A DNA stretch of 64,000 bases from Phycisphaerales bacterium. Lineage in GTDB: Bacteria > Planctomycetota > Phycisphaerae > Phycisphaerales > SM1A02. Both the position numbers and the translations under genes were made by a program. The notes beneath the pieces were generated by a model, which did no database searches, was not told the origin of the DNA, and saw nothing but the letters and a program-made list of their open reading frames with translations. The DNA is taken from positions 1 to 64,000 of the forward strand of contig SIAK01000001.1 of the NCBI GenBank assembly GCA_009691805.1, in the 5' to 3' direction. Numbering within the stretch: position 1 is the first letter of the stretch; each line of letters starts with the position of its first letter. This document shows positions 1-64,000 of the stretch, piece by piece.

Positions 1-134
1 AGAAAAATGTCGACCTGGGACTTCATTGCGCCCGCTGCAGGCGAATGTGAAGGCTGAGATAGGAACTGCAGATACGCGTGTAGATGCGACCGGGTGGCTG
101 TAACGGCACGGGGGTTCAAATCCCCCCAGCTCCA
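1..134 (+). ncRNA. ssrA: tmRNA (3' portion; 5' part lies outside the window)
   Basis: Ends in a tRNA-like T-arm GGGGG-TTCAAAT-CCCCC followed by CAGCTCCA, the canonical tmRNA acceptor 3' end, with GCGTGTAGA upstream resembling the conserved GCATGTAGT segment. A T7 tract follows immediately. Confidence 0.85.
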
Positions 135-159
135 TTTTTTTAGCGAGCGTTCGCGCGGT

Positions 160-250
160 GTGGGTTTCACACGCGCCGCGCGCGCTGAGGGTTTCACGCG
201 CGCCGCTTCGCGCGCTGAGGGTTTCACGCGCGCCGCTTCGCGCGCTGAGG
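160..250. repeat. 30-bp tandem repeat (CGCGCTGAGGGTTTCACGCGCGCCGCTTCG), 2 perfect copies plus partial flanking copies
   Basis: Copies at 181-210 and 211-240, partial at 241-250, degenerate partial at about 160-180. Confidence 0.9.
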
Positions 251-271
251 GGGGCGTTCGCCACCGCGAGT

Positions 272-1675
272 TTATTTTTCGGTCGTGATGCCGAGGCGAT
301 TGGCTGCGTTGTAGGCGGCAACTTTGTAGCACTCGGCGAGAGTGGGGTAGTTGAACACGGTTTCGAGGAAGTACTCGAGTCCGCCGCCGAGAATCAGCGC
401 TGCCTGTCCGATGTGAATGAGTTCCGTTGCTTGCGTTCCGATGCAATGGACGCCGAGAAGTTTTCTTGTCTCGCGATGGAAGAGCATCTTGAAGACGCCG
501 CTTTTATCGCCGAGGATTTGTCCGCGTGCGATTTCGCTGAAGCGCGCGACGCCGATTTCGTAGGGGATCTTTGCTTTGGAGAGTTCTTCTTCCGTCGCGC
601 CGACCATCGAGATCTCGGGGATCGCGTAGATACCGTACGGAAATCCCGCGCCCATCGGCTTCGACTCGATGCCAAACATCGCGAGCGTCGCGAGTCGACC
701 TTGCTCACTACTTGTCGATGCGAGCGAAGGAAATCCAATCACATCGCCCGCTGCGTAGATGTGGGGAACGGCGGTTCGGTAGTGCTCGTCGACTTTGAGT
801 CGGCCGCGATCGTCGGCTGCGAGACCAGCCTTCTCCAAGCCGAGTCCTTCCGTCGCGCCCACGCGTCCAACGGAATACAGAACGCATTCCGCCGCGAGCA
901 GTTTTCCGCTCGTGAGCAAAATCTCCGCGTGCTTCGTCGCGCCTTCGATCACGGAGATTTTTTCGACAGCATCGCCAAGCCGAAACACCACGCGCTTCTG
1001 CCGCATCTGATGAATCAGCTCATCGACGATTTCGCGATCCGCAAACTCAAGTGGTCGCTCATGTCGATCGAGCAGCGTGACCTCCACTCCAAGCTCCGCA
1101 AACATGGACGCGTACTCAATGCCAATGACACCGCCTCCCACGACGACGAGTGTCTTCGGCAAGGTCTTGCGACTGAGGATGAAGTCACTCGTCAGAATCG
1201 TGCATCCATCTGGGCTGATCTCCGGAGGATCGGAAGGGCGACTTCCGCACGCGATGAGAATGTTGTCCGCGCTCACGGAGCGCACTGTTCCTGAATCAGC
1301 GATGGCGATTGTGTGTGGATCGACGAAGCTCGATTCGCCATCAAGAAGTTGCACGCCGTTGCGCGCGAGTTGTCGCGCGACGATTGTCATCTCGCGCTCG
1401 ACCACCGCCGCAACGCGCTGCGTGAGCGTCTCCATCGTTGGATGTGGTACTTCACTCGGTTCCGCGTACGCATGCGGCGGGCGCACGAGCGAGAGAACAG
1501 CTTCGCGGAATGTTTTCGAGGGCATCGTGCCTGTGTGCAGGCAGACGCCACCCACCATCTTGCGCCGTTCACAAATCGCAACACGTTTCCCGAGCTTTGC
1601 TGCTTGGACGGAGGCGCGCTGTCCTGCGGGTCCGCTGCCGATCACGATGAGGTCGAATTCGTATGCCATGTGCAA
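272..1675 (-). CDS. sthA: Si-specific NAD(P)+ transhydrogenase / soluble pyridine nucleotide transhydrogenase
   Basis: FAD-binding VIGSGPAGQRA N-terminus, GGVCLHTGTMPSK motif, NAD-binding VVGGGVIGIEYASMF, C-terminal HCIGTQATELIHIGQ. Confidence 0.85.
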   Translation of the reverse strand: MHMAYEFDLIVIGSGPAGQRASVQAAKLGKRVAICERRKMVGGVCLHTGTMPSKTFREAVLSLVRPPHAYAEPSEVPHPTMETLTQRVAAVVEREMTIVARQLARNGVQLLDGESSFVDPHTIAIADSGTVRSVSADNILIACGSRPSDPPEISPDGCTILTSDFILSRKTLPKTLVVVGGGVIGIEYASMFAELGVEVTLLDRHERPLEFADREIVDELIHQMRQKRVVFRLGDAVEKISVIEGATKHAEILLTSGKLLAAECVLYSVGRVGATEGLGLEKAGLAADDRGRLKVDEHYRTAVPHIYAAGDVIGFPSLASTSSEQGRLATLAMFGIESKPMGAGFPYGIYAIPEISMVGATEEELSKAKIPYEIGVARFSEIARGQILGDKSGVFKMLFHRETRKLLGVHCIGTQATELIHIGQAALILGGGLEYFLETVFNYPTLAECYKVAAYNAANRLGITTEK

Positions 1676-1736
1676 ATCAAGAAGAGTGCGGGACGAGACT
1701 CGACGAGTTTACCCACAGCGCTACGATGGCGTTTGC

Positions 1737-2234
1737 ATGCCGAACCCTTCGACGCAATCTTTTCCACCAACGAAAGTGCTCTTCGTTTGCCACGGCAACA
1801 TTTGTCGAAGTCCCGCTGCGGAGTGCATCTTCGCTGCCCTCGCGACGCGCGCTGGAGTTCGTGCGCAGTTTGAGATTGATAGCGCAGCCACGCACAACGA
1901 ACACAGCGGCGACGCGCCCTATCGCGATACGCAAATCGAACTCCGCGCACGAGGATATGAAGTCTTTGGACGCAGTCGACACATCACGACGCACGATGCG
2001 ACGCACTTTGAGTACGTCGTGTGCATGGATCTGATGAATCACGCGAGCTTGATTTCGCGTGGATTTCCAGCCGCGCGCGTCTCACTGCTTCGATCGCATG
2101 ACCCGCTCGCGACCGAACAGGAAGTCGGTGATCCGTGGGGTTACCCAGATCAGTTCAAGGGCATGGCAGATGTGATCGAAGCGGCATGCGTCGCACTGCT
2201 GTCGAAACTTCTCGCAGAGCGGAACGCGACATGA
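1737..2234 (+). CDS. Low molecular weight protein tyrosine phosphatase
   Basis: VLFVCHGNICRSPAAE (CX5R P-loop) and C-terminal DPWGYPDQF. Start chosen at MPNPSTQ inside the longer ORF 1077..2234. Confidence 0.9.
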   Translation: MPNPSTQSFPPTKVLFVCHGNICRSPAAECIFAALATRAGVRAQFEIDSAATHNEHSGDAPYRDTQIELRARGYEVFGRSRHITTHDATHFEYVVCMDLMNHASLISRGFPAARVSLLRSHDPLATEQEVGDPWGYPDQFKGMADVIEAACVALLSKLLAERNAT

Positions 2235-2857
2235 GTGCGTCGCAGTGCTTCGATATCGCATCGATCTCGCAGCGGCTGCGTTACAACTTTCTCATCGGCG
2301 CCATCGTGCCTCGACCTATCGCGGTGGTGGGAACAGTGTCTCCCGAGGGCTTGCTCAATCTCGCGCCGTTCTCATTCTTCAACGGTGTTGGAAGTGAGCC
2401 GATGTTGATCTCTTTCTGCCCAGCGAATCGCGTCGATGGTTCGCTCAAAGACACGCATCGCAACGTGATGCCGATTGCCGAGGGCGGAACAGGTTGCTTC
2501 AGCGTGAGTGTCGCGAGTTATGCGATTGCGCGGCAGGTCGTCGATTCGGGTGAAGAACTCGCGTACGGCGTGAGTGAGTTTGAAGCGGTTGGGCTCACGC
2601 CCGTCGTCGGCACACATATCGCTGCGCCACGCGTGCTTGAGGCTCCGATTTCTTTTGAGTGTGTGACGCATGCGGTGCACTCCTTCGCGCCAGGGATCGC
2701 TGGCGGCGCGAACATGGTCATCGGCCGCGTCGTGGCTGTGCATTGCGCGCCTGCGCTCTTAGACAAGTGGATGCATGTCGATGCTGCGCAACTCGATGCG
2801 GTGGGCCGCATGGGTGAGCGCTTCTACTGCACGACGCGCGATCGCTTTCTGTTCTGA
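2231..2857 (+). CDS. Flavin reductase-like (FMN-binding split-barrel) protein
   Basis: YNFLIGAIVPRPIAVVGTVSPEGLLNLAPFSFFNGVGSEPMLISF is typical of the flavin reductase-like family; 4-nt overlap with the upstream CDS. Confidence 0.8.
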   Translation: MSASQCFDIASISQRLRYNFLIGAIVPRPIAVVGTVSPEGLLNLAPFSFFNGVGSEPMLISFCPANRVDGSLKDTHRNVMPIAEGGTGCFSVSVASYAIARQVVDSGEELAYGVSEFEAVGLTPVVGTHIAAPRVLEAPISFECVTHAVHSFAPGIAGGANMVIGRVVAVHCAPALLDKWMHVDAAQLDAVGRMGERFYCTTRDRFLF

Positions 2858-2870
2858 ACGACTCAAAGGC

Positions 2871-4019
2871 TCAGCCGTGTGTTCGCTTGAAGTCGTCCAT
2901 GAACTGCGCGAGGAGTTCGCTGCCGTGTGCGGGAAATGCGTTGTAGACGCACGCACGAATGCCGCCCCAATCGCGGTGCCCGCGCAAACCGAACAGCCCA
3001 GCCTTTTCACTCTCTGTAACAAACGCATCGACGAGTGCGTCGCTCGGAAGTTGGAACGAGATCGACATCGCGCTGCGGCAATCGTCGCGCATCGAAGGTC
3101 GATAGAAGCCGTTGCTGCGATCGATCGCTGCGTAGATAGCGGCTGATTTCTTCGCGTTCAACAGCGCGAATGCCTTCGGTCCGCCGTGATCGGCGAGCCA
3201 TTTCGCCATGAGTCCAACCACGCGCACGCCAAAGGTTGGTGGTGTATTCGGTCGCGACTCTGACTTCGCGAAGTTCGCGTAGCTCAGGAGTCCAGGAAGT
3301 GACGCGTCGGCCTTCGCGAGAAAACTCTTCTTCACGAGTATCAAGCAGATGCCGCTCGCGCCAAGATTTTTCTGACCGCTCGCGAAGATCAGTTCGTGCG
3401 CATCGAGTGGATACTCGCGGCTGAAGAGATCGCTCGTTGCATCACACACCAGCGGCGCGTTGACCTTCGGTGGTCGCGCGAACTGTGTGCCTTCGACAGT
3501 GTTGTTGGAGCAGTAACAAAAGTACGACGCGCCCGTGCAGTCTGCAATCTCGTTGTCAGAAGGCACATGATCGAATCGACACGATGCGCCATCAAACACC
3601 GTGCGCGTCTTGCGCACCGCGTTGGTTTCAATCTGCCCCTTGCGCGCCCACAGACCCGTGTCGGCGAAGGCAGCGAATCCATCTTTCGGAATGAAGTTGA
3701 GTGCGATGAGTGAGAAGTGCTGCATCGATCCACCAGGAAGAAAGAGCACTTCCCAATCGCTTCCCAATCCACTCACGCGGCGCACACTCTCGATTGCTTC
3801 CGTGAGCAGCCGGTCATAGGACGCGCCGCGATGGCTGTGCTCGAGCAGACCAATGCCCGTGCCGTCGAGATCCATGATTTCGCGTTGCAACTGCTCAAGC
3901 ACGCTCTCCGGCATCTGCGCAGGACCAGGGGAGAAGTTGTAAACGCGACCTGCGCGAGGTGTTGTTGGAGGCATAAGGATCGTCATCGCAGAAACTCGAG
4001 TGGAGTGCATCGTGGTCAT
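2871..4019 (-). CDS. serC: Phosphoserine aminotransferase
   Basis: RVYNFSPGPAQMPESVLEQ, GASYDRLL, FASGQKNLGASGICLILVKK (PLP lysine region), GLRGHRDWGGIRACVYNAFP. Confidence 0.93.
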   Translation of the reverse strand: MTTMHSTRVSAMTILMPPTTPRAGRVYNFSPGPAQMPESVLEQLQREIMDLDGTGIGLLEHSHRGASYDRLLTEAIESVRRVSGLGSDWEVLFLPGGSMQHFSLIALNFIPKDGFAAFADTGLWARKGQIETNAVRKTRTVFDGASCRFDHVPSDNEIADCTGASYFCYCSNNTVEGTQFARPPKVNAPLVCDATSDLFSREYPLDAHELIFASGQKNLGASGICLILVKKSFLAKADASLPGLLSYANFAKSESRPNTPPTFGVRVVGLMAKWLADHGGPKAFALLNAKKSAAIYAAIDRSNGFYRPSMRDDCRSAMSISFQLPSDALVDAFVTESEKAGLFGLRGHRDWGGIRACVYNAFPAHGSELLAQFMDDFKRTHG

Positions 4020-4113
4020 GAGGGGCGCTTTCAATGATTCAGAATGGCAACTGTAGCGTTGCGGGGCAATCCTGCGGTGAAACTGCGCCACGTGCCGATG
4101 CACAGATCCCTCG

Positions 4114-4449
4114 ATGCTGCTCGAATCCATTCTCCAATCAGCGCAGGGCGACTGTCAACCGTTTCGGTTCGACCGCCGAGAGTCTTCGCGTTGGACGCTT
4201 CCTGGTTCCGCAAGTGTTATCGCGCTTGGAACAGAACTTGGTGCGACATTCGAACTTGAATGCCTCAAAGGCGCTCCGTGGTGGATGAGCGGAATCTCGA
4301 TGCAGGCTCCGCCGTGCGTGGGAACAACTGTGAGCGTTGGATTCAGCGATCCAGCGTTTCGCCATGCGCGCGCAGTTGTGATGCGCATTGATGAACTTGA
4401 TGATTGCGTTCGCGTCGCACTCAGGTTCGAAGATGCGCTTGTCGCATAA
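4114..4449 (+). CDS. PilZ-domain-like protein (putative c-di-GMP binding)
   Basis: 111 aa; RRESSR matches RxxxR, followed by G-T-x-V-x-V-x-F and a terminal VRVALRFE strand. The DxSxxG motif is degenerate. Confidence 0.5.
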   Translation: MLLESILQSAQGDCQPFRFDRRESSRWTLPGSASVIALGTELGATFELECLKGAPWWMSGISMQAPPCVGTTVSVGFSDPAFRHARAVVMRIDELDDCVRVALRFEDALVA

Positions 4450-4833
4450 CTGACGCGATTCTCATCAGGATGCAAGTATCGCTCGTGCAGCGTGGTGGAT
4501 CTGCGCGGGCATCGTCAATGCGACTTTCTCGAAGTGATGCACGCATCGTTCGTTATGTCGAGCGATGCATCCGATGTTTGAGTTGTCCTGCGGAAAGGGA
4601 CTCGTGCGACCCTCGGAGGGAATTGGTTGCATGGGAAGGGGATCCGCTTGACCGTCGACGCGGTGTCGAAACCGCGTTGGCAATTCCCGCTTCGCCGCCG
4701 AAAGGCGACGAGCGGATTTCGAGAGGGCGCCTGCGTCTGGCGCCACGGAGATTGAGGAGCGGAGTCTGACTCCGCAGCACGCGCCGCTAACCGCCATTCC
4801 GGGGTTTACGCGCACAACGAAAGGGATAGCACT

Positions 4834-5232
4834 ATGAAGCGACGGAGCTCCAATGGTTTTACGCTCATCGAAATTCTGATTGTCGTCGTCATCCTCGGCA
4901 TTCTTGCCGCGATTGTCATTCCCCAATTCACGAACGCTTCGCAGGAAGCTGCTGAGTCGAGCGTGAAGAGCCAGCTGCAAACGGTGCGAAGCCAAATTGA
5001 GCTTTATCGTGTGCGCAACAACGGCAATCTTCCATCGATGATGGATGACCTTGTGCAGCCACCAAACGGCGAAGATCCTTACCTGCAGCGCGTACCTGTG
5101 CTGCCATCGACCTTCGAGTTTGTCTGGGGCGACAACGCCACCAGCGCGACCATCACGGAAACTTGCTACTGCACTTTCACAGGCGCGACGCTTCCGGAAG
5201 GTCTCACGCTCGCTGAGATCGAGAACTGGTAA
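4834..5232 (+). CDS. Type IV pilin / GspG-like major pseudopilin
   Basis: Prepilin motif NGFTLIEILIVVVILGILAAIVIPQF; GspG-like length and sequence. Confidence 0.92.
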   Translation: MKRRSSNGFTLIEILIVVVILGILAAIVIPQFTNASQEAAESSVKSQLQTVRSQIELYRVRNNGNLPSMMDDLVQPPNGEDPYLQRVPVLPSTFEFVWGDNATSATITETCYCTFTGATLPEGLTLAEIENW

Positions 5233-5249
5233 ATCCTTCAAGACTGGCG

Positions 5250-5292
5250 CAAACACACAGCCGCGGGTCCCAACCACGCGGCTGTGTGTTTG
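5250..5292 (+). terminator. 16-bp perfect stem-loop downstream of first pilin (terminator, attenuator or mRNA-stabilising hairpin)
   Basis: CAAACACACAGCCGCG (5250-5265) / CGCGGCTGTGTGTTTG (5277-5292), 11-nt loop; no strong T tract after it. Confidence 0.65.
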
Positions 5293-5525
5293 TCGCGCGG
5301 CGCGTCGTTGAGCGCTCGTGCAGGTTTCTGGCCGCAGCGGCCAAAACGCTGCATTCGCTTTCGACTCAGGCGCTGCGAGTGAATCGCAGACACCTGAATT
5401 CATGCGTGCACTTCAGTCTTTCATCCCCTCACCGACTCCGTCGGTAGTTGTGTGAGAAGTTTGTCGCGCGGCGCGAGTGGATCATGTTGGAGGCGTGTCA
5501 GCACCTTGGAGCGATTTGGGGAACG

Positions 5526-5906
5526 ATGCGAAAAAACGCCTTCACACTGATTGAAATCCTCACCGTTGTTGTGATTCTTGGAATCCTCGCCGCCATCGTG
5601 ATGCCTTCGTTTCTCACCCCGGTGAGCGAAGCGCAAGTCTCGAGTGCGCGAGGGCAGCTCCAGACGATTCGAAGTCAGATTGAACTCTTTCGCTCGAAGA
5701 ATGGCGATCTTCCGCCTGTGGCTGGAGCCAATGGAGTCGATGGACTTTGGGATGCGCTCATCTTGAACCCTCCGGATGGAAGTAGTTACCTTGATCGCAT
5801 TCCTCGGCTGCCGAGTGATTATGCGTTGATTTGGGATGGCACTGAATTGCGCATGCGTTATGACGGTCTCGACACAACTCTTGCTCTGGAGGTTCCAACA
5901 TGGTGA
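5526..5906 (+). CDS. Second GspG-like pseudopilin, paralogue of 4834..5232
   Basis: MRKNAFTLIEILTVVVILGILAAIVMPSF; shared QLQTIRSQIELFRSKNGDLP motif. Confidence 0.9.
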   Translation: MRKNAFTLIEILTVVVILGILAAIVMPSFLTPVSEAQVSSARGQLQTIRSQIELFRSKNGDLPPVAGANGVDGLWDALILNPPDGSSYLDRIPRLPSDYALIWDGTELRMRYDGLDTTLALEVPTW

Positions 5907-6268
5907 ATCACAAACCACACGCTCGCGTTTCGCGCACGCTTCTTCTTTGCTGCGCAGTCGCGGGATTGTCTGCAGGATATTTTCTCGGTGCATCGCAGCG
6001 CGAAGCGAACGCCGGGCCGCCGGAGCCTTCGAATGGGGGCGGATCTTCGCGGTCGTCTACGGAACCACCAGGCTCCGCAACTGCTGCGCTCGATCCAGCA
6101 CTGCAACGCGCGCAGCTCTCGAATGAGATGCGCGCGCTTCGTGCGGAAGTCGCGGCGCTGCGCGATACGATGACGAGTGGACGGATGAAAGTTGAAGTGA
6201 CGAATCTGAAAGATCTCGGCATTGAAGAAGCGCTGCAGGCTGCACTGCGCACGACAAGCAAGCCGTAG
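5900..6268 (+). CDS. Hypothetical membrane-anchored protein in pilus operon
   Basis: N-terminal TM segment LLLCCAVAGLSAGYFLGA; overlaps the upstream stop; operonic position. Confidence 0.6.
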   Translation: MVNHKPHARVSRTLLLCCAVAGLSAGYFLGASQREANAGPPEPSNGGGSSRSSTEPPGSATAALDPALQRAQLSNEMRALRAEVAALRDTMTSGRMKVEVTNLKDLGIEEALQAALRTTSKP

Positions 6269-6293
6269 TTCGACGAGCGGGAGGGGAGCAATC

Positions 6294-6863
6294 ATGAGCG
6301 GGAACTGGAAGTCAATCCATCGTGGTTACACACTCATTGAAGTGTTGATCGTTGTCACTGTGCTCGGACTCGCGAGCGCGTTGCTCACGCCGCTCCTTGG
6401 CAATCGCGGTGACTTCGATGTGCAAGCAGCAGTTCGCATGTTGGTTGCCGATCTGACGTTCGCGCAATCCGACGCGCTCGCGCTACAAGAGCTTCGTCGC
6501 GTGCACTTCTATGAAGACGGGACAGGATGGTGTTTGGTGCGCATCGAGGAGAGCGATCTCAACAGCACATTTGATGCGTCGAGCGCGGATTACATTTCCG
6601 ATCCGCTCGCGGGCAGTGATCGGCAACTCGCGTACATCGTGCAACTCGGCAATGGCAACTTCGGCGGCGCGCGTGTCGAGAGCGTGGAACTCGATGGAAA
6701 CTCGCGCGATGTTTCCTTTGATGAACTTGGTGGAACTGTTTCCTCCACTGGACTTCCGGGCAGTGGGGGATCGATCGTGATTGCCGCGCCAGGAGTCCGA
6801 TACCGCATCGAACTCGCGCCCGTCACGGGAAAAATTGTCGTCGCGCGCATCGACGGCGGGTAA
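6294..6863 (+). CDS. GspH/FimT-like pseudopilin
   Basis: RGYTLIEVLIVVTVLGLASALLTPLL prepilin motif; GspH-like body. Confidence 0.85.
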   Translation: MSGNWKSIHRGYTLIEVLIVVTVLGLASALLTPLLGNRGDFDVQAAVRMLVADLTFAQSDALALQELRRVHFYEDGTGWCLVRIEESDLNSTFDASSADYISDPLAGSDRQLAYIVQLGNGNFGGARVESVELDGNSRDVSFDELGGTVSSTGLPGSGGSIVIAAPGVRYRIELAPVTGKIVVARIDGG

Positions 6864-6947
6864 TGCCTCAACGCACGACGCGGCAGCGACGGCGCGCGAG
6901 ACATCCTTCAGCATTCGACGAAATGGGGCAACAGGCCCCCTCGCATT

Positions 6948-8156
6948 GTGTCGACGCAATCGGTGTGGCTCCCGCCTTTTCCACCCGAGGACCGCGTCGT
7001 GTTGAGTTTCCGTCGATTCAAATCTGCAACAAGTCCAGTCGGTATCGACTGCGGCGCTGACGCATTGCGCATGCTGCAACTTCGCAGCAGCGCAGGCGAA
7101 GTTGCTTCCGCGCAACTTGAGATTCCCATCACGCGCGAACTCCCGCACGTCGCGTCATCGCGGCGTGACTGTGCCGCGGAGTGGATTCGCGCAGCGGAAA
7201 GCGCGGCGATGCAATGGAGAGCGGCGGGGTTTCGATCCACGCGTTTCGTGTTGAGCGTGCCAGCGCCGCGAACGCAGTTTCAAATTGTGTCGCTGCCATC
7301 GCTCGCACCTGTGGACTTTGATCGCGCGGCGAGTTGGGAGGCGAGCGATCGCTTCGGTATGGATCACGAGGACTTGAGCGCAGTTGCGCAGCCAACAAAT
7401 GCGCCCGCAACGGTCGATGGCAAGAGCGAGTTTCTGCTTGTCGCGGCTGAACGATCGTTCATTGAAGCGATGCTTGAACCGTTCTTGCGTCGTGGGTTTG
7501 AACCGATTGCGGTCGAGCCGCGCTTTACTTCAGTTGCGCGTGTGGCGAGTCGACACGCGCGACGCGAGAGCGATCGCGCGCGTGTGCGAGGCGTCGTCGT
7601 TGTCGGCCTCGACGAAACAATAATCATGGTCTTGCGTGGCGACGAGATTGCATTCGCGCGTGAACTTCCCGTGGGAAGTCATGCGATGGATCAAGCCATT
7701 GCCGAACGCCTCGGACTCTCGATCGAAGACGCAGCCATGCTGCGCGCCGAGACTGCGAACGCGACGAGCGATTCGCATGCAGCGCGAGCGGCGCGCGATG
7801 TGAGGCGGGGCGTGCTCGCAGGCATTGCGAACGAAGCCACCATGTGCTTCCGTTACTACTCCGTGCGATTTCGCGGCGGCACACCACCAACCGTGCTGGT
7901 GCTTGGCGCAGGAGATGCGGCTTTGGCGCAGGAAATCAAGCATGCATCGGGGATCGCGACGACGCTTGATGACGAACGCGGATCGATCCTCGCGCTTGCG
8001 CAGTCCCTCGCGCTCGCGCAGTCACTCGCACAGCGAGCGCCGTGCGAAGTTCCGACAATCGCAGGTGCGGCACAATGGATCGCGGCGTTCGGTGCGGCAT
8101 GTCGAACGACCGCAGCAGCGCGCGCAGTGAGTTCGCCGCGAAAGGACGCGGCATGA
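6948..8156 (+). CDS. pilM: PilM-like actin-fold type IV pilus assembly protein
   Basis: FKSATSPVGIDCGADALRMLQL start, VVVGLDETIIMVLRGDEIAFARELPVG; followed by PilN/PilO-like genes. Confidence 0.75.
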   Translation: MSTQSVWLPPFPPEDRVVLSFRRFKSATSPVGIDCGADALRMLQLRSSAGEVASAQLEIPITRELPHVASSRRDCAAEWIRAAESAAMQWRAAGFRSTRFVLSVPAPRTQFQIVSLPSLAPVDFDRAASWEASDRFGMDHEDLSAVAQPTNAPATVDGKSEFLLVAAERSFIEAMLEPFLRRGFEPIAVEPRFTSVARVASRHARRESDRARVRGVVVVGLDETIIMVLRGDEIAFARELPVGSHAMDQAIAERLGLSIEDAAMLRAETANATSDSHAARAARDVRRGVLAGIANEATMCFRYYSVRFRGGTPPTVLVLGAGDAALAQEIKHASGIATTLDDERGSILALAQSLALAQSLAQRAPCEVPTIAGAAQWIAAFGAACRTTAAARAVSSPRKDAA

Positions 8157-8821
8157 GCTGCGCCACTGACTTCAATCTGCTTCCGCCGCGTATTCGCGCG
8201 CTTGTCGCTGCTCGCAACGCAACGCGCCGTCTCACACGTTGGACCTGCGCGATCGCGCTTTGCGCTGGCGTCGTGTTCTCGTTGTTTGCGTGGCGCGCAC
8301 GTGTTGCGGAAGCGCGCCTTGCGAGTTTGCGCACGGAAGCAGCGGCGATCGTCGTGCTCGAAGAGCAATTGCGAGAGCTTGGAGCATCGATCCATGCGAC
8401 GGACGCACAGATCGCGCTGCAACGGAGCGTTGCTTCGCCCATCGACGCGAGCCGTCTCGTGCATGCGATTGCGGCGTTGGTTCCAGTGGACGCAGTACTC
8501 GAACGACTTTCATTACGCGGTGAAAATCTCAACGGCGAAGAACGCGCGAAGCGTCGCCGTGTGGAGAGCGCATCCGCGCGCCGCTATGTCTGCGAAGTGA
8601 GCGGTGTTGCCGCAGATGATGCGACGATCGCAAGATTCGTCGAAGACCTTGCGGCACGAGATCCATTCCAATCGGTCAATCTTGAGAGCAGTCGGAATCG
8701 CGAGTTCAACGGCGTGGAGGCGCGCGAGTTCCGCGTGTCGTTCAGCGTTGATCTCGACGAACGTTGGTCAGTGCGCACGGAGTCCGCGCATGCGCAGGCA
8801 GAAGGGGAGAAGTCGCCATGA
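8153..8821 (+). CDS. pilN: PilN-like inner-membrane protein
   Basis: FNLLPPRIR N-terminus followed by a single TM; 4-nt overlap with pilM. Confidence 0.7.
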   Translation: MSCATDFNLLPPRIRALVAARNATRRLTRWTCAIALCAGVVFSLFAWRARVAEARLASLRTEAAAIVVLEEQLRELGASIHATDAQIALQRSVASPIDASRLVHAIAALVPVDAVLERLSLRGENLNGEERAKRRRVESASARRYVCEVSGVAADDATIARFVEDLAARDPFQSVNLESSRNREFNGVEAREFRVSFSVDLDERWSVRTESAHAQAEGEKSP

Positions 8822-9441
8822 GCGTTGATCGTGCGTCGTGTGAAGGATTTTCAACGGACTCTGCGCGCTGGTCGCGCGTGACGTTGCTGTTGGTGGTGCT
8901 GACGATCGGCGCCGCAACATGGTTCATGGCACTGCCTCTGTGGCAAGCGGGCAGCATCGCAGAGGCCGAGGCAACCAGGCTTGCAGGCCGCATCGCCGCT
9001 CGCGAACGACTCGAACAAGAACTTGAGCGCACGACAGATGCATTCGCCGAACTTCAGCGTGAGCGGGGCAATGCATTGCGTCGCATTCCGCAAGATCCAG
9101 CGCAAGCGCAGCTGATGCGCGCGTTGAGTGAACCTGTCAATGGTGTGGGATTGATTTCGCAAACTGTCGCTGCTGGTAAGAGTGTGTCCGCTGCGCGTGA
9201 AGGTCCCAAGTCTTGGCGCGCGGTACCTGTGACCGTGTCGATGAAGTCAGACTTTGCGACGTGCATGCGCGTGCTGCACCGCGCGGAGCATTCCGATCGA
9301 CTTGTTCGCACACTTGAACTTGACCTCCGTCGAGACGCATCGGATGCGACCGGCATTCTCGATGTCTCGCTGGTTGTGGATGCAATCTGGAACGACTCCT
9401 CGCTCGAGAAGTCACTCGACACAGCAGGAGCGACGCGATGA
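8818..9441 (+). CDS. pilO: PilO-like inner-membrane protein
   Basis: Single TM then coiled coil and ferredoxin-like-sized domain; synteny; 4-nt overlap. Confidence 0.6.
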   Translation: MSVDRASCEGFSTDSARWSRVTLLLVVLTIGAATWFMALPLWQAGSIAEAEATRLAGRIAARERLEQELERTTDAFAELQRERGNALRRIPQDPAQAQLMRALSEPVNGVGLISQTVAAGKSVSAAREGPKSWRAVPVTVSMKSDFATCMRVLHRAEHSDRLVRTLELDLRRDASDATGILDVSLVVDAIWNDSSLEKSLDTAGATR

Positions 9442-10049
9442 CGTTGAGCAATGCACAATCTCCGAAGACGGGTTTGCGAGGCTTTCGACAGAAGTTGCGC
9501 GGGAATCGACGGCTGCAGTCGCTGCTGTGGCTCGCCGCGTTCGGAACGGTCGTGTGGGCAAAGCCAATGGGTCTGCTGTTGTGGGCGCGTCTTCGTGTCT
9601 TGACCAACCTTCCTCGCACCGCGATTGCTGATGATCCGCAGGCGCGCGTGGACGATGCGAGCGCGCCGAAGGAGCGCGTGATCGAACTCCCTGACTTCAC
9701 GGATGCAGATCCATTCCGTCTGCGTGGTTGCAGATTGTCCATCCCTCACACTCCACCACTGCCCGCGCAAGTTTCGAATCAACCATCGAAGTCATGCGCA
9801 ATAGTTGCCGATGTCACTTCGTCTCTAGAGGCAGCTGATCTCGTTGCTCGCCGCGCGGAGCGGTTTCGCGTGCACTCGGCTGGAAATGGATTGTCATGCG
9901 CCGTGATCAATGGTCAGGCCTACAGGCTCGGCGACGAGCTCGACATGGAAGGTCTGAAATTCCAGCTCATTGAAATCCGTGAAGCTGGCGTCATCCTCGG
10001 ACATGGGGAGCGCCGCTTCGAGATCAGGATTGGTCCGGTTGGATCCTGA
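9438..10049 (+). CDS. PilP/GspC-like protein (hypothetical)
   Basis: N-terminal TM, C-terminal AVINGQAYRLGDELDMEGLKFQLIEIREAGVILGHGERRFEI resembling PilP/HR domain logic; synteny before secretin. Confidence 0.5.
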   Translation: MTLSNAQSPKTGLRGFRQKLRGNRRLQSLLWLAAFGTVVWAKPMGLLLWARLRVLTNLPRTAIADDPQARVDDASAPKERVIELPDFTDADPFRLRGCRLSIPHTPPLPAQVSNQPSKSCAIVADVTSSLEAADLVARRAERFRVHSAGNGLSCAVINGQAYRLGDELDMEGLKFQLIEIREAGVILGHGERRFEIRIGPVGS

Positions 10050-10065
10050 AACGAAGGAGTGAATT

Positions 10066-12129
10066 ATGCTTGATGCTCGCCTCTCTACCGTTTGCGCCCG
10101 TCCATTTTTTTCTGCGTTTTGCGGTCATTCCATCGCTTGCATGGTGACGTCAGCGATGGCGACAGCCTTTGCGACAACCATGTCGCACGCTGCTGTTGTG
10201 CAAGATGCCGCGCCTGCAGCCGCAGTCGCGCCACCACCCGATGTAAACGCACAAATGCAATCGACCTCTGGTCAAGCGGCCGCGGCGGAGACTTTCACGA
10301 TCAAGTTCCAAGACACCGACGTCCTGCAGGCGCTGCAGATGCTGTCGATGCAAGCGCGTCGCAACATTGTCGCGGGGAAGGGCGTGAGTGGCACGGTGAC
10401 CGCGAATCTATACGACGTCACGGTGCGTGAAGCGCTCGAGGTGATCCTCCGCTCGCTCGACTTGAAGGCGGACGAAGAAGGGCAATTCATTTATATCTAC
10501 ACCAGCGAAGATTGGGGAGCGCGACAACTTCTGAAGCTGCGCCGTGAGAGCAAGAACTTCTCGCTGCAATACCTGAGCGCGAAAGACGCCGCGGAGTTTG
10601 TGAAGCCATTGCTGACCGAACAGGGAAAAGTTTCGTTCGTCGGCACGGTGGAAGATGGCTTCCAGCCCTCGAACTCAGATGGCGGTAGTGATAGCTGGGC
10701 GTATGAAGGCATGCTTGTGATCAACGACTTCCCCGAGCAAATCGCGGCGGTCACGAAGTTGCTCGCGGACATTGACACGCCACCATCGCAAGTCGTCGTT
10801 GAAGCGACCGTCGTCTCCACGCGAGTGCATGAGCAGAACGCGTATGGCGTCGATGTCTCGGTGATTGGAGACCTTGATTTCTTGGACTTCACGAGCCCAG
10901 TTGCGGCAGCGAACGATCTCTTTAAGGGCAACAGTGGCGGCACGCCGACGAACGATGGGTCCGCCGTGACGACGAGTGTTGCGGGTTGGAGTGAGCCTTC
11001 CACTTTGCGTGCTGGTGTGGTCACCGACAATGTCGCGGTCTTCCTTCGATTGCTCGATCAAGTGACGGACACGACGATTCTTGCGCGACCACGCGTGATG
11101 GCGCTCAATCGTCAACGCGCGCAAGTACTCGTGGGTGATCGAGTGGGTTACCTCTCGACGACCACCACACAAACTTCCACGACGCAAACGGTTGAGTTTC
11201 TCGATACCGGTATTAAGCTGATTTTCCGTCCGTTCATCTCGCGCGACGGTTCGATTCGAATGGAACTCGCCCCTTCGATTTCGTCGGCGACATTAGAAAA
11301 AGTCATTCAGCCAGGCGGCGGCGTGTTGCCGATTCCCAACGAGAAGACGAATGAAATCGTCACGAATGTCCGGGTGAAAGATGGCCAGACGCTCGTGCTC
11401 GGTGGTCTCTTCACCGAAGAGACGGAGATCACTCGCCGTCAGGTGCCAGGGCTTGGCGACATTCCGCTCCTCGGCAATGCGTTCAAGGGTCAAGATGATT
11501 CTGTGGAACGACGCGAGATCATCTTCTTGATCACGCCCAACATCGTCAAGGACGAGATCGCGAAGGTCTGGTCGGACGAGGCGAACGAGTTTGTCAACGC
11601 GGTGCGTATCGGTTCGCGCGAAGGTCTGCTTCCTTGGAGCCGCGAACTCATTTCGACGAATCACAATCAGGATGCTGTGCAAGCGATGGCCAGCGGTGAT
11701 CGTGAACTCGCGATGTTCCATGTGGAAAGTTCGCTGCGCGTCACGCCGAATCAGCCTGAAATGCAGCGCATGCGTTCGGAGTTGGACGCGGGCGCGGATG
11801 AGCGCGCGTACGAGCGATCGATCTTCCAGCGCATCGTCGACAAGCAACTTCAGCAAGCCGAGGCAGATCGTGACGCGAAGGATGGACTTCCGTCTTCAGC
11901 GCCAACGCCTGCAGCCGTGCCTGCTGCAGGGGCGCAATCGCACGCGAGCGCGGCGCAATCGGCGAATGCGCCGATGCAGATCACAACAATCGCGGCAACG
12001 CCAACCGCTCCGACATTTTCTTCTCGATGGCGTGCGCCTTGGTGGAACCGACCTTCCGCCCTCGCAGCCACTTCCAATGCCGCGCCTTCCGGCACGCTTG
12101 CGGCAGAAACCCCAATTTGCCCTGAATGA
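10066..12129 (+). CDS. Secretin (PilQ/GspD family)
   Basis: STN/N0-like IKFQDTDVLQALQMLSMQARRNIVAGKGVSG; secretin core VKDGQTLVLGGLFTEETEITRRQVPGLGDIPLLGNAFKGQDDSVERREIIFLITPNIV. Confidence 0.93.
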   Translation: MLDARLSTVCARPFFSAFCGHSIACMVTSAMATAFATTMSHAAVVQDAAPAAAVAPPPDVNAQMQSTSGQAAAAETFTIKFQDTDVLQALQMLSMQARRNIVAGKGVSGTVTANLYDVTVREALEVILRSLDLKADEEGQFIYIYTSEDWGARQLLKLRRESKNFSLQYLSAKDAAEFVKPLLTEQGKVSFVGTVEDGFQPSNSDGGSDSWAYEGMLVINDFPEQIAAVTKLLADIDTPPSQVVVEATVVSTRVHEQNAYGVDVSVIGDLDFLDFTSPVAAANDLFKGNSGGTPTNDGSAVTTSVAGWSEPSTLRAGVVTDNVAVFLRLLDQVTDTTILARPRVMALNRQRAQVLVGDRVGYLSTTTTQTSTTQTVEFLDTGIKLIFRPFISRDGSIRMELAPSISSATLEKVIQPGGGVLPIPNEKTNEIVTNVRVKDGQTLVLGGLFTEETEITRRQVPGLGDIPLLGNAFKGQDDSVERREIIFLITPNIVKDEIAKVWSDEANEFVNAVRIGSREGLLPWSRELISTNHNQDAVQAMASGDRELAMFHVESSLRVTPNQPEMQRMRSELDAGADERAYERSIFQRIVDKQLQQAEADRDAKDGLPSSAPTPAAVPAAGAQSHASAAQSANAPMQITTIAATPTAPTFSSRWRAPWWNRPSALAATSNAAPSGTLAAETPICPE

Positions 12130-12194
12130 GTGCATCGCTCGTGCCGATGCCATGAGTGGAGATCGCTGCACGCGCAGCGAATAAGGAAACTTGC

Positions 12195-13433
12195 ATGCAC
12201 GCATTTCGATCACGATCTTTCACCACTGTGTTGACGCTGCTTGCGGTCAGTTCCTCATGCCTTGTCGGATGCGGTGGGCCGACGAAGCAAGGTATCGTCG
12301 CGCGGCAAGAGGCGAATAGTCGTTTCGCGAAAACGACGAGCGTGGTGAGCTACGACCAGGCGCGGCAGGCGTTTGAGTCGGGCGATCTTTCGAGTGCGCA
12401 GAAGCACATTCGCGAGGCGATTGCTCGCTCTGATCAAGAGCCGCGCTACTGGGCGCTCTTGGGTCGTATCGAATTGGAATCCCGTCGACTCGAAGAGGCG
12501 CGCGTGGCTCTCGACAAGGCGGTGACGCTCGACCCAAACTACGCAGAAGGCTATTACTTCCGCGGAGTGGTGATGGAGCGATGGTCGCAAGACGAGAAGG
12601 CGCTCGCGGATTACCAGAAGGCTGCGGAACTCGATGGCGCGAAACTGTCCTATGTCCTCGCGACCGCCGAGACGATGGTCGCGATGCAGCACATCGAAGA
12701 GTCGCGCGAATTCTTACTCTCGAAACTCGCCTACTTTGAACACAACGCGGCGCTCAATGAACTGCTTGGCGATCTCTCCTCGATGGAGAACGATGACAAG
12801 GCTGCATGGCGTTACTTCGAAGTGGCATCGCTCATCGACCCTGAAGCGCCGATGATTTGCGAGAAACTCTTGCGAGCGCTCTACGCCGCACAAGAGTGGC
12901 AGAAGTGCCTCGATCAAGCGCGACGATTAACACGCGCGGAGAAAGACAAACTCAACGGCGTCGCGCCTGAATCCTTCGGCATGTACGAGGGACGCAGCTT
13001 GGCGATGCTCGGTCGATTCACCGAGGCACGCAATGCCTTCGCGAATGTCGTGCATCAGAACCCCGAACATCTCGAGGGTTGGATCGATCTCGGTCAAGCC
13101 GCGTGGAATGCGGGCGATGATGTGCGCGCGGAGGCTGCGTCGCAGCGCGTGATCGCGCTTGCGGAGAGCCGATTCGAAGGCTATTGGCTGCGCGGGCTCG
13201 TTGCGGAGAAGCGAGGCGAAACGGCCGCTGCGGTGCAGTGGTTTCAAAGGGCAGTCTCGTGCGCACCTGAGAATGCCACGCCACTCGTGAGTCTCGCGAT
13301 CGCGTTGCGTCGAAACGGACAGGATGCAGAGAGTGCTGTGATGCTGGCAAAGGCGATGAAGGCTGACCCTTCCTTCGCGCCAGCGAAGCGAGCCTTCACC
13401 GCGATTGATCCCACAGGTGAAGCGACCGAGTAA
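12195..13433 (+). CDS. TPR-repeat lipoprotein (putative pilotin/PilF-like role)
   Basis: Lipobox SSCLVGCGG; multiple TPRs such as YAEGYYFRGVVMERWSQDEKALADYQKAAELD. Confidence 0.8.
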   Translation: MHAFRSRSFTTVLTLLAVSSSCLVGCGGPTKQGIVARQEANSRFAKTTSVVSYDQARQAFESGDLSSAQKHIREAIARSDQEPRYWALLGRIELESRRLEEARVALDKAVTLDPNYAEGYYFRGVVMERWSQDEKALADYQKAAELDGAKLSYVLATAETMVAMQHIEESREFLLSKLAYFEHNAALNELLGDLSSMENDDKAAWRYFEVASLIDPEAPMICEKLLRALYAAQEWQKCLDQARRLTRAEKDKLNGVAPESFGMYEGRSLAMLGRFTEARNAFANVVHQNPEHLEGWIDLGQAAWNAGDDVRAEAASQRVIALAESRFEGYWLRGLVAEKRGETAAAVQWFQRAVSCAPENATPLVSLAIALRRNGQDAESAVMLAKAMKADPSFAPAKRAFTAIDPTGEATE

Positions 13434-13453
13434 CTGGGCATTGGAGGAGTATT

Positions 13454-14764
13454 GTGCAGAGGGGCTGGTCTACGTATTGCACGATTGCTGTTTCTCTCGC
13501 GGTACTTTTCGCGGGTGCGCTGTCGACCGTGGTGTACTTGCGCGCTTCTGGAGTGTCGATGAGCATCGCAGCCATCGCGTGCGTGCCCATGTTCAGTGTC
13601 GGCGTGTTCGGACTGATCTTCAACATGCGTCGCAGCGCAGTGCAGCGCGCGATGCGCGAAGAACTAGCGTCGCAACGAGAAATCGAAGCGCGCAATCGAG
13701 CATCGCTCGAGCGATCGAAGCGAGCAACGGAGGTCGCCGCGGATCAGTTTCGCGCGATGCTCGAGCAACTTCCACAGGCGGTGATCGCGGTGGATCAATC
13801 CAAGGAAATCGTGCTCATGAATGCGGCTGCGCAGAGCATGCTGCATGAGGGTCGTCTCTTGCGATCGAGCGCGCTGCCCAGTGAAATTGCAGCGTTGCTG
13901 ACGGCGACGGCTGCTGCGTCGGAAGGCACGCGTCGCTCGCGTGAAGTGACGCTGTCGATGCATGAAGCGACGCTCGCGCTGCGTGTGGAGTGTGTGGCGA
14001 GCGGTGGTCTTGCGATCGCTGTGCTGTTCGATCTTGCTGGCGAACGCGATGCAGAGCGCCGCATGGGTGAGTTTGTCGCGAAGGCAAGCCACGAATTGCG
14101 CACGCCGCTCGCGTCGATTCGCGCGTATGCGGAGATGCTCGAAGACGCTGACATGATCGCGGAGTCGGAACGCCGTCAACTTTGCGCCACGATGTTGTCG
14201 GAGAGTGATCGTCTCGCGCGCATGGTGGATCAGATGCTCTCGATCAGCCGCATTGAGAGCGGCATCGCGCGCATCAGTGCTGCACGAGTTGATCTCTTCG
14301 CCCTCGCGACAGAAGCAGTCGACGCGATGCGCGGTGAAGCGTCGACGAAGGACATCACGTTGATCGTGCAACCGTGTGCAGTCTCTGCGACCGCCGAGGG
14401 TGATCGTGACATGCTGCAGCAAGTGCTCGTGAATCTCATTTCGAATGGCATCAAGTACACACCTGCGGGTGGAACGGTCACGCTCTCGATGGATACGGAT
14501 CACCTGGCGCGCAGCGTGGTCGTACATGTCACCGACACGGGCCCGGGGATCCCACTTGAGGCAAAGGGCAGACTTTTCGAAAAGTTTTATCGCATCGAAA
14601 ACTATCGCCGTTTGGCGAAGGGAACGGGACTTGGGCTCAATTTGTGCCGCTCGGTTATTGAACAATTGCACGGTGGACAGATCGGAGTGGAGTCGACTCT
14701 TGGAATGGGCTCACGCTTCTGGTTTTCTGTGCCGATGGAAAGGGTAGGTCGAGTCGCAGCGTAG
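13454..14764 (+). CDS. Membrane sensor histidine kinase (PhoR-like)
   Basis: HisKA FVAKASHELRTPLASIRAYAEML; HATPase NLISNGIKYTPAGG, DTGPGIP, GTGLGLNLCRSVIEQLHGG. Confidence 0.93.
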   Translation: MQRGWSTYCTIAVSLAVLFAGALSTVVYLRASGVSMSIAAIACVPMFSVGVFGLIFNMRRSAVQRAMREELASQREIEARNRASLERSKRATEVAADQFRAMLEQLPQAVIAVDQSKEIVLMNAAAQSMLHEGRLLRSSALPSEIAALLTATAAASEGTRRSREVTLSMHEATLALRVECVASGGLAIAVLFDLAGERDAERRMGEFVAKASHELRTPLASIRAYAEMLEDADMIAESERRQLCATMLSESDRLARMVDQMLSISRIESGIARISAARVDLFALATEAVDAMRGEASTKDITLIVQPCAVSATAEGDRDMLQQVLVNLISNGIKYTPAGGTVTLSMDTDHLARSVVVHVTDTGPGIPLEAKGRLFEKFYRIENYRRLAKGTGLGLNLCRSVIEQLHGGQIGVESTLGMGSRFWFSVPMERVGRVAA

Positions 14765-14775
14765 GAGCCCTAGAG

Positions 14776-15183
14776 ATGCAATCCGTGCGAACCATACTTG
14801 TGGTTGATGACGAACCAGCAATCGTGCATGTCGTCGCCATGAAATTCACGCAATGTGGATTTCGAGTGCTGACAGCATGGAATGGATCGATCGCGCTTGA
14901 AATCGTGCGCGCCAACGAAGTCGATCTCATCATCAGCGATTTCCAAATGCCGATCCTCGATGGGATGCAACTCGCTGCAGCTCTCCGAGCGGACACGCGA
15001 ACCTGCAATATTCCCGTCATCGTGCTCACCGCGCGTGGTCATCTGCTTGGTGATGATTGGGAAGGCGCGTCGAATGTTCGACATGTTGTTTCAAAGCCAT
15101 TTAGTCCGCGCGAACTCGTCGCCATGAGCGAGCGAGTCCTTGCGGATGATCGCGGTCGTGCGGCCAAGCGGGAGGTCGCATGA
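14776..15183 (+). CDS. Single-domain response regulator receiver
   Basis: ILVVDDEPAI, phospho-acceptor SDFQMPILDG, K at VSKPFSPREL; no output domain. Confidence 0.92.
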   Translation: MQSVRTILVVDDEPAIVHVVAMKFTQCGFRVLTAWNGSIALEIVRANEVDLIISDFQMPILDGMQLAAALRADTRTCNIPVIVLTARGHLLGDDWEGASNVRHVVSKPFSPRELVAMSERVLADDRGRAAKREVA

Positions 15184-16796
15184 TGCCGAGTGGAACACCA
15201 GCTTTGCTCGCCGATGCGCGCGGCGCTTCGCTCGCGGAGCGCTTGCGTGGCGCAGGCGTTGTGTGGATTGAAACCGATGAGACCGGCGCGTCGTTGCGTT
15301 CCTACATCGATGATCCCAAGGACTGGCTGGTCCATCTCGTCGTGCGTTCGCGCGTCTTCCGCGCGGCACTGCGACGGGCGGCGACGGCGTGGAATGCGCA
15401 GCGCGCGTCGCACGCACCACTTAGTAACGGCGATGAATCGCTCGATGGATTGGTACTCATTCCGTTGCGGACGCAGGGCAGTGGCGCGTCTACCTATGGT
15501 GTCGCTGTGTTGGTCCTTGACGAAGCGATTTCATCAGGGACGCTTCGATTGCTCTGTGAAGGCGCGGAACTCGACACAACGTTCATCGCGGCGCGATTGA
15601 CCGTCGAAGGACTTCCGACGCGACGCGAAGTTGCGCGACTCAGTGCATTCATTCGCGCACTCGCCGCGTGCGATGCAGAGCGCGTCGATGGCAACGCCTG
15701 CGGCACGCAACTCTCCACCGCGTGGGAGGAATTACACCTTCTCCACTCGCTCATCGGCGGGCTGGAAATGACTTCAGGTCCCCGTGGTGTGTTGACGAGG
15801 GCTTGTGAAGAATTGAGTACGACGCTGCAATCGAGTTGGACTGGCGCGTGGATTGCTGATGCCAAGGGCGGCGACGGATTCGTCGTCGTGACGGGCAACA
15901 TCTCGCCCGATGCGTTCCGCGCATTCGCCGGACGATTGGGCAAATCGCCCGCAGGAATCTTCACTGCGGATGGTCGCGCCAATGCGCGTCCTGGCACGGT
16001 TGCAGCCGCGCCGATTTTCCAACGAGGTCGTTGCGTGGGTTGGCTCGCGACTGGTGATCGCAAACTTGGTGACCATGAAATGTCGAGCGTCGAGCTGAAG
16101 CTTGTCGCAAGTGTTGCCGCGCATACCGCGATCTTCTTGGAGAATGCGCGGCTGTTTGCGGATCTCGACGATGCGTTTGTCGGCACGCTCGCAGCGCTCG
16201 TCAATGCGATCGACGCGAAGGATCCTTACACGCGTGGACATTCGCAACGCGTGGCTGCACTCGCTCGCGATCTCGCGCTCAAGCATGGCGTGAGCGCGGA
16301 GGAAGCTCGATTGGTTCATGTCGCTGGACTCGTCCACGACATCGGCAAGATTGGTGTTTCCGAAGCGATCCTTCTGAAGCCAGGAGCATTGCTTCCCGAA
16401 GAACGCACCGCGATCAATGAGCACCCAGAAATTGGCTATCGCATCTTGAAAGATGTGCCGCAACTCGCGGGCGTGCTCGGCGGCGTGCGTCATCACCATG
16501 AACGATGGGATGGCAAGGGCTATGGGCATGGACTTGCGAGCACGGACATTCCGCTCTTTGCTCGCATCATCGCGCTCGCGGACACGTTCGATGCGATGTG
16601 CTCTTCGCGCACCTACCGCGCAGGTCGGCCGATTGATGTGACGCTGGTGGAAATGGCGAAGTGCGGCGGCTCGCAGTTTGACCCTGTGTTGCTGCGTCAA
16701 TTCTTGACACTCGATCTCTCCAACTATCGAGCGATGCTCGCCGCGGGAACTTCGGCGCATCTTGCTGCGCCCGACGCGACGCGGAGGGCTGCGTGA
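15180..16796 (+). CDS. HD-GYP-type phosphodiesterase with N-terminal GAF-like region
   Basis: HDIGKIGVSEAILLKPG, HHHERWDGKGYGHGL, RIIALADTFDAMCSSRTYR. GYP is GYG here. Confidence 0.9.
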   Translation: MMPSGTPALLADARGASLAERLRGAGVVWIETDETGASLRSYIDDPKDWLVHLVVRSRVFRAALRRAATAWNAQRASHAPLSNGDESLDGLVLIPLRTQGSGASTYGVAVLVLDEAISSGTLRLLCEGAELDTTFIAARLTVEGLPTRREVARLSAFIRALAACDAERVDGNACGTQLSTAWEELHLLHSLIGGLEMTSGPRGVLTRACEELSTTLQSSWTGAWIADAKGGDGFVVVTGNISPDAFRAFAGRLGKSPAGIFTADGRANARPGTVAAAPIFQRGRCVGWLATGDRKLGDHEMSSVELKLVASVAAHTAIFLENARLFADLDDAFVGTLAALVNAIDAKDPYTRGHSQRVAALARDLALKHGVSAEEARLVHVAGLVHDIGKIGVSEAILLKPGALLPEERTAINEHPEIGYRILKDVPQLAGVLGGVRHHHERWDGKGYGHGLASTDIPLFARIIALADTFDAMCSSRTYRAGRPIDVTLVEMAKCGGSQFDPVLLRQFLTLDLSNYRAMLAAGTSAHLAAPDATRRAA

Positions 16797-17128
16797 AACT
16801 TTCCTACGAAGAGCATGGCATGGTCGCGCTTGTCGTCGCGAGCGGTGATTGCACGGGCGATGCGAGCGAGCGATTGCGCCGCACGGTCGCGGATCGATTC
16901 GCTGCGGGCGCGCGTTCGGTCATTCTCGACTTTGCGGCGGTGCCGCTGGTGGATAGCGCGGCGCTTGAGACGATGCTCTGGATGAACGAAGAAACTGCGC
17001 GCAGCGGCGGGGCACTTCGTCTTGTCGCGCCGCAAGAGGCGGTGCTCGCGATTCTTCGACTCACGCGCCTCGCGGATCGATTTGAATCGAGTGCGTCGGT
17101 CGAACTTGCAGCAAGGAGCCTTCGATGA
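16793..17128 (+). CDS. STAS-domain anti-sigma factor antagonist
   Basis: Small protein with VILDFAAVPLVDSAALETMLWMNEE, including the conserved DS(A/S) site. Confidence 0.8.
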   Translation: MKLSYEEHGMVALVVASGDCTGDASERLRRTVADRFAAGARSVILDFAAVPLVDSAALETMLWMNEETARSGGALRLVAPQEAVLAILRLTRLADRFESSASVELAARSLR

Positions 17129-18885
17129 AGCAGCCACGCGCGGATGTTTCACGCGAGCCGTTTGCGATGGCGAGTGCGCCGTCGCGTTCGATGCAGCGCG
17201 CAATGCTGGGCGAAATGCTGGTCGCGAAGGGCGTGCTCACGAGCGCACAGTTGGCGGACGCGCTGGCACAACAGCAGAAGGATGGACATCAACGATTGCT
17301 CGGCGAAATGCTGGTCCAGTTGGGTTACTGCGATGAACATCAAGTGATGGAAACGGTCGCCGATGGATACGGAATTCCGTATGCGCGAGACATCGCACGC
17401 ATCGCCGATCCGAAATGCATTGAACTGCTGCCGCGAGAGTTTCTCTCTGAACACGCGGTGTTGCCGCTGTTTTGCGTGCGTGGCGTGGTGACGGTCGCGG
17501 TGGGTGAGCCTGCGAATCTCTATCTCTTCGAAGAGATCGCGCGACGCACAGGCAAGCAGGTGCAAACAGTCGCAACGACGGTGGGAGAGATTCGCGCGGC
17601 ACTTGAGTCGTACCTGCCTGCCGCAAATGTGTTCGTCATTGACGACACGTATGGCGAAGTGGACGAAGGAACATTCAGCGTCGTGGAACGCGATCTCGCG
17701 GAGATTGCAGATCTACGCGAAGTCTCTGGTCACTCGCCGGTTGTGAAACTTGTGAACTGGCTCTTGTGGACGGCTGTCCACGAGGGCGCATCGGACATTC
17801 ATATCGAGCCAGGAGATCGCCGACTTCGTATTCGCTTGCGTGTGGATGGCGCGCTCTTTGAAAAAATGCAGCCGCCGTGGCAGATGGCCGCGGCGTTGAC
17901 AAGTCGCATCAAGATCATGGCTGGGCTTGATATCTCGGAGCGGCGCTTGCCGCAGGACGGTGATATTCACGTGATGATGGAAGGTCGGCCGGTCGATCTT
18001 CGCGTCTCCACGATGCCAGGTCGTCACGGCGAGAAGACTGTGATTCGCGTGATTGATAGTCGTCAATCCATCGTGCCGCTTGAACGGCTTGGTATGGACG
18101 AAGCCACGCTTGCGCAGTGGATGGACATCGTGCGTCGACCGAACGGCATCGCGCTTGTCACTGGTCCAACAGGCAGCGGAAAGTCAACGACGCTCTACAG
18201 CGTGCTCGCGATGCTGAACGATGCAGACGCGAATCTCTCGACGGTTGAAGATCCGATTGAAGCGACGCTGCCAGGCATCAATCAGTTTCAAGTGAATGAG
18301 AAGGCGGGCTTCGGATTCGCCACCGCGCTGCGATCGCTCTTGCGGCAAGATCCGGACACGATCATGGTCGGAGAAATTCGCGACGAAGCGACAGCGTCTG
18401 TCGCAGTGCAGGCGGCGCTCACTGGCCACCTTGTGTTGAGCACGCTGCACACGAACGATGCAACAGCGGCGGTGACGCGACTTGTGAACATCGGCGTGGA
18501 ACCGTATCTCGTTGCGGCGACCGTGCGCGGAGTGCTCGCGCAACGACTCGTGCGAAAAATTTGCCCGCATTGCCGCGTGCGAGTTGAGCCAGACGCCATG
18601 ATGCGTGCCGCGCTTCTGCAAGGTGCACACACGATCGAATCGTGCAGCAAGGGAACGGGTTGTGCGCGCTGCCGAACGACCGGATTTGCTGGACGCATCG
18701 GGATCTTCGAAATCATGGTGCCTGACGAGGCGTTCAACGTCCTCGTTGCGCGGGGCGCAAGTCTGCAAGAACTTCACGCGTATCTCGCGTCGCAAGGTCA
18801 TCGATTGCTCCGTGACGATGCAATGCGCAAAGTGCGCGAAGGTCTGACGACGCTTGATGAAGCTATGGCTGTGACTGCTTACTGA
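17125..18885 (+). CDS. pilB: Type IV pilus assembly ATPase (PilB/GspE family) with N-terminal MshEN-like repeats
   Basis: Walker A TGPTGSGKSTTLYS, Asp/His boxes, CPHC...CARC zinc motif; N-terminal MLGEMLVAKGVLTSAQLADALAQQ and LLGEMLVQLGYCDEHQVMETVADGYGIPY. Confidence 0.93.
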   Translation: MKQPRADVSREPFAMASAPSRSMQRAMLGEMLVAKGVLTSAQLADALAQQQKDGHQRLLGEMLVQLGYCDEHQVMETVADGYGIPYARDIARIADPKCIELLPREFLSEHAVLPLFCVRGVVTVAVGEPANLYLFEEIARRTGKQVQTVATTVGEIRAALESYLPAANVFVIDDTYGEVDEGTFSVVERDLAEIADLREVSGHSPVVKLVNWLLWTAVHEGASDIHIEPGDRRLRIRLRVDGALFEKMQPPWQMAAALTSRIKIMAGLDISERRLPQDGDIHVMMEGRPVDLRVSTMPGRHGEKTVIRVIDSRQSIVPLERLGMDEATLAQWMDIVRRPNGIALVTGPTGSGKSTTLYSVLAMLNDADANLSTVEDPIEATLPGINQFQVNEKAGFGFATALRSLLRQDPDTIMVGEIRDEATASVAVQAALTGHLVLSTLHTNDATAAVTRLVNIGVEPYLVAATVRGVLAQRLVRKICPHCRVRVEPDAMMRAALLQGAHTIESCSKGTGCARCRTTGFAGRIGIFEIMVPDEAFNVLVARGASLQELHAYLASQGHRLLRDDAMRKVREGLTTLDEAMAVTAY

Positions 18886-18895
18886 GTTCACCGCA

Positions 18896-20158
18896 ATGCA
18901 ACTCGACGCGAATGCAACCTTTGTTTTCCGAGCCATCGACGCGCAGGGTCGCGAGTCGAGTGGAACTATCTCTGCGCCAAGTGCTGCAGAGGTCGCGTTT
19001 CGTCTGCGACGCGAAGGCAAGACGGTGCTCGAAGTCGCCCGCGACGCGCTCGCTCGTGGAAACGCGTCGGATGCAACAGAGACAACAGCATCGCGTTCGA
19101 TGTTCACCTCTTCGCGAGTGCGTCGAACTGACGCGATAGATCTCTGTCGACAGGTCGGCGTGATGGTGGAGACTGGTGTGGGCATCGTTGAAGCACTTGA
19201 CGCGTACGCAACGGAAGGTGCGCGTCCTGAGTTCAAAGAAATTGTCGAGTCAGTTCGGCTTGAAGTCTCTTCAGGAGTTCCGCTTTCGCAAGCGTTCGCG
19301 AAACGACCGCACGCGTTTCCGCCTGTGGTTGCGGCGTTGACACGCGCTGCAGAAGCGACAGGTCAGCTTGGCGAGATGCTGGCGCGTGCTGCGGAGCATC
19401 TTGCGCGCATTGAGAAGATTCGACGACAAGTCAAAGCAGCGGCCACGTATCCGATGTTTATGCTCGGGACGGGCATGCTCATCGTGAGTTTACTTGTCGC
19501 CTTCGTGCTGCCTCGCTTTGCGAAGTTGTACGAAGACCGCGGCGCCGAACTGCCCGCACTCACGAAAGCCTTGCTCTGGGTCGGTCGCACGATCGGAACG
19601 CATGGATTGTCGATCCTGATCGTCGTGGCCGCGCTCGTCACCGCGTTCGTGTTCTGGAACCGCAGCGAATCCGCGCGGCACTTCTTCGATCGCCTGCGTT
19701 TCGGATTCCCAATCATCGGACGACTCGTCCGCGCTGCATTCGTTGCGCGATCCATGCGCACGCTTTCGACCTTGCTTTCTAGTGGAATCCATCTGCTCGA
19801 CGCGATTGCGATCGTGCGAGGCCTTGACCGGTCACCACGCACAGAGCGCTTTTGGAGCAGCGTGGATGCCTCCGTGCGGGAAGGACGATTGCTCGCAGAA
19901 TCCGTGCGTCGTGAAGGTCTCTTGCCAGCAACAGTTGCATCGATGATCGCAGCGGGCGAACGCGGTGGACGGTTGCCTGATGTGCTTGAGCGAGTTGCGA
20001 CCTTTGCGGAAGAGGATCTTGAAATTGCGATCAAGCAGGCGATGAGTTTGCTTGAGCCCATCCTCGTGGTCGTCCTCGGTTCTGTGCTTGGAGGACTCGC
20101 GATCGCATTGCTGCTTCCGCTCTTCTCACTGAGCAAAGTTGTCGCAGGCAATTCATAA
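18896..20158 (+). CDS. pilC: Type IV pilus inner-membrane platform protein (PilC/GspF)
   Basis: Two T2SSF domains: DLCRQVGVMVETGVGIVEAL and MRTLSTLLSSGIHLLDAIAIV. Confidence 0.93.
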   Translation: MQLDANATFVFRAIDAQGRESSGTISAPSAAEVAFRLRREGKTVLEVARDALARGNASDATETTASRSMFTSSRVRRTDAIDLCRQVGVMVETGVGIVEALDAYATEGARPEFKEIVESVRLEVSSGVPLSQAFAKRPHAFPPVVAALTRAAEATGQLGEMLARAAEHLARIEKIRRQVKAAATYPMFMLGTGMLIVSLLVAFVLPRFAKLYEDRGAELPALTKALLWVGRTIGTHGLSILIVVAALVTAFVFWNRSESARHFFDRLRFGFPIIGRLVRAAFVARSMRTLSTLLSSGIHLLDAIAIVRGLDRSPRTERFWSSVDASVREGRLLAESVRREGLLPATVASMIAAGERGGRLPDVLERVATFAEEDLEIAIKQAMSLLEPILVVVLGSVLGGLAIALLLPLFSLSKVVAGNS

Positions 20159-20248
20159 CCGCGCTTGACAGGACAGCCGCAGTCTCTACCTTGCGCATCG
20201 AAGTCGTCATGGATGGCGATTTGTTCTCAAACGAAAAGGGGTGTTGCC

Positions 20249-20485
20249 ATGGATGGCGTTCTCACTCAGCACGGCGTTCCGACGCCAACTCAAATCCTCA
20301 AGTCACTCGCGGTGGAATTCACACGCACAGAGCGGTTGGTGCTTATGTTGAGTTACACCGAAGAACTCACCGTGAAAGAAGTTGCAGCGGTGCTCGAACT
20401 CGCGCAAGGCGAGGTTGAAAAAATCCTCGGGCGCGTTCGCAAGCAAGTGAGCAAACGCCTCAAGATGCAAATCGCGTCGGCTTAG
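20249..20485 (+). CDS. Stand-alone sigma-70 region 4-like HTH protein
   Basis: FTRTERLVLMLSYTEELTVKEVAAVLELAQGEVEKILGRVRKQVSKRL resembles FliA/WhiG region 4; only 78 aa. Confidence 0.7.
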   Translation: MDGVLTQHGVPTPTQILKSLAVEFTRTERLVLMLSYTEELTVKEVAAVLELAQGEVEKILGRVRKQVSKRLKMQIASA

Positions 20486-21513
20486 TTCGACCACGCGTTG
20501 AGCAGCATCGAGAGATCCGCCGCATCGGTGACGCCATCACCATTGATGTCTGCGCTGCCCGCGTTGCCCCAATCACTCAGCAGCGTCGCAAGATCAGCAG
20601 CATCGACGACTCCGTTGCAGTCAAGATCCTCAGGAAAACAAGCGGGATTGAGTCCAACATGCAACTCAATGCGCGCGGCACTCGCGAGATTGAATTCGAC
20701 AAGCGGGTTTTCGCGACAGTAGAACGAAGGAAAGTTCGAACCCTGTTGCACCGTCTTCGTCAGTGACGTGAGAGAGAACAAGAGCCGTCCCTGATGGAGC
20801 GACTCCGCGATGTACTGCACGACGGATGGTCGGCTCATGTCGAGCTCGAAACGCATCACCGTATTCATCGGAACGCCGTCGCCTTCCACCACCGTGTCGA
20901 TCATGCCCACCGCAAACGGCGCAGGTGTCCATCGTTGTCGCACGCTGTTGGAAACATCGACCGCGACTCCTTTGTGATTGAATCCCAACGCAAACGCATT
21001 GCGCACCTCAGGATTGAGCACGCTTCCAGTTCCGTAGGGCGATGTCTCTTGCCAGTTCGCCAGCGAGAACGCGCCGCGAAAACCTGTTCCGTACAATTCG
21101 ATCGGTTGACCAACATCGCTGTCGATCTGATACGCGCTGTCGCTCGTAGGCAAGAAGACGGTGAACGGATCGACTGTCGAGTCGTACGCGAAGACGAAAT
21201 CGTTCGCGACCATGATTTCGATCGTGCAGGAGAGCACGGCATACGCGTCGCTGCCATTGCCCACAGGAATCTCACTCGACGTATTCCAACCAACGATCAT
21301 CTGTCCATCGCGATTGTCAAACATCACGGAGCCTGCTTCGTTGCCAAAGGTCGAAGCGGTTGGACGAACACCAGGCGAAGAGTTGAACGGGTAGTTCCAT
21401 CGATCGAGATCGGGGCCTGTTCTTGTGAACACCGTTTCGTCTGCGATTGCGACGGTCGAGCACGAAAGTGTTGCGAGCAGCAGAATCGCGGCAGAAAGAG
21501 AGGTAGAACGCAT
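20482..21513 (-). CDS. Secreted protein with C-terminal dockerin-type EF-hand repeats
   Basis: Signal peptide MRSTSLSAAILLLATLSCSTVAIA; two repeats DLDCNGVVDAADLATLLSDWG and DINGDGVTDAADLSMLLNAW. Confidence 0.8.
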   Translation of the reverse strand: MRSTSLSAAILLLATLSCSTVAIADETVFTRTGPDLDRWNYPFNSSPGVRPTASTFGNEAGSVMFDNRDGQMIVGWNTSSEIPVGNGSDAYAVLSCTIEIMVANDFVFAYDSTVDPFTVFLPTSDSAYQIDSDVGQPIELYGTGFRGAFSLANWQETSPYGTGSVLNPEVRNAFALGFNHKGVAVDVSNSVRQRWTPAPFAVGMIDTVVEGDGVPMNTVMRFELDMSRPSVVQYIAESLHQGRLLFSLTSLTKTVQQGSNFPSFYCRENPLVEFNLASAARIELHVGLNPACFPEDLDCNGVVDAADLATLLSDWGNAGSADINGDGVTDAADLSMLLNAWSN

Positions 21514-21730
21514 GAGAGGGGAGTGCGAGTTCGGGGGAGACGTGGAAGTGAGCCTAGGCAACGAGTGTTGCCTCGTTCAACGCACCGTTGAGGAAACTCG
21601 TTCTTCAGAGGTGCGAATAATGCGAAACATGACTCCATTCTGGAGCGTTGCCAAGTGCTGTACGGAGATTGTTGAAGACCGTAGACTTCGACCCCTCCTC
21701 GCATTCCAGATTGGGACTCGAGTCGCCTTC

Positions 21731-22666
21731 ATGCAAACGCCAATGAGTATCTCATCCACCGACTATGACGCGATTGCTCTGGCGCCAACGCGTGCGATCA
21801 AGCGCGCGCGTCGTTGTCCGCTGCGACCGTTCGTGGATGCCGCCGGATTCACGTTGGTGGAGTTACTCGTCGTCGTTGGAATCCTGGCGATGCTCATTGG
21901 CATTCTTGTTCCTGTCATCGCGCAAGTCCGATCCGCAGCGAGTCGCGCGAAGGAGATTGTTTCCGCTCGAACACTCGCGCAGGCGTGGCTCTCGTATGCG
22001 GAGGATCACAACGGCGCGTTGCTGCCTGGTTACAAATCTGGATTGGATGCGTTTGATGCGCAAGGCGAACCGATTGCGACGCAGACGATTGGGATCGCAG
22101 CAAACCGCTGGCCGTGGCGACTTGCGCCGTACATCGGTCATGCATTCGACGCGATGTACATCAACGAGAATGAGCGCACGCTGCGCGAACTTGAAACCAC
22201 CGATGTCTCGAACTACCTCTATCAAACGAGTGTCTTCCCGAGTTTCGGCTTGAATTCCGTGTGGCTTGGTGGCGATGAAAACTACGGCGGCTTCAATCCG
22301 ATCTTCGTCGGAAACTTTGGACGCTTCTACGCAACGCGCACTTCCGAGTTGAAGCGTCCCGCAGACACACTCGTCTTCGCGAGTTCGCGCGCGTTCGCGG
22401 CCGAAGCCGCCAGTGGCGAAATTGTCGAAGGCTATTTCCGAATTCGCAGTCCCAATTTCACGAACGTTGTGTGGACTCCCGACTACGACGCGAGTGAGCC
22501 ATCGAGTTGGGGCAATCTCAGCGCGCGCTATGGCGGCGACAGCGTCGTGTCGTTTGCGGATGGACACGCGGAATCGAAACCAGCAGACGCGTTGAAAGAC
22601 ATGCGCATGTGGACCGATCGCGCGGACGCTCCGAACTGGATGTTGACGCCTGGCTCAGGTGGTTAA
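21731..22666 (+). CDS. Prepilin-type N-terminal cleavage protein with H-X9-DG-like C-terminus
   Basis: AGFTLVELLVVVGILAMLIGILVPV; C-terminal RYGGDSVVSFADGHAESK. Confidence 0.8.
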   Translation: MQTPMSISSTDYDAIALAPTRAIKRARRCPLRPFVDAAGFTLVELLVVVGILAMLIGILVPVIAQVRSAASRAKEIVSARTLAQAWLSYAEDHNGALLPGYKSGLDAFDAQGEPIATQTIGIAANRWPWRLAPYIGHAFDAMYINENERTLRELETTDVSNYLYQTSVFPSFGLNSVWLGGDENYGGFNPIFVGNFGRFYATRTSELKRPADTLVFASSRAFAAEAASGEIVEGYFRIRSPNFTNVVWTPDYDASEPSSWGNLSARYGGDSVVSFADGHAESKPADALKDMRMWTDRADAPNWMLTPGSGG

Positions 22667-22681
22667 GGCTCAGGTGGTTAA
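22652..22681. repeat. Perfect 15-bp tandem duplication GGCTCAGGTGGTTAA x2
   Basis: 22652-22666 identical to 22667-22681. Confidence 0.95.
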
Positions 22682-23556
22682 GCGCGACGACGGAGTGCGT
22701 GCGAGAGAGGCACCGCGATCGCGAGCACAACTGCAATCATCCCCGCAGAGTTGAGTGCTGTGGGTGTGCCAAAGAGTTGCGGCGCAAGTGCCGCGATGCT
22801 GTAGCCCAGCACGGAAAGCAGCGCACCCGCGGCGAGGCTGATTATGATCTGTCCCTTGACGCTTTTCGCGTGCGGCGCAGCAAGGAGCGCGGGGCACGCG
22901 AGAATGCCGATCACGAGCACGCTGCCGACCGCTTCGAAACTTGCGACGATGCTCGCGGAAACAATCACGAGAAACGCGCGTTCGAGCCAACGCGGCGCAA
23001 CGCCGAGATGACGCGCCGCGCTTGGATCAAACGCGAGGAGCGACAGCTCTTTCAGAAAGAGCAGCGCGAACATGAGCGCGAGCGCTGCTGCTGCGCCGAG
23101 TGTCCAGATTGCACGCGGCACGCCGGTGTACCACGGCGCATCAAGCACAGGCACATAGAAGAGCGTCTCGAGTGAACCGAAGAGGACGCACTCGGGATCG
23201 AGATCCACTTGGCGCGCGCCTTGTGTCTCGAGCAACACAACACCGAGTGCGAACAATCCCGTGAAGACGATGCCGAGTGGCGCGCCTGGCTCAAGCCGCG
23301 TCGCGCGGCGCGCCCATCCTGAGAGCAAGATCGATGCGATGCCAGCGCATGCCGCGCCGATGAACATCGCCGAGATCGATCGCGTGCCCGTCACAAGAAA
23401 TCCTGCAACAAGTCCCGGCAAGACAGAGTGCGCGATCGCATCGCCCGTCATCGCCTCTTTGCGGAGCACGAGAAAATTACCGAGAGTTCCGCACGCGACA
23501 AGCGCGCAGAGCAGCGCGATCAATGCTGGCACATCGACGGCAAGCGAGATCGTCAT
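22678..23556 (-). CDS. Manganese/zinc ABC transporter permease
   Basis: LVACGTLGNFLVLRKEAMTGDAIAHSVLPGLVAGFL, ABC-3 permease family. Confidence 0.9.
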   Translation of the reverse strand: MTISLAVDVPALIALLCALVACGTLGNFLVLRKEAMTGDAIAHSVLPGLVAGFLVTGTRSISAMFIGAACAGIASILLSGWARRATRLEPGAPLGIVFTGLFALGVVLLETQGARQVDLDPECVLFGSLETLFYVPVLDAPWYTGVPRAIWTLGAAAALALMFALLFLKELSLLAFDPSAARHLGVAPRWLERAFLVIVSASIVASFEAVGSVLVIGILACPALLAAPHAKSVKGQIIISLAAGALLSVLGYSIAALAPQLFGTPTALNSAGMIAVVLAIAVPLSHALRRRA

Positions 23557-24458
23557 ACCGCGAGTTCTTTCGCGACATGCTCGCGCTTGGAGTGGAAGAA
23601 TCGCGCCACGGGAATCGAGAGAAAAAATGCACCCGTTGCCGCGAGTGTCATCGCACTTCCAGTGGGCACATGGTCGATGGCACGTGAAGCGATTGCGCCT
23701 GTCACCGCGCACGCGACGCCGATGCATGCGGCGAGTGTGGCTGTTTTCGCGAAGGATCCGCCGATGACACGCGCCGCTGCAGCGGGGGCGATGAGCATCG
23801 AGACAACGAGGGCGACACCTGCGACTTGCATGCCCGCGACAACAGTGGCAACGAGCAGCAAGAGCAGCATCCAATCCAAGATGCGCGTTGGGAAGCCGAG
23901 CACTTTCGCCGCTGCCTCATCAAACGCGAGCAGGGAAAACTCTTTGAAGTACAGCACGAGAACAAGAAGCGCGATGAGCGCAATGGACGCGAGTGCGAAC
24001 GCGTCGCTACTTGTGATTGCAGCGGCGTTGCCAAACAGCAGTTTGCGAAGTCCGCCCTGCGCGCCCGTTGGATGAGATTGCACCAACGAGAAAAGGACGG
24101 TTCCCAATCCGAAGAATCCAGCGAGGGCAACGGCGTTCGCGCCGTCAGCGCCGAGTCTGCGTTTGTTCGCGAGCCACGGCGTGCACCATGCAGCGAGCCA
24201 TGCGGTGGTTCCGCCACCGAGAAAAAGTAACCACGGCGAACGGCCATTAATCTCGAGCCATTCACCCATCAGAAATGCGAGTGCGACACCAGGCAGTGCT
24301 GCGTGCCCCGCGACATCCGCAAGTAGTGATTGCTTGCGCGCGAGGACGAACGTGCCAACGCTGCCCGCGAGTGCGCCGAAGACAGCGCAGCCGAGCGTGA
24401 CCATGATCGTGTTCGCGCCCCAAAATGGAATGTCGAACGTCGCGCCGCTCGTCATCAC
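23553..24458 (-). CDS. Manganese/zinc ABC transporter permease
   Basis: GSVGTFVLARKQSLLADVAGHAALPGVALAFL, ABC-3 permease family; 4-nt overlaps on both sides. Confidence 0.9.
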   Translation of the reverse strand: MMTSGATFDIPFWGANTIMVTLGCAVFGALAGSVGTFVLARKQSLLADVAGHAALPGVALAFLMGEWLEINGRSPWLLFLGGGTTAWLAAWCTPWLANKRRLGADGANAVALAGFFGLGTVLFSLVQSHPTGAQGGLRKLLFGNAAAITSSDAFALASIALIALLVLVLYFKEFSLLAFDEAAAKVLGFPTRILDWMLLLLLVATVVAGMQVAGVALVVSMLIAPAAAARVIGGSFAKTATLAACIGVACAVTGAIASRAIDHVPTGSAMTLAATGAFFLSIPVARFFHSKREHVAKELAV

Positions 24459-25204
24459 GGAATCGCTTCCTCAGGTGGCGGTCCCAACCGAAATGCTTCA
24501 TGCAGATTTGCATCCGCGAGCGCAACGTCGATTGCTCCGTGCGCCACGACTGTTCCATCAAAGAGCACGGCTTCGTCGAAGTACCGACGGACATCGCCGA
24601 GATCGTGATGTACTGCGAAGACGCTCATGCCGCGCTGGCACGCCTCGCGAAGAACCGCGCCAAGTCGTTCTTCTGTCGCGAAGTCCACATTCACAAACGG
24701 CTCATCAAGCATGAGGAGATCTGCGCCTTGTGCGAGACTCCGCGCGAGCAGGACGCGCTGCTGCTGACCGCCCGAAAGTTCGCCAATAGGCATGTTTTCA
24801 AGCGATTCCATGCCAACCAGCGCGAGCGCCTTGCGTGCTTCGGCTTTCCATCGACCAGTCACGCGATGAAAGAATCCGATCTTGCGATAGAGACCCATGG
24901 CTGCGACATCCAGTGCGCTTGCTGGAAAGGTCCAATCAATCTCCGCGCGCTGCGGCAGGTACGCCACGCGCGCGCGAACCTCTTCGAGCGGCCTTCCGAA
25001 AAAGCGAACGCATGCGGTGTCCGCATGCGTCAAGAGTCCGAGTGCGCCCTTGAGGAGCGTGCTCTTGCCCGCACCATTTGGACCAACGAGCGCGGTCATC
25101 GCGCCAGCGCGCAATCGAAAGGACGCATCGCGAACAACAAGCTCGCCATTGCCGTAACCCGCAGAAAAATTTTGAATGTCGAGTGGACAAGGCTTTGCAC
25201 TCAC
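24455..25204 (-). CDS. Manganese/zinc ABC transporter ATP-binding protein
   Basis: Walker A GPNGAGKSTLLKGALG, signature LSGGQQQRVLLARSLAQ, Walker B LLMLDEPF. Confidence 0.93.
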   Translation of the reverse strand: MSAKPCPLDIQNFSAGYGNGELVVRDASFRLRAGAMTALVGPNGAGKSTLLKGALGLLTHADTACVRFFGRPLEEVRARVAYLPQRAEIDWTFPASALDVAAMGLYRKIGFFHRVTGRWKAEARKALALVGMESLENMPIGELSGGQQQRVLLARSLAQGADLLMLDEPFVNVDFATEERLGAVLREACQRGMSVFAVHHDLGDVRRYFDEAVLFDGTVVAHGAIDVALADANLHEAFRLGPPPEEAIP

Positions 25205-26187
25205 GCGCCGCCCCGCAATCCGTTGGCAACCGAACTTGCATTATGGCGAATCATGCCGGGCCACGTGCCGGCTGGCGTTCCGCGTGCGCCCATCGAATCG
25301 CTGAAGAGTGCGTCTCCGATCTTGAGCGAGTGCCCGCGCGCCGCGCATCCATCAACGAGCGCGCGAATCGTGCGATCGGAGACAGTCGTTTCGATAAACA
25401 CTGTTGGAATGGATCGTTCGCAAATCTCCGCGACGAGTCGTTCGATGTCGCTCACGCTTGCTTCGCTCTCCGTGGAAATCCCCTGAATTCCACGCACTTC
25501 GAAGCCGAATCGCTTGCCGAAATATCCAAACGCATCATGCGAACTAATGAGGACACGATTTGCGCTCGGAACAGATTCGAGCATCGCTGCTGCATCGTCG
25601 CGGACTTTCTTCGCTTCGGTGGCATACTGCACCGCGTTCTTCTGGAACTCCTCCGCGTGCGCGGGATCGAGTTGCGACGCAATCTCTGCGACCGCGAGCG
25701 CGGTGGCTCCCCAAAGTCCAGGATCCATCCACACGTGTGGGTTGGGATGATTCGGATTCGAAGGATCGCGAAGGAGATCTCCATCAGGAAGATGCGCCGT
25801 TACAGCGCAGACTGGTCGACCAGCATTGGAGACTCGCGAAAAAGCTTCGCCCGCACGACCTTCAAGTCCAAGTCCATTCATGAACAGCGCGTCCGCTTCG
25901 AGGAGTTGCATGATGTCCGTGCGTGTAGGTGTCCAGAGATGCGGATCTGCTCCCGCGGGAATGAGCGTGATCACGCGCGCGTGATTTCCAACGACCTGTT
26001 CGACGACATCCGCAACCATGCCCGTGGTTGCAACGAGCGTGAGGGAGGATGTATTCGCTGCCGCACCGCTCGCACTTGCTTTCGTCTCGACCCCATCTTT
26101 GTCGCCGCAACTCCACTGCAAACACGAAACGAAAAGTGCGGCCAGACAGATGAGCGGCATGCGCAGATGGCTTGAACAACTCGGCAT
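25201..26187 (-). CDS. Metal ABC transporter substrate-binding lipoprotein (TroA/MntA/ZnuA family)
   Basis: Ligand motifs DPHLWTPT, NPHVWMDPGLW, GISTESEAS, FIETTVSD; lipobox-like LQWSC. Start could be Met10 (26160). Confidence 0.9.
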   Translation of the reverse strand: MPSCSSHLRMPLICLAALFVSCLQWSCGDKDGVETKASASGAAANTSSLTLVATTGMVADVVEQVVGNHARVITLIPAGADPHLWTPTRTDIMQLLEADALFMNGLGLEGRAGEAFSRVSNAGRPVCAVTAHLPDGDLLRDPSNPNHPNPHVWMDPGLWGATALAVAEIASQLDPAHAEEFQKNAVQYATEAKKVRDDAAAMLESVPSANRVLISSHDAFGYFGKRFGFEVRGIQGISTESEASVSDIERLVAEICERSIPTVFIETTVSDRTIRALVDGCAARGHSLKIGDALFSDSMGARGTPAGTWPGMIRHNASSVANGLRGGA

Positions 26188-26193
26188 GGAGCA

Positions 26194-26221
26194 ATAGTAG
26201 CATATGCTACGGTCGATGCAA
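26194..26221 (-). promoter_or_regulatory. 14-bp perfect palindrome GTAGCATATGCTAC (26197-26210), candidate metalloregulator operator overlapping a possible promoter
   Basis: Located 10 nt upstream of the metal-transporter start and 50 nt upstream of the divergent PTPS start. Weak -35 TTGCAT and -10 TACTAT on the minus strand flank it with 16-bp spacing. Confidence 0.5.
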
Positions 26222-26259
26222 AGGTGCTGTTTCTCCGAGGCTCTCGTACACTCGCGGAC

Positions 26260-26634
26260 ATGTATTCACTCGAGGTCGAAGCGGAGTTCAGCGCAGCGCA
26301 TGCGATCGTGCTGCGCGGCGTGCGCGAAGTGACGCACGGTCATAACTGGCACGTCCGATGCGAAGTTGAGGGGCCTGCGCTTGATCCTGAGGGACTGCTG
26401 TGCGACTTTCACGCACTTGAAGCGGCGCTTGCGCGAGTGATCGCGCCGTTTCGCAACGCGGACCTCAATGCAACCGCAGCATTTGCATCAACGAATCCAA
26501 CCGCGGAACATGTTGCAAAGCACATCGCGGAAGAACTTCTCGCGAGAATTCCGAAGGGCGTTCGACTTGTCGCAGTGCGCGTCACGGAAGCGCCGCGGTG
26601 CGTTGCAGTCTATCGTCCGGTCGCGCACCGCTGA
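26260..26634 (+). CDS. 6-pyruvoyl-tetrahydropterin synthase/QueD family, PTPS-III-like
   Basis: FSAAH and HGHNWHV zinc motifs; E-V-T-HGH (ExxHGH) with no Cys at the canonical position. Confidence 0.85.
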   Translation: MYSLEVEAEFSAAHAIVLRGVREVTHGHNWHVRCEVEGPALDPEGLLCDFHALEAALARVIAPFRNADLNATAAFASTNPTAEHVAKHIAEELLARIPKGVRLVAVRVTEAPRCVAVYRPVAHR

Positions 26635-26652
26635 TGTCCCTCTGAATTTCTT

Positions 26653-28842
26653 ATGACGCCTACTGAGCTCTCCTCGAAATCACCACGCAAGCCGATCGCG
26701 CCCAATGACATTCTGCCGGTCGGGCTTGATGACCCTGCGCGGTTTCTGAACCGCGATTTGCAATGGCTCGAGTTCAACTGCCGTGTGCTTGCGCAAGCGT
26801 CGGATCCGCATGTGCCGCTGCTTGAACGCGTGCGCTTTCTCGCGATCTTCGGCTCCAATCTCGACGAATTCTTCATGAAGCGCGTCGGTGGGTTGCGTCG
26901 GCAGATTGATGCGGGCGTTGCGAGCCCCGCGTGGGAGCCGCTCTCGCCTGAAGATCAGGTGACGTTGATTCGTGAACGAACGATTGCACAAAACGCTGTC
27001 GCGCAGCACTTGTGGCGCGATGTGCTGTTGCCCGAGCTCAGCGAGCAGAGCATTCAACTGCTCACATGGAATGAACTTTCCAATGCAGAATGTCAAGAGG
27101 TCGAAGCGTGGTATCGCCGCAATCTCTTTCCAATTCTCACGCCGCTCGCTGTTGATCCTGGCCATCGCTTTCCGTTCATCTCGAATATGTCAGTGTCGCT
27201 CGGTGTGATGTTGCGTCGTCCTGGTGAGAGCGAGCAGCTTTTCGCGCGTGTGAAGGTCCCTGAGTTTGGCGGAAACCTGTTTCGATTCGCGAACTCCAAG
27301 CGCTTCGTGCCGCTGCAAGAAGTCATCGCGCACAACCTCGACGATCTATTTCCTGGCATGGAGATCATCAAGGTCTTGCCTTTCCGTGTGACACGCAATG
27401 CAGAGACCGAGCGAGACAACGAAGACGCAGAGGATTTGCTCGAACTCATTCAACAGCAATTGCGCGAGCGTCGGTTTGCGCGCGTCGTGCGCTTGGAAGT
27501 AGCGTCGAATGCAGGTGATCGCGTGCAGCGGTTTCTCGAAGAGGAACTTGAACTCACGGACGAAGATATTTACGAAGTCGATGGATTGCTCGATTGGGGC
27601 GTGCTCAATGAGATTGCCGACATCGACGCGCCTGAACTGCATTGGCCCAAGTGGACTCCACTCGCGCCACCTGGACTTGAAGCGGAAGACTCTGATGTCT
27701 TCGCGCTCATTCGCAAGCGAGACATACTGCTGCATCATCCGTACCAGAGCTTCGATCATTCGGTCGAGCGATTCATTGAAGCGGCAGCTGTGGATCCCAA
27801 AGTCCTCGCGATCAAGCAAGCGCTGTATCGCACGAGCGGTGATAGCCCGTTCATTCCGAGTCTCATTCGCGCCGCAGAAGCGGGCAAGCAAGTCGCAGTG
27901 CTGGTGGAATTGCGCGCGCGCTTTGATGAAGCACGCAACATCGTGTGGGCACGCAAGCTTGAAGACGCGGGCGTGCATGTGGCGTATGGAGTTGTTGGTC
28001 TGAAGACGCACACGAAGGTCGCGCTGGTCGTGCGACAAGAGGCGGGCAGCATTCGTTGCTATGCGCACGTGGGCACCGGCAACTACAACTCTAAGACCGC
28101 GCGACTCTACGAAGACATCGGGCTCCTCACGTGTGACCCTGCGATCACGGAAGACCTCATCGGTCTCTTCAATTACATGACGGGGCGAAGCCGTCAAAAG
28201 GAATACCAACGTTTGCTCATCGCGCCTGTGGCGATGAAGCGACGCTTCCTTGAGTTGATCGACGAAGAGATTGAAGTCCAACAGCGCGGCATGCGCGGAC
28301 GCATCATCGTGAAGATGAATCAGCTTGAAGACCGCAGCGTCACCGACGCGCTCTATCGAGCATCGAACGCGGGTGTCTCAGTCGACATTATCTGTCGAGG
28401 TTTCTGCTGTGTGCGACCTGGCGTGCCGCACTTGAGTGAGAACATCCGCGTGACCTCCACGATCGGTCGCTTCCTCGAGCACAGCCGCATTTTCTGGTTC
28501 GGTCGCGGCGCCGCGGATCCACTTGACGGTGAGTTCTACATCGGCAGCGCAGACTGGATGTATCGCAATCTCAACACGCGGGTCGAATGTGCAACACCGA
28601 TTGCATTGCGTGACCATCGCGAGCGGTTGTGGCAGATTCTCCAGATGCACTTGAACGATTGTCGTCAGCAGTGGCGCATGGGCAGTGATGGCATTTACAA
28701 GCGCGCGCCCACCGAAGGCATTCCAGAATCAAGTGAAGCGCTCGTTGGCCCGCATGTGCTTCTGATGCGGCAAGAGTTTGAACGCAAGCACCGCGTTTCA
28801 CCAAGCGAGCCGACGTGGCATGGTGCTGCCGACGAGCCGTAA
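26653..28842 (+). CDS. ppk1: Polyphosphate kinase 1
   Basis: FLNRDLQWLEFNCRVLAQA, FFMKRVGGL, VLVELRARFDEARNIVWARKLEDAGVHVAYGVVGLKTHTK, HVGTGNYNSKTARLYEDIGLLT. Confidence 0.96.
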   Translation: MTPTELSSKSPRKPIAPNDILPVGLDDPARFLNRDLQWLEFNCRVLAQASDPHVPLLERVRFLAIFGSNLDEFFMKRVGGLRRQIDAGVASPAWEPLSPEDQVTLIRERTIAQNAVAQHLWRDVLLPELSEQSIQLLTWNELSNAECQEVEAWYRRNLFPILTPLAVDPGHRFPFISNMSVSLGVMLRRPGESEQLFARVKVPEFGGNLFRFANSKRFVPLQEVIAHNLDDLFPGMEIIKVLPFRVTRNAETERDNEDAEDLLELIQQQLRERRFARVVRLEVASNAGDRVQRFLEEELELTDEDIYEVDGLLDWGVLNEIADIDAPELHWPKWTPLAPPGLEAEDSDVFALIRKRDILLHHPYQSFDHSVERFIEAAAVDPKVLAIKQALYRTSGDSPFIPSLIRAAEAGKQVAVLVELRARFDEARNIVWARKLEDAGVHVAYGVVGLKTHTKVALVVRQEAGSIRCYAHVGTGNYNSKTARLYEDIGLLTCDPAITEDLIGLFNYMTGRSRQKEYQRLLIAPVAMKRRFLELIDEEIEVQQRGMRGRIIVKMNQLEDRSVTDALYRASNAGVSVDIICRGFCCVRPGVPHLSENIRVTSTIGRFLEHSRIFWFGRGAADPLDGEFYIGSADWMYRNLNTRVECATPIALRDHRERLWQILQMHLNDCRQQWRMGSDGIYKRAPTEGIPESSEALVGPHVLLMRQEFERKHRVSPSEPTWHGAADEP

Positions 28843-29382
28843 CGGCTGCACGTGATTGCCTTCGAGCTCGACGTTCACATCATCATCGCCGAGGACCGTG
28901 AGGTCGAACGTCGCGCGCCGCAACGTGCGTCCATTTTCGTATTCCAGCAGAAACGCACCCACAGGGTCGCCATCGGCGTCGACGGGGCCACTCACGCCTC
29001 CAAGAAATGCGTACGCAGTTCCGCCGTCCACAGCGAACGTCAACTTCCCATTCGCGCGGTCGAGTCGAATCTCAATGACGCGGTCTTGGTCGTCGAGAAA
29101 TTGAATTTCATCGGATGCAAGAAAGCGCTCGCGCACATCGCTCGGCATCGGTCCAAACTCACGACCGTTGCGCACAAGCGCTTGCACACGATGGATCACG
29201 AGTCGCGCGATGGTGTGCGTCGATGCTTGCTCTGTCGTGGTTTGATACGCAATGAAACTGGCGTTCAGTGAGACGAGCACAGCAGCGAGCAGCGTGCCTG
29301 TGATCGAGAGCGCGATGAGCATCTCGATGAGGCTGAAAGCGCGTACGCGGCGCGGACAAGGTCGAGTTCGATCGCTGATCAC
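28798..29382 (-). CDS. Prepilin-like protein (PilW/GspJ-like), probable GTG start
   Basis: RAFSLIEMLIALSITGTLLAAVLVSL; GTGA overlap with the upstream stop favours GTG at 29382. Confidence 0.75.
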   Translation of the reverse strand: MISDRTRPCPRRVRAFSLIEMLIALSITGTLLAAVLVSLNASFIAYQTTTEQASTHTIARLVIHRVQALVRNGREFGPMPSDVRERFLASDEIQFLDDQDRVIEIRLDRANGKLTFAVDGGTAYAFLGGVSGPVDADGDPVGAFLLEYENGRTLRRATFDLTVLGDDDVNVELEGNHVQPLRLVGSTMPRRLAW

Positions 29383-31868
29383 GCGGCGCCTCCGCCTTCT
29401 CGGTAACTGTCGCGCTGTGGAATCGCCGTGATTGGCCACGGAATGCCGTCGGGCAACTTCGCATCGGGGTCATAGTGCAAACGAATCTCTCCGAACCCAA
29501 GGAATCCAGCGTCATTCGGAAGCAAGCCTTCGCCATCACCATCGAGTGGACCGAAGTATCCAAGTGTGGTGTTGAACGCTTCAGGCGCTCCGCCGTAGAA
29601 GAGCGGCCCAAGCGCAGTGGCAGGGCGGTAGGTGAGCAGCAGCGTGCCGTGCACTTCTGCACTGCCGCGCACATCCATCACGCCTGCGATCACAGTGCCC
29701 TTCAATTTCACGCGCGGTGTCAAGTCAGGATCAATGTTCTGTTCGTTCGCGAAGCTGCCCACATCGACCGACCAACCAGGAAGAAAAATCGAACTGCGCT
29801 GCATGTTGTCGAGCGCTTCTTCGCTGAATCCTGCGAGCACGGCCTGCAACTGTGCGCCATCCGTCTGCGACATGATTTCTGGATCCTCGGGGTCGATGAA
29901 GAATCGGGTTGCGCCCGTGAACTGCACTTTGTTGCGCCAGTGGGTGTACTCGCTTGGAACATCGCCGGTCACGGCGCCGAGGAACGTACAGCCATCGAAT
30001 CGGAGTGAGTTACTGAGCGGTTTCGTATCTGCAACCGCCGAGCCATTCACGGCGCTTTGCATATCAGGAAAGCGCGGCACATACGCGAATGCGCCTCCGC
30101 CTTGATCGACTTGTTCGATCGCACCCGCGTAATTCCAATTGATGTCGGTGCAGCCAGCAGTGGTCTCTACATAGGTCACGCCTTCGAACGTGCAGCCGAC
30201 GAACAGCGCATTGGTTCCGCTTGGAATGCGAACATCACGAAAGGTGATGCCGGTGTACACAGGACGTTGGTAGTAGTCATACGCCGCGAGTGAACCGAAT
30301 GGAATCGCTTCGTAGTTTGCAGCCTCCGCTGGTGTGAAGGATCCGCCAGCGCTGACACCGGCGGTCGTTTGTTGAAGGAGAACTCCCTGCGCAGCATCGG
30401 AAAGCCAAGACGCGCTGCCAGCGAAATCTGCCGTGGAAACAAGGCGAAGTTCATCTGCGGGAACTTCAAAGCGCGCGGGAGGAACATCCAGTGGGCTCTT
30501 CACGGCGCCTTGCGCGATGCCGCGCCAAGGTTCGCCCGCAGCGAGCTCCCATGCTTCTTTCGTCACACCAAACGCCAGCGCGCCTGTGACTTTCGCGTAG
30601 AGGTCATGCGCGTTGAGCACACCATCGTCGTAGCCGAGGCGCGTGTCACTTGCATCCACATCGCCATCGCCATCGCGATCAGGTGCACGTCGATCGATCA
30701 GCCGTGCGAGTTGCGCGTCGACATCGACAAACTCTGGAGAGACGGAACCAAGTCCTGCCGCCATCGCGCGGGCTGCATCCCACACAACACCAGCATCACC
30801 ATCGACATCGAACTCACTGAGAAAGAGATCAAACTCGTCGACGTATTGATTCTGATCGAGATCGACGAGTTCGGGGTGCGCAGAAAGTCCTTGCGACTCT
30901 TCAGGGTGTGCGGGTCGAAGGCGTCCATCGCCGTCGACATCGTGCGCAACGACTGCGTCACGCAGCGTGTCGATCTTGGTGGTCAGTGCTGTGGAGAGGT
31001 AGCGAAAGTCGCTGCGCATGACGATCGGATCACCGTTGCCCGCGGAGAGTTCATTAGGCTCCGTGCCGTAGCGCGTGCCGACAGGTCCATCGATGAGTAC
31101 GTTTTTTCCAACCATGATGCGGTTGGGGCTGAGCACCGCAAACTCGATGCGCTTGGCAAGTCGGCAACGCATGCTCACGGTGCGTGAGACGTTGCCGTCC
31201 GTGCCTGAGCAGGTGATGAGAATGTCCGACGAGTCCTGCAGCGGTTGGTAAGAAAGTCGGAAGTAGAGTTGGTCGTTGTTCGCTTCCATCCGCATCGGCG
31301 GACAGAGCAGCGTTCCATCTTCAAGAACACGCGGCAAAATGGAATCGCCAAACGCAACAGCAAATGCGCTTCCATCTTCGGCGTGCGCATCTTGCAGCGC
31401 TTCGGCGAGACTCGCGGGAGTTCCGGAGCCTGGGTAACCAACAGGCGGGCTCACCGTCACGCCGTCTTGGGGAGTCCAGTTGCCTTGCCAGAGTCTGTCT
31501 GCGAAATCTGCATCGACGACACCGCGCTTCACGACAAAGCGCGTGGCTTCCGAGACCATGCGACGCTGCGCGAAGACGAGTCCAGTCTCGGCAGCGCTCT
31601 GCGCACGAGAAACTTTGAGTGAGCTATCTGCGGTGCGAAGGTTGCCTTGCGCGACCACAGCCATCGCTGCAGCGAGTGAACTAAAGATCACGAGGAAGAG
31701 CATCGCGAGCACACTCGAAACACCGCGTCGAGCGCGCGCGCGGAAAGTCGGTTGATGTCCAAGCGTGCGTCGTGCTTCCATAGAGTGTGCCGCAGTTCCG
31801 TCGCCACGAACCCGTGTTGTGAGTCGTCTATCCCCCTGAAGTATCGCATTCACTTCGGGGCAATCCAA
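29379..31868 (-). CDS. Large PilX-like pilus accessory protein with EF-hand/dockerin-like motifs
   Basis: ARRGVSSVLAMLFLVIFSSLAAAMAVVAQGNLRTADSSLKVSRAQSAAETGL is PilX_N-like. Alternative start at 31781 (MEARR). Confidence 0.75.
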   Translation of the reverse strand: MDCPEVNAILQGDRRLTTRVRGDGTAAHSMEARRTLGHQPTFRARARRGVSSVLAMLFLVIFSSLAAAMAVVAQGNLRTADSSLKVSRAQSAAETGLVFAQRRMVSEATRFVVKRGVVDADFADRLWQGNWTPQDGVTVSPPVGYPGSGTPASLAEALQDAHAEDGSAFAVAFGDSILPRVLEDGTLLCPPMRMEANNDQLYFRLSYQPLQDSSDILITCSGTDGNVSRTVSMRCRLAKRIEFAVLSPNRIMVGKNVLIDGPVGTRYGTEPNELSAGNGDPIVMRSDFRYLSTALTTKIDTLRDAVVAHDVDGDGRLRPAHPEESQGLSAHPELVDLDQNQYVDEFDLFLSEFDVDGDAGVVWDAARAMAAGLGSVSPEFVDVDAQLARLIDRRAPDRDGDGDVDASDTRLGYDDGVLNAHDLYAKVTGALAFGVTKEAWELAAGEPWRGIAQGAVKSPLDVPPARFEVPADELRLVSTADFAGSASWLSDAAQGVLLQQTTAGVSAGGSFTPAEAANYEAIPFGSLAAYDYYQRPVYTGITFRDVRIPSGTNALFVGCTFEGVTYVETTAGCTDINWNYAGAIEQVDQGGGAFAYVPRFPDMQSAVNGSAVADTKPLSNSLRFDGCTFLGAVTGDVPSEYTHWRNKVQFTGATRFFIDPEDPEIMSQTDGAQLQAVLAGFSEEALDNMQRSSIFLPGWSVDVGSFANEQNIDPDLTPRVKLKGTVIAGVMDVRGSAEVHGTLLLTYRPATALGPLFYGGAPEAFNTTLGYFGPLDGDGEGLLPNDAGFLGFGEIRLHYDPDAKLPDGIPWPITAIPQRDSYREGGGAA

Positions 31869-32410
31869 GAGACGCGCGTCATTTCTCGTGGCGCGCTGTC
31901 TTGCACTCCTTGAAATCGCACAGTGACGAGCATGCGGATCATGTCGGTCGCGTTGTCATCGACGCGGACGACGATGTCGAATGGATCGACGCATTCCACC
32001 GTAACTTCTTGCGACCAGCCTTCCATCTTGTCAATGACAGCGCGCGCTGCGGCGACAGGTCCATTGCCGATGGCGGAACTCCACACCGTGCCGGTACCGC
32101 CTTCGCCATCAAAGTCATCGAGATCGTCGTAATCTTCGAGCGAAGTTTCATCAGGCTCTGGTCCCCAGAATGTCGTGCCAGTCACAGGGTCATGCGCGGG
32201 AAGGCGCCATGTCATTTCGCGGAACTCATTGCCGAGGCGTTCCGCAGTCGACGCGTGCGTCGACCATTCGTTCTTGAGAAAAAATGCCTGCTGCGCCGAG
32301 ACAATCGCCAGCACGCCCGTGCCGACGATCACCGTCGCGAGCGCAGTCTCGATGAGCGTGAAACCGCGCGTTCTTGAGTGGATTCGTGATGGTTGCAAGC
32401 GCCGCAGCAT
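31850..32410 (-). CDS. Prepilin-like protein (PilV/GspI-like)
   Basis: TRGFTLIETALATVIVGTGVLAIVSAQQAF. Confidence 0.8.
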   Translation of the reverse strand: MLRRLQPSRIHSRTRGFTLIETALATVIVGTGVLAIVSAQQAFFLKNEWSTHASTAERLGNEFREMTWRLPAHDPVTGTTFWGPEPDETSLEDYDDLDDFDGEGGTGTVWSSAIGNGPVAAARAVIDKMEGWSQEVTVECVDPFDIVVRVDDNATDMIRMLVTVRFQGVQDSAPREMTRVSWIAPK

Positions 32411-32419
32411 TCCAACTCC

Positions 32420-33655
32420 TTAGTGCCCCGATACCAGATTGGACATCTTGAAGATCGGAAGAATGATCGCCATCGCGATGAAGCCAACGACTCCACCCAT
32501 CAGCACGATCATGAGCGGTTCGATCATGCCGGTGACGGACTTGATCGCGTCCTTCAACGCTTTCGCGTAGTAGTGTGAGATTTCATCAAGCGTCTCGCCG
32601 AGGCGACCAGATTCTTCACCCGCGCCGATCATCTGCACGACGGCGCGCGGAAGCAGCGTGGTCTTTTGCAATTGTGATTGCACCTTCTTGCCTTGTCGAA
32701 CCGCGGAGGAGACGCTGCGCCAGAGTCTGCGGTAATGACGATTGCCGCTCACATCCGCCGTGATTTGCAGCGTGTCGAGCATGGGGACGCCTGCATTCAA
32801 CAGTTCGCCCATCGTGTGCAGACTTCGACTGATGTAGAGCGCTCGGAACATGCGGCGCAGAATCGGCATCGTGATCTTGAATCGATCCCACCACAATCCG
32901 CCAACATCCGTCTTGATAAATGTGAGGAAGCTCACCACAACGCCGCCGCCGAGCGTGACAATCACCCACCAATACTGCACCATGAATGCCGACAGGCTCA
33001 TGAGAAATCGAGTGGGACCAGGCAGCGCGTCTTCCTTACCTTTGAAGACGCCCGCGAACTGCGGCAACACAAACGTCAAGAGAAAAATCGTCGTGCCGAT
33101 CGCCATCAGCGCAATGATGCCCGGATAGATGCTCGCGCCGATGACCATCTTGCGCGTTTCAATCTCCTGCGTGAGATAGCTCGCAATGCGGTCGAGCATT
33201 TTCGCGAACGAACCAGACATTTCCGAGGCGCGCACCATGTTCACATAGAGCGGTCCGAAGAGATTGGGGTACTTCGAGATTGCCTCGCTGAAACTCTTGC
33301 CGCTTTCAACGTCAGATCGAACCTGCGAGAGGATCCGTTTGAATTTCGGATTCGCGGTTTGATCTGTGATGCCCTCAAGCGCCGCGCGAATCGAGATACC
33401 TGCACGAATCATGACGGCGAGTTGCGTCGTGAAGTCGAGAATGTCGCTCGAGGAAGGTCCGCTGCTGTAATTGAGGATCGCGGAAAATGTGGACTCGCTC
33501 CCATCCTTGTTGGCGGTCGGAACAAGTTGCACGATGAATTCGCCGCGGCCGCGAATGAGACTCGCAGCGGTCGTGGCGTTTTCTGCAACGAGCACTCCCG
33601 CGTGGAGTTCGCCTTTCGCAGTTCGGGATTGGTAGCGATAGTGCGCCATGAACAA
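32420..33655 (-). CDS. pilC: Type IV pilus platform protein (PilC/GspF)
   Basis: DFTTQLAVMIRAGISIRAALEGI and SLHTMGELLNAGVPMLDTLQI T2SSF domains. Confidence 0.93.
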   Translation of the reverse strand: MFMAHYRYQSRTAKGELHAGVLVAENATTAASLIRGRGEFIVQLVPTANKDGSESTFSAILNYSSGPSSSDILDFTTQLAVMIRAGISIRAALEGITDQTANPKFKRILSQVRSDVESGKSFSEAISKYPNLFGPLYVNMVRASEMSGSFAKMLDRIASYLTQEIETRKMVIGASIYPGIIALMAIGTTIFLLTFVLPQFAGVFKGKEDALPGPTRFLMSLSAFMVQYWWVIVTLGGGVVVSFLTFIKTDVGGLWWDRFKITMPILRRMFRALYISRSLHTMGELLNAGVPMLDTLQITADVSGNRHYRRLWRSVSSAVRQGKKVQSQLQKTTLLPRAVVQMIGAGEESGRLGETLDEISHYYAKALKDAIKSVTGMIEPLMIVLMGGVVGFIAMAIILPIFKMSNLVSGH

Positions 33656-33659
33656 ATCC

Positions 33660-34712
33660 TCAGGCAGCGAGCATGCGATCGAGCTTGTCGGGGTGGCTGG
33701 CTTGCGCGACCGCGTCCTCGCGAGCGATCATGCCGTTGAAATAAAGTTCCGCGATCGCGTTGTCCAAACTCTGCATGCCCATCGCGCGATTGGTTTCGAT
33801 GACGTTCGGGATTTCATACGTGCGCGCTTCGCGAATGATGTTGCGCACGGCGGGCGTACACAGCAGCACTTCAATCGCAGGAACCATGCCTGGTCGATCC
33901 TTGCGGCGGAAGAGTGTTTGCGACACGACTGCTTGCAGCGTGTTGGCAAGCATCGATCGCACTTGATTCTGCTGGCCGGCGGGATAGATGTCGACGATAC
34001 GTTCGACCGATTGACTTGCGTTCACGGTGTGCAACGTCGAGAGCACAAGGTGTCCCGTTTCTGCAGCGGTGATGGCGAGCGCGGTGGTTTCGAGATCTCG
34101 CATTTCACCGACGAGAATGATGTCGGGATCTTGGCGCAGCGCGTGACGAAGACCGCTCGCGAACGTGGGAATATCCGAGCCCAATTCACGTTGTTCGATG
34201 AGACATCGATCGCTTTGAAAGGTGTACTCCACGGGATCTTCGAGCGTGATGATGTGCTTGCGATACCGCTCATTCATCGCTTGAATCATCGCTGCGAGGG
34301 TTGTCGATTTACCGGAACCTGTGTCGCCCGTCACGAGCACGAGCCCGCGCGGCAGATAGGTGAGTCGCGAGATGACTTCAGGAAGGTTGAGCGACGCAAG
34401 GGGCGGCACCTTCGTGCGAATCGCGCGCAGCGCAAGACCAACCACGCCGCGCTGGAGATGCGCGTTCACGCGATAGCGCTTGAATCCCGCGATTTCGTAG
34501 GAGAAATCGAGATCTCGCGCCCGAGCGAATTGTTCGGATTGCTCGGCGCTCATCACTTCATGCACCATGCGACGGGTGTCTTCCGCACTGAGCGGCGGAA
34601 GATCCATTGGGGTCACGACGGTGTTGATGCGCGCTGTCGGAGGATTCCCCGCAACGAGGTGAATGTCCGAGGCGTCGAGTTCATGCGCCTTGCGAAGAAT
34701 GTCATTGAGCAT
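33660..34712 (-). CDS. pilT: Twitching motility ATPase PilT
   Basis: ASDIHLVAGNPPTARI, GDTGSGKSTTLAAMIQAMN, GEMRDLETTALAITAAETGHLVLSTLHT. Confidence 0.94.
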   Translation of the reverse strand: MLNDILRKAHELDASDIHLVAGNPPTARINTVVTPMDLPPLSAEDTRRMVHEVMSAEQSEQFARARDLDFSYEIAGFKRYRVNAHLQRGVVGLALRAIRTKVPPLASLNLPEVISRLTYLPRGLVLVTGDTGSGKSTTLAAMIQAMNERYRKHIITLEDPVEYTFQSDRCLIEQRELGSDIPTFASGLRHALRQDPDIILVGEMRDLETTALAITAAETGHLVLSTLHTVNASQSVERIVDIYPAGQQNQVRSMLANTLQAVVSQTLFRRKDRPGMVPAIEVLLCTPAVRNIIREARTYEIPNVIETNRAMGMQSLDNAIAELYFNGMIAREDAVAQASHPDKLDRMLAA

Positions 34713-34880
34713 CGATTCCCTCGGCGAATGCAGAGCGAGCTGAAACGGACGAGTTTCAGCGAATCTCTCTGCGCACCTGTGTGTGATCGGCGCGATTGCC
34801 CGTAGGAATCACGTGGCTCGGTCAGGATGTGCGTGGATACGCAGCGACGCGGTGATGCGTGAGAGTTGCGCCGTGCAAAC

Positions 34881-35429
34881 CTACTTGGCAGGCGCAATCG
34901 GCGCAGGGGTTGCAGGTGTCACAGATGCACCCGTCGTAGTGGAAGCCGCGGCCGCAATGGGCAAGGGGCGGAGGTCTTCGACGACAATGGCACTTCCTTC
35001 AAACGCGCTGCGCGATGCCAGGAGTCCCATCTGTCGAAGGAGGCGCGCGAGATTGCCAGGATCGCGATAGCCGAGTTCGCCATGCACGCGAAGCGAGGTG
35101 CCTGGTGCTGTGCTTGGAGTCGCATCAAGAACCGCAGGGATGATGAGCGATTTCGTCGCGCTTCCGGGCAGCACCGCAAGCGCCGCCCATGTTCCACCGT
35201 AGGTTGAACCATCCGGCGCGGTGACGCTGTAAGTCCACGCTTCAAGTTCAACAGCAGCATCGTCGGTGTTGCGAACTGCAAACTCGAGTTCGTACTCATT
35301 CGCGTGCGTGTTCGTTGCAGCGCGTCGAACCGAGGTGAGTGTGATGCTGGGCGGCGCGATCGTGCAACCGACGAGAGTCGTGCAACTGAGTGCGAGAGCG
35401 AAAGAAAATTTTCGTGAAATCAGAAGCAT
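34881..35429 (-). CDS. Lipoprotein, possibly LEA14/WHy-like fold
   Basis: Lipobox SCTTLVGC; central ITLTSVRRAATNTHANEYELEFAVRNTDDAAVELEAWTYSV resembles LEA_2/WHy strands. Confidence 0.5.
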   Translation of the reverse strand: MLLISRKFSFALALSCTTLVGCTIAPPSITLTSVRRAATNTHANEYELEFAVRNTDDAAVELEAWTYSVTAPDGSTYGGTWAALAVLPGSATKSLIIPAVLDATPSTAPGTSLRVHGELGYRDPGNLARLLRQMGLLASRSAFEGSAIVVEDLRPLPIAAAASTTTGASVTPATPAPIAPAK

Positions 35430-35486
35430 GCGCGGACGCAGCGTAACCGAACTTCACGCAGGTTTGCGGAGAGCGGCTACGCTTGC

Positions 35487-38400
35487 ATGGTCATGCGAAA
35501 CGCAGGTCTTCGACGCACGCTTCGCGCATTCCGTGCGCAACATGTGGGTGGCTCCGCAGTCCTTCTGCTGCTTGGCTTGTGCGCGCCTCTCGCCCTTGCA
35601 TCTCCATGGCAAGAAAGTGTGCTTCCCGCGGTCGCGGATTCACCGACAGCGCAATCGCTTGTCGAGCAGATGCGCGCGCAATCAATCGTGAATCCCGCGG
35701 AAGCTGCGCATATTGCCCGACGACTGCTTGATGAGTTCGGCGCGCGCATCGTGCAAGTGGGGGATGCGGAAGAAGGACGCTTTGTCTCCGTCGCTGAAGA
35801 AGTCGAAACGTTGCTCTTGGCTGTTCCCGAAGTGATGTCGCGTTTTCTTCGCAGCGAATCGGAAGAGGCGGATCGGTTGCTCGCGCAAGACGGTCCGCAA
35901 TCGATCGCCGCGCGTCGACGCTGGACCTCTGCAGGACTGACCGCCTCTTTGCTTCTCGCCCAAGACGCGCTGCGTGCGGGACAATTCGCGCGTGCAGTTG
36001 TCGTGCTTGAAAGAGTGCGCAAGCATCCGATGCTCACCGACGACGCGACGCAGAGTTCCGATGTCGTCGGTCGACGCGCGGAATACCTCGCATTGCTTTC
36101 GATGAGTTTGCGCGCGAGTGGAGAAAGTGCGTCCTCGCTCCACGCACTCGCGGCGCTCGAGCAACTCGCAGCGCGTGTTCCAACCGAGCAGCGAGTTGCA
36201 ACTGCGCGAGACGCGGCGCGTCAGTTTCATGCGCCGCCGAAGAGCGTGCACCCCGCGAGCGCTGTGACGGGCGGTCAGCGCGCGGCGTTGCCCGATGCCG
36301 CTTGGCGTCGCGTTTTCACTGCGACACTCGACGACTCGCTGTTTCTTCGATACTACGGCGCGGAAACGCTCGCAAGACTTCCGGAGCACGCAGCAGAGCG
36401 GGCACGCGCCGATGCATCTTGGTTGACGGCGGAGCCGACTGTCTTTGGTGACACGATCTATGTGAGCGAGGGCCGCACACTTCGTGCGTTTGATGCGACC
36501 ACTGCGCGAGAGCGTTGGAGTGTTGAACTTGCGCTTGCGGGAACGGGTCGTGAGACGGGCATTGCGGTGGATCTCTCGAGCGTTGCTATCCATGGGTTTG
36601 ACGCGGCGGTGATTGCTGGCAATGGTTTCTCCAACGCACGCACGGACGGAGGTCGCGTGTTTCTTGTTGACGTTCGCGACGGCACGCAACGATGGAGTTT
36701 GTCCGTCGATGCTCTTGAAGGTCGCACGGAACTCATGGGCGCGTATCCGATTGGCTCTCCGATCATTGCAGGCGATGTAGTCTTGGTGACGGTGCGTCGA
36801 CCGTCCACGCGCCTCGAACAAGCGGACTCCGTACTTGCCCTCGCACGAAGCGATGGCAGCATTCGATGGTTGACTCTTGCAGCGGCTGCGGGCGGAACGC
36901 GTGCAGTTTCCGTTCGTCGAGCGCCTGGCATGATCGTGCACGATGGTGCGCTGTATGTTTCCACGCCGCTGGGCGCGGTGGCGCGCCTTCGCATGAGTGA
37001 TGGCGCAATCGAGTGGTTGCGTCGATTCCGTGTTCCGTTGCGCGAGCCGCGTTTTTCAGGTGAAGCGTGGGAGTTTGCACGACCACTGGTGCTTGCGGGC
37101 CTCGTCTACAGCGTGGCACCAGATGAATCGGAAGTCGTCGCTCTCGACGCGGACACTGGCGAGACACACGGTGTTGCGGTGATTGGTCCGGGGACAGCGT
37201 GGGGAAGTCCGCGCTCGCTGGTGTCAGGTGATGGGCTGATCATTGCAGTTGGAAGTGATGTCATTGCGTTTGATCCATCGAATCTTGCAACACCGCGCTG
37301 GAAACTGAGCGAGACAGAAGTAGTGCTTTGGGAAGCGCGCGAAGGTCGCGACAATCGCGGAGGCATTCGTGGACGTGTGAGCATCGCGGGGGACCTCGCG
37401 CTCGTGCCAGGAGTGACTGCGTTGTGGTTTGTGGAACTCGCAACCGGTCGACGCGTTGCGACGCTTGAAACTGGTGAGCCGGTGAATGCAGTGCTTGTCG
37501 AGGATCGTGTTGTTGCGGTCGGTGTCGATCACGTCGATGTGTATATGTCGGGACTTGATGCTGTGAAAGTCTTGCGCGCGCGGCTTGACAGCGCGCAAGA
37601 TGCATCGGCTGCGCTCGTACTTTTCGATCTTGCGATTGAAGGTGGCGATCTCGCGCTTGCTCTCGATGCCGCGCAGCGCGCGAGTCTCATTCTCAAGTCG
37701 CGTGAAGGGGACCCGCTGCGAGCACTGCTTGCCGATCGTCTTGTGGAGCATGCGCCCGCGGCAGGCGGACTCGGGGAGCGATTTTTCGCGCTTGCTGCTG
37801 AGCTTGTGGACGACGCGCAATTGCGAGTGCGACTTGCATTCGCGCGCGCGGAGTGGTTCGCACGGCGGGGCGATGCGCCCGCTGCAATCGAGGCATGGCG
37901 CGAGATTGCCGCGACGGATGCGGAAAATGTCGCCCTCTTGGAGACGGGTGCGGTGCGCGCAACACGCGCGGTGGCGCTTCCGCTGCTGGCGCAATTTCTC
38001 GCACAGCCAGATCAAGTTGAGGCGGCGAACGCGTATGAATTGCTCGCCGCGAATGCGTTGCGCGAAGTGTCGTCGCCGCTGACCGCAGCGTCGTGCATCG
38101 CGATCGTGCAATCGTTCCCTCGAAGTCGCGCGGGTGCGGAGGCAGCGCGAGCGGGCGCCGAGATCTTGAAGTCGCAGGATCAACTGCGTGCGCGAGATGC
38201 ATTGATCGATATGGCGCTCCGTGAAGCACACATCGCACCCGAGCGCAAGGATCTCATCGCGCTGCTCGCAGGCAGTGCAACTGCGCATGTCGCGGCAATT
38301 GCGCCGCCTCAGATTGGTGCGCCGACATTCACTGTGACAGAGATTCCGGGCAGACTTGTGCGTCGCGCATTTCAAGCCTTCGATGCAGGAGCGCAGAAGA

Positions 38401-39611
38401 CGGTGTATGTGATGGAAGAGTTTGATCTGGTTGCGCGCGACACGAAGGCATTCGAAGAGCGCTGGCGTTTCGCGATGCACGATCGCGATCCTGTGCTGCT
38501 CGCCGACGGCGCGACGCTCGTCTTGATGGAGAGTGGCAAAGGTCGCGCGGAGAACTACATCGCGATTGATCGTGTCACAGGTGCTGAACTGTGGAGAACT
38601 CCGTCTGGCGAGGAGCTCTTTGGTGCGCTTGCGCGAGCGGATGGTGATCTCAACGCACTTCAAGTACTTCCTGAAGGCGCGCCGTTTTTCGCAGCGCAAG
38701 TCTTGCCGATGATTGCGGGTGGGCGCCTCGTGCTCGTTCGACGTGACGGCGAGGCAGCGAGTTTCGCGCCTCGCGCGGGGACGCGCACGATTGCGCACGA
38801 TCTCTTGCCGCAGGTTTACGCGACGGCAGGCGACGAGGATCTGCTCGCGCTTGGAGGTCGCAGCGCGCCGGAACGATTCTCACAGCCGACCGTGCTGTTG
38901 TGCGATCCAGTGTCGCTCGTTCCGTTCGCGCAGTTCGCGACAGCATCAGGCGGCGATGTCCGTTGGATCCGGCGTTCATCGTTCGGCGTGATCGCGATTG
39001 GAACGACAGCGGGTATCGAGATGTGGACGCTGCAGCCGAGTGCCAACGGCGTCGATGCGCGCTTTCTCATGGGTGTTGCGGATGCACGCAGTTGGGATTC
39101 AACCTCGCCTGTGTGGTGCGACGGCCGACTCTTTGCGCTCGATCGAAACGGACAGTTGCTGACCGTTGATCTGTGGAGTGCGGGTGTTGCCGAGGTTGGG
39201 TTTGGTGATGGTCCTGCTGGCTACGCGCGCGTTGTGCGAGCGATCTCGCGATTTGGCAGTGGGCTTGTCGCGCATGCAGATAGCCGCATCGCGCTTGTCG
39301 ACGCAGCAGCACATGTCATCGGTCGCGATGGCACAACGGGCGATCCGAATTTCATCGCCGCGATCATTGGTGCAGACCGCATCGTCTTGGTGAACGGTAT
39401 AGGCGCCCGGCAGGCGCCCAATGCCAAGCGAACGGCGCTCGTTTCGGAGTACGTCTACATCCTCACGACGGCCGATCCTGCGCAGGGGCTTCGTTTGACG
39501 AGCGCTCCAATCGAGGTGCGTTCCATAAATCAGCGATTCAGCCGAACGATTGCGGCTGACGGATGGGTTCTACTCTCGAATGACAGTAGTACCCTCATTG
39601 TCGGATTTTGA
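35487..39611 (+). CDS. 1374-aa secreted protein with PQQ-like beta-propeller and helical/TPR-like regions
   Basis: Signal peptide-like N-terminus; VYVSEGRTLRAFDATTARERWSVELA, VFLVDVRDGTQRWSLSVDALEG (PQQ repeats); central helical repeats; second propeller-like half. Confidence 0.75.
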   Translation: MVMRNAGLRRTLRAFRAQHVGGSAVLLLLGLCAPLALASPWQESVLPAVADSPTAQSLVEQMRAQSIVNPAEAAHIARRLLDEFGARIVQVGDAEEGRFVSVAEEVETLLLAVPEVMSRFLRSESEEADRLLAQDGPQSIAARRRWTSAGLTASLLLAQDALRAGQFARAVVVLERVRKHPMLTDDATQSSDVVGRRAEYLALLSMSLRASGESASSLHALAALEQLAARVPTEQRVATARDAARQFHAPPKSVHPASAVTGGQRAALPDAAWRRVFTATLDDSLFLRYYGAETLARLPEHAAERARADASWLTAEPTVFGDTIYVSEGRTLRAFDATTARERWSVELALAGTGRETGIAVDLSSVAIHGFDAAVIAGNGFSNARTDGGRVFLVDVRDGTQRWSLSVDALEGRTELMGAYPIGSPIIAGDVVLVTVRRPSTRLEQADSVLALARSDGSIRWLTLAAAAGGTRAVSVRRAPGMIVHDGALYVSTPLGAVARLRMSDGAIEWLRRFRVPLREPRFSGEAWEFARPLVLAGLVYSVAPDESEVVALDADTGETHGVAVIGPGTAWGSPRSLVSGDGLIIAVGSDVIAFDPSNLATPRWKLSETEVVLWEAREGRDNRGGIRGRVSIAGDLALVPGVTALWFVELATGRRVATLETGEPVNAVLVEDRVVAVGVDHVDVYMSGLDAVKVLRARLDSAQDASAALVLFDLAIEGGDLALALDAAQRASLILKSREGDPLRALLADRLVEHAPAAGGLGERFFALAAELVDDAQLRVRLAFARAEWFARRGDAPAAIEAWREIAATDAENVALLETGAVRATRAVALPLLAQFLAQPDQVEAANAYELLAANALREVSSPLTAASCIAIVQSFPRSRAGAEAARAGAEILKSQDQLRARDALIDMALREAHIAPERKDLIALLAGSATAHVAAIAPPQIGAPTFTVTEIPGRLVRRAFQAFDAGAQKTVYVMEEFDLVARDTKAFEERWRFAMHDRDPVLLADGATLVLMESGKGRAENYIAIDRVTGAELWRTPSGEELFGALARADGDLNALQVLPEGAPFFAAQVLPMIAGGRLVLVRRDGEAASFAPRAGTRTIAHDLLPQVYATAGDEDLLALGGRSAPERFSQPTVLLCDPVSLVPFAQFATASGGDVRWIRRSSFGVIAIGTTAGIEMWTLQPSANGVDARFLMGVADARSWDSTSPVWCDGRLFALDRNGQLLTVDLWSAGVAEVGFGDGPAGYARVVRAISRFGSGLVAHADSRIALVDAAAHVIGRDGTTGDPNFIAAIIGADRIVLVNGIGARQAPNAKRTALVSEYVYILTTADPAQGLRLTSAPIEVRSINQRFSRTIAADGWVLLSNDSSTLIVGF

Positions 39612-39613
39612 AA

Positions 39614-39635
39614 TTCCGTAAAACTGCCTACGGAA
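39614..39635 (+). other. 7-bp stem-loop immediately downstream of the propeller gene
   Basis: TTCCGTA (39614-39620) / TACGGAA (39629-39635), 8-nt loop; no T tract. Confidence 0.5.
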
Positions 39636-39767
39636 GAGGGTTGACAGAATGGCAACGGGGCGCGACAACTTCGCCCCCGAAGGTATATGGAGTGCTTTGG
39701 CACTCTGTGCCGATACCTCGCCCGCGCGGAACCTCGGATAGGCCGACCGCAACCGCTTGGAGTTTCT

Positions 39768-40148
39768 ATGCGAATGCCCACGTTTATGTCGAACCACGCT
39801 ACGACCATGATGAGATCCACCCGCGCAACGATGCAATCATCATCAGCGCGCGGTTTCACTTCCTTCGAACTTCTCGCGAGCGGTGATGACGAAGAAGAGA
39901 CGGATCTCAATTTCCTTGAGGACGACGACGAATTCAGTGAAGACGAATTCGACGATGACGAGGCCAAGGAAGAAGAAGAAGAGGAAGAGGAAGAAGAAGA
40001 CGACGATTTTGGCGACGACTTTGAGGACGAGGAAGAGGAAGAAGAAAAGGTAGAGGAATCCGACGACGCGACTGAGGAAGAACCTGCAGAAGAAGAACCC
40101 CAAGGCGAAGAAGAAGATGAAGACGAAGCAGAAGCAGAAGAGGAGTAA
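39768..40148 (+). CDS. Extremely acidic low-complexity protein
   Basis: Short basic/Met-rich N-terminus then a long Asp/Glu-rich stretch; terminator follows 40 nt downstream. Confidence 0.65.
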   Translation: MRMPTFMSNHATTMMRSTRATMQSSSARGFTSFELLASGDDEEETDLNFLEDDDEFSEDEFDDDEAKEEEEEEEEEEDDDFGDDFEDEEEEEEKVEESDDATEEEPAEEEPQGEEEDEDEAEAEEE

Positions 40149-40189
40149 TCCCTCGCTTCGTGGACGACTCGCGCTTCCATTGAACGACC

Positions 40190-40221
40190 AACAACCCTCG
40201 CACAGGCGAGGGTTGTTTTTT
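40190..40221 (+). terminator. Rho-independent terminator
   Basis: AACAACCCTCG / CGAGGGTTGTT stem with CACAGG loop and TTTTTT tail. Confidence 0.9.
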
Positions 40222-41437
40222 ATGGCTTGGATGCTGGCGCGAACGGCAGCGGACGCAACGCAGCGAGCCTAAGCGTCTGCCCCTCGGGTGCGACGAGGAG
40301 CACGCCGTTCTGTCCATCGGCACTCGGAAGTCGGCGAGGAACGGCGACTGATTCAACGAGTTGTGTGCCTGTGCCCTGATCGTCGCCCATGGTTCGAATG
40401 CGAACGCTTGTGCCTGAAAGCGCCGCGACATGCATGCTGTCGATGCACGACAGCGCCATTGGTTGCCCTGGAAATGAAACCAGTTTCCCGCTGCTCGGAT
40501 TCCACGCGACTATCGCGCGCACGGTTGGATCGAAGAAAAGCACATCGCCCGTCAGCGTGATTGCATCAAGACCTTGTTGCGGCGCGAACATCTGCGACGC
40601 CGCATACATGTCGATGCGATCCGAAATGCGCGTGAGTGTCGGAGGCGAATGCAACGACGCGGTGTTGGTAGGATCAAACGTTGCGAACGACGCGACGCCA
40701 TCGCGCAAATGCACGGCGCACACACACGTTCGATGCACTGCGACAGGGAAAAGCCACGCGGCACCTTCAGGCGGCGCGATGAGAATGTCCTCTTCGACGC
40801 CCTCGATGCGAATCGCGAGACTCCACGCGCCGCCGATCGCCTCACGCGTGCTCCACGCTAGCGTCGCATCAGGGGCGAGTGACGCGAACGCATTCGTTCG
40901 TCCATCGTCGACGATCCACTCGACTTCACTCTTGCCCCACGGAAGAACGCCAAGCGCGCGAGCGCCGCCTGGTCGCGGTCCTTCACACAGGCAACCTGCG
41001 AAACTTGCGCCGCGTCCAAGCAGCACACCAGCTTCGCTTTCGCTGATGCGTGAGAGTCCGTTGCTTTCTATTCGATACGTTGCGATGCGCGCATTGGGGA
41101 CACTCGCATTGGGCATTGCGAGCCGAGTCTTGACGCTCGCGTTGCTTGAAGACTGAATCGCGAAGTGTCGTCCGTCAGGGCTGACCACAGGCAGCGTGAA
41201 GCCGTCGTATGGAATGCTCCCGAGCGTTTGCACGGCGCCGCGCAAACCTGTGGACACCGCCGATGCCTGCACCGCCGTCGGCGCGCTGCTTGCGAGCGCA
41301 TCCTTGAGAATGCCCGGCTTTTTCGCATGCGGCGCGCAGCTCAGTGCGACAGCAAGGAGCGCGAGCACTCCGACGGGCATGCTGATCATGCGGATCATGC
41401 GCGCGTCATCAAGGATTCTTGTTCGGCGCTGTTGCAT
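40220..41437 (-). CDS. Lipoprotein with beta-propeller-like repeats, last gene of the T2SS-like cluster
   Basis: Lipobox LLAVALSC; TLPVVSPDGRHFAIQS, WSTREAIGGAWSLAIRI. Start probably downstream of 41437 (41398 or 41389), since the listed start overlaps gspD. Confidence 0.6.
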   Translation of the reverse strand: MQQRRTRILDDARMIRMISMPVGVLALLAVALSCAPHAKKPGILKDALASSAPTAVQASAVSTGLRGAVQTLGSIPYDGFTLPVVSPDGRHFAIQSSSNASVKTRLAMPNASVPNARIATYRIESNGLSRISESEAGVLLGRGASFAGCLCEGPRPGGARALGVLPWGKSEVEWIVDDGRTNAFASLAPDATLAWSTREAIGGAWSLAIRIEGVEEDILIAPPEGAAWLFPVAVHRTCVCAVHLRDGVASFATFDPTNTASLHSPPTLTRISDRIDMYAASQMFAPQQGLDAITLTGDVLFFDPTVRAIVAWNPSSGKLVSFPGQPMALSCIDSMHVAALSGTSVRIRTMGDDQGTGTQLVESVAVPRRLPSADGQNGVLLVAPEGQTLRLAALRPLPFAPASKP

Positions 41438-44309
41438 CGCCTAATGGTGCGGCGCCTGGAACTTCGCCGAGATCAGGAACAGGCGTGACGAGATCCTTAC
41501 CGTTTCGAAGATCATCGAAGAACTTACTTCCCTTGATGAGCGACTCTGCAGACTTATCGAGTGGCTCGGAAAGTTCTCGTAGTCGCAGGAGCTCGTTGAC
41601 GTTGTAGTTGTGATCGTTCGCGTCTGGATTCTCGATCACGACAGGTGTGAGGAAGACCACCAGTTCGACGACTTCATTCTGAATCTCGTTGAGCGCGAAC
41701 GCGGCACCGATGATCGGAATGTCGCCAAGGAAAGGGATGCGACGATTCTTCTTCGTCTCTTGTTCGCGGCGGATGCCGGAGATGATGATCGTCTGTCCGT
41801 TCTTCAGCGTGACTTCCGTATTCGTCTGACGGCGCTCGATGATCGGATTCGAGTTCACGATCGCGGCCGAAAGATTCGAGAGCAGAATCTCGATCTCCAT
41901 GTTCACGTTGTTGTCCTGCGTGATGCGAGGACGGACGTTGAGGCCGATGCCGACGGCAGTTTGGTTGTACGAGGCGGTTGTGCCTGTCGTGCCGAAACCA
42001 GAAGTTTCACCCGTGAGCAGTGACACGTCGCGACCCGCGAAGAACTTCGCTTCCTTGTTGTCGCTCGTCACGATGCGAGGTTGTTGCAGAATGCGAACAT
42101 CCGAATCGCTCGCGAGCGCCTGCATGAAGAATGCCGTTTGATCGGAAGTCGTGATGTTGAGTTCTGAACTATCAAACCACGGATACGCGAAGTTGCTGTT
42201 GGTGTTGCCCGTGCCGCCCTTATCGAGCGTGAGCCCGATGTTGCCCGTGACGGAATTGGTGGCACCGTTCAGTGGCGAAGCGAAGTCATCAAGACGACCG
42301 ATGGCAGCGCCGTAACTAAACCCATCGCCAAGCGAAACCTCCGCGAGCACCGCGGTGATCATGACTTGCTTTCCTGGCTTATCGAGATCAATGATGATCT
42401 CCTCAAGTTTCTTCTGCACCTCAGGCGGCGCGAGCACGAGCAAAGAATTTTGCCCTGCGTTCGGCACAACGCGCGCGCGCCCAATGAGACCGCTGCTTTC
42501 GCCTTCATCCGCACCGTTCGCGCCACCACGGCCGACGCCGCCTTGCCAGGGGAATTGCACGGCGTTCTGCTGCTGGCCTTGCGCTGCAGCGCCCCCAGTG
42601 GATGAGGAACCCTCCTCGTTGAACGAGTCGGCGATACCTGTGAGACCTTCTTCAGGAAGCGTGAATGTTGTCTGCGCGCCGGTCTGCGCGAGCAACGTGT
42701 TGAGAATTTCTGCGAGCTTGATCGCGCTCGCGTACTTCAGCGGAATGTTGACAGGCACACCGGTGGTGAACGGTTGATCAAGTTCTTTGATCCAACGATC
42801 GAGCCATTCGAAATTTTCTGGCGTCTTCGAGATGACGACGAGACGATTGGATTCTGGATACGACTCAATCTGAAAGATGTTCGCAACCGCAACGCCCGCT
42901 CCACTCTCACCACCCGATTGCGGCATACGACCGCCAGCGATGGCACGATTTCCACCTGTGGATTGCGAACTAGCGCCTGGATTCAAGAGATTCGAGAGCA
43001 GTCCCTTGATCTTCCCTGGATCTGCGTACTCAAGGTCATAGGTGCGGAAGATCGAACCGCCCGTGTTCGGCGGCAAGTCCCACGCTTCACGAACGAGTCG
43101 TTCGATCTGCGCGAGATTGTCAGGCGTTGTGCGCACAGTTAACGAATTGAGCGTGGGAAGCACAGTGACAATCAGTGTGCTGCCGCCAGAAGCGCCGCCT
43201 CCTTGTGCCTGTTGACCACCCGGAATATTCTGCCCGCGATTCTGTCCGCGCTGCGCTTGATTGCGGCCCCCGTTCGAGCGACTGGATTGTCCACTCGAAT
43301 CAGGGAAGAGTTCGTAGATGAGATCCGCGATGGTTTGCGCGTCTTGATATTCGAGTCGGAATGTCTTGGTCACATGGTCGACCCATGTTTCAACATCAAG
43401 CGCAGCAACGAGTGCTTGCACTTTGCGCGCGAGCCCGATGTCGCCCTGCAGCAAGAGTTGATTGGAGTTCGCGTCCGCTTCGAACTTCGCGTAATCATCG
43501 GGAATAAGCGCAGCAATGCGTTCGTGCAGATCTGTGGCCTTCGCGCGCTTCACTTGGAAGAGCTTGATGACGATGTTGCCGTTCTCGGAGAGATTCGAAA
43601 CATCGTCATCCGGACCGAGCACCACGAGCGGCTGCACTTTGGAAAGATCCGTCAGCGTCTCGATGATGATCGTGTCGGGAGTTTCCACAACGCCCATACC
43701 GTTCAGCCGAAACGCTTCGAAGAGATAGTCGAGTGCGCGTTCTTTCGAAATCAACACATCGTTGACGAGCGTGATCTTCGCGTTGCCGATGTCCGTCTTC
43801 TGGAACATCACGACTTTGCCCGTCCAACTGATGATCGTCGGAACGATTTCTTCGATGGGCGTTTCTTTGAACCCGAGCGTGACGAGTTCGCTATCCATCG
43901 CGCGGCGACCACTCTTCACTTTGTTGTCGCCGGGCACGGTCGGAGTCGATTGCGCATTCGACGCAGCAGCACCGAGGGCTGGCGTCGCATGAGGTTGCGC
44001 GATCGGAGGCGCGCGATCATCGTCGCGACTTGGCGCAACAGGTGTGACGACAGCAGGAGCTGCCTGCGGAGCGACAGCCGGTGCAGCAGCCGGTGCAGCA
44101 GCAGGTGCAGCAGCAGGTGCAGCCGGTGTTGCAACAGGTTGCTCTTGCGGCGCTGCGCGCGCAGGTTCTTCGATCATCGATGCAGCAGCTTGCAAGGTGC
44201 TCGTCACGAGAGTGAGCGACGCAATGCAAGCGCCGAGCAGGTTTGCCCGTCCACAACGCGAAACGCGGAACGGGCTTGAGGAGAGAAGCGAGATCTTCAA
44301 ATTGCGCAA
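41409..44309 (-). CDS. gspD: T2SS secretin GspD
   Basis: N1-N3 domains, secretin core VTLKNGQTIIISGIRREQETKKNRRIPFLGDIPIIGAAFALNEIQNEVVELVVFLTPVV; Ala/Pro repeat near N-terminus. Confidence 0.94.
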   Translation of the reverse strand: MRNLKISLLSSSPFRVSRCGRANLLGACIASLTLVTSTLQAAASMIEEPARAAPQEQPVATPAAPAAAPAAAPAAAPAVAPQAAPAVVTPVAPSRDDDRAPPIAQPHATPALGAAASNAQSTPTVPGDNKVKSGRRAMDSELVTLGFKETPIEEIVPTIISWTGKVVMFQKTDIGNAKITLVNDVLISKERALDYLFEAFRLNGMGVVETPDTIIIETLTDLSKVQPLVVLGPDDDVSNLSENGNIVIKLFQVKRAKATDLHERIAALIPDDYAKFEADANSNQLLLQGDIGLARKVQALVAALDVETWVDHVTKTFRLEYQDAQTIADLIYELFPDSSGQSSRSNGGRNQAQRGQNRGQNIPGGQQAQGGGASGGSTLIVTVLPTLNSLTVRTTPDNLAQIERLVREAWDLPPNTGGSIFRTYDLEYADPGKIKGLLSNLLNPGASSQSTGGNRAIAGGRMPQSGGESGAGVAVANIFQIESYPESNRLVVISKTPENFEWLDRWIKELDQPFTTGVPVNIPLKYASAIKLAEILNTLLAQTGAQTTFTLPEEGLTGIADSFNEEGSSSTGGAAAQGQQQNAVQFPWQGGVGRGGANGADEGESSGLIGRARVVPNAGQNSLLVLAPPEVQKKLEEIIIDLDKPGKQVMITAVLAEVSLGDGFSYGAAIGRLDDFASPLNGATNSVTGNIGLTLDKGGTGNTNSNFAYPWFDSSELNITTSDQTAFFMQALASDSDVRILQQPRIVTSDNKEAKFFAGRDVSLLTGETSGFGTTGTTASYNQTAVGIGLNVRPRITQDNNVNMEIEILLSNLSAAIVNSNPIIERRQTNTEVTLKNGQTIIISGIRREQETKKNRRIPFLGDIPIIGAAFALNEIQNEVVELVVFLTPVVIENPDANDHNYNVNELLRLRELSEPLDKSAESLIKGSKFFDDLRNGKDLVTPVPDLGEVPGAAPLGDATAPNKNP

Positions 44310-44444
44310 AGTGGGGACTCCAGAGGGCTAACAGATTTTCGGCTGAGTGCAGTTTGTGAGTGCACGGAATGCGCGTACTTCACAGAGGCTGCCATCGCGA
44401 GGCGAACTGACTTCGGACTGAACTGCGGACTGCTCTTCAATCGA

Positions 44445-45653
44445 TTACGGATCTCCGCCGCCTTGCAACGCTTGGATGCGCTCAAGGAGGAGTGTTCGTT
44501 CATTGGCGAGTCGATCGCGATTCGTCGGATCAACTTGCAAACTGTTTGTTCCATCGATCGCGCCGAGTGCGTTGCGCGCAGTCGCCATATCCATCATGCT
44601 GATGCGAGCATCAGAAATCGGCTGAGGCAGCGTTGCGGGATCGACGTAGTTGGATTCGTCTTGAGGCGCGGGCTCTGGCGGCGGAAGATTGACCGGGTCC
44701 ATCGCGGGAGATTGCTCTTGGTTGGGCTCGTCGCCAGGACCAGGTCCTTGCGGTTGATCTCCACCAGGTTCGTCACCAGGAGGAGAGAGTGGTGCGCCGC
44801 CTCGGGTCGCGTTTCGGTTTGCGCCAGCAACCGCGGCTGCACTTGGTGAGGCTGCGGAACCTGCTGCGCCGCTCCCGCCGCGACCACTTGGAGTTGAGGT
44901 GCTTGCAGCACCAACCGCGCCGCTCGTGCTTCCATTTAGATTTGGAGTTCCATCAGGACGAAGTGAACCGTATGCAGTTCCTGCAGTTCCAGTTCCCGTG
45001 CGCGTCGCGCCGCTTGATGCGCCACTCGTTGCGCTTCCAGCAGCACTCGCGCCACTCGTTCCTGTCGAAACGAATCCGCCAGCACCTGTCAATGGATAGG
45101 GATTCGTCTTAAAGAATGAGCTGTTGCCCTTGCCCCAAATCGGAACGGTGTACTCGCCGCGCATGTGGCCGAGTTTCACATCCCAAGGCGCGCGCGTCTC
45201 GATGACGGTGATGCCGTTGATCGTTTGACCTTTGCGGATCTGCACGTTCGATGCGAAGAAAACAATGTCGCCCAGGATGCTCGAGGGCATTGGTCCTGTG
45301 TAGCTCGATGGTGGTGGCGGTGGACCAGGGTCGGGAGGAGGTGTGGGAGGAACGAGCGGTGTGGGTGGCGTCTTCGGCTTGCGCACAGGCGCGGTCGGCA
45401 TCACGAACACACTGCGTCCATCAAATCGCTTGCGTGCATCGGCGAGTGACTTCGTCGCTTCTTCTGTCAACGGCGAAAGCGGATCGGCGTCGGATTCGCT
45501 CACGCTTGAGGTGAACACAGCGCCTGAAAGATCTCGCAACCCTATGCCAACGGCGATCAGCGCGATGGTTGTGGCGATGCCAGAAACGATGAGTGGCGCG
45601 GATGGGCGAAAGCCGCCACGCACGAGTTCCGAGATGCGAAATCGTTCACTCAC
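44445..45653 (-). CDS. GspC/PilP-like protein with Pro-rich and Gly/Ser/Ala/Thr-rich linkers
   Basis: N-terminal TM, Pro-rich linker, HR-like SILGDIVFFASNVQIRKGQTINGITVIETRAPWDVKLGHMRGEYTVPIW, then long low-complexity C-terminus. Confidence 0.55.
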   Translation of the reverse strand: MSERFRISELVRGGFRPSAPLIVSGIATTIALIAVGIGLRDLSGAVFTSSVSESDADPLSPLTEEATKSLADARKRFDGRSVFVMPTAPVRKPKTPPTPLVPPTPPPDPGPPPPPSSYTGPMPSSILGDIVFFASNVQIRKGQTINGITVIETRAPWDVKLGHMRGEYTVPIWGKGNSSFFKTNPYPLTGAGGFVSTGTSGASAAGSATSGASSGATRTGTGTAGTAYGSLRPDGTPNLNGSTSGAVGAASTSTPSGRGGSGAAGSAASPSAAAVAGANRNATRGGAPLSPPGDEPGGDQPQGPGPGDEPNQEQSPAMDPVNLPPPEPAPQDESNYVDPATLPQPISDARISMMDMATARNALGAIDGTNSLQVDPTNRDRLANERTLLLERIQALQGGGDP

Positions 45654-46264
45654 GCGTCACCTCCACGTGCAAGAGTCCATGCTTCGGCGCTTAACTGCAC
45701 AGCGACGCGGCGCGTTTGCGGTTGGTAGTTCAATTTGAGATCGGAGATCGAATCGATTTCAGGAGCTGCTTCAAGTTGCGCGATGATTGCACTCACTGTA
45801 TCGGGCGTCGCTTCGAATCGAATCTCGGCGACGACCTTCTCAATCCTGCTGCCCACAGCGCCTTCAAGCTCGCGTGAACCAATGCGTTGCTCGCGAAGAC
45901 CGAGTCCAAAGTTGGTGTTGTTCGCTTTGAAAATCGCAGCGATGGATGTCGTCAACGCGTTCGCGCCTTCATCTTTGTTCGCAGGCGCATCGACTGGTCC
46001 AAACGCGCGCACGGAACTTTCAATCGCACCGCTGATGGTCGATGCGCGTTGCTTCGAGCTGGCAATCGCACTCTCGATACGGTCGCCGCGCGCGGCGAGT
46101 CCCGAGGAAACCTGCCAGAAACCGTAGTCAAGGATGAGATATGCGACGAGGATCGGTATGGCAATCGCTGCCCATTTGATCGCGCGTTCTTGGAGGCAGT
46201 ACCACCCGATCGCTCGATCGAGCTGCAAATCAAACTTGGAGTTGAGAGAGCGTAAAAACTTCAT
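45650..46264 (-). CDS. GspM/PilO-like protein
   Basis: Single TM IKWAAIAIPILVAYLILDYGFW, coiled coil, ferredoxin-like domain; synteny; 4-nt overlap with the next gene. Confidence 0.6.
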   Translation of the reverse strand: MKFLRSLNSKFDLQLDRAIGWYCLQERAIKWAAIAIPILVAYLILDYGFWQVSSGLAARGDRIESAIASSKQRASTISGAIESSVRAFGPVDAPANKDEGANALTTSIAAIFKANNTNFGLGLREQRIGSRELEGAVGSRIEKVVAEIRFEATPDTVSAIIAQLEAAPEIDSISDLKLNYQPQTRRVAVQLSAEAWTLARGGDA

Positions 46265-46276
46265 CCGTGTCTTTCG

Positions 46277-48229
46277 TTACGACTGCGACTTCAAGAAATC
46301 GAGCAGACGTTTCCAATCTTTGTTGAGTCGCGCGAGCACTTCGGGTTCGAGTCCTGGTTGCTTGCGCGCGGTCGCGATTTCGCCAATCAATCCGCGTGCT
46401 TGTTCTTTGCTCATGCCCTTCAACTCTTCGTCCGTGAACTCCGCAGGGAGCAACACGGCAACCGCAGTCGAGGCGGGACCTGCGACTGCGCCTGCCTCGC
46501 CTTCCTTTGGTGTTTCCGTGCGACGACCGATGCCGCGCGTGGGCGTGGAATAACCTGCGGATGGACTGTCTGGTGATGCCGGCGTCGCACCGGCTGCTGA
46601 TGCAAGGTCAACCGAGGGCGCAGGCGTTGTCGCGTCCGCGGTCACGATGGGCGCTGTTGTTGTGGTCGCCGTCGAAGCAGGTGTGGCAGTCGTGGCAGTC
46701 GTGGCAGGCGTGGCAGTCGTGGCAGGCGTGGCGTCACTACTTTCATCCTCACCGAGTTTGCCCCACTTGCGTTCGGAGAATGTCTTCACCGACCAATCGC
46801 GCTCTTCCGGAATGCGCGCTGCAATCGTCGGTGTTTCAACATCCGCGTTGAGCGTGAAGACATAGATTCCACGTGCATCAGGCGGTGCAAAGCTCACCGT
46901 GACCGCATCGAAAATCTTCGAGTCGCGCAGTTGCGAAACCATGCGCGCAACCAGATCGCTACCTGCAGCATCCGACTGCGTGCGCGCGGTTCCGCGCAGC
47001 ACGAGCCCTTGATTCTTCGAGAGGTGAATCGAGATCAGCTCAATGCCTTCCGTCGTGCAGCACGCGAGGTCACCGAGCATCTTCGCGACAGGCATGCCTT
47101 CGTCCGCGAGTTCTTTGTAGATGGCAACACGACGATCGACAGCGCGCTGTTGCCGTTCGAACGTGCTCAGCTCCGCGGGTAGTTTCCATTCGAGAATCGT
47201 GACGCGCATCCAACCGAAGAGCATCGGCAGGATGCCCAAGAGAAGCATGACGGCAATCGTCAGTTTCAATGCGCGACGACGATTGGAGAACCGCTGAATA
47301 AAGCGATCCGTCAGGGTTGGCGCTTCGCGTTCCGTTTCACGGCGAAGTTGCGTCAAGCCCGCGAACTCACCTTGCGATGCAATCGCGGCGCCGACCAAGA
47401 GCGCCCATGTATTCCACCAGGATCGTTCGTCCACAGGAATGCCGAGTTCGAAGTTGAACTTCGCACGAGCAGCGGCGATCGAACTCATCGGAATCTCGCG
47501 CAGACCATCCTCGGTGTCGAGTGCGCGCGCGAGCAGATGATCGGCTTCACTCGCAGCGTCTTGAGGCGCGCGCCCCGCGTTCATCAGACTTTCAACGAGT
47601 GAACGTCGAATGCCAGCACGCCATGATGTTTCGTCGCTCGCATCTTCTCGCGTCGACCGCAGAATGAGTCCCGATTCGCCCCGCATCCCAAGGAGCACCG
47701 TGCCACTCGCTCGATCGGCGATGAAACTCGGCGCTTGACTCGTGATGAATGGAAGCAGCGCCGCGGGTTCAGGAATGAACTGCGCGTCTGCGGGAATCTT
47801 CGAATCTGTCAGTCCGATCGATGACTCTGGCCAGACGAGAATCAAGCCTTGTCGATCGGCGCCACTTGTTGTTTCTGGAATTGCCGCAAGACCAACGCGG
47901 CACGCAGGGGTCGCGCCAAGCAGCATGCCTTCCGCTTGCAATTTGAGTGCTTGCGACATCTGCGCCGCAGCGATCATCGGAAGATGCACGATCTTCACGA
48001 TCGTCGCGCTCGTCGGATGCAGCACGCGAAGATCCGCGCACTTCGCATCCTGCAAAACTTTGACCGCTTCAACAATCGACTCGTGCGAGGTCGCAGCAAG
48101 TACGCGCGGCGCGCCTTCTTCCTTGCGTACAAGTAAGAGGTTCCACGCGCCGCGTTGGCATGCAACGATGCCGAGCAAAGATCGGTCGATCGCGGGAGAG
48201 TCTGTGGGCTTTGCAACTCGTGGATTCAC
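46277..48229 (-). CDS. GspL-like protein (PilM-like cytoplasmic plus PilN-like domains)
   Basis: N-terminal actin-like-sized domain, TM ALKLTIAVMLLLGILPMLFGW, PilN-like region; synteny. Confidence 0.65.
   Translation of the reverse strand: MNPRVAKPTDSPAIDRSLLGIVACQRGAWNLLLVRKEEGAPRVLAATSHESIVEAVKVLQDAKCADLRVLHPTSATIVKIVHLPMIAAAQMSQALKLQAEGMLLGATPACRVGLAAIPETTSGADRQGLILVWPESSIGLTDSKIPADAQFIPEPAALLPFITSQAPSFIADRASGTVLLGMRGESGLILRSTREDASDETSWRAGIRRSLVESLMNAGRAPQDAASEADHLLARALDTEDGLREIPMSSIAAARAKFNFELGIPVDERSWWNTWALLVGAAIASQGEFAGLTQLRRETEREAPTLTDRFIQRFSNRRRALKLTIAVMLLLGILPMLFGWMRVTILEWKLPAELSTFERQQRAVDRRVAIYKELADEGMPVAKMLGDLACCTTEGIELISIHLSKNQGLVLRGTARTQSDAAGSDLVARMVSQLRDSKIFDAVTVSFAPPDARGIYVFTLNADVETPTIAARIPEERDWSVKTFSERKWGKLGEDESSDATPATTATPATTATTATPASTATTTTAPIVTADATTPAPSVDLASAAGATPASPDSPSAGYSTPTRGIGRRTETPKEGEAGAVAGPASTAVAVLLPAEFTDEELKGMSKEQARGLIGEIATARKQPGLEPEVLARLNKDWKRLLDFLKSQS
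46683..46736. repeat. 9-bp minisatellite (GTGGCAGTC/GTGGCAGGC, about 5-6 units) encoding ATT/ATP repeats
   Basis: GTGGCAGTC GTGGCAGTC GTGGCAGGC GTGGCAGTC GTGGCAGGC GTGGCGTCA. Confidence 0.9.
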
Positions 48230-49638
48230 TGCTCTCGGTACTCCAAAATGCGCGCAGGCAGGGTAGAACGATCAACAACGGCTGTGATTTCAACCTCAAG
48301 ACCCGTGGACGCAGATCGTCCACGACTTGTGATAGTAAAAACTGCGCTCTGTGTATCGAGCACACCACCCAGACGCGCCAGCGTGTCGGGGGAGACTCTA
48401 CTTGACTGCAGGAGGTCAGAGAGCGCGAGCACGCCACCGGGCTTCGAGTTTCGCAAGGTCATGATCGCATCCGCACTGATCGGATCATCGACAAAGAGAA
48501 TGCGAAGGACGGAAGGCAGCGCGGTGTTGACATTGACTCGACCGGGTGCGGGCTTCGTTGGATCATCGAGCGTTGCTTCTTGGAAGACGCGTCGCAATTG
48601 ATTCTGGTCGAGCTTAGGAACATTCGAAGCGCGCTGATTTCCACCAGTCGCACCCTGCGAACTTCGACCGGATCGACCCGCTCCACCGCCGCCCGTCGCA
48701 TCGCGACCGCGTTGATTCTGCGGTTGCGACTGACTGCTGAGGTTGCCGACATCTCCGCTCAGTAACTGCTCCATGCGAGCGGATGAAGTTGTAGCCCACG
48801 TCTTGATGAGCGCGGCTTGTTCCGCAGAAATCGTGAGTCGCTCCGTCATGTCTTCAACTGCGGCGTCCTTCAGATACAACTTGGGTTCGCCGCTCGCGCC
48901 CATCTGCAGGGAATGACTTCGCGCAGTGACATATCCACTCCAACCAGCGTCGAGAAGCCCATCGCCATCGTCGGCGGGTTCGGATTCGCCGCGATCATTT
49001 TCGTTGGGATCGAGGCGACCATTGAGATTCGCATCTTCGCCGCGCACGTTCTGCGGGAACGCGCCGAGCACGAGCTCAAGTTCCGCGACGCTGCGGAAGT
49101 CAGCGTTGCGCGGTCCGTAGGTCAGACCGCGATTCTTGTAAAACTCGTTTTCCGCGCCCATCATGCCAGGCGAATTGTCCGTGTCGCGGAAGTCGACGAT
49201 CGCGTCAGAAACATCAAGGCTCATGCCCGAGAGTTGCTGAAGTTGCGTCTTCGAAATCGTGTTGAGGTTGATCTTCGCAGACTCATCCTGCGGACCCTTC
49301 TTCTCGAATCCATCCTCGCTGTGGCGAATGCTCCACTCACCTGAGGCGAGCGAACCATCAGCGACCGATTCGAGATCGCGGAAAATCTGCCGAGCGTCAT
49401 CCGCTTCAGGTTTCTCCGTGTGATATTCGAGGACAGCAATCGTCTCTTCGAGCCCAGCGCGTGCCGCCCAGCGCGCTTCCACTTTTGCGAGCGCTTCACG
49501 TCCGAGCGTCGCCTGCCGAAACGCCAGCATCTGCGCCCCAGCAACAATCACCGCAGCAATCGCGACCGCCCAAATCACGATGACAATCGCCGAGCCGCGA
49601 GCGGCGTGGCGAAATCGTGTTGGAGGGGGAGGCGTCAT
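48226..49638 (-). CDS. gspK: T2SS minor pseudopilin GspK
   Basis: RGSAIVIVIWAVAIAAVIVAGAQMLAF, INLNTISKTQLQQLSGMS, VNVNTALPSVLRILF SAM-like motifs; Asp-rich insertion. Confidence 0.9.
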   Translation of the reverse strand: MTPPPPTRFRHAARGSAIVIVIWAVAIAAVIVAGAQMLAFRQATLGREALAKVEARWAARAGLEETIAVLEYHTEKPEADDARQIFRDLESVADGSLASGEWSIRHSEDGFEKKGPQDESAKINLNTISKTQLQQLSGMSLDVSDAIVDFRDTDNSPGMMGAENEFYKNRGLTYGPRNADFRSVAELELVLGAFPQNVRGEDANLNGRLDPNENDRGESEPADDGDGLLDAGWSGYVTARSHSLQMGASGEPKLYLKDAAVEDMTERLTISAEQAALIKTWATTSSARMEQLLSGDVGNLSSQSQPQNQRGRDATGGGGAGRSGRSSQGATGGNQRASNVPKLDQNQLRRVFQEATLDDPTKPAPGRVNVNTALPSVLRILFVDDPISADAIMTLRNSKPGGVLALSDLLQSSRVSPDTLARLGGVLDTQSAVFTITSRGRSASTGLEVEITAVVDRSTLPARILEYREQ

Positions 49639-49865
49639 GATCCGTGCTATCGGCTGAATCACCAACAATCGCAGCAAGTCCGCCGAGATCTGTCGGCAGA
49701 TTTTGAAGCGTCGAACAGGCCGAGGATTTCGGCAAGGAGCGTTACCTTCGACTCAGGGTATCGCTGCGAAAACCGCGCGCTTGGAGGCGCGTTCCTACTA
49801 CTTCGCCGAAGAGAGTTTGGATCAAACGCTGTTGTGGACCGCGGTGAACTCTGGGCGCGTCGAAA

Positions 49866-50960
49866 CTAGCCGCCACGGTTGCCGCGAGTACTGCTACTTG
49901 GGCTGCTTGGTCGTCCGACGGTTGATCCGCGGCCGCGGCCCGAACCGCCATTGAACGGGGGTCGGCCAGGTTGGCGGGTTGCGCCGCCACCCCCGGTTCC
50001 CATGCCAGGACCTCCGCCTCCAGGTTGGCCAAAGTCGCCACCGCCAGGACCGCCACCGGGTGTTTGAGGACCAGTTATGCCGCCACCAGCGCCTCCGCCG
50101 GCGTCGCCGCCTGGCGCAGGAAGTCCAGTCGCAGGGTCGGTTGGAGTTCCGCCACCGGCAGCATCAGCCGCTGCAGCATCGCCTTCGGCAGCAGACTCTT
50201 CCTTTGATTGCTCCGCGTCGGTCTCCTCAAGGGGAGGAACGATGCGATCAAGCGCGATCTGTGTGCGCAGGACGATCGTCGACTTGGTTGCATCCGATGG
50301 TTCGCTACCTGCAGGATCGCCTGTTGCAACGACCGTAATGCGAAGCGCCCATGGAATTCCGTCGAAGTCGCTATCCCAATCTGGATACCACGACTCGCCG
50401 TCGTAGGCTTCGACCTTGAATCCGATGATCCCGTCGACAAGCGGAGTCACTGTGCCGCCGCCTTCGGGATTCTCATCAGGTACCGCATCGCGACGCTGCC
50501 AAAGCGCACTGCCCGCGTAATCATCTTCAACGCGATATTGCGTTTCGTACTCGCCGCCTTCGCCGCTGTATCGATCACCCTGGATTGGACGCATGCGATT
50601 GTTGAAGATCACGAGTTCGTCGCGATCCACCACACCATAAGGGCTGAACGCTTCGCCGTCGTAGATCACGACGCGCGCGCGAAAAAGATCTTCATCGCGA
50701 ACCGTCGAAACAATGTCCCGTCGCACTGCATCAAGTGCACCTTGCGCGCGAGTCGTTGCTTCGAGGCGAAGCTTGGTGATACTTCGACCGCGCGAGAGTT
50801 GTGAAGTACTCAGTGTGATCGTGCCCACCACGAGCGCGGTGATCATCGTCGCAACAATGAGTTCGATGACCGTGAAGCCGCGACGCATGCGGGAGATGTC
50901 GTGTTGCTTCTGCGGAAGCACTCGGTCAATCGGCTTCGAGTTTTGCGCGTTCTTCTTCAT
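49866..50960 (-). CDS. gspJ: T2SS minor pseudopilin GspJ-like with long Gly/Pro-rich C-terminal tail
   Basis: RRGFTVIELIVATMITALVVGTITLSTSQLSRGR; GspJ-like body; tail GGGAGGGITGPQTPGGGPGGGDFGQPGGGGPG. Confidence 0.8.
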   Translation of the reverse strand: MKKNAQNSKPIDRVLPQKQHDISRMRRGFTVIELIVATMITALVVGTITLSTSQLSRGRSITKLRLEATTRAQGALDAVRRDIVSTVRDEDLFRARVVIYDGEAFSPYGVVDRDELVIFNNRMRPIQGDRYSGEGGEYETQYRVEDDYAGSALWQRRDAVPDENPEGGGTVTPLVDGIIGFKVEAYDGESWYPDWDSDFDGIPWALRITVVATGDPAGSEPSDATKSTIVLRTQIALDRIVPPLEETDAEQSKEESAAEGDAAAADAAGGGTPTDPATGLPAPGGDAGGGAGGGITGPQTPGGGPGGGDFGQPGGGGPGMGTGGGGATRQPGRPPFNGGSGRGRGSTVGRPSSPSSSTRGNRGG

Positions 50961-51531
50961 AGCGGGCCTCTCTATCAATCGGGCTCGTGGGGTATCGAAC
51001 AGGGTCTGGTTCTGCACCGCGTTTGAGCGCGATGTGCGTTTCAATCGAGTACTTCTTGCCCGTCTCGTGCAGCACTGTTGCGACGACGCGTGCAGGAACC
51101 CCGACATCGCCCGCTTCAATCAGGATGTCAAACTCAAAGTCAGAGTACGGAGAGTTTGCCTCAAAACGACCACTTGTCGGCTGTATTTCAGAAAAAGTCT
51201 CCACTCCTTCCGTCACAACTGAAGAAAGTAGCTCATCAAGCGCACTCGCAGCACGGATCTCGATTTCGCCCTTCTGCTCCATCGTGAGCGCACGACCGGC
51301 GATCGAGAGAATCGCCGACAGCCCAATCGCGAGAATCACGCCCGCGATGACCGCATCGATGAGCGCGAAACCTGAGCGCGATCGCGCAATTTGCCGCGAA
51401 GCGCGGACAAATTCCATCGATCGCTCTGGACTCGCTGCGGTCGGCAGAGCCGACGCGGCAGCGAAGTTTGTTGTCGATTGCTCGAAGGCGAAACCGCGAC
51501 GACTTCGTGAGGGTGCCACAGCTTTCACCAT
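50926..51531 (-). CDS. gspI: T2SS pseudopilin GspI-like
   Basis: RSGFALIDAVIAGVILAIGLSAILSIAGRALTMEQ. Confidence 0.8.
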   Translation of the reverse strand: MVKAVAPSRSRRGFAFEQSTTNFAAASALPTAASPERSMEFVRASRQIARSRSGFALIDAVIAGVILAIGLSAILSIAGRALTMEQKGEIEIRAASALDELLSSVVTEGVETFSEIQPTSGRFEANSPYSDFEFDILIEAGDVGVPARVVATVLHETGKKYSIETHIALKRGAEPDPVRYPTSPIDREARYEEERAKLEAD

Positions 51532-52118
51532 CGTTCGAATCCTCTTCCTTCGTGATCAAGATCAATCACGCTTCGGCTCGCCTCACCAAGGTCGAGGCGC
51601 TGCGGTCCTGTTGCCCAAGGCTCGAGCACGATCGTAGACACTTTCGTCTCGCCAAGGATATGCAGTTCAATGCGCGGGCGCGAACCATCTGGTCGCGTTG
51701 CGATCGTCCACGGATTCATCGAGACCGAAGCACCATCCGCAAGCGCATCGTCGATCGTCATGCCTGTCGGAAGTTGCACGGGCATACTCAGTCGATCTTC
51801 ATGCCAGATGCGCGGGCCATCGGGATTCTCAGGATCAATGTCTTTGATCCAAAGTGAAACGACGCCCGTTTCCGCGTCATGCCAGAGCGCAATTTCTTGT
51901 GTCATGGAACTATGACGAAACGCGTACATACGCAGGAGATCCGCGACAGAATCAATGCCCGTTTCATCGCGTTGACGATCGACCGACGCCATGCGCGGAA
52001 CGATCATCGCTGCAAGCAGCGCAAGGAGCGCCGCCACAACCATCACTTCAAGCAGTGAGAAGCCGCGCAGATCCGCGCGGCTTCTGGTGCGAGTTGGAGT
52101 GGTGGTCAGACGCTGCAA
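51525..52118 (-). CDS. gspH: T2SS pseudopilin GspH-like
   Basis: LRGFSLLEVMVVAALLALLAAMIVPRMASVDRQRDE. Confidence 0.82.
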   Translation of the reverse strand: MQRLTTTPTRTRSRADLRGFSLLEVMVVAALLALLAAMIVPRMASVDRQRDETGIDSVADLLRMYAFRHSSMTQEIALWHDAETGVVSLWIKDIDPENPDGPRIWHEDRLSMPVQLPTGMTIDDALADGASVSMNPWTIATRPDGSRPRIELHILGETKVSTIVLEPWATGPQRLDLGEASRSVIDLDHEGRGFERW

Positions 52119-52121
52119 TGC

Positions 52122-52541
52122 TTACTTCTTTCCGTGCACGATGTCGGCGTTGTTGTCTTCGCCGCCTTCAACTTTGTCTTCGCCGTAACTCACGATGTCG
52201 AAGTCGCGATGATCACCAGGCATGCGCAAGATGTACGGCATACCCCAAGGATCAGTGAGCCCATCGATGCTCTCCAAGTAATCAGGAACGAGCATTTCCA
52301 ATTCAAAATCTTGCGACAAGCCGGAGACGTTTTTCTCCGTCATGTACAGACGCACTTGCTGTGCGAGCGCGTTCGTTTCCGTGATCGCCTTCGAGCGCTT
52401 CGCGTAGCTCAATCGAGCCCACAGATTCGGACCAATGATGGCGGCGAAGAGCGCGATGATCGTGACGGCGACGATGACTTCGAGAAGACTGAAGCCACGG
52501 CGAGCGGAGCGTTGTTTGGACTTGGAGCGCGTGTGGTGCAT
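52122..52541 (-). CDS. gspG: T2SS major pseudopilin GspG
   Basis: RRGFSLLEVIVAVTIIALFAAIIGPNL and DPWGMPYILRMPGDHRDFDIVSYGEDKVEGGEDNNADI, the GspG Ca-loop region. Confidence 0.92.
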   Translation of the reverse strand: MHHTRSKSKQRSARRGFSLLEVIVAVTIIALFAAIIGPNLWARLSYAKRSKAITETNALAQQVRLYMTEKNVSGLSQDFELEMLVPDYLESIDGLTDPWGMPYILRMPGDHRDFDIVSYGEDKVEGGEDNNADIVHGKK

Positions 52542-52598
52542 GGTTGGAGATACCTGATTTGGAGGGCGTTCAGTTCTACGGGCGAGTCGTCGCTTGGA

Positions 52599-53810
52599 TC
52601 AACCCACCGACTGCTGAAGTTCAAGAATCGGAAGAAGAATCGCTGCAAGCACAAAGACGGCAACAACCGCCATGATGACAAGCAGGAAGCTCGGCAAGAT
52701 GCGAGTGAAGAGTTTCAGTGAGTTGTTGACTTGTCGGTCAAACGAACCCGCGGCATGCATGAGCATCTGCTCAAGGCGACCGGAGCGTTCGCCAATGTTC
52801 ACAATCTGCACAAGCAGCGGCGGAAAGAGGCCACAACGTTCGAGCGGATCGGCAAGCGACTGTCCCGTCGTGACCTTCTCACTCACCTGGTCGATGGCGT
52901 GCATCAATGCATGATTGCCAAGCGTGTCGCGCACGATGCGCAGGGCAGAGAGAATTGGGATGCCTGCGGAGACCAGCGTTCCAAGAGTGCGCGTGAAACG
53001 CGCGACGGCGATGTCGCGAAGGAGTCGACCAACGACAGGGAAACGCAGAATCGCCGTATCAAACTTCAATCGATTGTCTGGGTTCGCGTACCACGCTCTG
53101 CCTGCGTACCAAGCCAAGATGAGCACGGCGATGATCAGATACCACCACTGCGCGACGAATCCGCTCATGCCGAGGAGAATCTCCGTCGGAAGCGGCATCG
53201 GTCGTCCGCTCGCGAGAATCGGCGCCATGATGCGAGGCAGCACGAACACGATCATGATGACCACGCTCACAGCGATGAGCCCTGCAACCATCGCGGGATA
53301 AATCACAGCACCCACAACTTCGCGTCGCAGTTCAACCGAACGCTCAAGAAGATCTGCAAGCTGATGGAGCACTTCGCTCGTGCGCCCCGTCGCATCAGCA
53401 GCACGGAGCATGCCGACAGTCATGTCATCAAACGGCGCGCCGTATTCTTTCGCGGCTTGGTAGAGCGGAACGCCAGCCTCCACGCGCTCGATGAGGTAAT
53501 CCAGAATCGCGCGAAGTTTCGGCGTGCCCGCCTGCTTATGCACGACGCGTAGCGCGCTCATGAGCGGCAATCCCGCTTCGAGTGCAGTTGCTACTTCGCG
53601 GATGAAATCTGCAAGCTCAGGCCGCGAGATCGTTGGTCGTCGCTTCGCGCGTGCGCTTGTGTCATCCGTGCCATCCACGACGTGCATCGTGAGCGCCGTC
53701 TCGCCGCGTTGCGTGAGCGTGCGCACCGCGCCCGCACGATCGTTTGCGCTGAGTGATCCCGCGGTGACTGCGCCGTCGGCGCCAATGGACTGGTATCGGA
53801 AAGTGGGCAT
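52599..53810 (-). CDS. gspF: T2SS platform protein GspF
   Basis: MPTFRYQSIGADGAVTAGSLSANDRAGAVRTLTQRGETAL; two T2SSF domains. Confidence 0.93.
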   Translation of the reverse strand: MPTFRYQSIGADGAVTAGSLSANDRAGAVRTLTQRGETALTMHVVDGTDDTSARAKRRPTISRPELADFIREVATALEAGLPLMSALRVVHKQAGTPKLRAILDYLIERVEAGVPLYQAAKEYGAPFDDMTVGMLRAADATGRTSEVLHQLADLLERSVELRREVVGAVIYPAMVAGLIAVSVVIMIVFVLPRIMAPILASGRPMPLPTEILLGMSGFVAQWWYLIIAVLILAWYAGRAWYANPDNRLKFDTAILRFPVVGRLLRDIAVARFTRTLGTLVSAGIPILSALRIVRDTLGNHALMHAIDQVSEKVTTGQSLADPLERCGLFPPLLVQIVNIGERSGRLEQMLMHAAGSFDRQVNNSLKLFTRILPSFLLVIMAVVAVFVLAAILLPILELQQSVG

Positions 53811-53847
53811 CGGTTTTCAGCAGAGAGCGGCGAAGCGGGAGACGCGA

Positions 53848-55464
53848 TCAAGTCGTGAAATCATCGACATCTTGCGTTGCACGGAGCACTTCTTCAATCG
53901 TGCTAATGCCTTCAAGTGCCTTGCGCATGCCATCCTCGCGCATGTTGATGAAGTCACCGTCGAAGAGTTTGCGCAATTCATGCACAGGGCGGTTCTGGCT
54001 GATCGCGTTGCGGAGCGCGCCAGTCACCTTGACGATTTCATAGAAACCCAAACGCCCGCGGAATCCACTATTGGAACACTTGTCGCAGCCACGACCGACA
54101 GTCTGCACGCCAGCAAAGCGCGCGCGTTCATCGGCAGAGAGGCGGTGATCCGTTTCTTCCGAAATTGGTTTTCGCTCGCTGCAGTGCGTGCAGTTGCGTC
54201 GACCAAGTCGCTGCGCAATGAGTCCTTCAATGACGCTCGCGACGAGGTAGGGCTCGGCACCCATGTCGACCATACGACCGATCGAACTGATCGCATCGTT
54301 CGTGTGAAGCGTCGAGAAGATTAAGTGACCTGTGAGTGCAGAACGAATCGCGATGTCAACCGTTTCCGCATCGCGCACTTCACCGACGAAAATGATGTCG
54401 GGATCTTGGCGCAAGATTGCACGCAGCCCTGTCGCGAAGGTCAATCCGCGCTTGGGATTCACAGGGATCTGATTGATGCCGGAGAGTTCGTACTCCACCG
54501 GATCTTCAATCGTGATGATCTTCTTGCGTGGGTCGTACAACTTCGAAAGCGACGCGTAGAGCGTTGTCGTCTTGCCCGAACCTGTCGGACCTGTGACGAG
54601 CACAAGCCCGTGCGGCTTCGTGATCATGCGATCCACGATCGCGCGATGCGGTTCGCTCATGCCGAGCGCCGCAAGATCCAGCGGAAGGTTGCTCTTGTCG
54701 AGAATACGCATGACGACGGATTCGCCGTAGAGCGTGGGTACGGTCGAGACGCGGATGTCGACCTTGCGCCCTTCGAATCGCAGCGTGATGTGACCATCTT
54801 GGGGAACGTAGCGCTCCGCGATATTCATCGAAGCCATGATCTTCACGCGACCGATGAGCGCGGCTTGCAGATGTTTCGGCGGATGCGGCTGTTCAACGAG
54901 CACGCCGTCGATGCGGTACTTCACTTTGAGATCGTGTTCGAACGGCTCGATGTGCACGTCGCTCGCTCGGCCTTGAATTGCTTCGAGCAACAACAGGTTG
55001 ACGAGATTGATGAGCGTCGGCTGCTCCGCCATGCGATGGACGTCGTCTGCTTCGATCGCATCCAGATTGTGCTCTGCGTCTTGGCTTCCGCCGTGCACTT
55101 CGGACGCAAGCGATTCCGCCATGCGCGCGGCCGTCGTGCCGTATCGATCTCGCATGAGATCGCGAAACGCGGCGGGTTCGAGCCCGACACGTTGCACAGG
55201 TTTTCTCGTGAGCGCAGCGACTTCATCCAGCGCCGTAGTATCGAGCGGATTGAGCATCGCGAGCACGAGCCGCGCGCCATCGAGCGCAACAGGCACGACA
55301 CCCAGCCGCACTGCGACTTCAGGCGCGAGGAGCTCGCCGACTTTGGGGTCGGAGTTTGGAAGTTGTTCGAACCACTCGATGCCGAGAATGGCGCAACGCT
55401 CGCGCATCGCGTTCTCGGTGTTCGGTGGTTTGATCTCGGTGGACACGCTTGTCGTCGCAGACAC
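53848..55464 (-). CDS. gspE: T2SS ATPase GspE
   Basis: GPTGSGKTTTLYASLSKLYDPRKKIITIEDPVEYELSGINQIPVNPKRGLTFATGLRAILRQDPDIIFVGEVRDAETVDIAIRSALTGHLIFSTLHTND. Confidence 0.95.
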   Translation of the reverse strand: MSATTSVSTEIKPPNTENAMRERCAILGIEWFEQLPNSDPKVGELLAPEVAVRLGVVPVALDGARLVLAMLNPLDTTALDEVAALTRKPVQRVGLEPAAFRDLMRDRYGTTAARMAESLASEVHGGSQDAEHNLDAIEADDVHRMAEQPTLINLVNLLLLEAIQGRASDVHIEPFEHDLKVKYRIDGVLVEQPHPPKHLQAALIGRVKIMASMNIAERYVPQDGHITLRFEGRKVDIRVSTVPTLYGESVVMRILDKSNLPLDLAALGMSEPHRAIVDRMITKPHGLVLVTGPTGSGKTTTLYASLSKLYDPRKKIITIEDPVEYELSGINQIPVNPKRGLTFATGLRAILRQDPDIIFVGEVRDAETVDIAIRSALTGHLIFSTLHTNDAISSIGRMVDMGAEPYLVASVIEGLIAQRLGRRNCTHCSERKPISEETDHRLSADERARFAGVQTVGRGCDKCSNSGFRGRLGFYEIVKVTGALRNAISQNRPVHELRKLFDGDFINMREDGMRKALEGISTIEEVLRATQDVDDFTT

Positions 55465-55570
55465 TTCGGCTCCCTTGCATTAGCGATGCTTCAACTCTGG
55501 CAGTCCTGCATTCGTCTGAAGCCGCGCATGCGCTGCAACAAAGCGTTGTCCTTCGATGTTCGGTTCAGCG

Positions 55571-56980
55571 TTAGTCCGCGGCTTGACGAGGCGCGCCTGA
55601 CGGAACGCCGCGTCCGCCCGACGAACGATCAGCCCCTGTTGTCCGCGAAGCTTTCTCGCCTGTGGTTTCCTTCGGGTTGTTTCCTGTAAGCCCAGGCGTG
55701 CCGTGCTTTGCGGCTGGTCCGCGGTCGGTCGCTCCCAGGCTCGTTGCGGCGCTTGAAGATCGTCCAGTCTGCGTTTTACCCGCAGTTTCCGCCTGATCGG
55801 GTTTCCCAACGCCAGGCAGGTTCTCGCGTTCTTCATCGCTGAGGAGTTCGTACAGCTTGTTGCGGTACTTCTCCCACACAGCTTCGCGGGCGTCGCGCGC
55901 TGCGGCAACGCCTTCCGCCTCAGCGGAACGAACCGTCGCGCCACCCTGTTTGCGCGCCTGGATCGCTTCGGTGCGGCGGCGCGGCTCTTGCGGCTCGGAG
56001 ATTCGCATCGCTTGCATGAGTGTCATGTTCGCGCCGAAGTTTTGTGGGACGAATTCCAAGAAAAGCGAGTCGATCGACGCGCGCTTCTCCGCAGTGAGAT
56101 CGGTCATCGAGAGCGCGGATTCAAAGAGCGGGGTGACGGGATCTGGGCGGAAAACTTGCGGAAACGCGCGCTCAAGCACCTTCATTTCAAACTGCGCGCC
56201 GAGATCGGCGCCAAGCGCATCCTTGATCTGTGCCGTCGCGTTCTCCTGCACCGCGCGCACCGCGATGCGCTTCTCCATGATGCGCTCTTGCGCAGTGATG
56301 CCACGCTGTGGATCGTTCGCGCTCATCGCCTGCATGAGTTCTTTCGACGCATTCTCAATCGTAAGATCGCGATCGGCGAGCGCGACGTCAAGTGTGAGCT
56401 CGTATTGATCGAGCATCGGTTGAATCGCGTCGATTTGCAGCGCACCCATTTGCATGTCGCGCGCAACACCCATGAGATTTACCGCTTCACCGCTGAGCTC
56501 TGCCATCGGCAAAGACTTCTCGCGACGGAGCGCGCGCTCAAGGCGTGGCCATTGTTCGAGCTGCTGATCGCTCAACTGGCTCTTGAGATTGTTGAGGAAA
56601 TCGTCGCGAAGCACGCGCTTCTCGGTCTGCCACTTTTCCATTGGTCCTGTGATGAGCGACATCACGGAGTTCGCGTCAACTCCTGAGACCTTGTCCTTCA
56701 GTGAGGCCATCTCGCCGCGAACACCTTCAATACCTGCGTTGAAACCGGAGGAGTAATCGTCGAGAAGCACTTCGAGAACGGGGCGCTGCCATTCTTCGAG
56801 TCCGAGCGAATCGATGAAGACAACAAGATCGCGCGGCGTGAAGTCAGGGACGAACGAACTCGCGAGCGAACTTCGTCCGCCGAATTGCGCTTGCGCACTC
56901 GGCGTGAATCCGAATGCGAGTGCGGCGGCGGTGAATCCGATGGCGAGGGTGGAACGAAGTGGTTGCAGGCGATAGATCAT
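55571..56980 (-). CDS. Secreted alpha-helical hypothetical protein with disordered C-terminus
   Basis: Signal peptide LAIGFTAAALAFGFTPSAQA; repeated LSDQQLEQWPRLE / LSDEERENLPG helices. Confidence 0.7.
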   Translation of the reverse strand: MIYRLQPLRSTLAIGFTAAALAFGFTPSAQAQFGGRSSLASSFVPDFTPRDLVVFIDSLGLEEWQRPVLEVLLDDYSSGFNAGIEGVRGEMASLKDKVSGVDANSVMSLITGPMEKWQTEKRVLRDDFLNNLKSQLSDQQLEQWPRLERALRREKSLPMAELSGEAVNLMGVARDMQMGALQIDAIQPMLDQYELTLDVALADRDLTIENASKELMQAMSANDPQRGITAQERIMEKRIAVRAVQENATAQIKDALGADLGAQFEMKVLERAFPQVFRPDPVTPLFESALSMTDLTAEKRASIDSLFLEFVPQNFGANMTLMQAMRISEPQEPRRRTEAIQARKQGGATVRSAEAEGVAAARDAREAVWEKYRNKLYELLSDEERENLPGVGKPDQAETAGKTQTGRSSSAATSLGATDRGPAAKHGTPGLTGNNPKETTGEKASRTTGADRSSGGRGVPSGAPRQAAD

Positions 56981-57198
56981 GACAACTTCCTTTGTGCAAA
57001 CCTGAGTGTGGCGCGACCGCCTGTCTACCAGTGGAGACGAAGAACGATGACATCCACTTTAGAATGCGTAGAAATCAGTATCGGGCGGAGATAGGTTGAT
57101 GTGTAAAGGATCGCGCAGGTTTCCGTGCAACGCCCAATTGTGCGAAAACAGAAAGCGTCGCCGCGCAGACCTCCGCAATTCCGTCTGATAACGCACGA

Positions 57199-57897
57199 CT
57201 ACCGCGCCGTGACCGTGCGTTGTTCGATCCGCTTCTCAGAAACGGTCTGCACAATGCGGTCGACGAAGATTCCAGGCGTGTGAATCTGGTCGGGGTCGAG
57301 GCTGCCGAGGGGAACAATTTCTTCAACCTCGGCGATACACGCCTTGCCTGCGGTTGCCACCATCGGATTGAAGTTGCGCGCGGTCTTGCGGAAGACAAGA
57401 TTGCCAAACGGATCCGCCTTCCACGCCTTCACGAGCGAGAGGTCCGCGCGAATGCCGCGTTCAAACACATACTGCTCGCCATCGAACTCACGAATCTCTT
57501 TGCCGTCAGCGACGATCGTTCCTACGCCAGTTTTCGTGAAGAACCCCGCGATGCCCGCGCCACCTGCGCGCAGTCGTTCCGCGAGTGTGCCCTGTGGGTT
57601 GAACTCAAGTTCAAGTTCGCCCGCCATGTATTGCCGCTCAAACTCCGCATTCTCACCGACATAACTCGAAACCATGCGACGAATCTGACGGGTCTTGAGC
57701 AGCAGCCCGAGTCCCCAATCATCGATGCCCGCGTTGTTGCTCACAGCCGTGAGATTCTTCGTTCCTGAATCACGCAGCGCGATGATGAGTTGCTCAGGAA
57801 TGCCGCACAGTCCGAATCCGCCGACAGCGACGGTCATGCCATCGTGCGCGAGTCCAGCGAGTGCAAGAGCGGGGGTAGCAAAGACTTTGTTGGGCAT
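57199..57897 (-). CDS. scoA: 3-oxoacid CoA-transferase subunit A
   Basis: DGMTVAVGGFGLCGIPEQLI, SNNAGIDDWGLGLLL, YVGENAEFERQYMAGELELEFNPQGTLAERLRAGGAGI. Start moved to MPNK because the listed start lies in a terminator hairpin. Confidence 0.93.
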   Translation of the reverse strand: MPNKVFATPALALAGLAHDGMTVAVGGFGLCGIPEQLIIALRDSGTKNLTAVSNNAGIDDWGLGLLLKTRQIRRMVSSYVGENAEFERQYMAGELELEFNPQGTLAERLRAGGAGIAGFFTKTGVGTIVADGKEIREFDGEQYVFERGIRADLSLVKAWKADPFGNLVFRKTARNFNPMVATAGKACIAEVEEIVPLGSLDPDQIHTPGIFVDRIVQTVSEKRIEQRTVTAR

Positions 57898-57955
57898 TGG
57901 CGGGAAGACTCCAAGGGCGCAGGAACAGCGGAGTTTTGATTGTACGGGCGACCAC

Positions 57956-57988
57956 AAAAAGATGAACCCAGCGCAGGCTGGGTTCATC
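57956..57988 (-). terminator. Rho-independent terminator for the sigma factor gene
   Basis: 12-bp perfect stem GATGAACCCAGC / GCTGGGTTCATC, tetraloop, followed on the minus strand by TTTTT. Confidence 0.93.
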
Positions 57989-58013
57989 GGAAGTGCGTCA
58001 AGATGTGTCTATC

Positions 58014-59210
58014 TCAGTTCTGATTCGGCGCGGGCGCTTGCGCAAGCGTTGGGCGGGATTCGAGCGCTGTGCGGAGCTTCTCGAGAGCGCGGTTCTGAAT
58101 CTGGCGCACGCGCTCCTTCGTCAAACCGATCTCGCGACCGACCTGTTCAAGCGTTGCTTGCGGAGTGCCTGGAGCCTTCTCCAGACCGAATCGCGAGGTG
58201 ATGACCTGCTTCTCAAGCTGGCTCAGATCGGCGCAATCCGTCTCGACGAGGTGACGCGCTTCGCGGGCGGAATCCCGCTCGCTTTGTGCGCGCACGGTCT
58301 CGAGATGATTCGATCGCTCCATGTTGGGATCGAACTCCGCAACAATCTTCGAACGATTCTTTGCGACCTTCATCGAGTAGCGGCTGAATGCCTTGAGAAT
58401 CGCGCGGCACGCGTAGGTGCTGAACTTGAAGCCGCGCATGCAATCGAACTTGTCGACGCTGCGCATGAGTGCCATGTTGCCTTCACCGATGAGATCGGAA
58501 AGATCAACATCGATGTTGCGGACACGCTTCGCCATCGCAAGCACGAGTGCAAGATTTGTTTCTGCGATCTGTTCGCGGAATTGCTTCGAAAGATCGTAGA
58601 ACTTGATCATCTCACGCGCTTGACCGACGCTCGGCTTCCCGAGTTCGCCTTGCTCGTCGGTCAGAGTGTTCTGCACCTGACGCACGCGCCAACGCGCATA
58701 GTTGTACTTGAGGAACAGCACGCGCTCTTGTGCACCAGTCAGGAGCACAGTGCTCTGCGAATTCGCCGTGCGCGCGCGACGATGGCGCGCGCTGATGAAG
58801 TCATCCATCAAGGGGCGGTACCAGGTCACATCAGGACGCTCGATGCTCGGCGCGTTCGCCAGAATGCGGCTCTCTGCGCCCTCGAGTTCAAACTCCGAGC
58901 TCGCCATGAAATCCATTGGCTTCACGGAAATCTGCGTGATGATCTGCGCGAGGCGAGCCTTCTCACCGAGCGAAAGTCCGCGCGCCTTCGCGGCTGGAGT
59001 GGATCGCGCGTGCGCGGGAGCGGCGGTCTTTGTCGCGGGGCTCTTGCTAAGCGTTGCCTTGCGAACAGGCTTGCTGCGAAGGGTGGTCTCTCGCGCACGC
59101 GACGCGTTGGGCGCGTGGATTGTCTCGGTACGGGCAGCCGCAACGACAGTCGAAGACTTTCGCACAGACGCGCGCGGAGAATCTGCATTGGGTTGGGTTT
59201 GTCGTGCCAT
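58014..59210 (-). CDS. Sigma-70 family RNA polymerase sigma factor
   Basis: Region 2: NLALVLAMAKRVRNIDVDLSDLIGEGNMALMRSVDKFDCMRGFKFSTYA; region 4: LEQVGREIGLTKERVRQIQNRALEKLR. Confidence 0.92.
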   Translation of the reverse strand: MARQTQPNADSPRASVRKSSTVVAAARTETIHAPNASRARETTLRSKPVRKATLSKSPATKTAAPAHARSTPAAKARGLSLGEKARLAQIITQISVKPMDFMASSEFELEGAESRILANAPSIERPDVTWYRPLMDDFISARHRRARTANSQSTVLLTGAQERVLFLKYNYARWRVRQVQNTLTDEQGELGKPSVGQAREMIKFYDLSKQFREQIAETNLALVLAMAKRVRNIDVDLSDLIGEGNMALMRSVDKFDCMRGFKFSTYACRAILKAFSRYSMKVAKNRSKIVAEFDPNMERSNHLETVRAQSERDSAREARHLVETDCADLSQLEKQVITSRFGLEKAPGTPQATLEQVGREIGLTKERVRQIQNRALEKLRTALESRPTLAQAPAPNQN

Positions 59211-59694
59211 AGTGAGAGTGCCTTTGCGAGAAGAGGGTGAGTCAGTATTTCCGCAGCGGCGCGGTAGAAGTTCCAGAAAAGAGGATCCGCAGACTTGAAA
59301 TCAGTTCTTGAACACCTGTTCGAAACGCCCCAACTAGAGCTGGAGATGCTTGAACCGACAGTGGTGTTTGGCGTTGCTGCTCGCCATCGAACAGGTGCCC
59401 AGGAAAGACGCCTTGAACGGCATCTGCATTTCACAGAAGCGTCCGAAGACGCGAAATCAACCAAAGCTTGATAGAGAGGGATAAACCTCGCCAACGACCA
59501 TCACTTCCAGTCCAGTATTTCGTACGCAACACGCGGGTCAATAGGGGAGATTTCCCAGCGTGCGTTTGCCCATCAGAGGGTCAAAGCTGTGTGCGGAGCG
59601 GTCGTCGTTTTGCGAACAAAACGGCGTCCCTCCGTATACACGGTCGAGGATCCCAAAAATCGTGGTTATTCGGACTAAGAAAATTCAAAATTCC

Positions 59695-59726
59695 AAAAAA
59701 AGAATCCGCCGTGACTGGCGGATTCT
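59695..59726 (-). terminator. Rho-independent terminator downstream of ndk
   Basis: AGAATCCGCC / GGCGGATTCT stem, 6-nt loop, T-rich tract on the minus strand. Confidence 0.92.
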
Positions 59727-59762
59727 CTTGAAGTTGATTTTATCAGTCACCGAGTAAAAAAC

Positions 59763-60233
59763 TTACTCTGGCTTTCCACCGGAGCTGTCGTAGACCCAAC
59801 GGTCTCCAGCGCGGCAGTACTCGAGCACTTCACCAACACCAAAGAAGAGGCCGAGTTCCCTGGTCGCCGCTTCTGGGCTATCGGAACCGTGGATCAGATT
59901 GAACGAGTTCGAGACGCCGAAGTCGCCGCGGATGGTTCCGGCGGCAGCCTTGGATCCGAATGTCGCGCCCATGAGGTTTCGGCAAATTGTGATCGCGCCG
60001 ATTCCACGGACGGCAAGGATGAGCACCGGCGCGCTCGTCATGAATCCAACCAAGCCCGGGTAGAAGCCCTTGCCTTGGTGATCCTTGTAGTGCGTCGCGG
60101 CGAGTTCAGGCGCGATGACCGTGAGCTTCGCGCCGACGATCTGCAAGCCCTTCTCTTCGAAGCGAGTGATGATGCGACCCATGAGACCGCGTTGAACGGC
60201 GTCTGGCTTGAGGATGAGGAGGGTAGTTTCCAT
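59763..60233 (-). CDS. ndk: Nucleoside diphosphate kinase
   Basis: METTLLILKPDAVQRGLMGRIITRFE; active-site NLIHGSDSPEAATRELGLFF. Confidence 0.96.
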   Translation of the reverse strand: METTLLILKPDAVQRGLMGRIITRFEEKGLQIVGAKLTVIAPELAATHYKDHQGKGFYPGLVGFMTSAPVLILAVRGIGAITICRNLMGATFGSKAAAGTIRGDFGVSNSFNLIHGSDSPEAATRELGLFFGVGEVLEYCRAGDRWVYDSSGGKPE

Positions 60234-60322
60234 AGGTTCTCGTTTGTGAGGGCGGAGAGTATAGCCCGTGTTGGCAGCGAGGAATATCTCTTCACGCGCT
60301 TCACGCAGAGAGAGACTCGGCT

Positions 60323-62455
60323 ATGTTCTCGTCGCTAGGACACACGGCGATGGAGCGCCATATCGACATGACCAGTGCAGCCAAGGATGTGAAGCGACGA
60401 GGTTCAAACGCAGAGGAGATGGGCGCGCGCCAGCGTGACATCTCGGTCAGCGAGTTCTTCGCAAAGAACCGCCATTTGCTCGGATTCGACAATCCGCGCA
60501 AGGCGCTCCTGACCACCGTCAAGGAAGCGGTCGACAACTCGCTCGATGCGTGTGAAGAAGGCGGCATTCTTCCTGAGCTCGCGGTGGTGATTGAAGATTT
60601 GCAGCCCGATCGCGCTGCCACGGTGAAGAGCTCGCGCTATCGCGTCACGATCGTGGACAACGGTCCTGGCATCGTGCGCAAGCAAGTCGAGAACATCTTT
60701 GGTCGTCTGCTCTACGGCTCGAAGTTTCATCGATTGAAGATGTCGCGCGGACAGCAGGGCATCGGTATTTCTGCGGCAGGCATGTACGGTCTCATCACGA
60801 CTGGGAAGCCGATGACGATCGTGACGCGACCGAAGGCGACCGCGCTTGCGCATCGCATCGAGCTTGCGATGAACACGAAGACGAATCGTGCAGAAGTCAT
60901 CGCCGACGAAGAGACGCAGGATTTTCCGCCCGAGCGATTGCGAAGCGTGACTCTCGGTGCGCGCGCGCTTGCGGGCGAAAAAGGATTCCTCGACGCGATT
61001 GAGTTTCCGACGGGCACGAGCGTTTCGATTGAACTTGAAGGTCGCTATCAACGCGGTCGCGGTTCGGTCGATGAGTTTCTTGAACTCACCGCGATCGCCA
61101 ATCCACACGCGAAGTTTGTCTTCGTCCCTCCATCCCGCGAGAGCGCGACGGAAGAAGATGATATGCCGCTCGTCACGCAAGGCGCGGCAAGTGCTGCGAG
61201 TAGCGCGACGACGACGACCGAAACGCACGGCGTGTTGATCTTCCCTCGCGGCGTGCAAGAACTTCCGCGCGAGACGCAAGAGATTCAGCCGCATCCGAAA
61301 GGCATCGAACTCGGCATCCTGTTGCAGATGTTGAAGGAGTACGAGGCGACGGAGAAGGGTTCGCTCTACAGCTTCCTGCAAGAGCGTTTTTGCCGTATTT
61401 CGCCGACAACCGCAGCACTGATGTGCAAGAAGATCGGTGTCACGACGCGCACACGCGCATCCGACATTGATCCGACCGTGGCGGAAAAACTGTTCAAAGA
61501 ATTCGAAGCCACGAAGCTTGCGCCGCCTCCGACAGATTGTCTCGCGCCCATTGGTGTGCGACAAATGCTTGCGGGGATGTTGAAGGGTGTGCGCGCGGAA
61601 TTTTATGCGGCGTCGAGTCGCGAGGCGGCGGTGTATCGCGGGCGACCCTTTCAAATTGAAGCGGCGATCGCGTTTGGCGGCGATCTTCCATGTGAAGAAT
61701 CTGCGCGCGTCATTCGATTCGCCAATCGCGTGCCGCTGCTCTTCCAGCAATCTGCGTGTAGTTCCTTCAAGGCGATTGCGGAGACTGCGTGGAAGAACTA
61801 CGGATTGCAGCAGCCGCGCGGCAACGTGCCAACAGGACCGCTGGTCGTCATGATTCATATGGCGAGTGTGTGGGTTCCCTTCACGAGCGAATCGAAAGAA
61901 GCGATTGCGGACTACGACGAGATTCGCAAAGAGATGAAGCTCGCACTCATGGAGTGTGGACGTAAGCTCGGAACGTATCTACGCAAACGATTGAAGATGA
62001 AGCGCGAGAGCGATCGACGCGATGTGTTTGAACGATACATTGGCGAGATCGCGAAGGCGTTGCATCAGATCACAGGGCACAACCCAAAGCCGATCTACGA
62101 CGCGTTGCTTGTCCAGGCGCGTGCGAAAACAAAGGTGGCGGATGTCGAGCTTGATGAAGATGGTCGCGTGCTCAAGTCTGAAGCTGCATCGAGTGAGGAA
62201 GACGACGACGACGACGGCGTGATCATCCTTCAAAGCGCGATTCCGAATCTGCCGACGACCACGCTTCGCGCGATTGCGCCTATCGAGTTTGACGAGGTCC
62301 CGGCAGTGACGAAAACACGCGCAAGCAAGGCGAAAGTGAGTGCGCCTGTCGCGTCAGCAGCACTCAAACCAACAGCTTCAAAGGCGCCAGTCGCAAAGTC
62401 GACGACGAAGAAGTCCGCAAGCCGCAGCGTCGCGGATACACCAAGTCTCTTTTGA
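60323..62455 (+). CDS. top6B: DNA topoisomerase VI subunit B
   Basis: FFAKNRHLLGFDNPRKALLTTVKEAVDNSLDACEE, IVDNGPGIVRKQVENIFGRLLYGSKFHRLKMSRGQQGIGISAAGMYG (GHKL). Confidence 0.95.
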   Translation: MFSSLGHTAMERHIDMTSAAKDVKRRGSNAEEMGARQRDISVSEFFAKNRHLLGFDNPRKALLTTVKEAVDNSLDACEEGGILPELAVVIEDLQPDRAATVKSSRYRVTIVDNGPGIVRKQVENIFGRLLYGSKFHRLKMSRGQQGIGISAAGMYGLITTGKPMTIVTRPKATALAHRIELAMNTKTNRAEVIADEETQDFPPERLRSVTLGARALAGEKGFLDAIEFPTGTSVSIELEGRYQRGRGSVDEFLELTAIANPHAKFVFVPPSRESATEEDDMPLVTQGAASAASSATTTTETHGVLIFPRGVQELPRETQEIQPHPKGIELGILLQMLKEYEATEKGSLYSFLQERFCRISPTTAALMCKKIGVTTRTRASDIDPTVAEKLFKEFEATKLAPPPTDCLAPIGVRQMLAGMLKGVRAEFYAASSREAAVYRGRPFQIEAAIAFGGDLPCEESARVIRFANRVPLLFQQSACSSFKAIAETAWKNYGLQQPRGNVPTGPLVVMIHMASVWVPFTSESKEAIADYDEIRKEMKLALMECGRKLGTYLRKRLKMKRESDRRDVFERYIGEIAKALHQITGHNPKPIYDALLVQARAKTKVADVELDEDGRVLKSEAASSEEDDDDDGVIILQSAIPNLPTTTLRAIAPIEFDEVPAVTKTRASKAKVSAPVASAALKPTASKAPVAKSTTKKSASRSVADTPSLF

Positions 62456-62509
62456 TGCGTGATGTGCAAGTTGTGTGGACTCTGTAGATTCTGAACGAAA
62501 GCAATTGCC

Positions 62510-63658
62510 ATGGCAGCGAAGAAAACAACCACCACGCCCGCGTCCGATTTGAGTGGACGACTCAAGGAGCGCGATGCGCGCACGACGAAAAAGATCATCG
62601 ACCTCGCGGAAGAGATGGTGCGCCGCGCATTGAGCGGGCAGGATCCAATCATCCAGATCCCAACCCGCGCAAAGTCCAACACACTGTGGAATGCAAAGCG
62701 CGGGATTCTTGAGATGGGAAAGGCGACTGCGGCGCGACCACTCTTTGATCTCAAGACCGCCAAGCAGTTCATGCAGACGATGCTGCACTCGAACACGATT
62801 AGTGATCTGATTGCAGCAGGCAAGACTAGTAGCCTTCGTGGTGTGTTTTACAAAGCGAAGCACACCGTTGCAGGCACGCGCGAGAACACGTTTGATGGTC
62901 AAGACGAATCGGATCCGATTCTCGAAGATCTCGAAGTCGCGCTCGGCGCGCTGCGTGAGGAACTGCATGTTTTTGCGGAAAATCGCGGATCGATGGTGGG
63001 CAACATCACGATCGTCGACCGCGGAGACGAGATTAACTGTCGCAAGATGGGCTCCGGCGGCTACGCGCTTCCTTCCATCGTCGAGCCCGACATCATTCAG
63101 TTCAAGAAGTCCGAAGCGAAGTTCATCCTGCACGTCGAGAAAGGCACGGTCTGGAATCGCTTCAACGAAGATCGATTCTGGGAGAAGAACAATTGCATTC
63201 TCACGCACGGAGCGGGGCAGCCGCCGCGTGGTTGTCGTCGGCTACTCCAGCGCATGACACAGGAGTTGAAACTGCCGCTCATCTGCGTGCTCGATTGCGA
63301 TCCTTGGGGTCACTACATTTACAGCGTCATCAAGCAAGGATCGATCTCGCTCGCGTTTGAGAGTTCACGTCTTGCGATTCCTGAAGCGAAGTTCCTCGGC
63401 ATTCGCGCGAAAGACTTCCATCAGTGCAAACTTGATGACGCGGTGAAGATTGACCTCACCGACAACGACATCAAACGCGCGGGCGAAATCGCCGCGTACC
63501 CCTGGTTTGAAAAGCACAAGGGATGGCAGCGCGAGATCGATCAACTCTTGAAGAACGGATTCAAGATGGAAGTCGAGTCGCTCATCACGAAGGACATTTC
63601 TTACGTGACAGACACCTATGTTCCCGAACGTCTCAAGGCGCGTGACTGGATCGATTGA
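62510..63658 (+). CDS. top6A: DNA topoisomerase VI subunit A (Spo11 family)
   Basis: SSLRGVFYKAKHT (putative catalytic Tyr114), Toprim HVEKGTVWNRF ... ICVLDCDPWGHYIYSVIKQGS. Confidence 0.94.
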   Translation: MAAKKTTTTPASDLSGRLKERDARTTKKIIDLAEEMVRRALSGQDPIIQIPTRAKSNTLWNAKRGILEMGKATAARPLFDLKTAKQFMQTMLHSNTISDLIAAGKTSSLRGVFYKAKHTVAGTRENTFDGQDESDPILEDLEVALGALREELHVFAENRGSMVGNITIVDRGDEINCRKMGSGGYALPSIVEPDIIQFKKSEAKFILHVEKGTVWNRFNEDRFWEKNNCILTHGAGQPPRGCRRLLQRMTQELKLPLICVLDCDPWGHYIYSVIKQGSISLAFESSRLAIPEAKFLGIRAKDFHQCKLDDAVKIDLTDNDIKRAGEIAAYPWFEKHKGWQREIDQLLKNGFKMEVESLITKDISYVTDTYVPERLKARDWID

Positions 63659-63667
63659 CGCGCGGTG

Positions 63668-64000
63668 TCAGCGCGATGGAGCAGCGGTAGGTTCCGCGCG
63701 ACGCAAGAGTGTGTCGAGCAATCCGCGGCGCGCGTTGTCTTCCGCACTGAGTGCTCTGGTTGCGGGCGGCCCTGACTTTGGTAGTCGGATGCAGAAATCG
63801 CTGCCCTTGCCAAGCTCGCTGCGCAGGTCAATACTTCCACCGTGCTCTTCCACGATGCGCCGCGTCACCGCGAGGCCGAGTCCAGATCCGCCGCCTGTTC
63901 GACTGCTGACATAGGGACGGAAAATCTCCGCGCAGCGTTCGGGTGCGATGCCAGGACCTGTGTCGACGACATGCAGGACCGCAACATCGGTGGAAGTGGG
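63668..64000 (-). CDS. Sensor histidine kinase, C-terminal part (truncated by window edge)
   Basis: Minus-strand translation VVDTGPGIAPERCAEIFRPYVSSRTGGGSGLGLAVTRRIVEEHGGSIDLRSELGKGSDFCIRLP (HATPase_c N/G boxes). Confidence 0.9.
   Translation of the reverse strand, partial: PTSTDVAVLHVVDTGPGIAPERCAEIFRPYVSSRTGGGSGLGLAVTRRIVEEHGGSIDLRSELGKGSDFCIRLPKSGPPATRALSAEDNARRGLLDTLLRRAEPTAAPSR

Follow-up and report, generated by a model that had tools for sequence, protein, structure and literature searches.

Gene content of the filament-assembly operon

The locus analyzed here raised the question of how a filament-assembly operon is tied to c-di-GMP: a sequence-only reading had seen a PilZ-like open reading frame (ORF) ahead of the pilin genes, an HD-GYP enzyme within the operon, and two MshEN-like repeats in the assembly ATPase, and had proposed that sensor, degrader, and effector form a self-contained local circuit. 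The window (the whole 64,000-nt stretch of DNA analyzed) was part of a 2.6-Mb draft genome with 94.6% completeness; the closest named matches were MAGs of the Phycisphaerae, making a planctomycete of this class the probable source. The described ORFs were all present, and an operon-like run on the + strand extended between 4.8 and 20.2 kb, from the pilins through GspF/PilC; three of its genes had been overlooked, namely those for a histidine kinase (HK; 13454–14764), a stand-alone receiver (response regulator, RR; 14776–15183), and a STAS protein (16793–17128). The features in window coordinates were as follows (values are E-values of profile matches).

4114..4449, +, PilZ-like small protein: no profile match; RRESSR, DxSxxG replaced by KGAPWW; AlphaFold2 model similar to PilZ domains
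4834..5232, +, major pilin/GspG-like pseudopilin: N_methyl 7e-9, GspG 8e-18
5526..5906, +, second pilin, GspG-like: GspG 4e-14; ORF opens at 5448, likely start ATG at 5526
5900..6268, +, small membrane-anchored protein: no family above its cut-off
6294..6863, +, GspH-like minor pilin: N_methyl 3.6e-6; ORF opens at 6222
6948..8156, +, PilM-like protein: PilM_2 9.6e-8, above cut-off
8153..8821, +, PilN-like protein: PilN 2.3e-7, above cut-off; ORF opens at 8042
8818..9441, +, PilO-like protein: PilO 0.0024, below cut-off; position conserved in orthologous loci; ORF opens at 8764
9438..10049, +, PilP/GspB-like protein: T2SSB 3e-4, below cut-off; position conserved in orthologous loci
10066..12129, +, secretin: Secretin 9.5e-43
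12156..13433, +, TPR protein with lipobox-like N-terminus, putatively pilotin-like: TPR_2 9.8e-24
13454..14764, +, PAS-HisKA-HATPase histidine kinase (HK): HATPase_c 5e-29, HisKA 3e-19; phospho-His in 52/52 orthologs
14776..15183, +, stand-alone receiver (RR): Response_reg 4e-20; phospho-Asp in 61/61 aligned sequences
15180..16796, +, predicted GAF-HD-GYP phosphodiesterase: HD_5 1.6e-37; fold similar to PmGH and PA4781
16793..17128, +, STAS protein, anti-sigma-antagonist-like: STAS 1.8e-13; DS-motif Ser in 61/61
17125..18885, +, MshEN-type GspE/PilB assembly ATPase: T2SSE 5e-130, MshEN 9e-14
18896..20158, +, GspF/PilC platform protein: T2SSF 2.5e-52
20165..20485, +, small sigma-70 region-4 (HTH) protein: Sigma70_r4 2e-6; 10 loci of the window's family carry related ORFs

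The assembly ATPase scored 568 bits against GspE and 566 bits against PilB, under both curated cut-offs, and the machine was therefore called T4P/T2SS-family and assigned to neither. The pilus operon contained no gene for a PilT retraction ATPase; PilT genes were located at 33660–34712 of the window and on contig C47. A scan of the operon for promoters and terminators found sites no commoner than in shuffles.

Additional features of the window were (i) the region-4-only sigma-70 protein directly after PilC, a possible DNA-binding partner; (ii) a secreted protein (20482–21561, −) with a C-terminal dockerin-like Ca-binding repeat (DCNGVVDAADLATLLSDWG) spotted by eye; (iii) the above PilT-family gene (−; TIGR01420, 450 bits) together with a PilC-like gene (32420–33655, −), ~13 kb from the operon; and (iv) a second T2SS-like machine with a separate GspE–GspF–GspG set (53848–55464, 52599–53810, and 52122–52541, respectively; −).

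Conservation of the HK–RR–HD-GYP–STAS block

The HD-GYP gene occupied the third place in a compact HK–RR–HD-GYP–STAS block located directly before the ATPase gene, with 4-bp overlaps at the RR/HD-GYP, HD-GYP/STAS, and STAS/ATPase junctions in the window. The comparison was applied to 60 orthologous loci from six families, each picked for its good ATPase match among 151 genomes drawn from the window's order. Across the resulting 61 loci (the window included), STAS was found in 61, HD-GYP in 59, RR in 58, and HK in 52, and all seven members of TPR–HK–RR–HD-GYP–STAS–ATPase–PilC were present in this order in 51. Synteny of the HD-GYP gene in relatives had been set beforehand as the point on which the sequence-only reading could fall, and it held in 59 of the 61 loci, so the arrangement was not due to chance; chance ORFs were likewise ruled out by the strong profile matches plus order-wide synteny. 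Overlaps of the ATGA type recurred at the RR–HD-GYP junction in 50 of 56 loci and at the HD-GYP–STAS junction in 45 of 59, and the phospho-acceptor residues (HK His, RR Asp, and STAS Ser) were invariant. The pairwise distances of HD-GYP (r 0.77), STAS (0.73), RR (0.60), and HK (0.80) correlated with those of the ATPase (0/500 permutations), as expected from shared descent.

The chain was not obligatory, since HK was missing from 9/61 loci and HD-GYP from 2/61. Two loci (L148 and L149) kept receiver and STAS, with HK and HD-GYP missing between TPR and ATPase. In the window's family, 11 loci whose ATPases formed a sister clade had a related pilus machine without the signaling module. These loci (L155–L161, L163–L165, and L174) were considered as a coordinated loss proving linkage, and this use of them was dropped because in the ATPase tree they branched as sisters to the module-bearing loci rather than among them, so that theirs may be a different pilus system. 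In four module-less relatives (L175, L178, L182, and L185), a pilin-like gene lay immediately 5′ of another HD-GYP gene, representing a second, independent-looking pairing.

Outside the window's order, the relatives of the HD-GYP enzyme were mostly scattered HD-GYPs without pilus genes; one locus of the same class (L198) had secretin–TPR–HK–RR–HD-GYP, and a Botrimarina locus (L020) had RR, HK, STAS, ATPase, and PilC. No Rsb-type kinase was found beside the window STAS gene, and the genome's best RsbW-like kinase match was on contig C39, adjoining another STAS gene. No description of the HK–RR–HD-GYP–STAS block was found among the open-access papers searched.

The HD-GYP enzyme

The identity of the 15180–16796 product as an HD-GYP was certain: it matched PF13487 (HD_5) with 129 bits versus a cut-off of 27.2, and D348, H354, H386, D387, K390, H415, H439, H440, D468, and D471 were invariant in 29 aligned orthologs, indicating that catalysis was under selection. 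Seven of the eight metal ligands of PmGH were present together with the equivalents of D183, K225, and D308, all invariant in the 29 orthologs; the matching PmGH residues were shown to be essential or important (PMC4159591). The equivalent of PmGH E185 was Tyr, which would put the enzyme into the Y/F subfamily, a class predicted to be binuclear. The GYP triplet read GYG in the window and had Pro in at least 90% of the orthologs; the P286A variant of PmGH retained activity (PMC4159591). On PDB comparison, the AlphaFold2 model resembled PmGH, PA4781, other HD-GYP structures, and tandem-GAF proteins; the Pfam matches to GAF were below threshold, and the model suggested a second, N-terminal GAF-like domain. 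The HD-GYP was predicted to be a c-di-GMP-destroying enzyme, and the proposed conserved tie of the filament-assembly operon to c-di-GMP turnover was supported, with the gene kept across the order and its catalytic residues invariant.

Candidate effectors within the operon

The profile searches matched the HD-GYP and MshEN domains and failed for PilZ. The ORF at 4114–4449, 384 bp upstream of the first pilin gene, had no match in Pfam with the E-value limit relaxed to 5, none in NCBIfam, and no usable one in a PDB sequence search for PilZ. Four of its relatives hit PF07238 with E 0.0046–0.056 (14–18 bits, cut-off 22.5 unmet), and one of these also matched a PhyR family (0.23). The AlphaFold2 model (mean pLDDT 82) had the PilZ domains of YcgR, VCA0042, and BcsA as its best PDB matches at a probability of 1.00; the E-values, however, reached 3e-3 at best, and TM was ~0.56. 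The proposed PilZ assignment was thus supported by the predicted fold and by RxxxR, and was not by the profiles or by DxSxxG, a motif better kept in related sequences (e.g., DAGDHG in L100). Such an ORF was found in 10 loci, and each of these belonged to the family of the window itself.

The ATPase matched the MshEN profile PF05157 and scored 52.4 bits versus a cut-off of 38 with the NCBIfam c-di-GMP motif model NF053729. The claim of two repeats held in part: motif I (residues 27–50, MLGEMLVAKGVLTSAQLADALAQQ) had 10/11 key positions and was intact except for R->M, and motif II (residues 58–81, LLGEMLVQLGYCDEHQVMETVADG) was degenerate with 6/11. At position 24 of motif II, the Gln ligand was absent from 60/60 orthologs (A in 35, G in 10, S in 9, C in 4, and T in 2), and position 17, equivalent to Leu54, was Val in 56/60. 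The ATPase accordingly did not have two complete 24-residue MshEN motifs each with its Gln ligand. By contrast, the PilT-linked PilB proteins of the window's order had Gln in motif II in 27/29 (Fisher p ~8e-21 versus the ATPase orthologs, with shared descent ignored). The MshEN domain itself was real by profile, and as read from its motifs its putative c-di-GMP site was asymmetric.

Published binding data bear on this site from both sides: (i) XpsE/GspE carrying several motif changes did not bind c-di-GMP (PMC5013675), and neither did GSPII-A of Thermus thermophilus PilF, which has one good and one degenerate motif (PMC11731258); and (ii) single Gln mutants of PilF GSPII-B bound at 0.5–1 uM (Q218E at 460 nM), and a non-Arg first motif residue was tolerated in PilF (PMC11731258). 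With the NCBI motif model, GSPII-A scored 52.5 bits and GSPII-B 60.7 bits. The motif score was dropped as evidence for binding because the non-binding GSPII-A scored equal to the window ATPase, and the motif II Gln loss was dropped as proof of non-binding because PilF single Gln mutants bind. Its sequence makes c-di-GMP binding by the window ATPase less likely, and such binding would be possible but unsupported. A locus of the same genome (L190, contig C47) had the arrangement PilB–PilT–PilB–PilC, in which the PilT-adjacent PilB carried Gln in both MshEN motifs and, judged by these motifs, is a better candidate for c-di-GMP binding. With the PilZ-like ORF degenerate and the motif II Gln of the ATPase lost, no effector inside the operon was secure.

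Sources of c-di-GMP in the genome

The genome contained one GGDEF, two HD-GYP, and two Pfam PilZ proteins (further enzymes could be hidden in a draft), and no EAL protein was found in its 94.6% complete assembly. The sole GGDEF protein, with intact RIGGDEF, was encoded on contig C27, and the pilus operon included no diguanylate cyclase gene; the messenger must therefore come from outside the operon. The presence or absence of GGDEF was uninformative as a test, as GGDEF and HD-GYP occurred in all 77 genomes. The other HD-GYP of the genome (L187) was a fused receiver-GAF-HD-GYP protein, suggesting that the receiver and HD-GYP of the operon may work together. G141, the nearest relative, had no HD_5 match other than its pilus HD-GYP; given so few c-di-GMP enzymes, the pilus HD-GYP of the window probably ranks among the main phosphodiesterases of its genome.

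The proposal of a self-contained circuit, with c-di-GMP degraded by the HD-GYP and read out by two products of the same operon, the PilZ-like protein and the MshEN ATPase, was not supported and is considered unlikely. It draws on an MshEN domain above curated cut-offs with motif I nearly intact, on the PilZ-like predicted fold with RxxxR, and on the PilF data that one lost Gln need not end binding; against it stand the lack of an operon cyclase, the changes of motif II throughout the orthologs where PilT-linked PilB keeps its Gln, the equal score of a published non-binder, and a PilZ-like ORF found in 10 loci of one family and devoid of DxSxxG.

Discussion

The reading favored here, with a probability of roughly 0.55, is that the T4P/T2SS-family operon incorporates a phosphodiesterase under two-component control, along with a STAS protein, and that the c-di-GMP pool on which this module acts originates elsewhere. 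Starting from the observed gene content, order, packing, and conservation of genes and residues, we infer the receiver–HD-GYP and STAS–ATPase contacts, the direction of control, and the filament effect as follows: (i) HK would phosphorylate the receiver; (ii) the phosphorylated receiver would dock on the HD-GYP and switch c-di-GMP hydrolysis, the two proteins being a putative split version of a receiver-GAF-HD-GYP protein like that of L187; (iii) the HD-GYP would lower the pool supplied by cyclases encoded elsewhere; and (iv) STAS, its gene overlapping that of the ATPase, may act on the ATPase, or on some other partner, through a phospho-Ser-controlled protein–protein output. This mechanism is weakened by the loci missing HK or HD-GYP, the module-less sister clade of 11 loci, GYG in place of GYP, and the lack of an Rsb-type kinase near STAS. 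A four-protein relay, in which the two-component system controls the HD-GYP, STAS directly gates the ATPase, and the MshEN domain has been turned from c-di-GMP sensing to STAS docking or a different ligand, would be rather improbable.

The Xanthomonas campestris RpfC/RpfG two-component system controls type IV pilus motility (PMC3749722). It shares with the window block a histidine kinase, a receiver, and an HD-GYP phosphodiesterase tied to pilus function, with the HK gene of the window directly upstream of the receiver gene, but the receiver and HD-GYP of the window were encoded by separate genes with a 4-bp overlap inside a filament operon, and the block additionally had STAS, GAF-type N-terminal regions, and GYG rather than GYP. 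RpfG-like scaffolding, in which the HD-GYP would affect pili chiefly via contacts with a GGDEF/PilZ partner or the motor and catalysis would be secondary, fits the degenerate PilZ-like protein next to the operon; it appears doubtful here, considering that the RpfG-type contact requires the GYP motif, that the operon had no PilT, and that the catalytic residues were invariant. By analogy, the favored two-component arrangement may represent RpfC/RpfG-type control of pili in a form that was not found described in the open-access papers searched. That the module is instead a gene-order passenger, co-inherited with the operon, regulating other processes via the global c-di-GMP pool, and having no dedicated filament effect, is the least probable reading despite the few c-di-GMP enzymes of the genome and the effector candidate PilB on another contig, because a passenger should scatter more and the tight packing from secretin/TPR to ATPase, kept across six families, suggests a shared function.

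The STAS protein was compared with the Hmp partner-switching system of Nostoc punctiforme hormogonia, which has STAS output HmpV (PMC6495340). The STAS protein of Hmp helps control hormogonium development and motility, the latter using type IV pili, but the window STAS gene was part of a machine operon, overlapped the ATPase gene, and had no adjacent Rsb-type kinase/phosphatase; a mechanism common to both is something we infer by analogy. The block resembles RpfC/RpfG and Hmp and, by the sequence tests made, would be a member of neither. The c-di-GMP-regulated ATPases MshE and PilF (PMC5013675, PMC11731258) had family, MshEN fold, and a nearly complete motif I in common with the window ATPase, but the latter differed in its degenerate motif II, the loss of the Gln ligand in all orthologs, and a spacer of 7 versus 5 residues. 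The PilT-linked system of the same genome (L190) likewise had an MshEN ATPase and a PilC platform, but with PilT adjacent and Gln in both motifs; no HD-GYP module was seen across the inspected 9 kb.

A match to the MshEN profile should be treated with caution and is not evidence for c-di-GMP binding, since the curated motif model gave a published non-binder an equal score. Most work on HD-GYP enzymes treats them as scattered regulators. In the window's order, an HD-GYP held a fixed place in the gene cluster of a filament machine, with the secretin on one side and the motor on the other, and it shared this place with a kinase, a receiver, and a STAS protein. The block thus offers a directly testable case for the coupling of c-di-GMP turnover to one machine.
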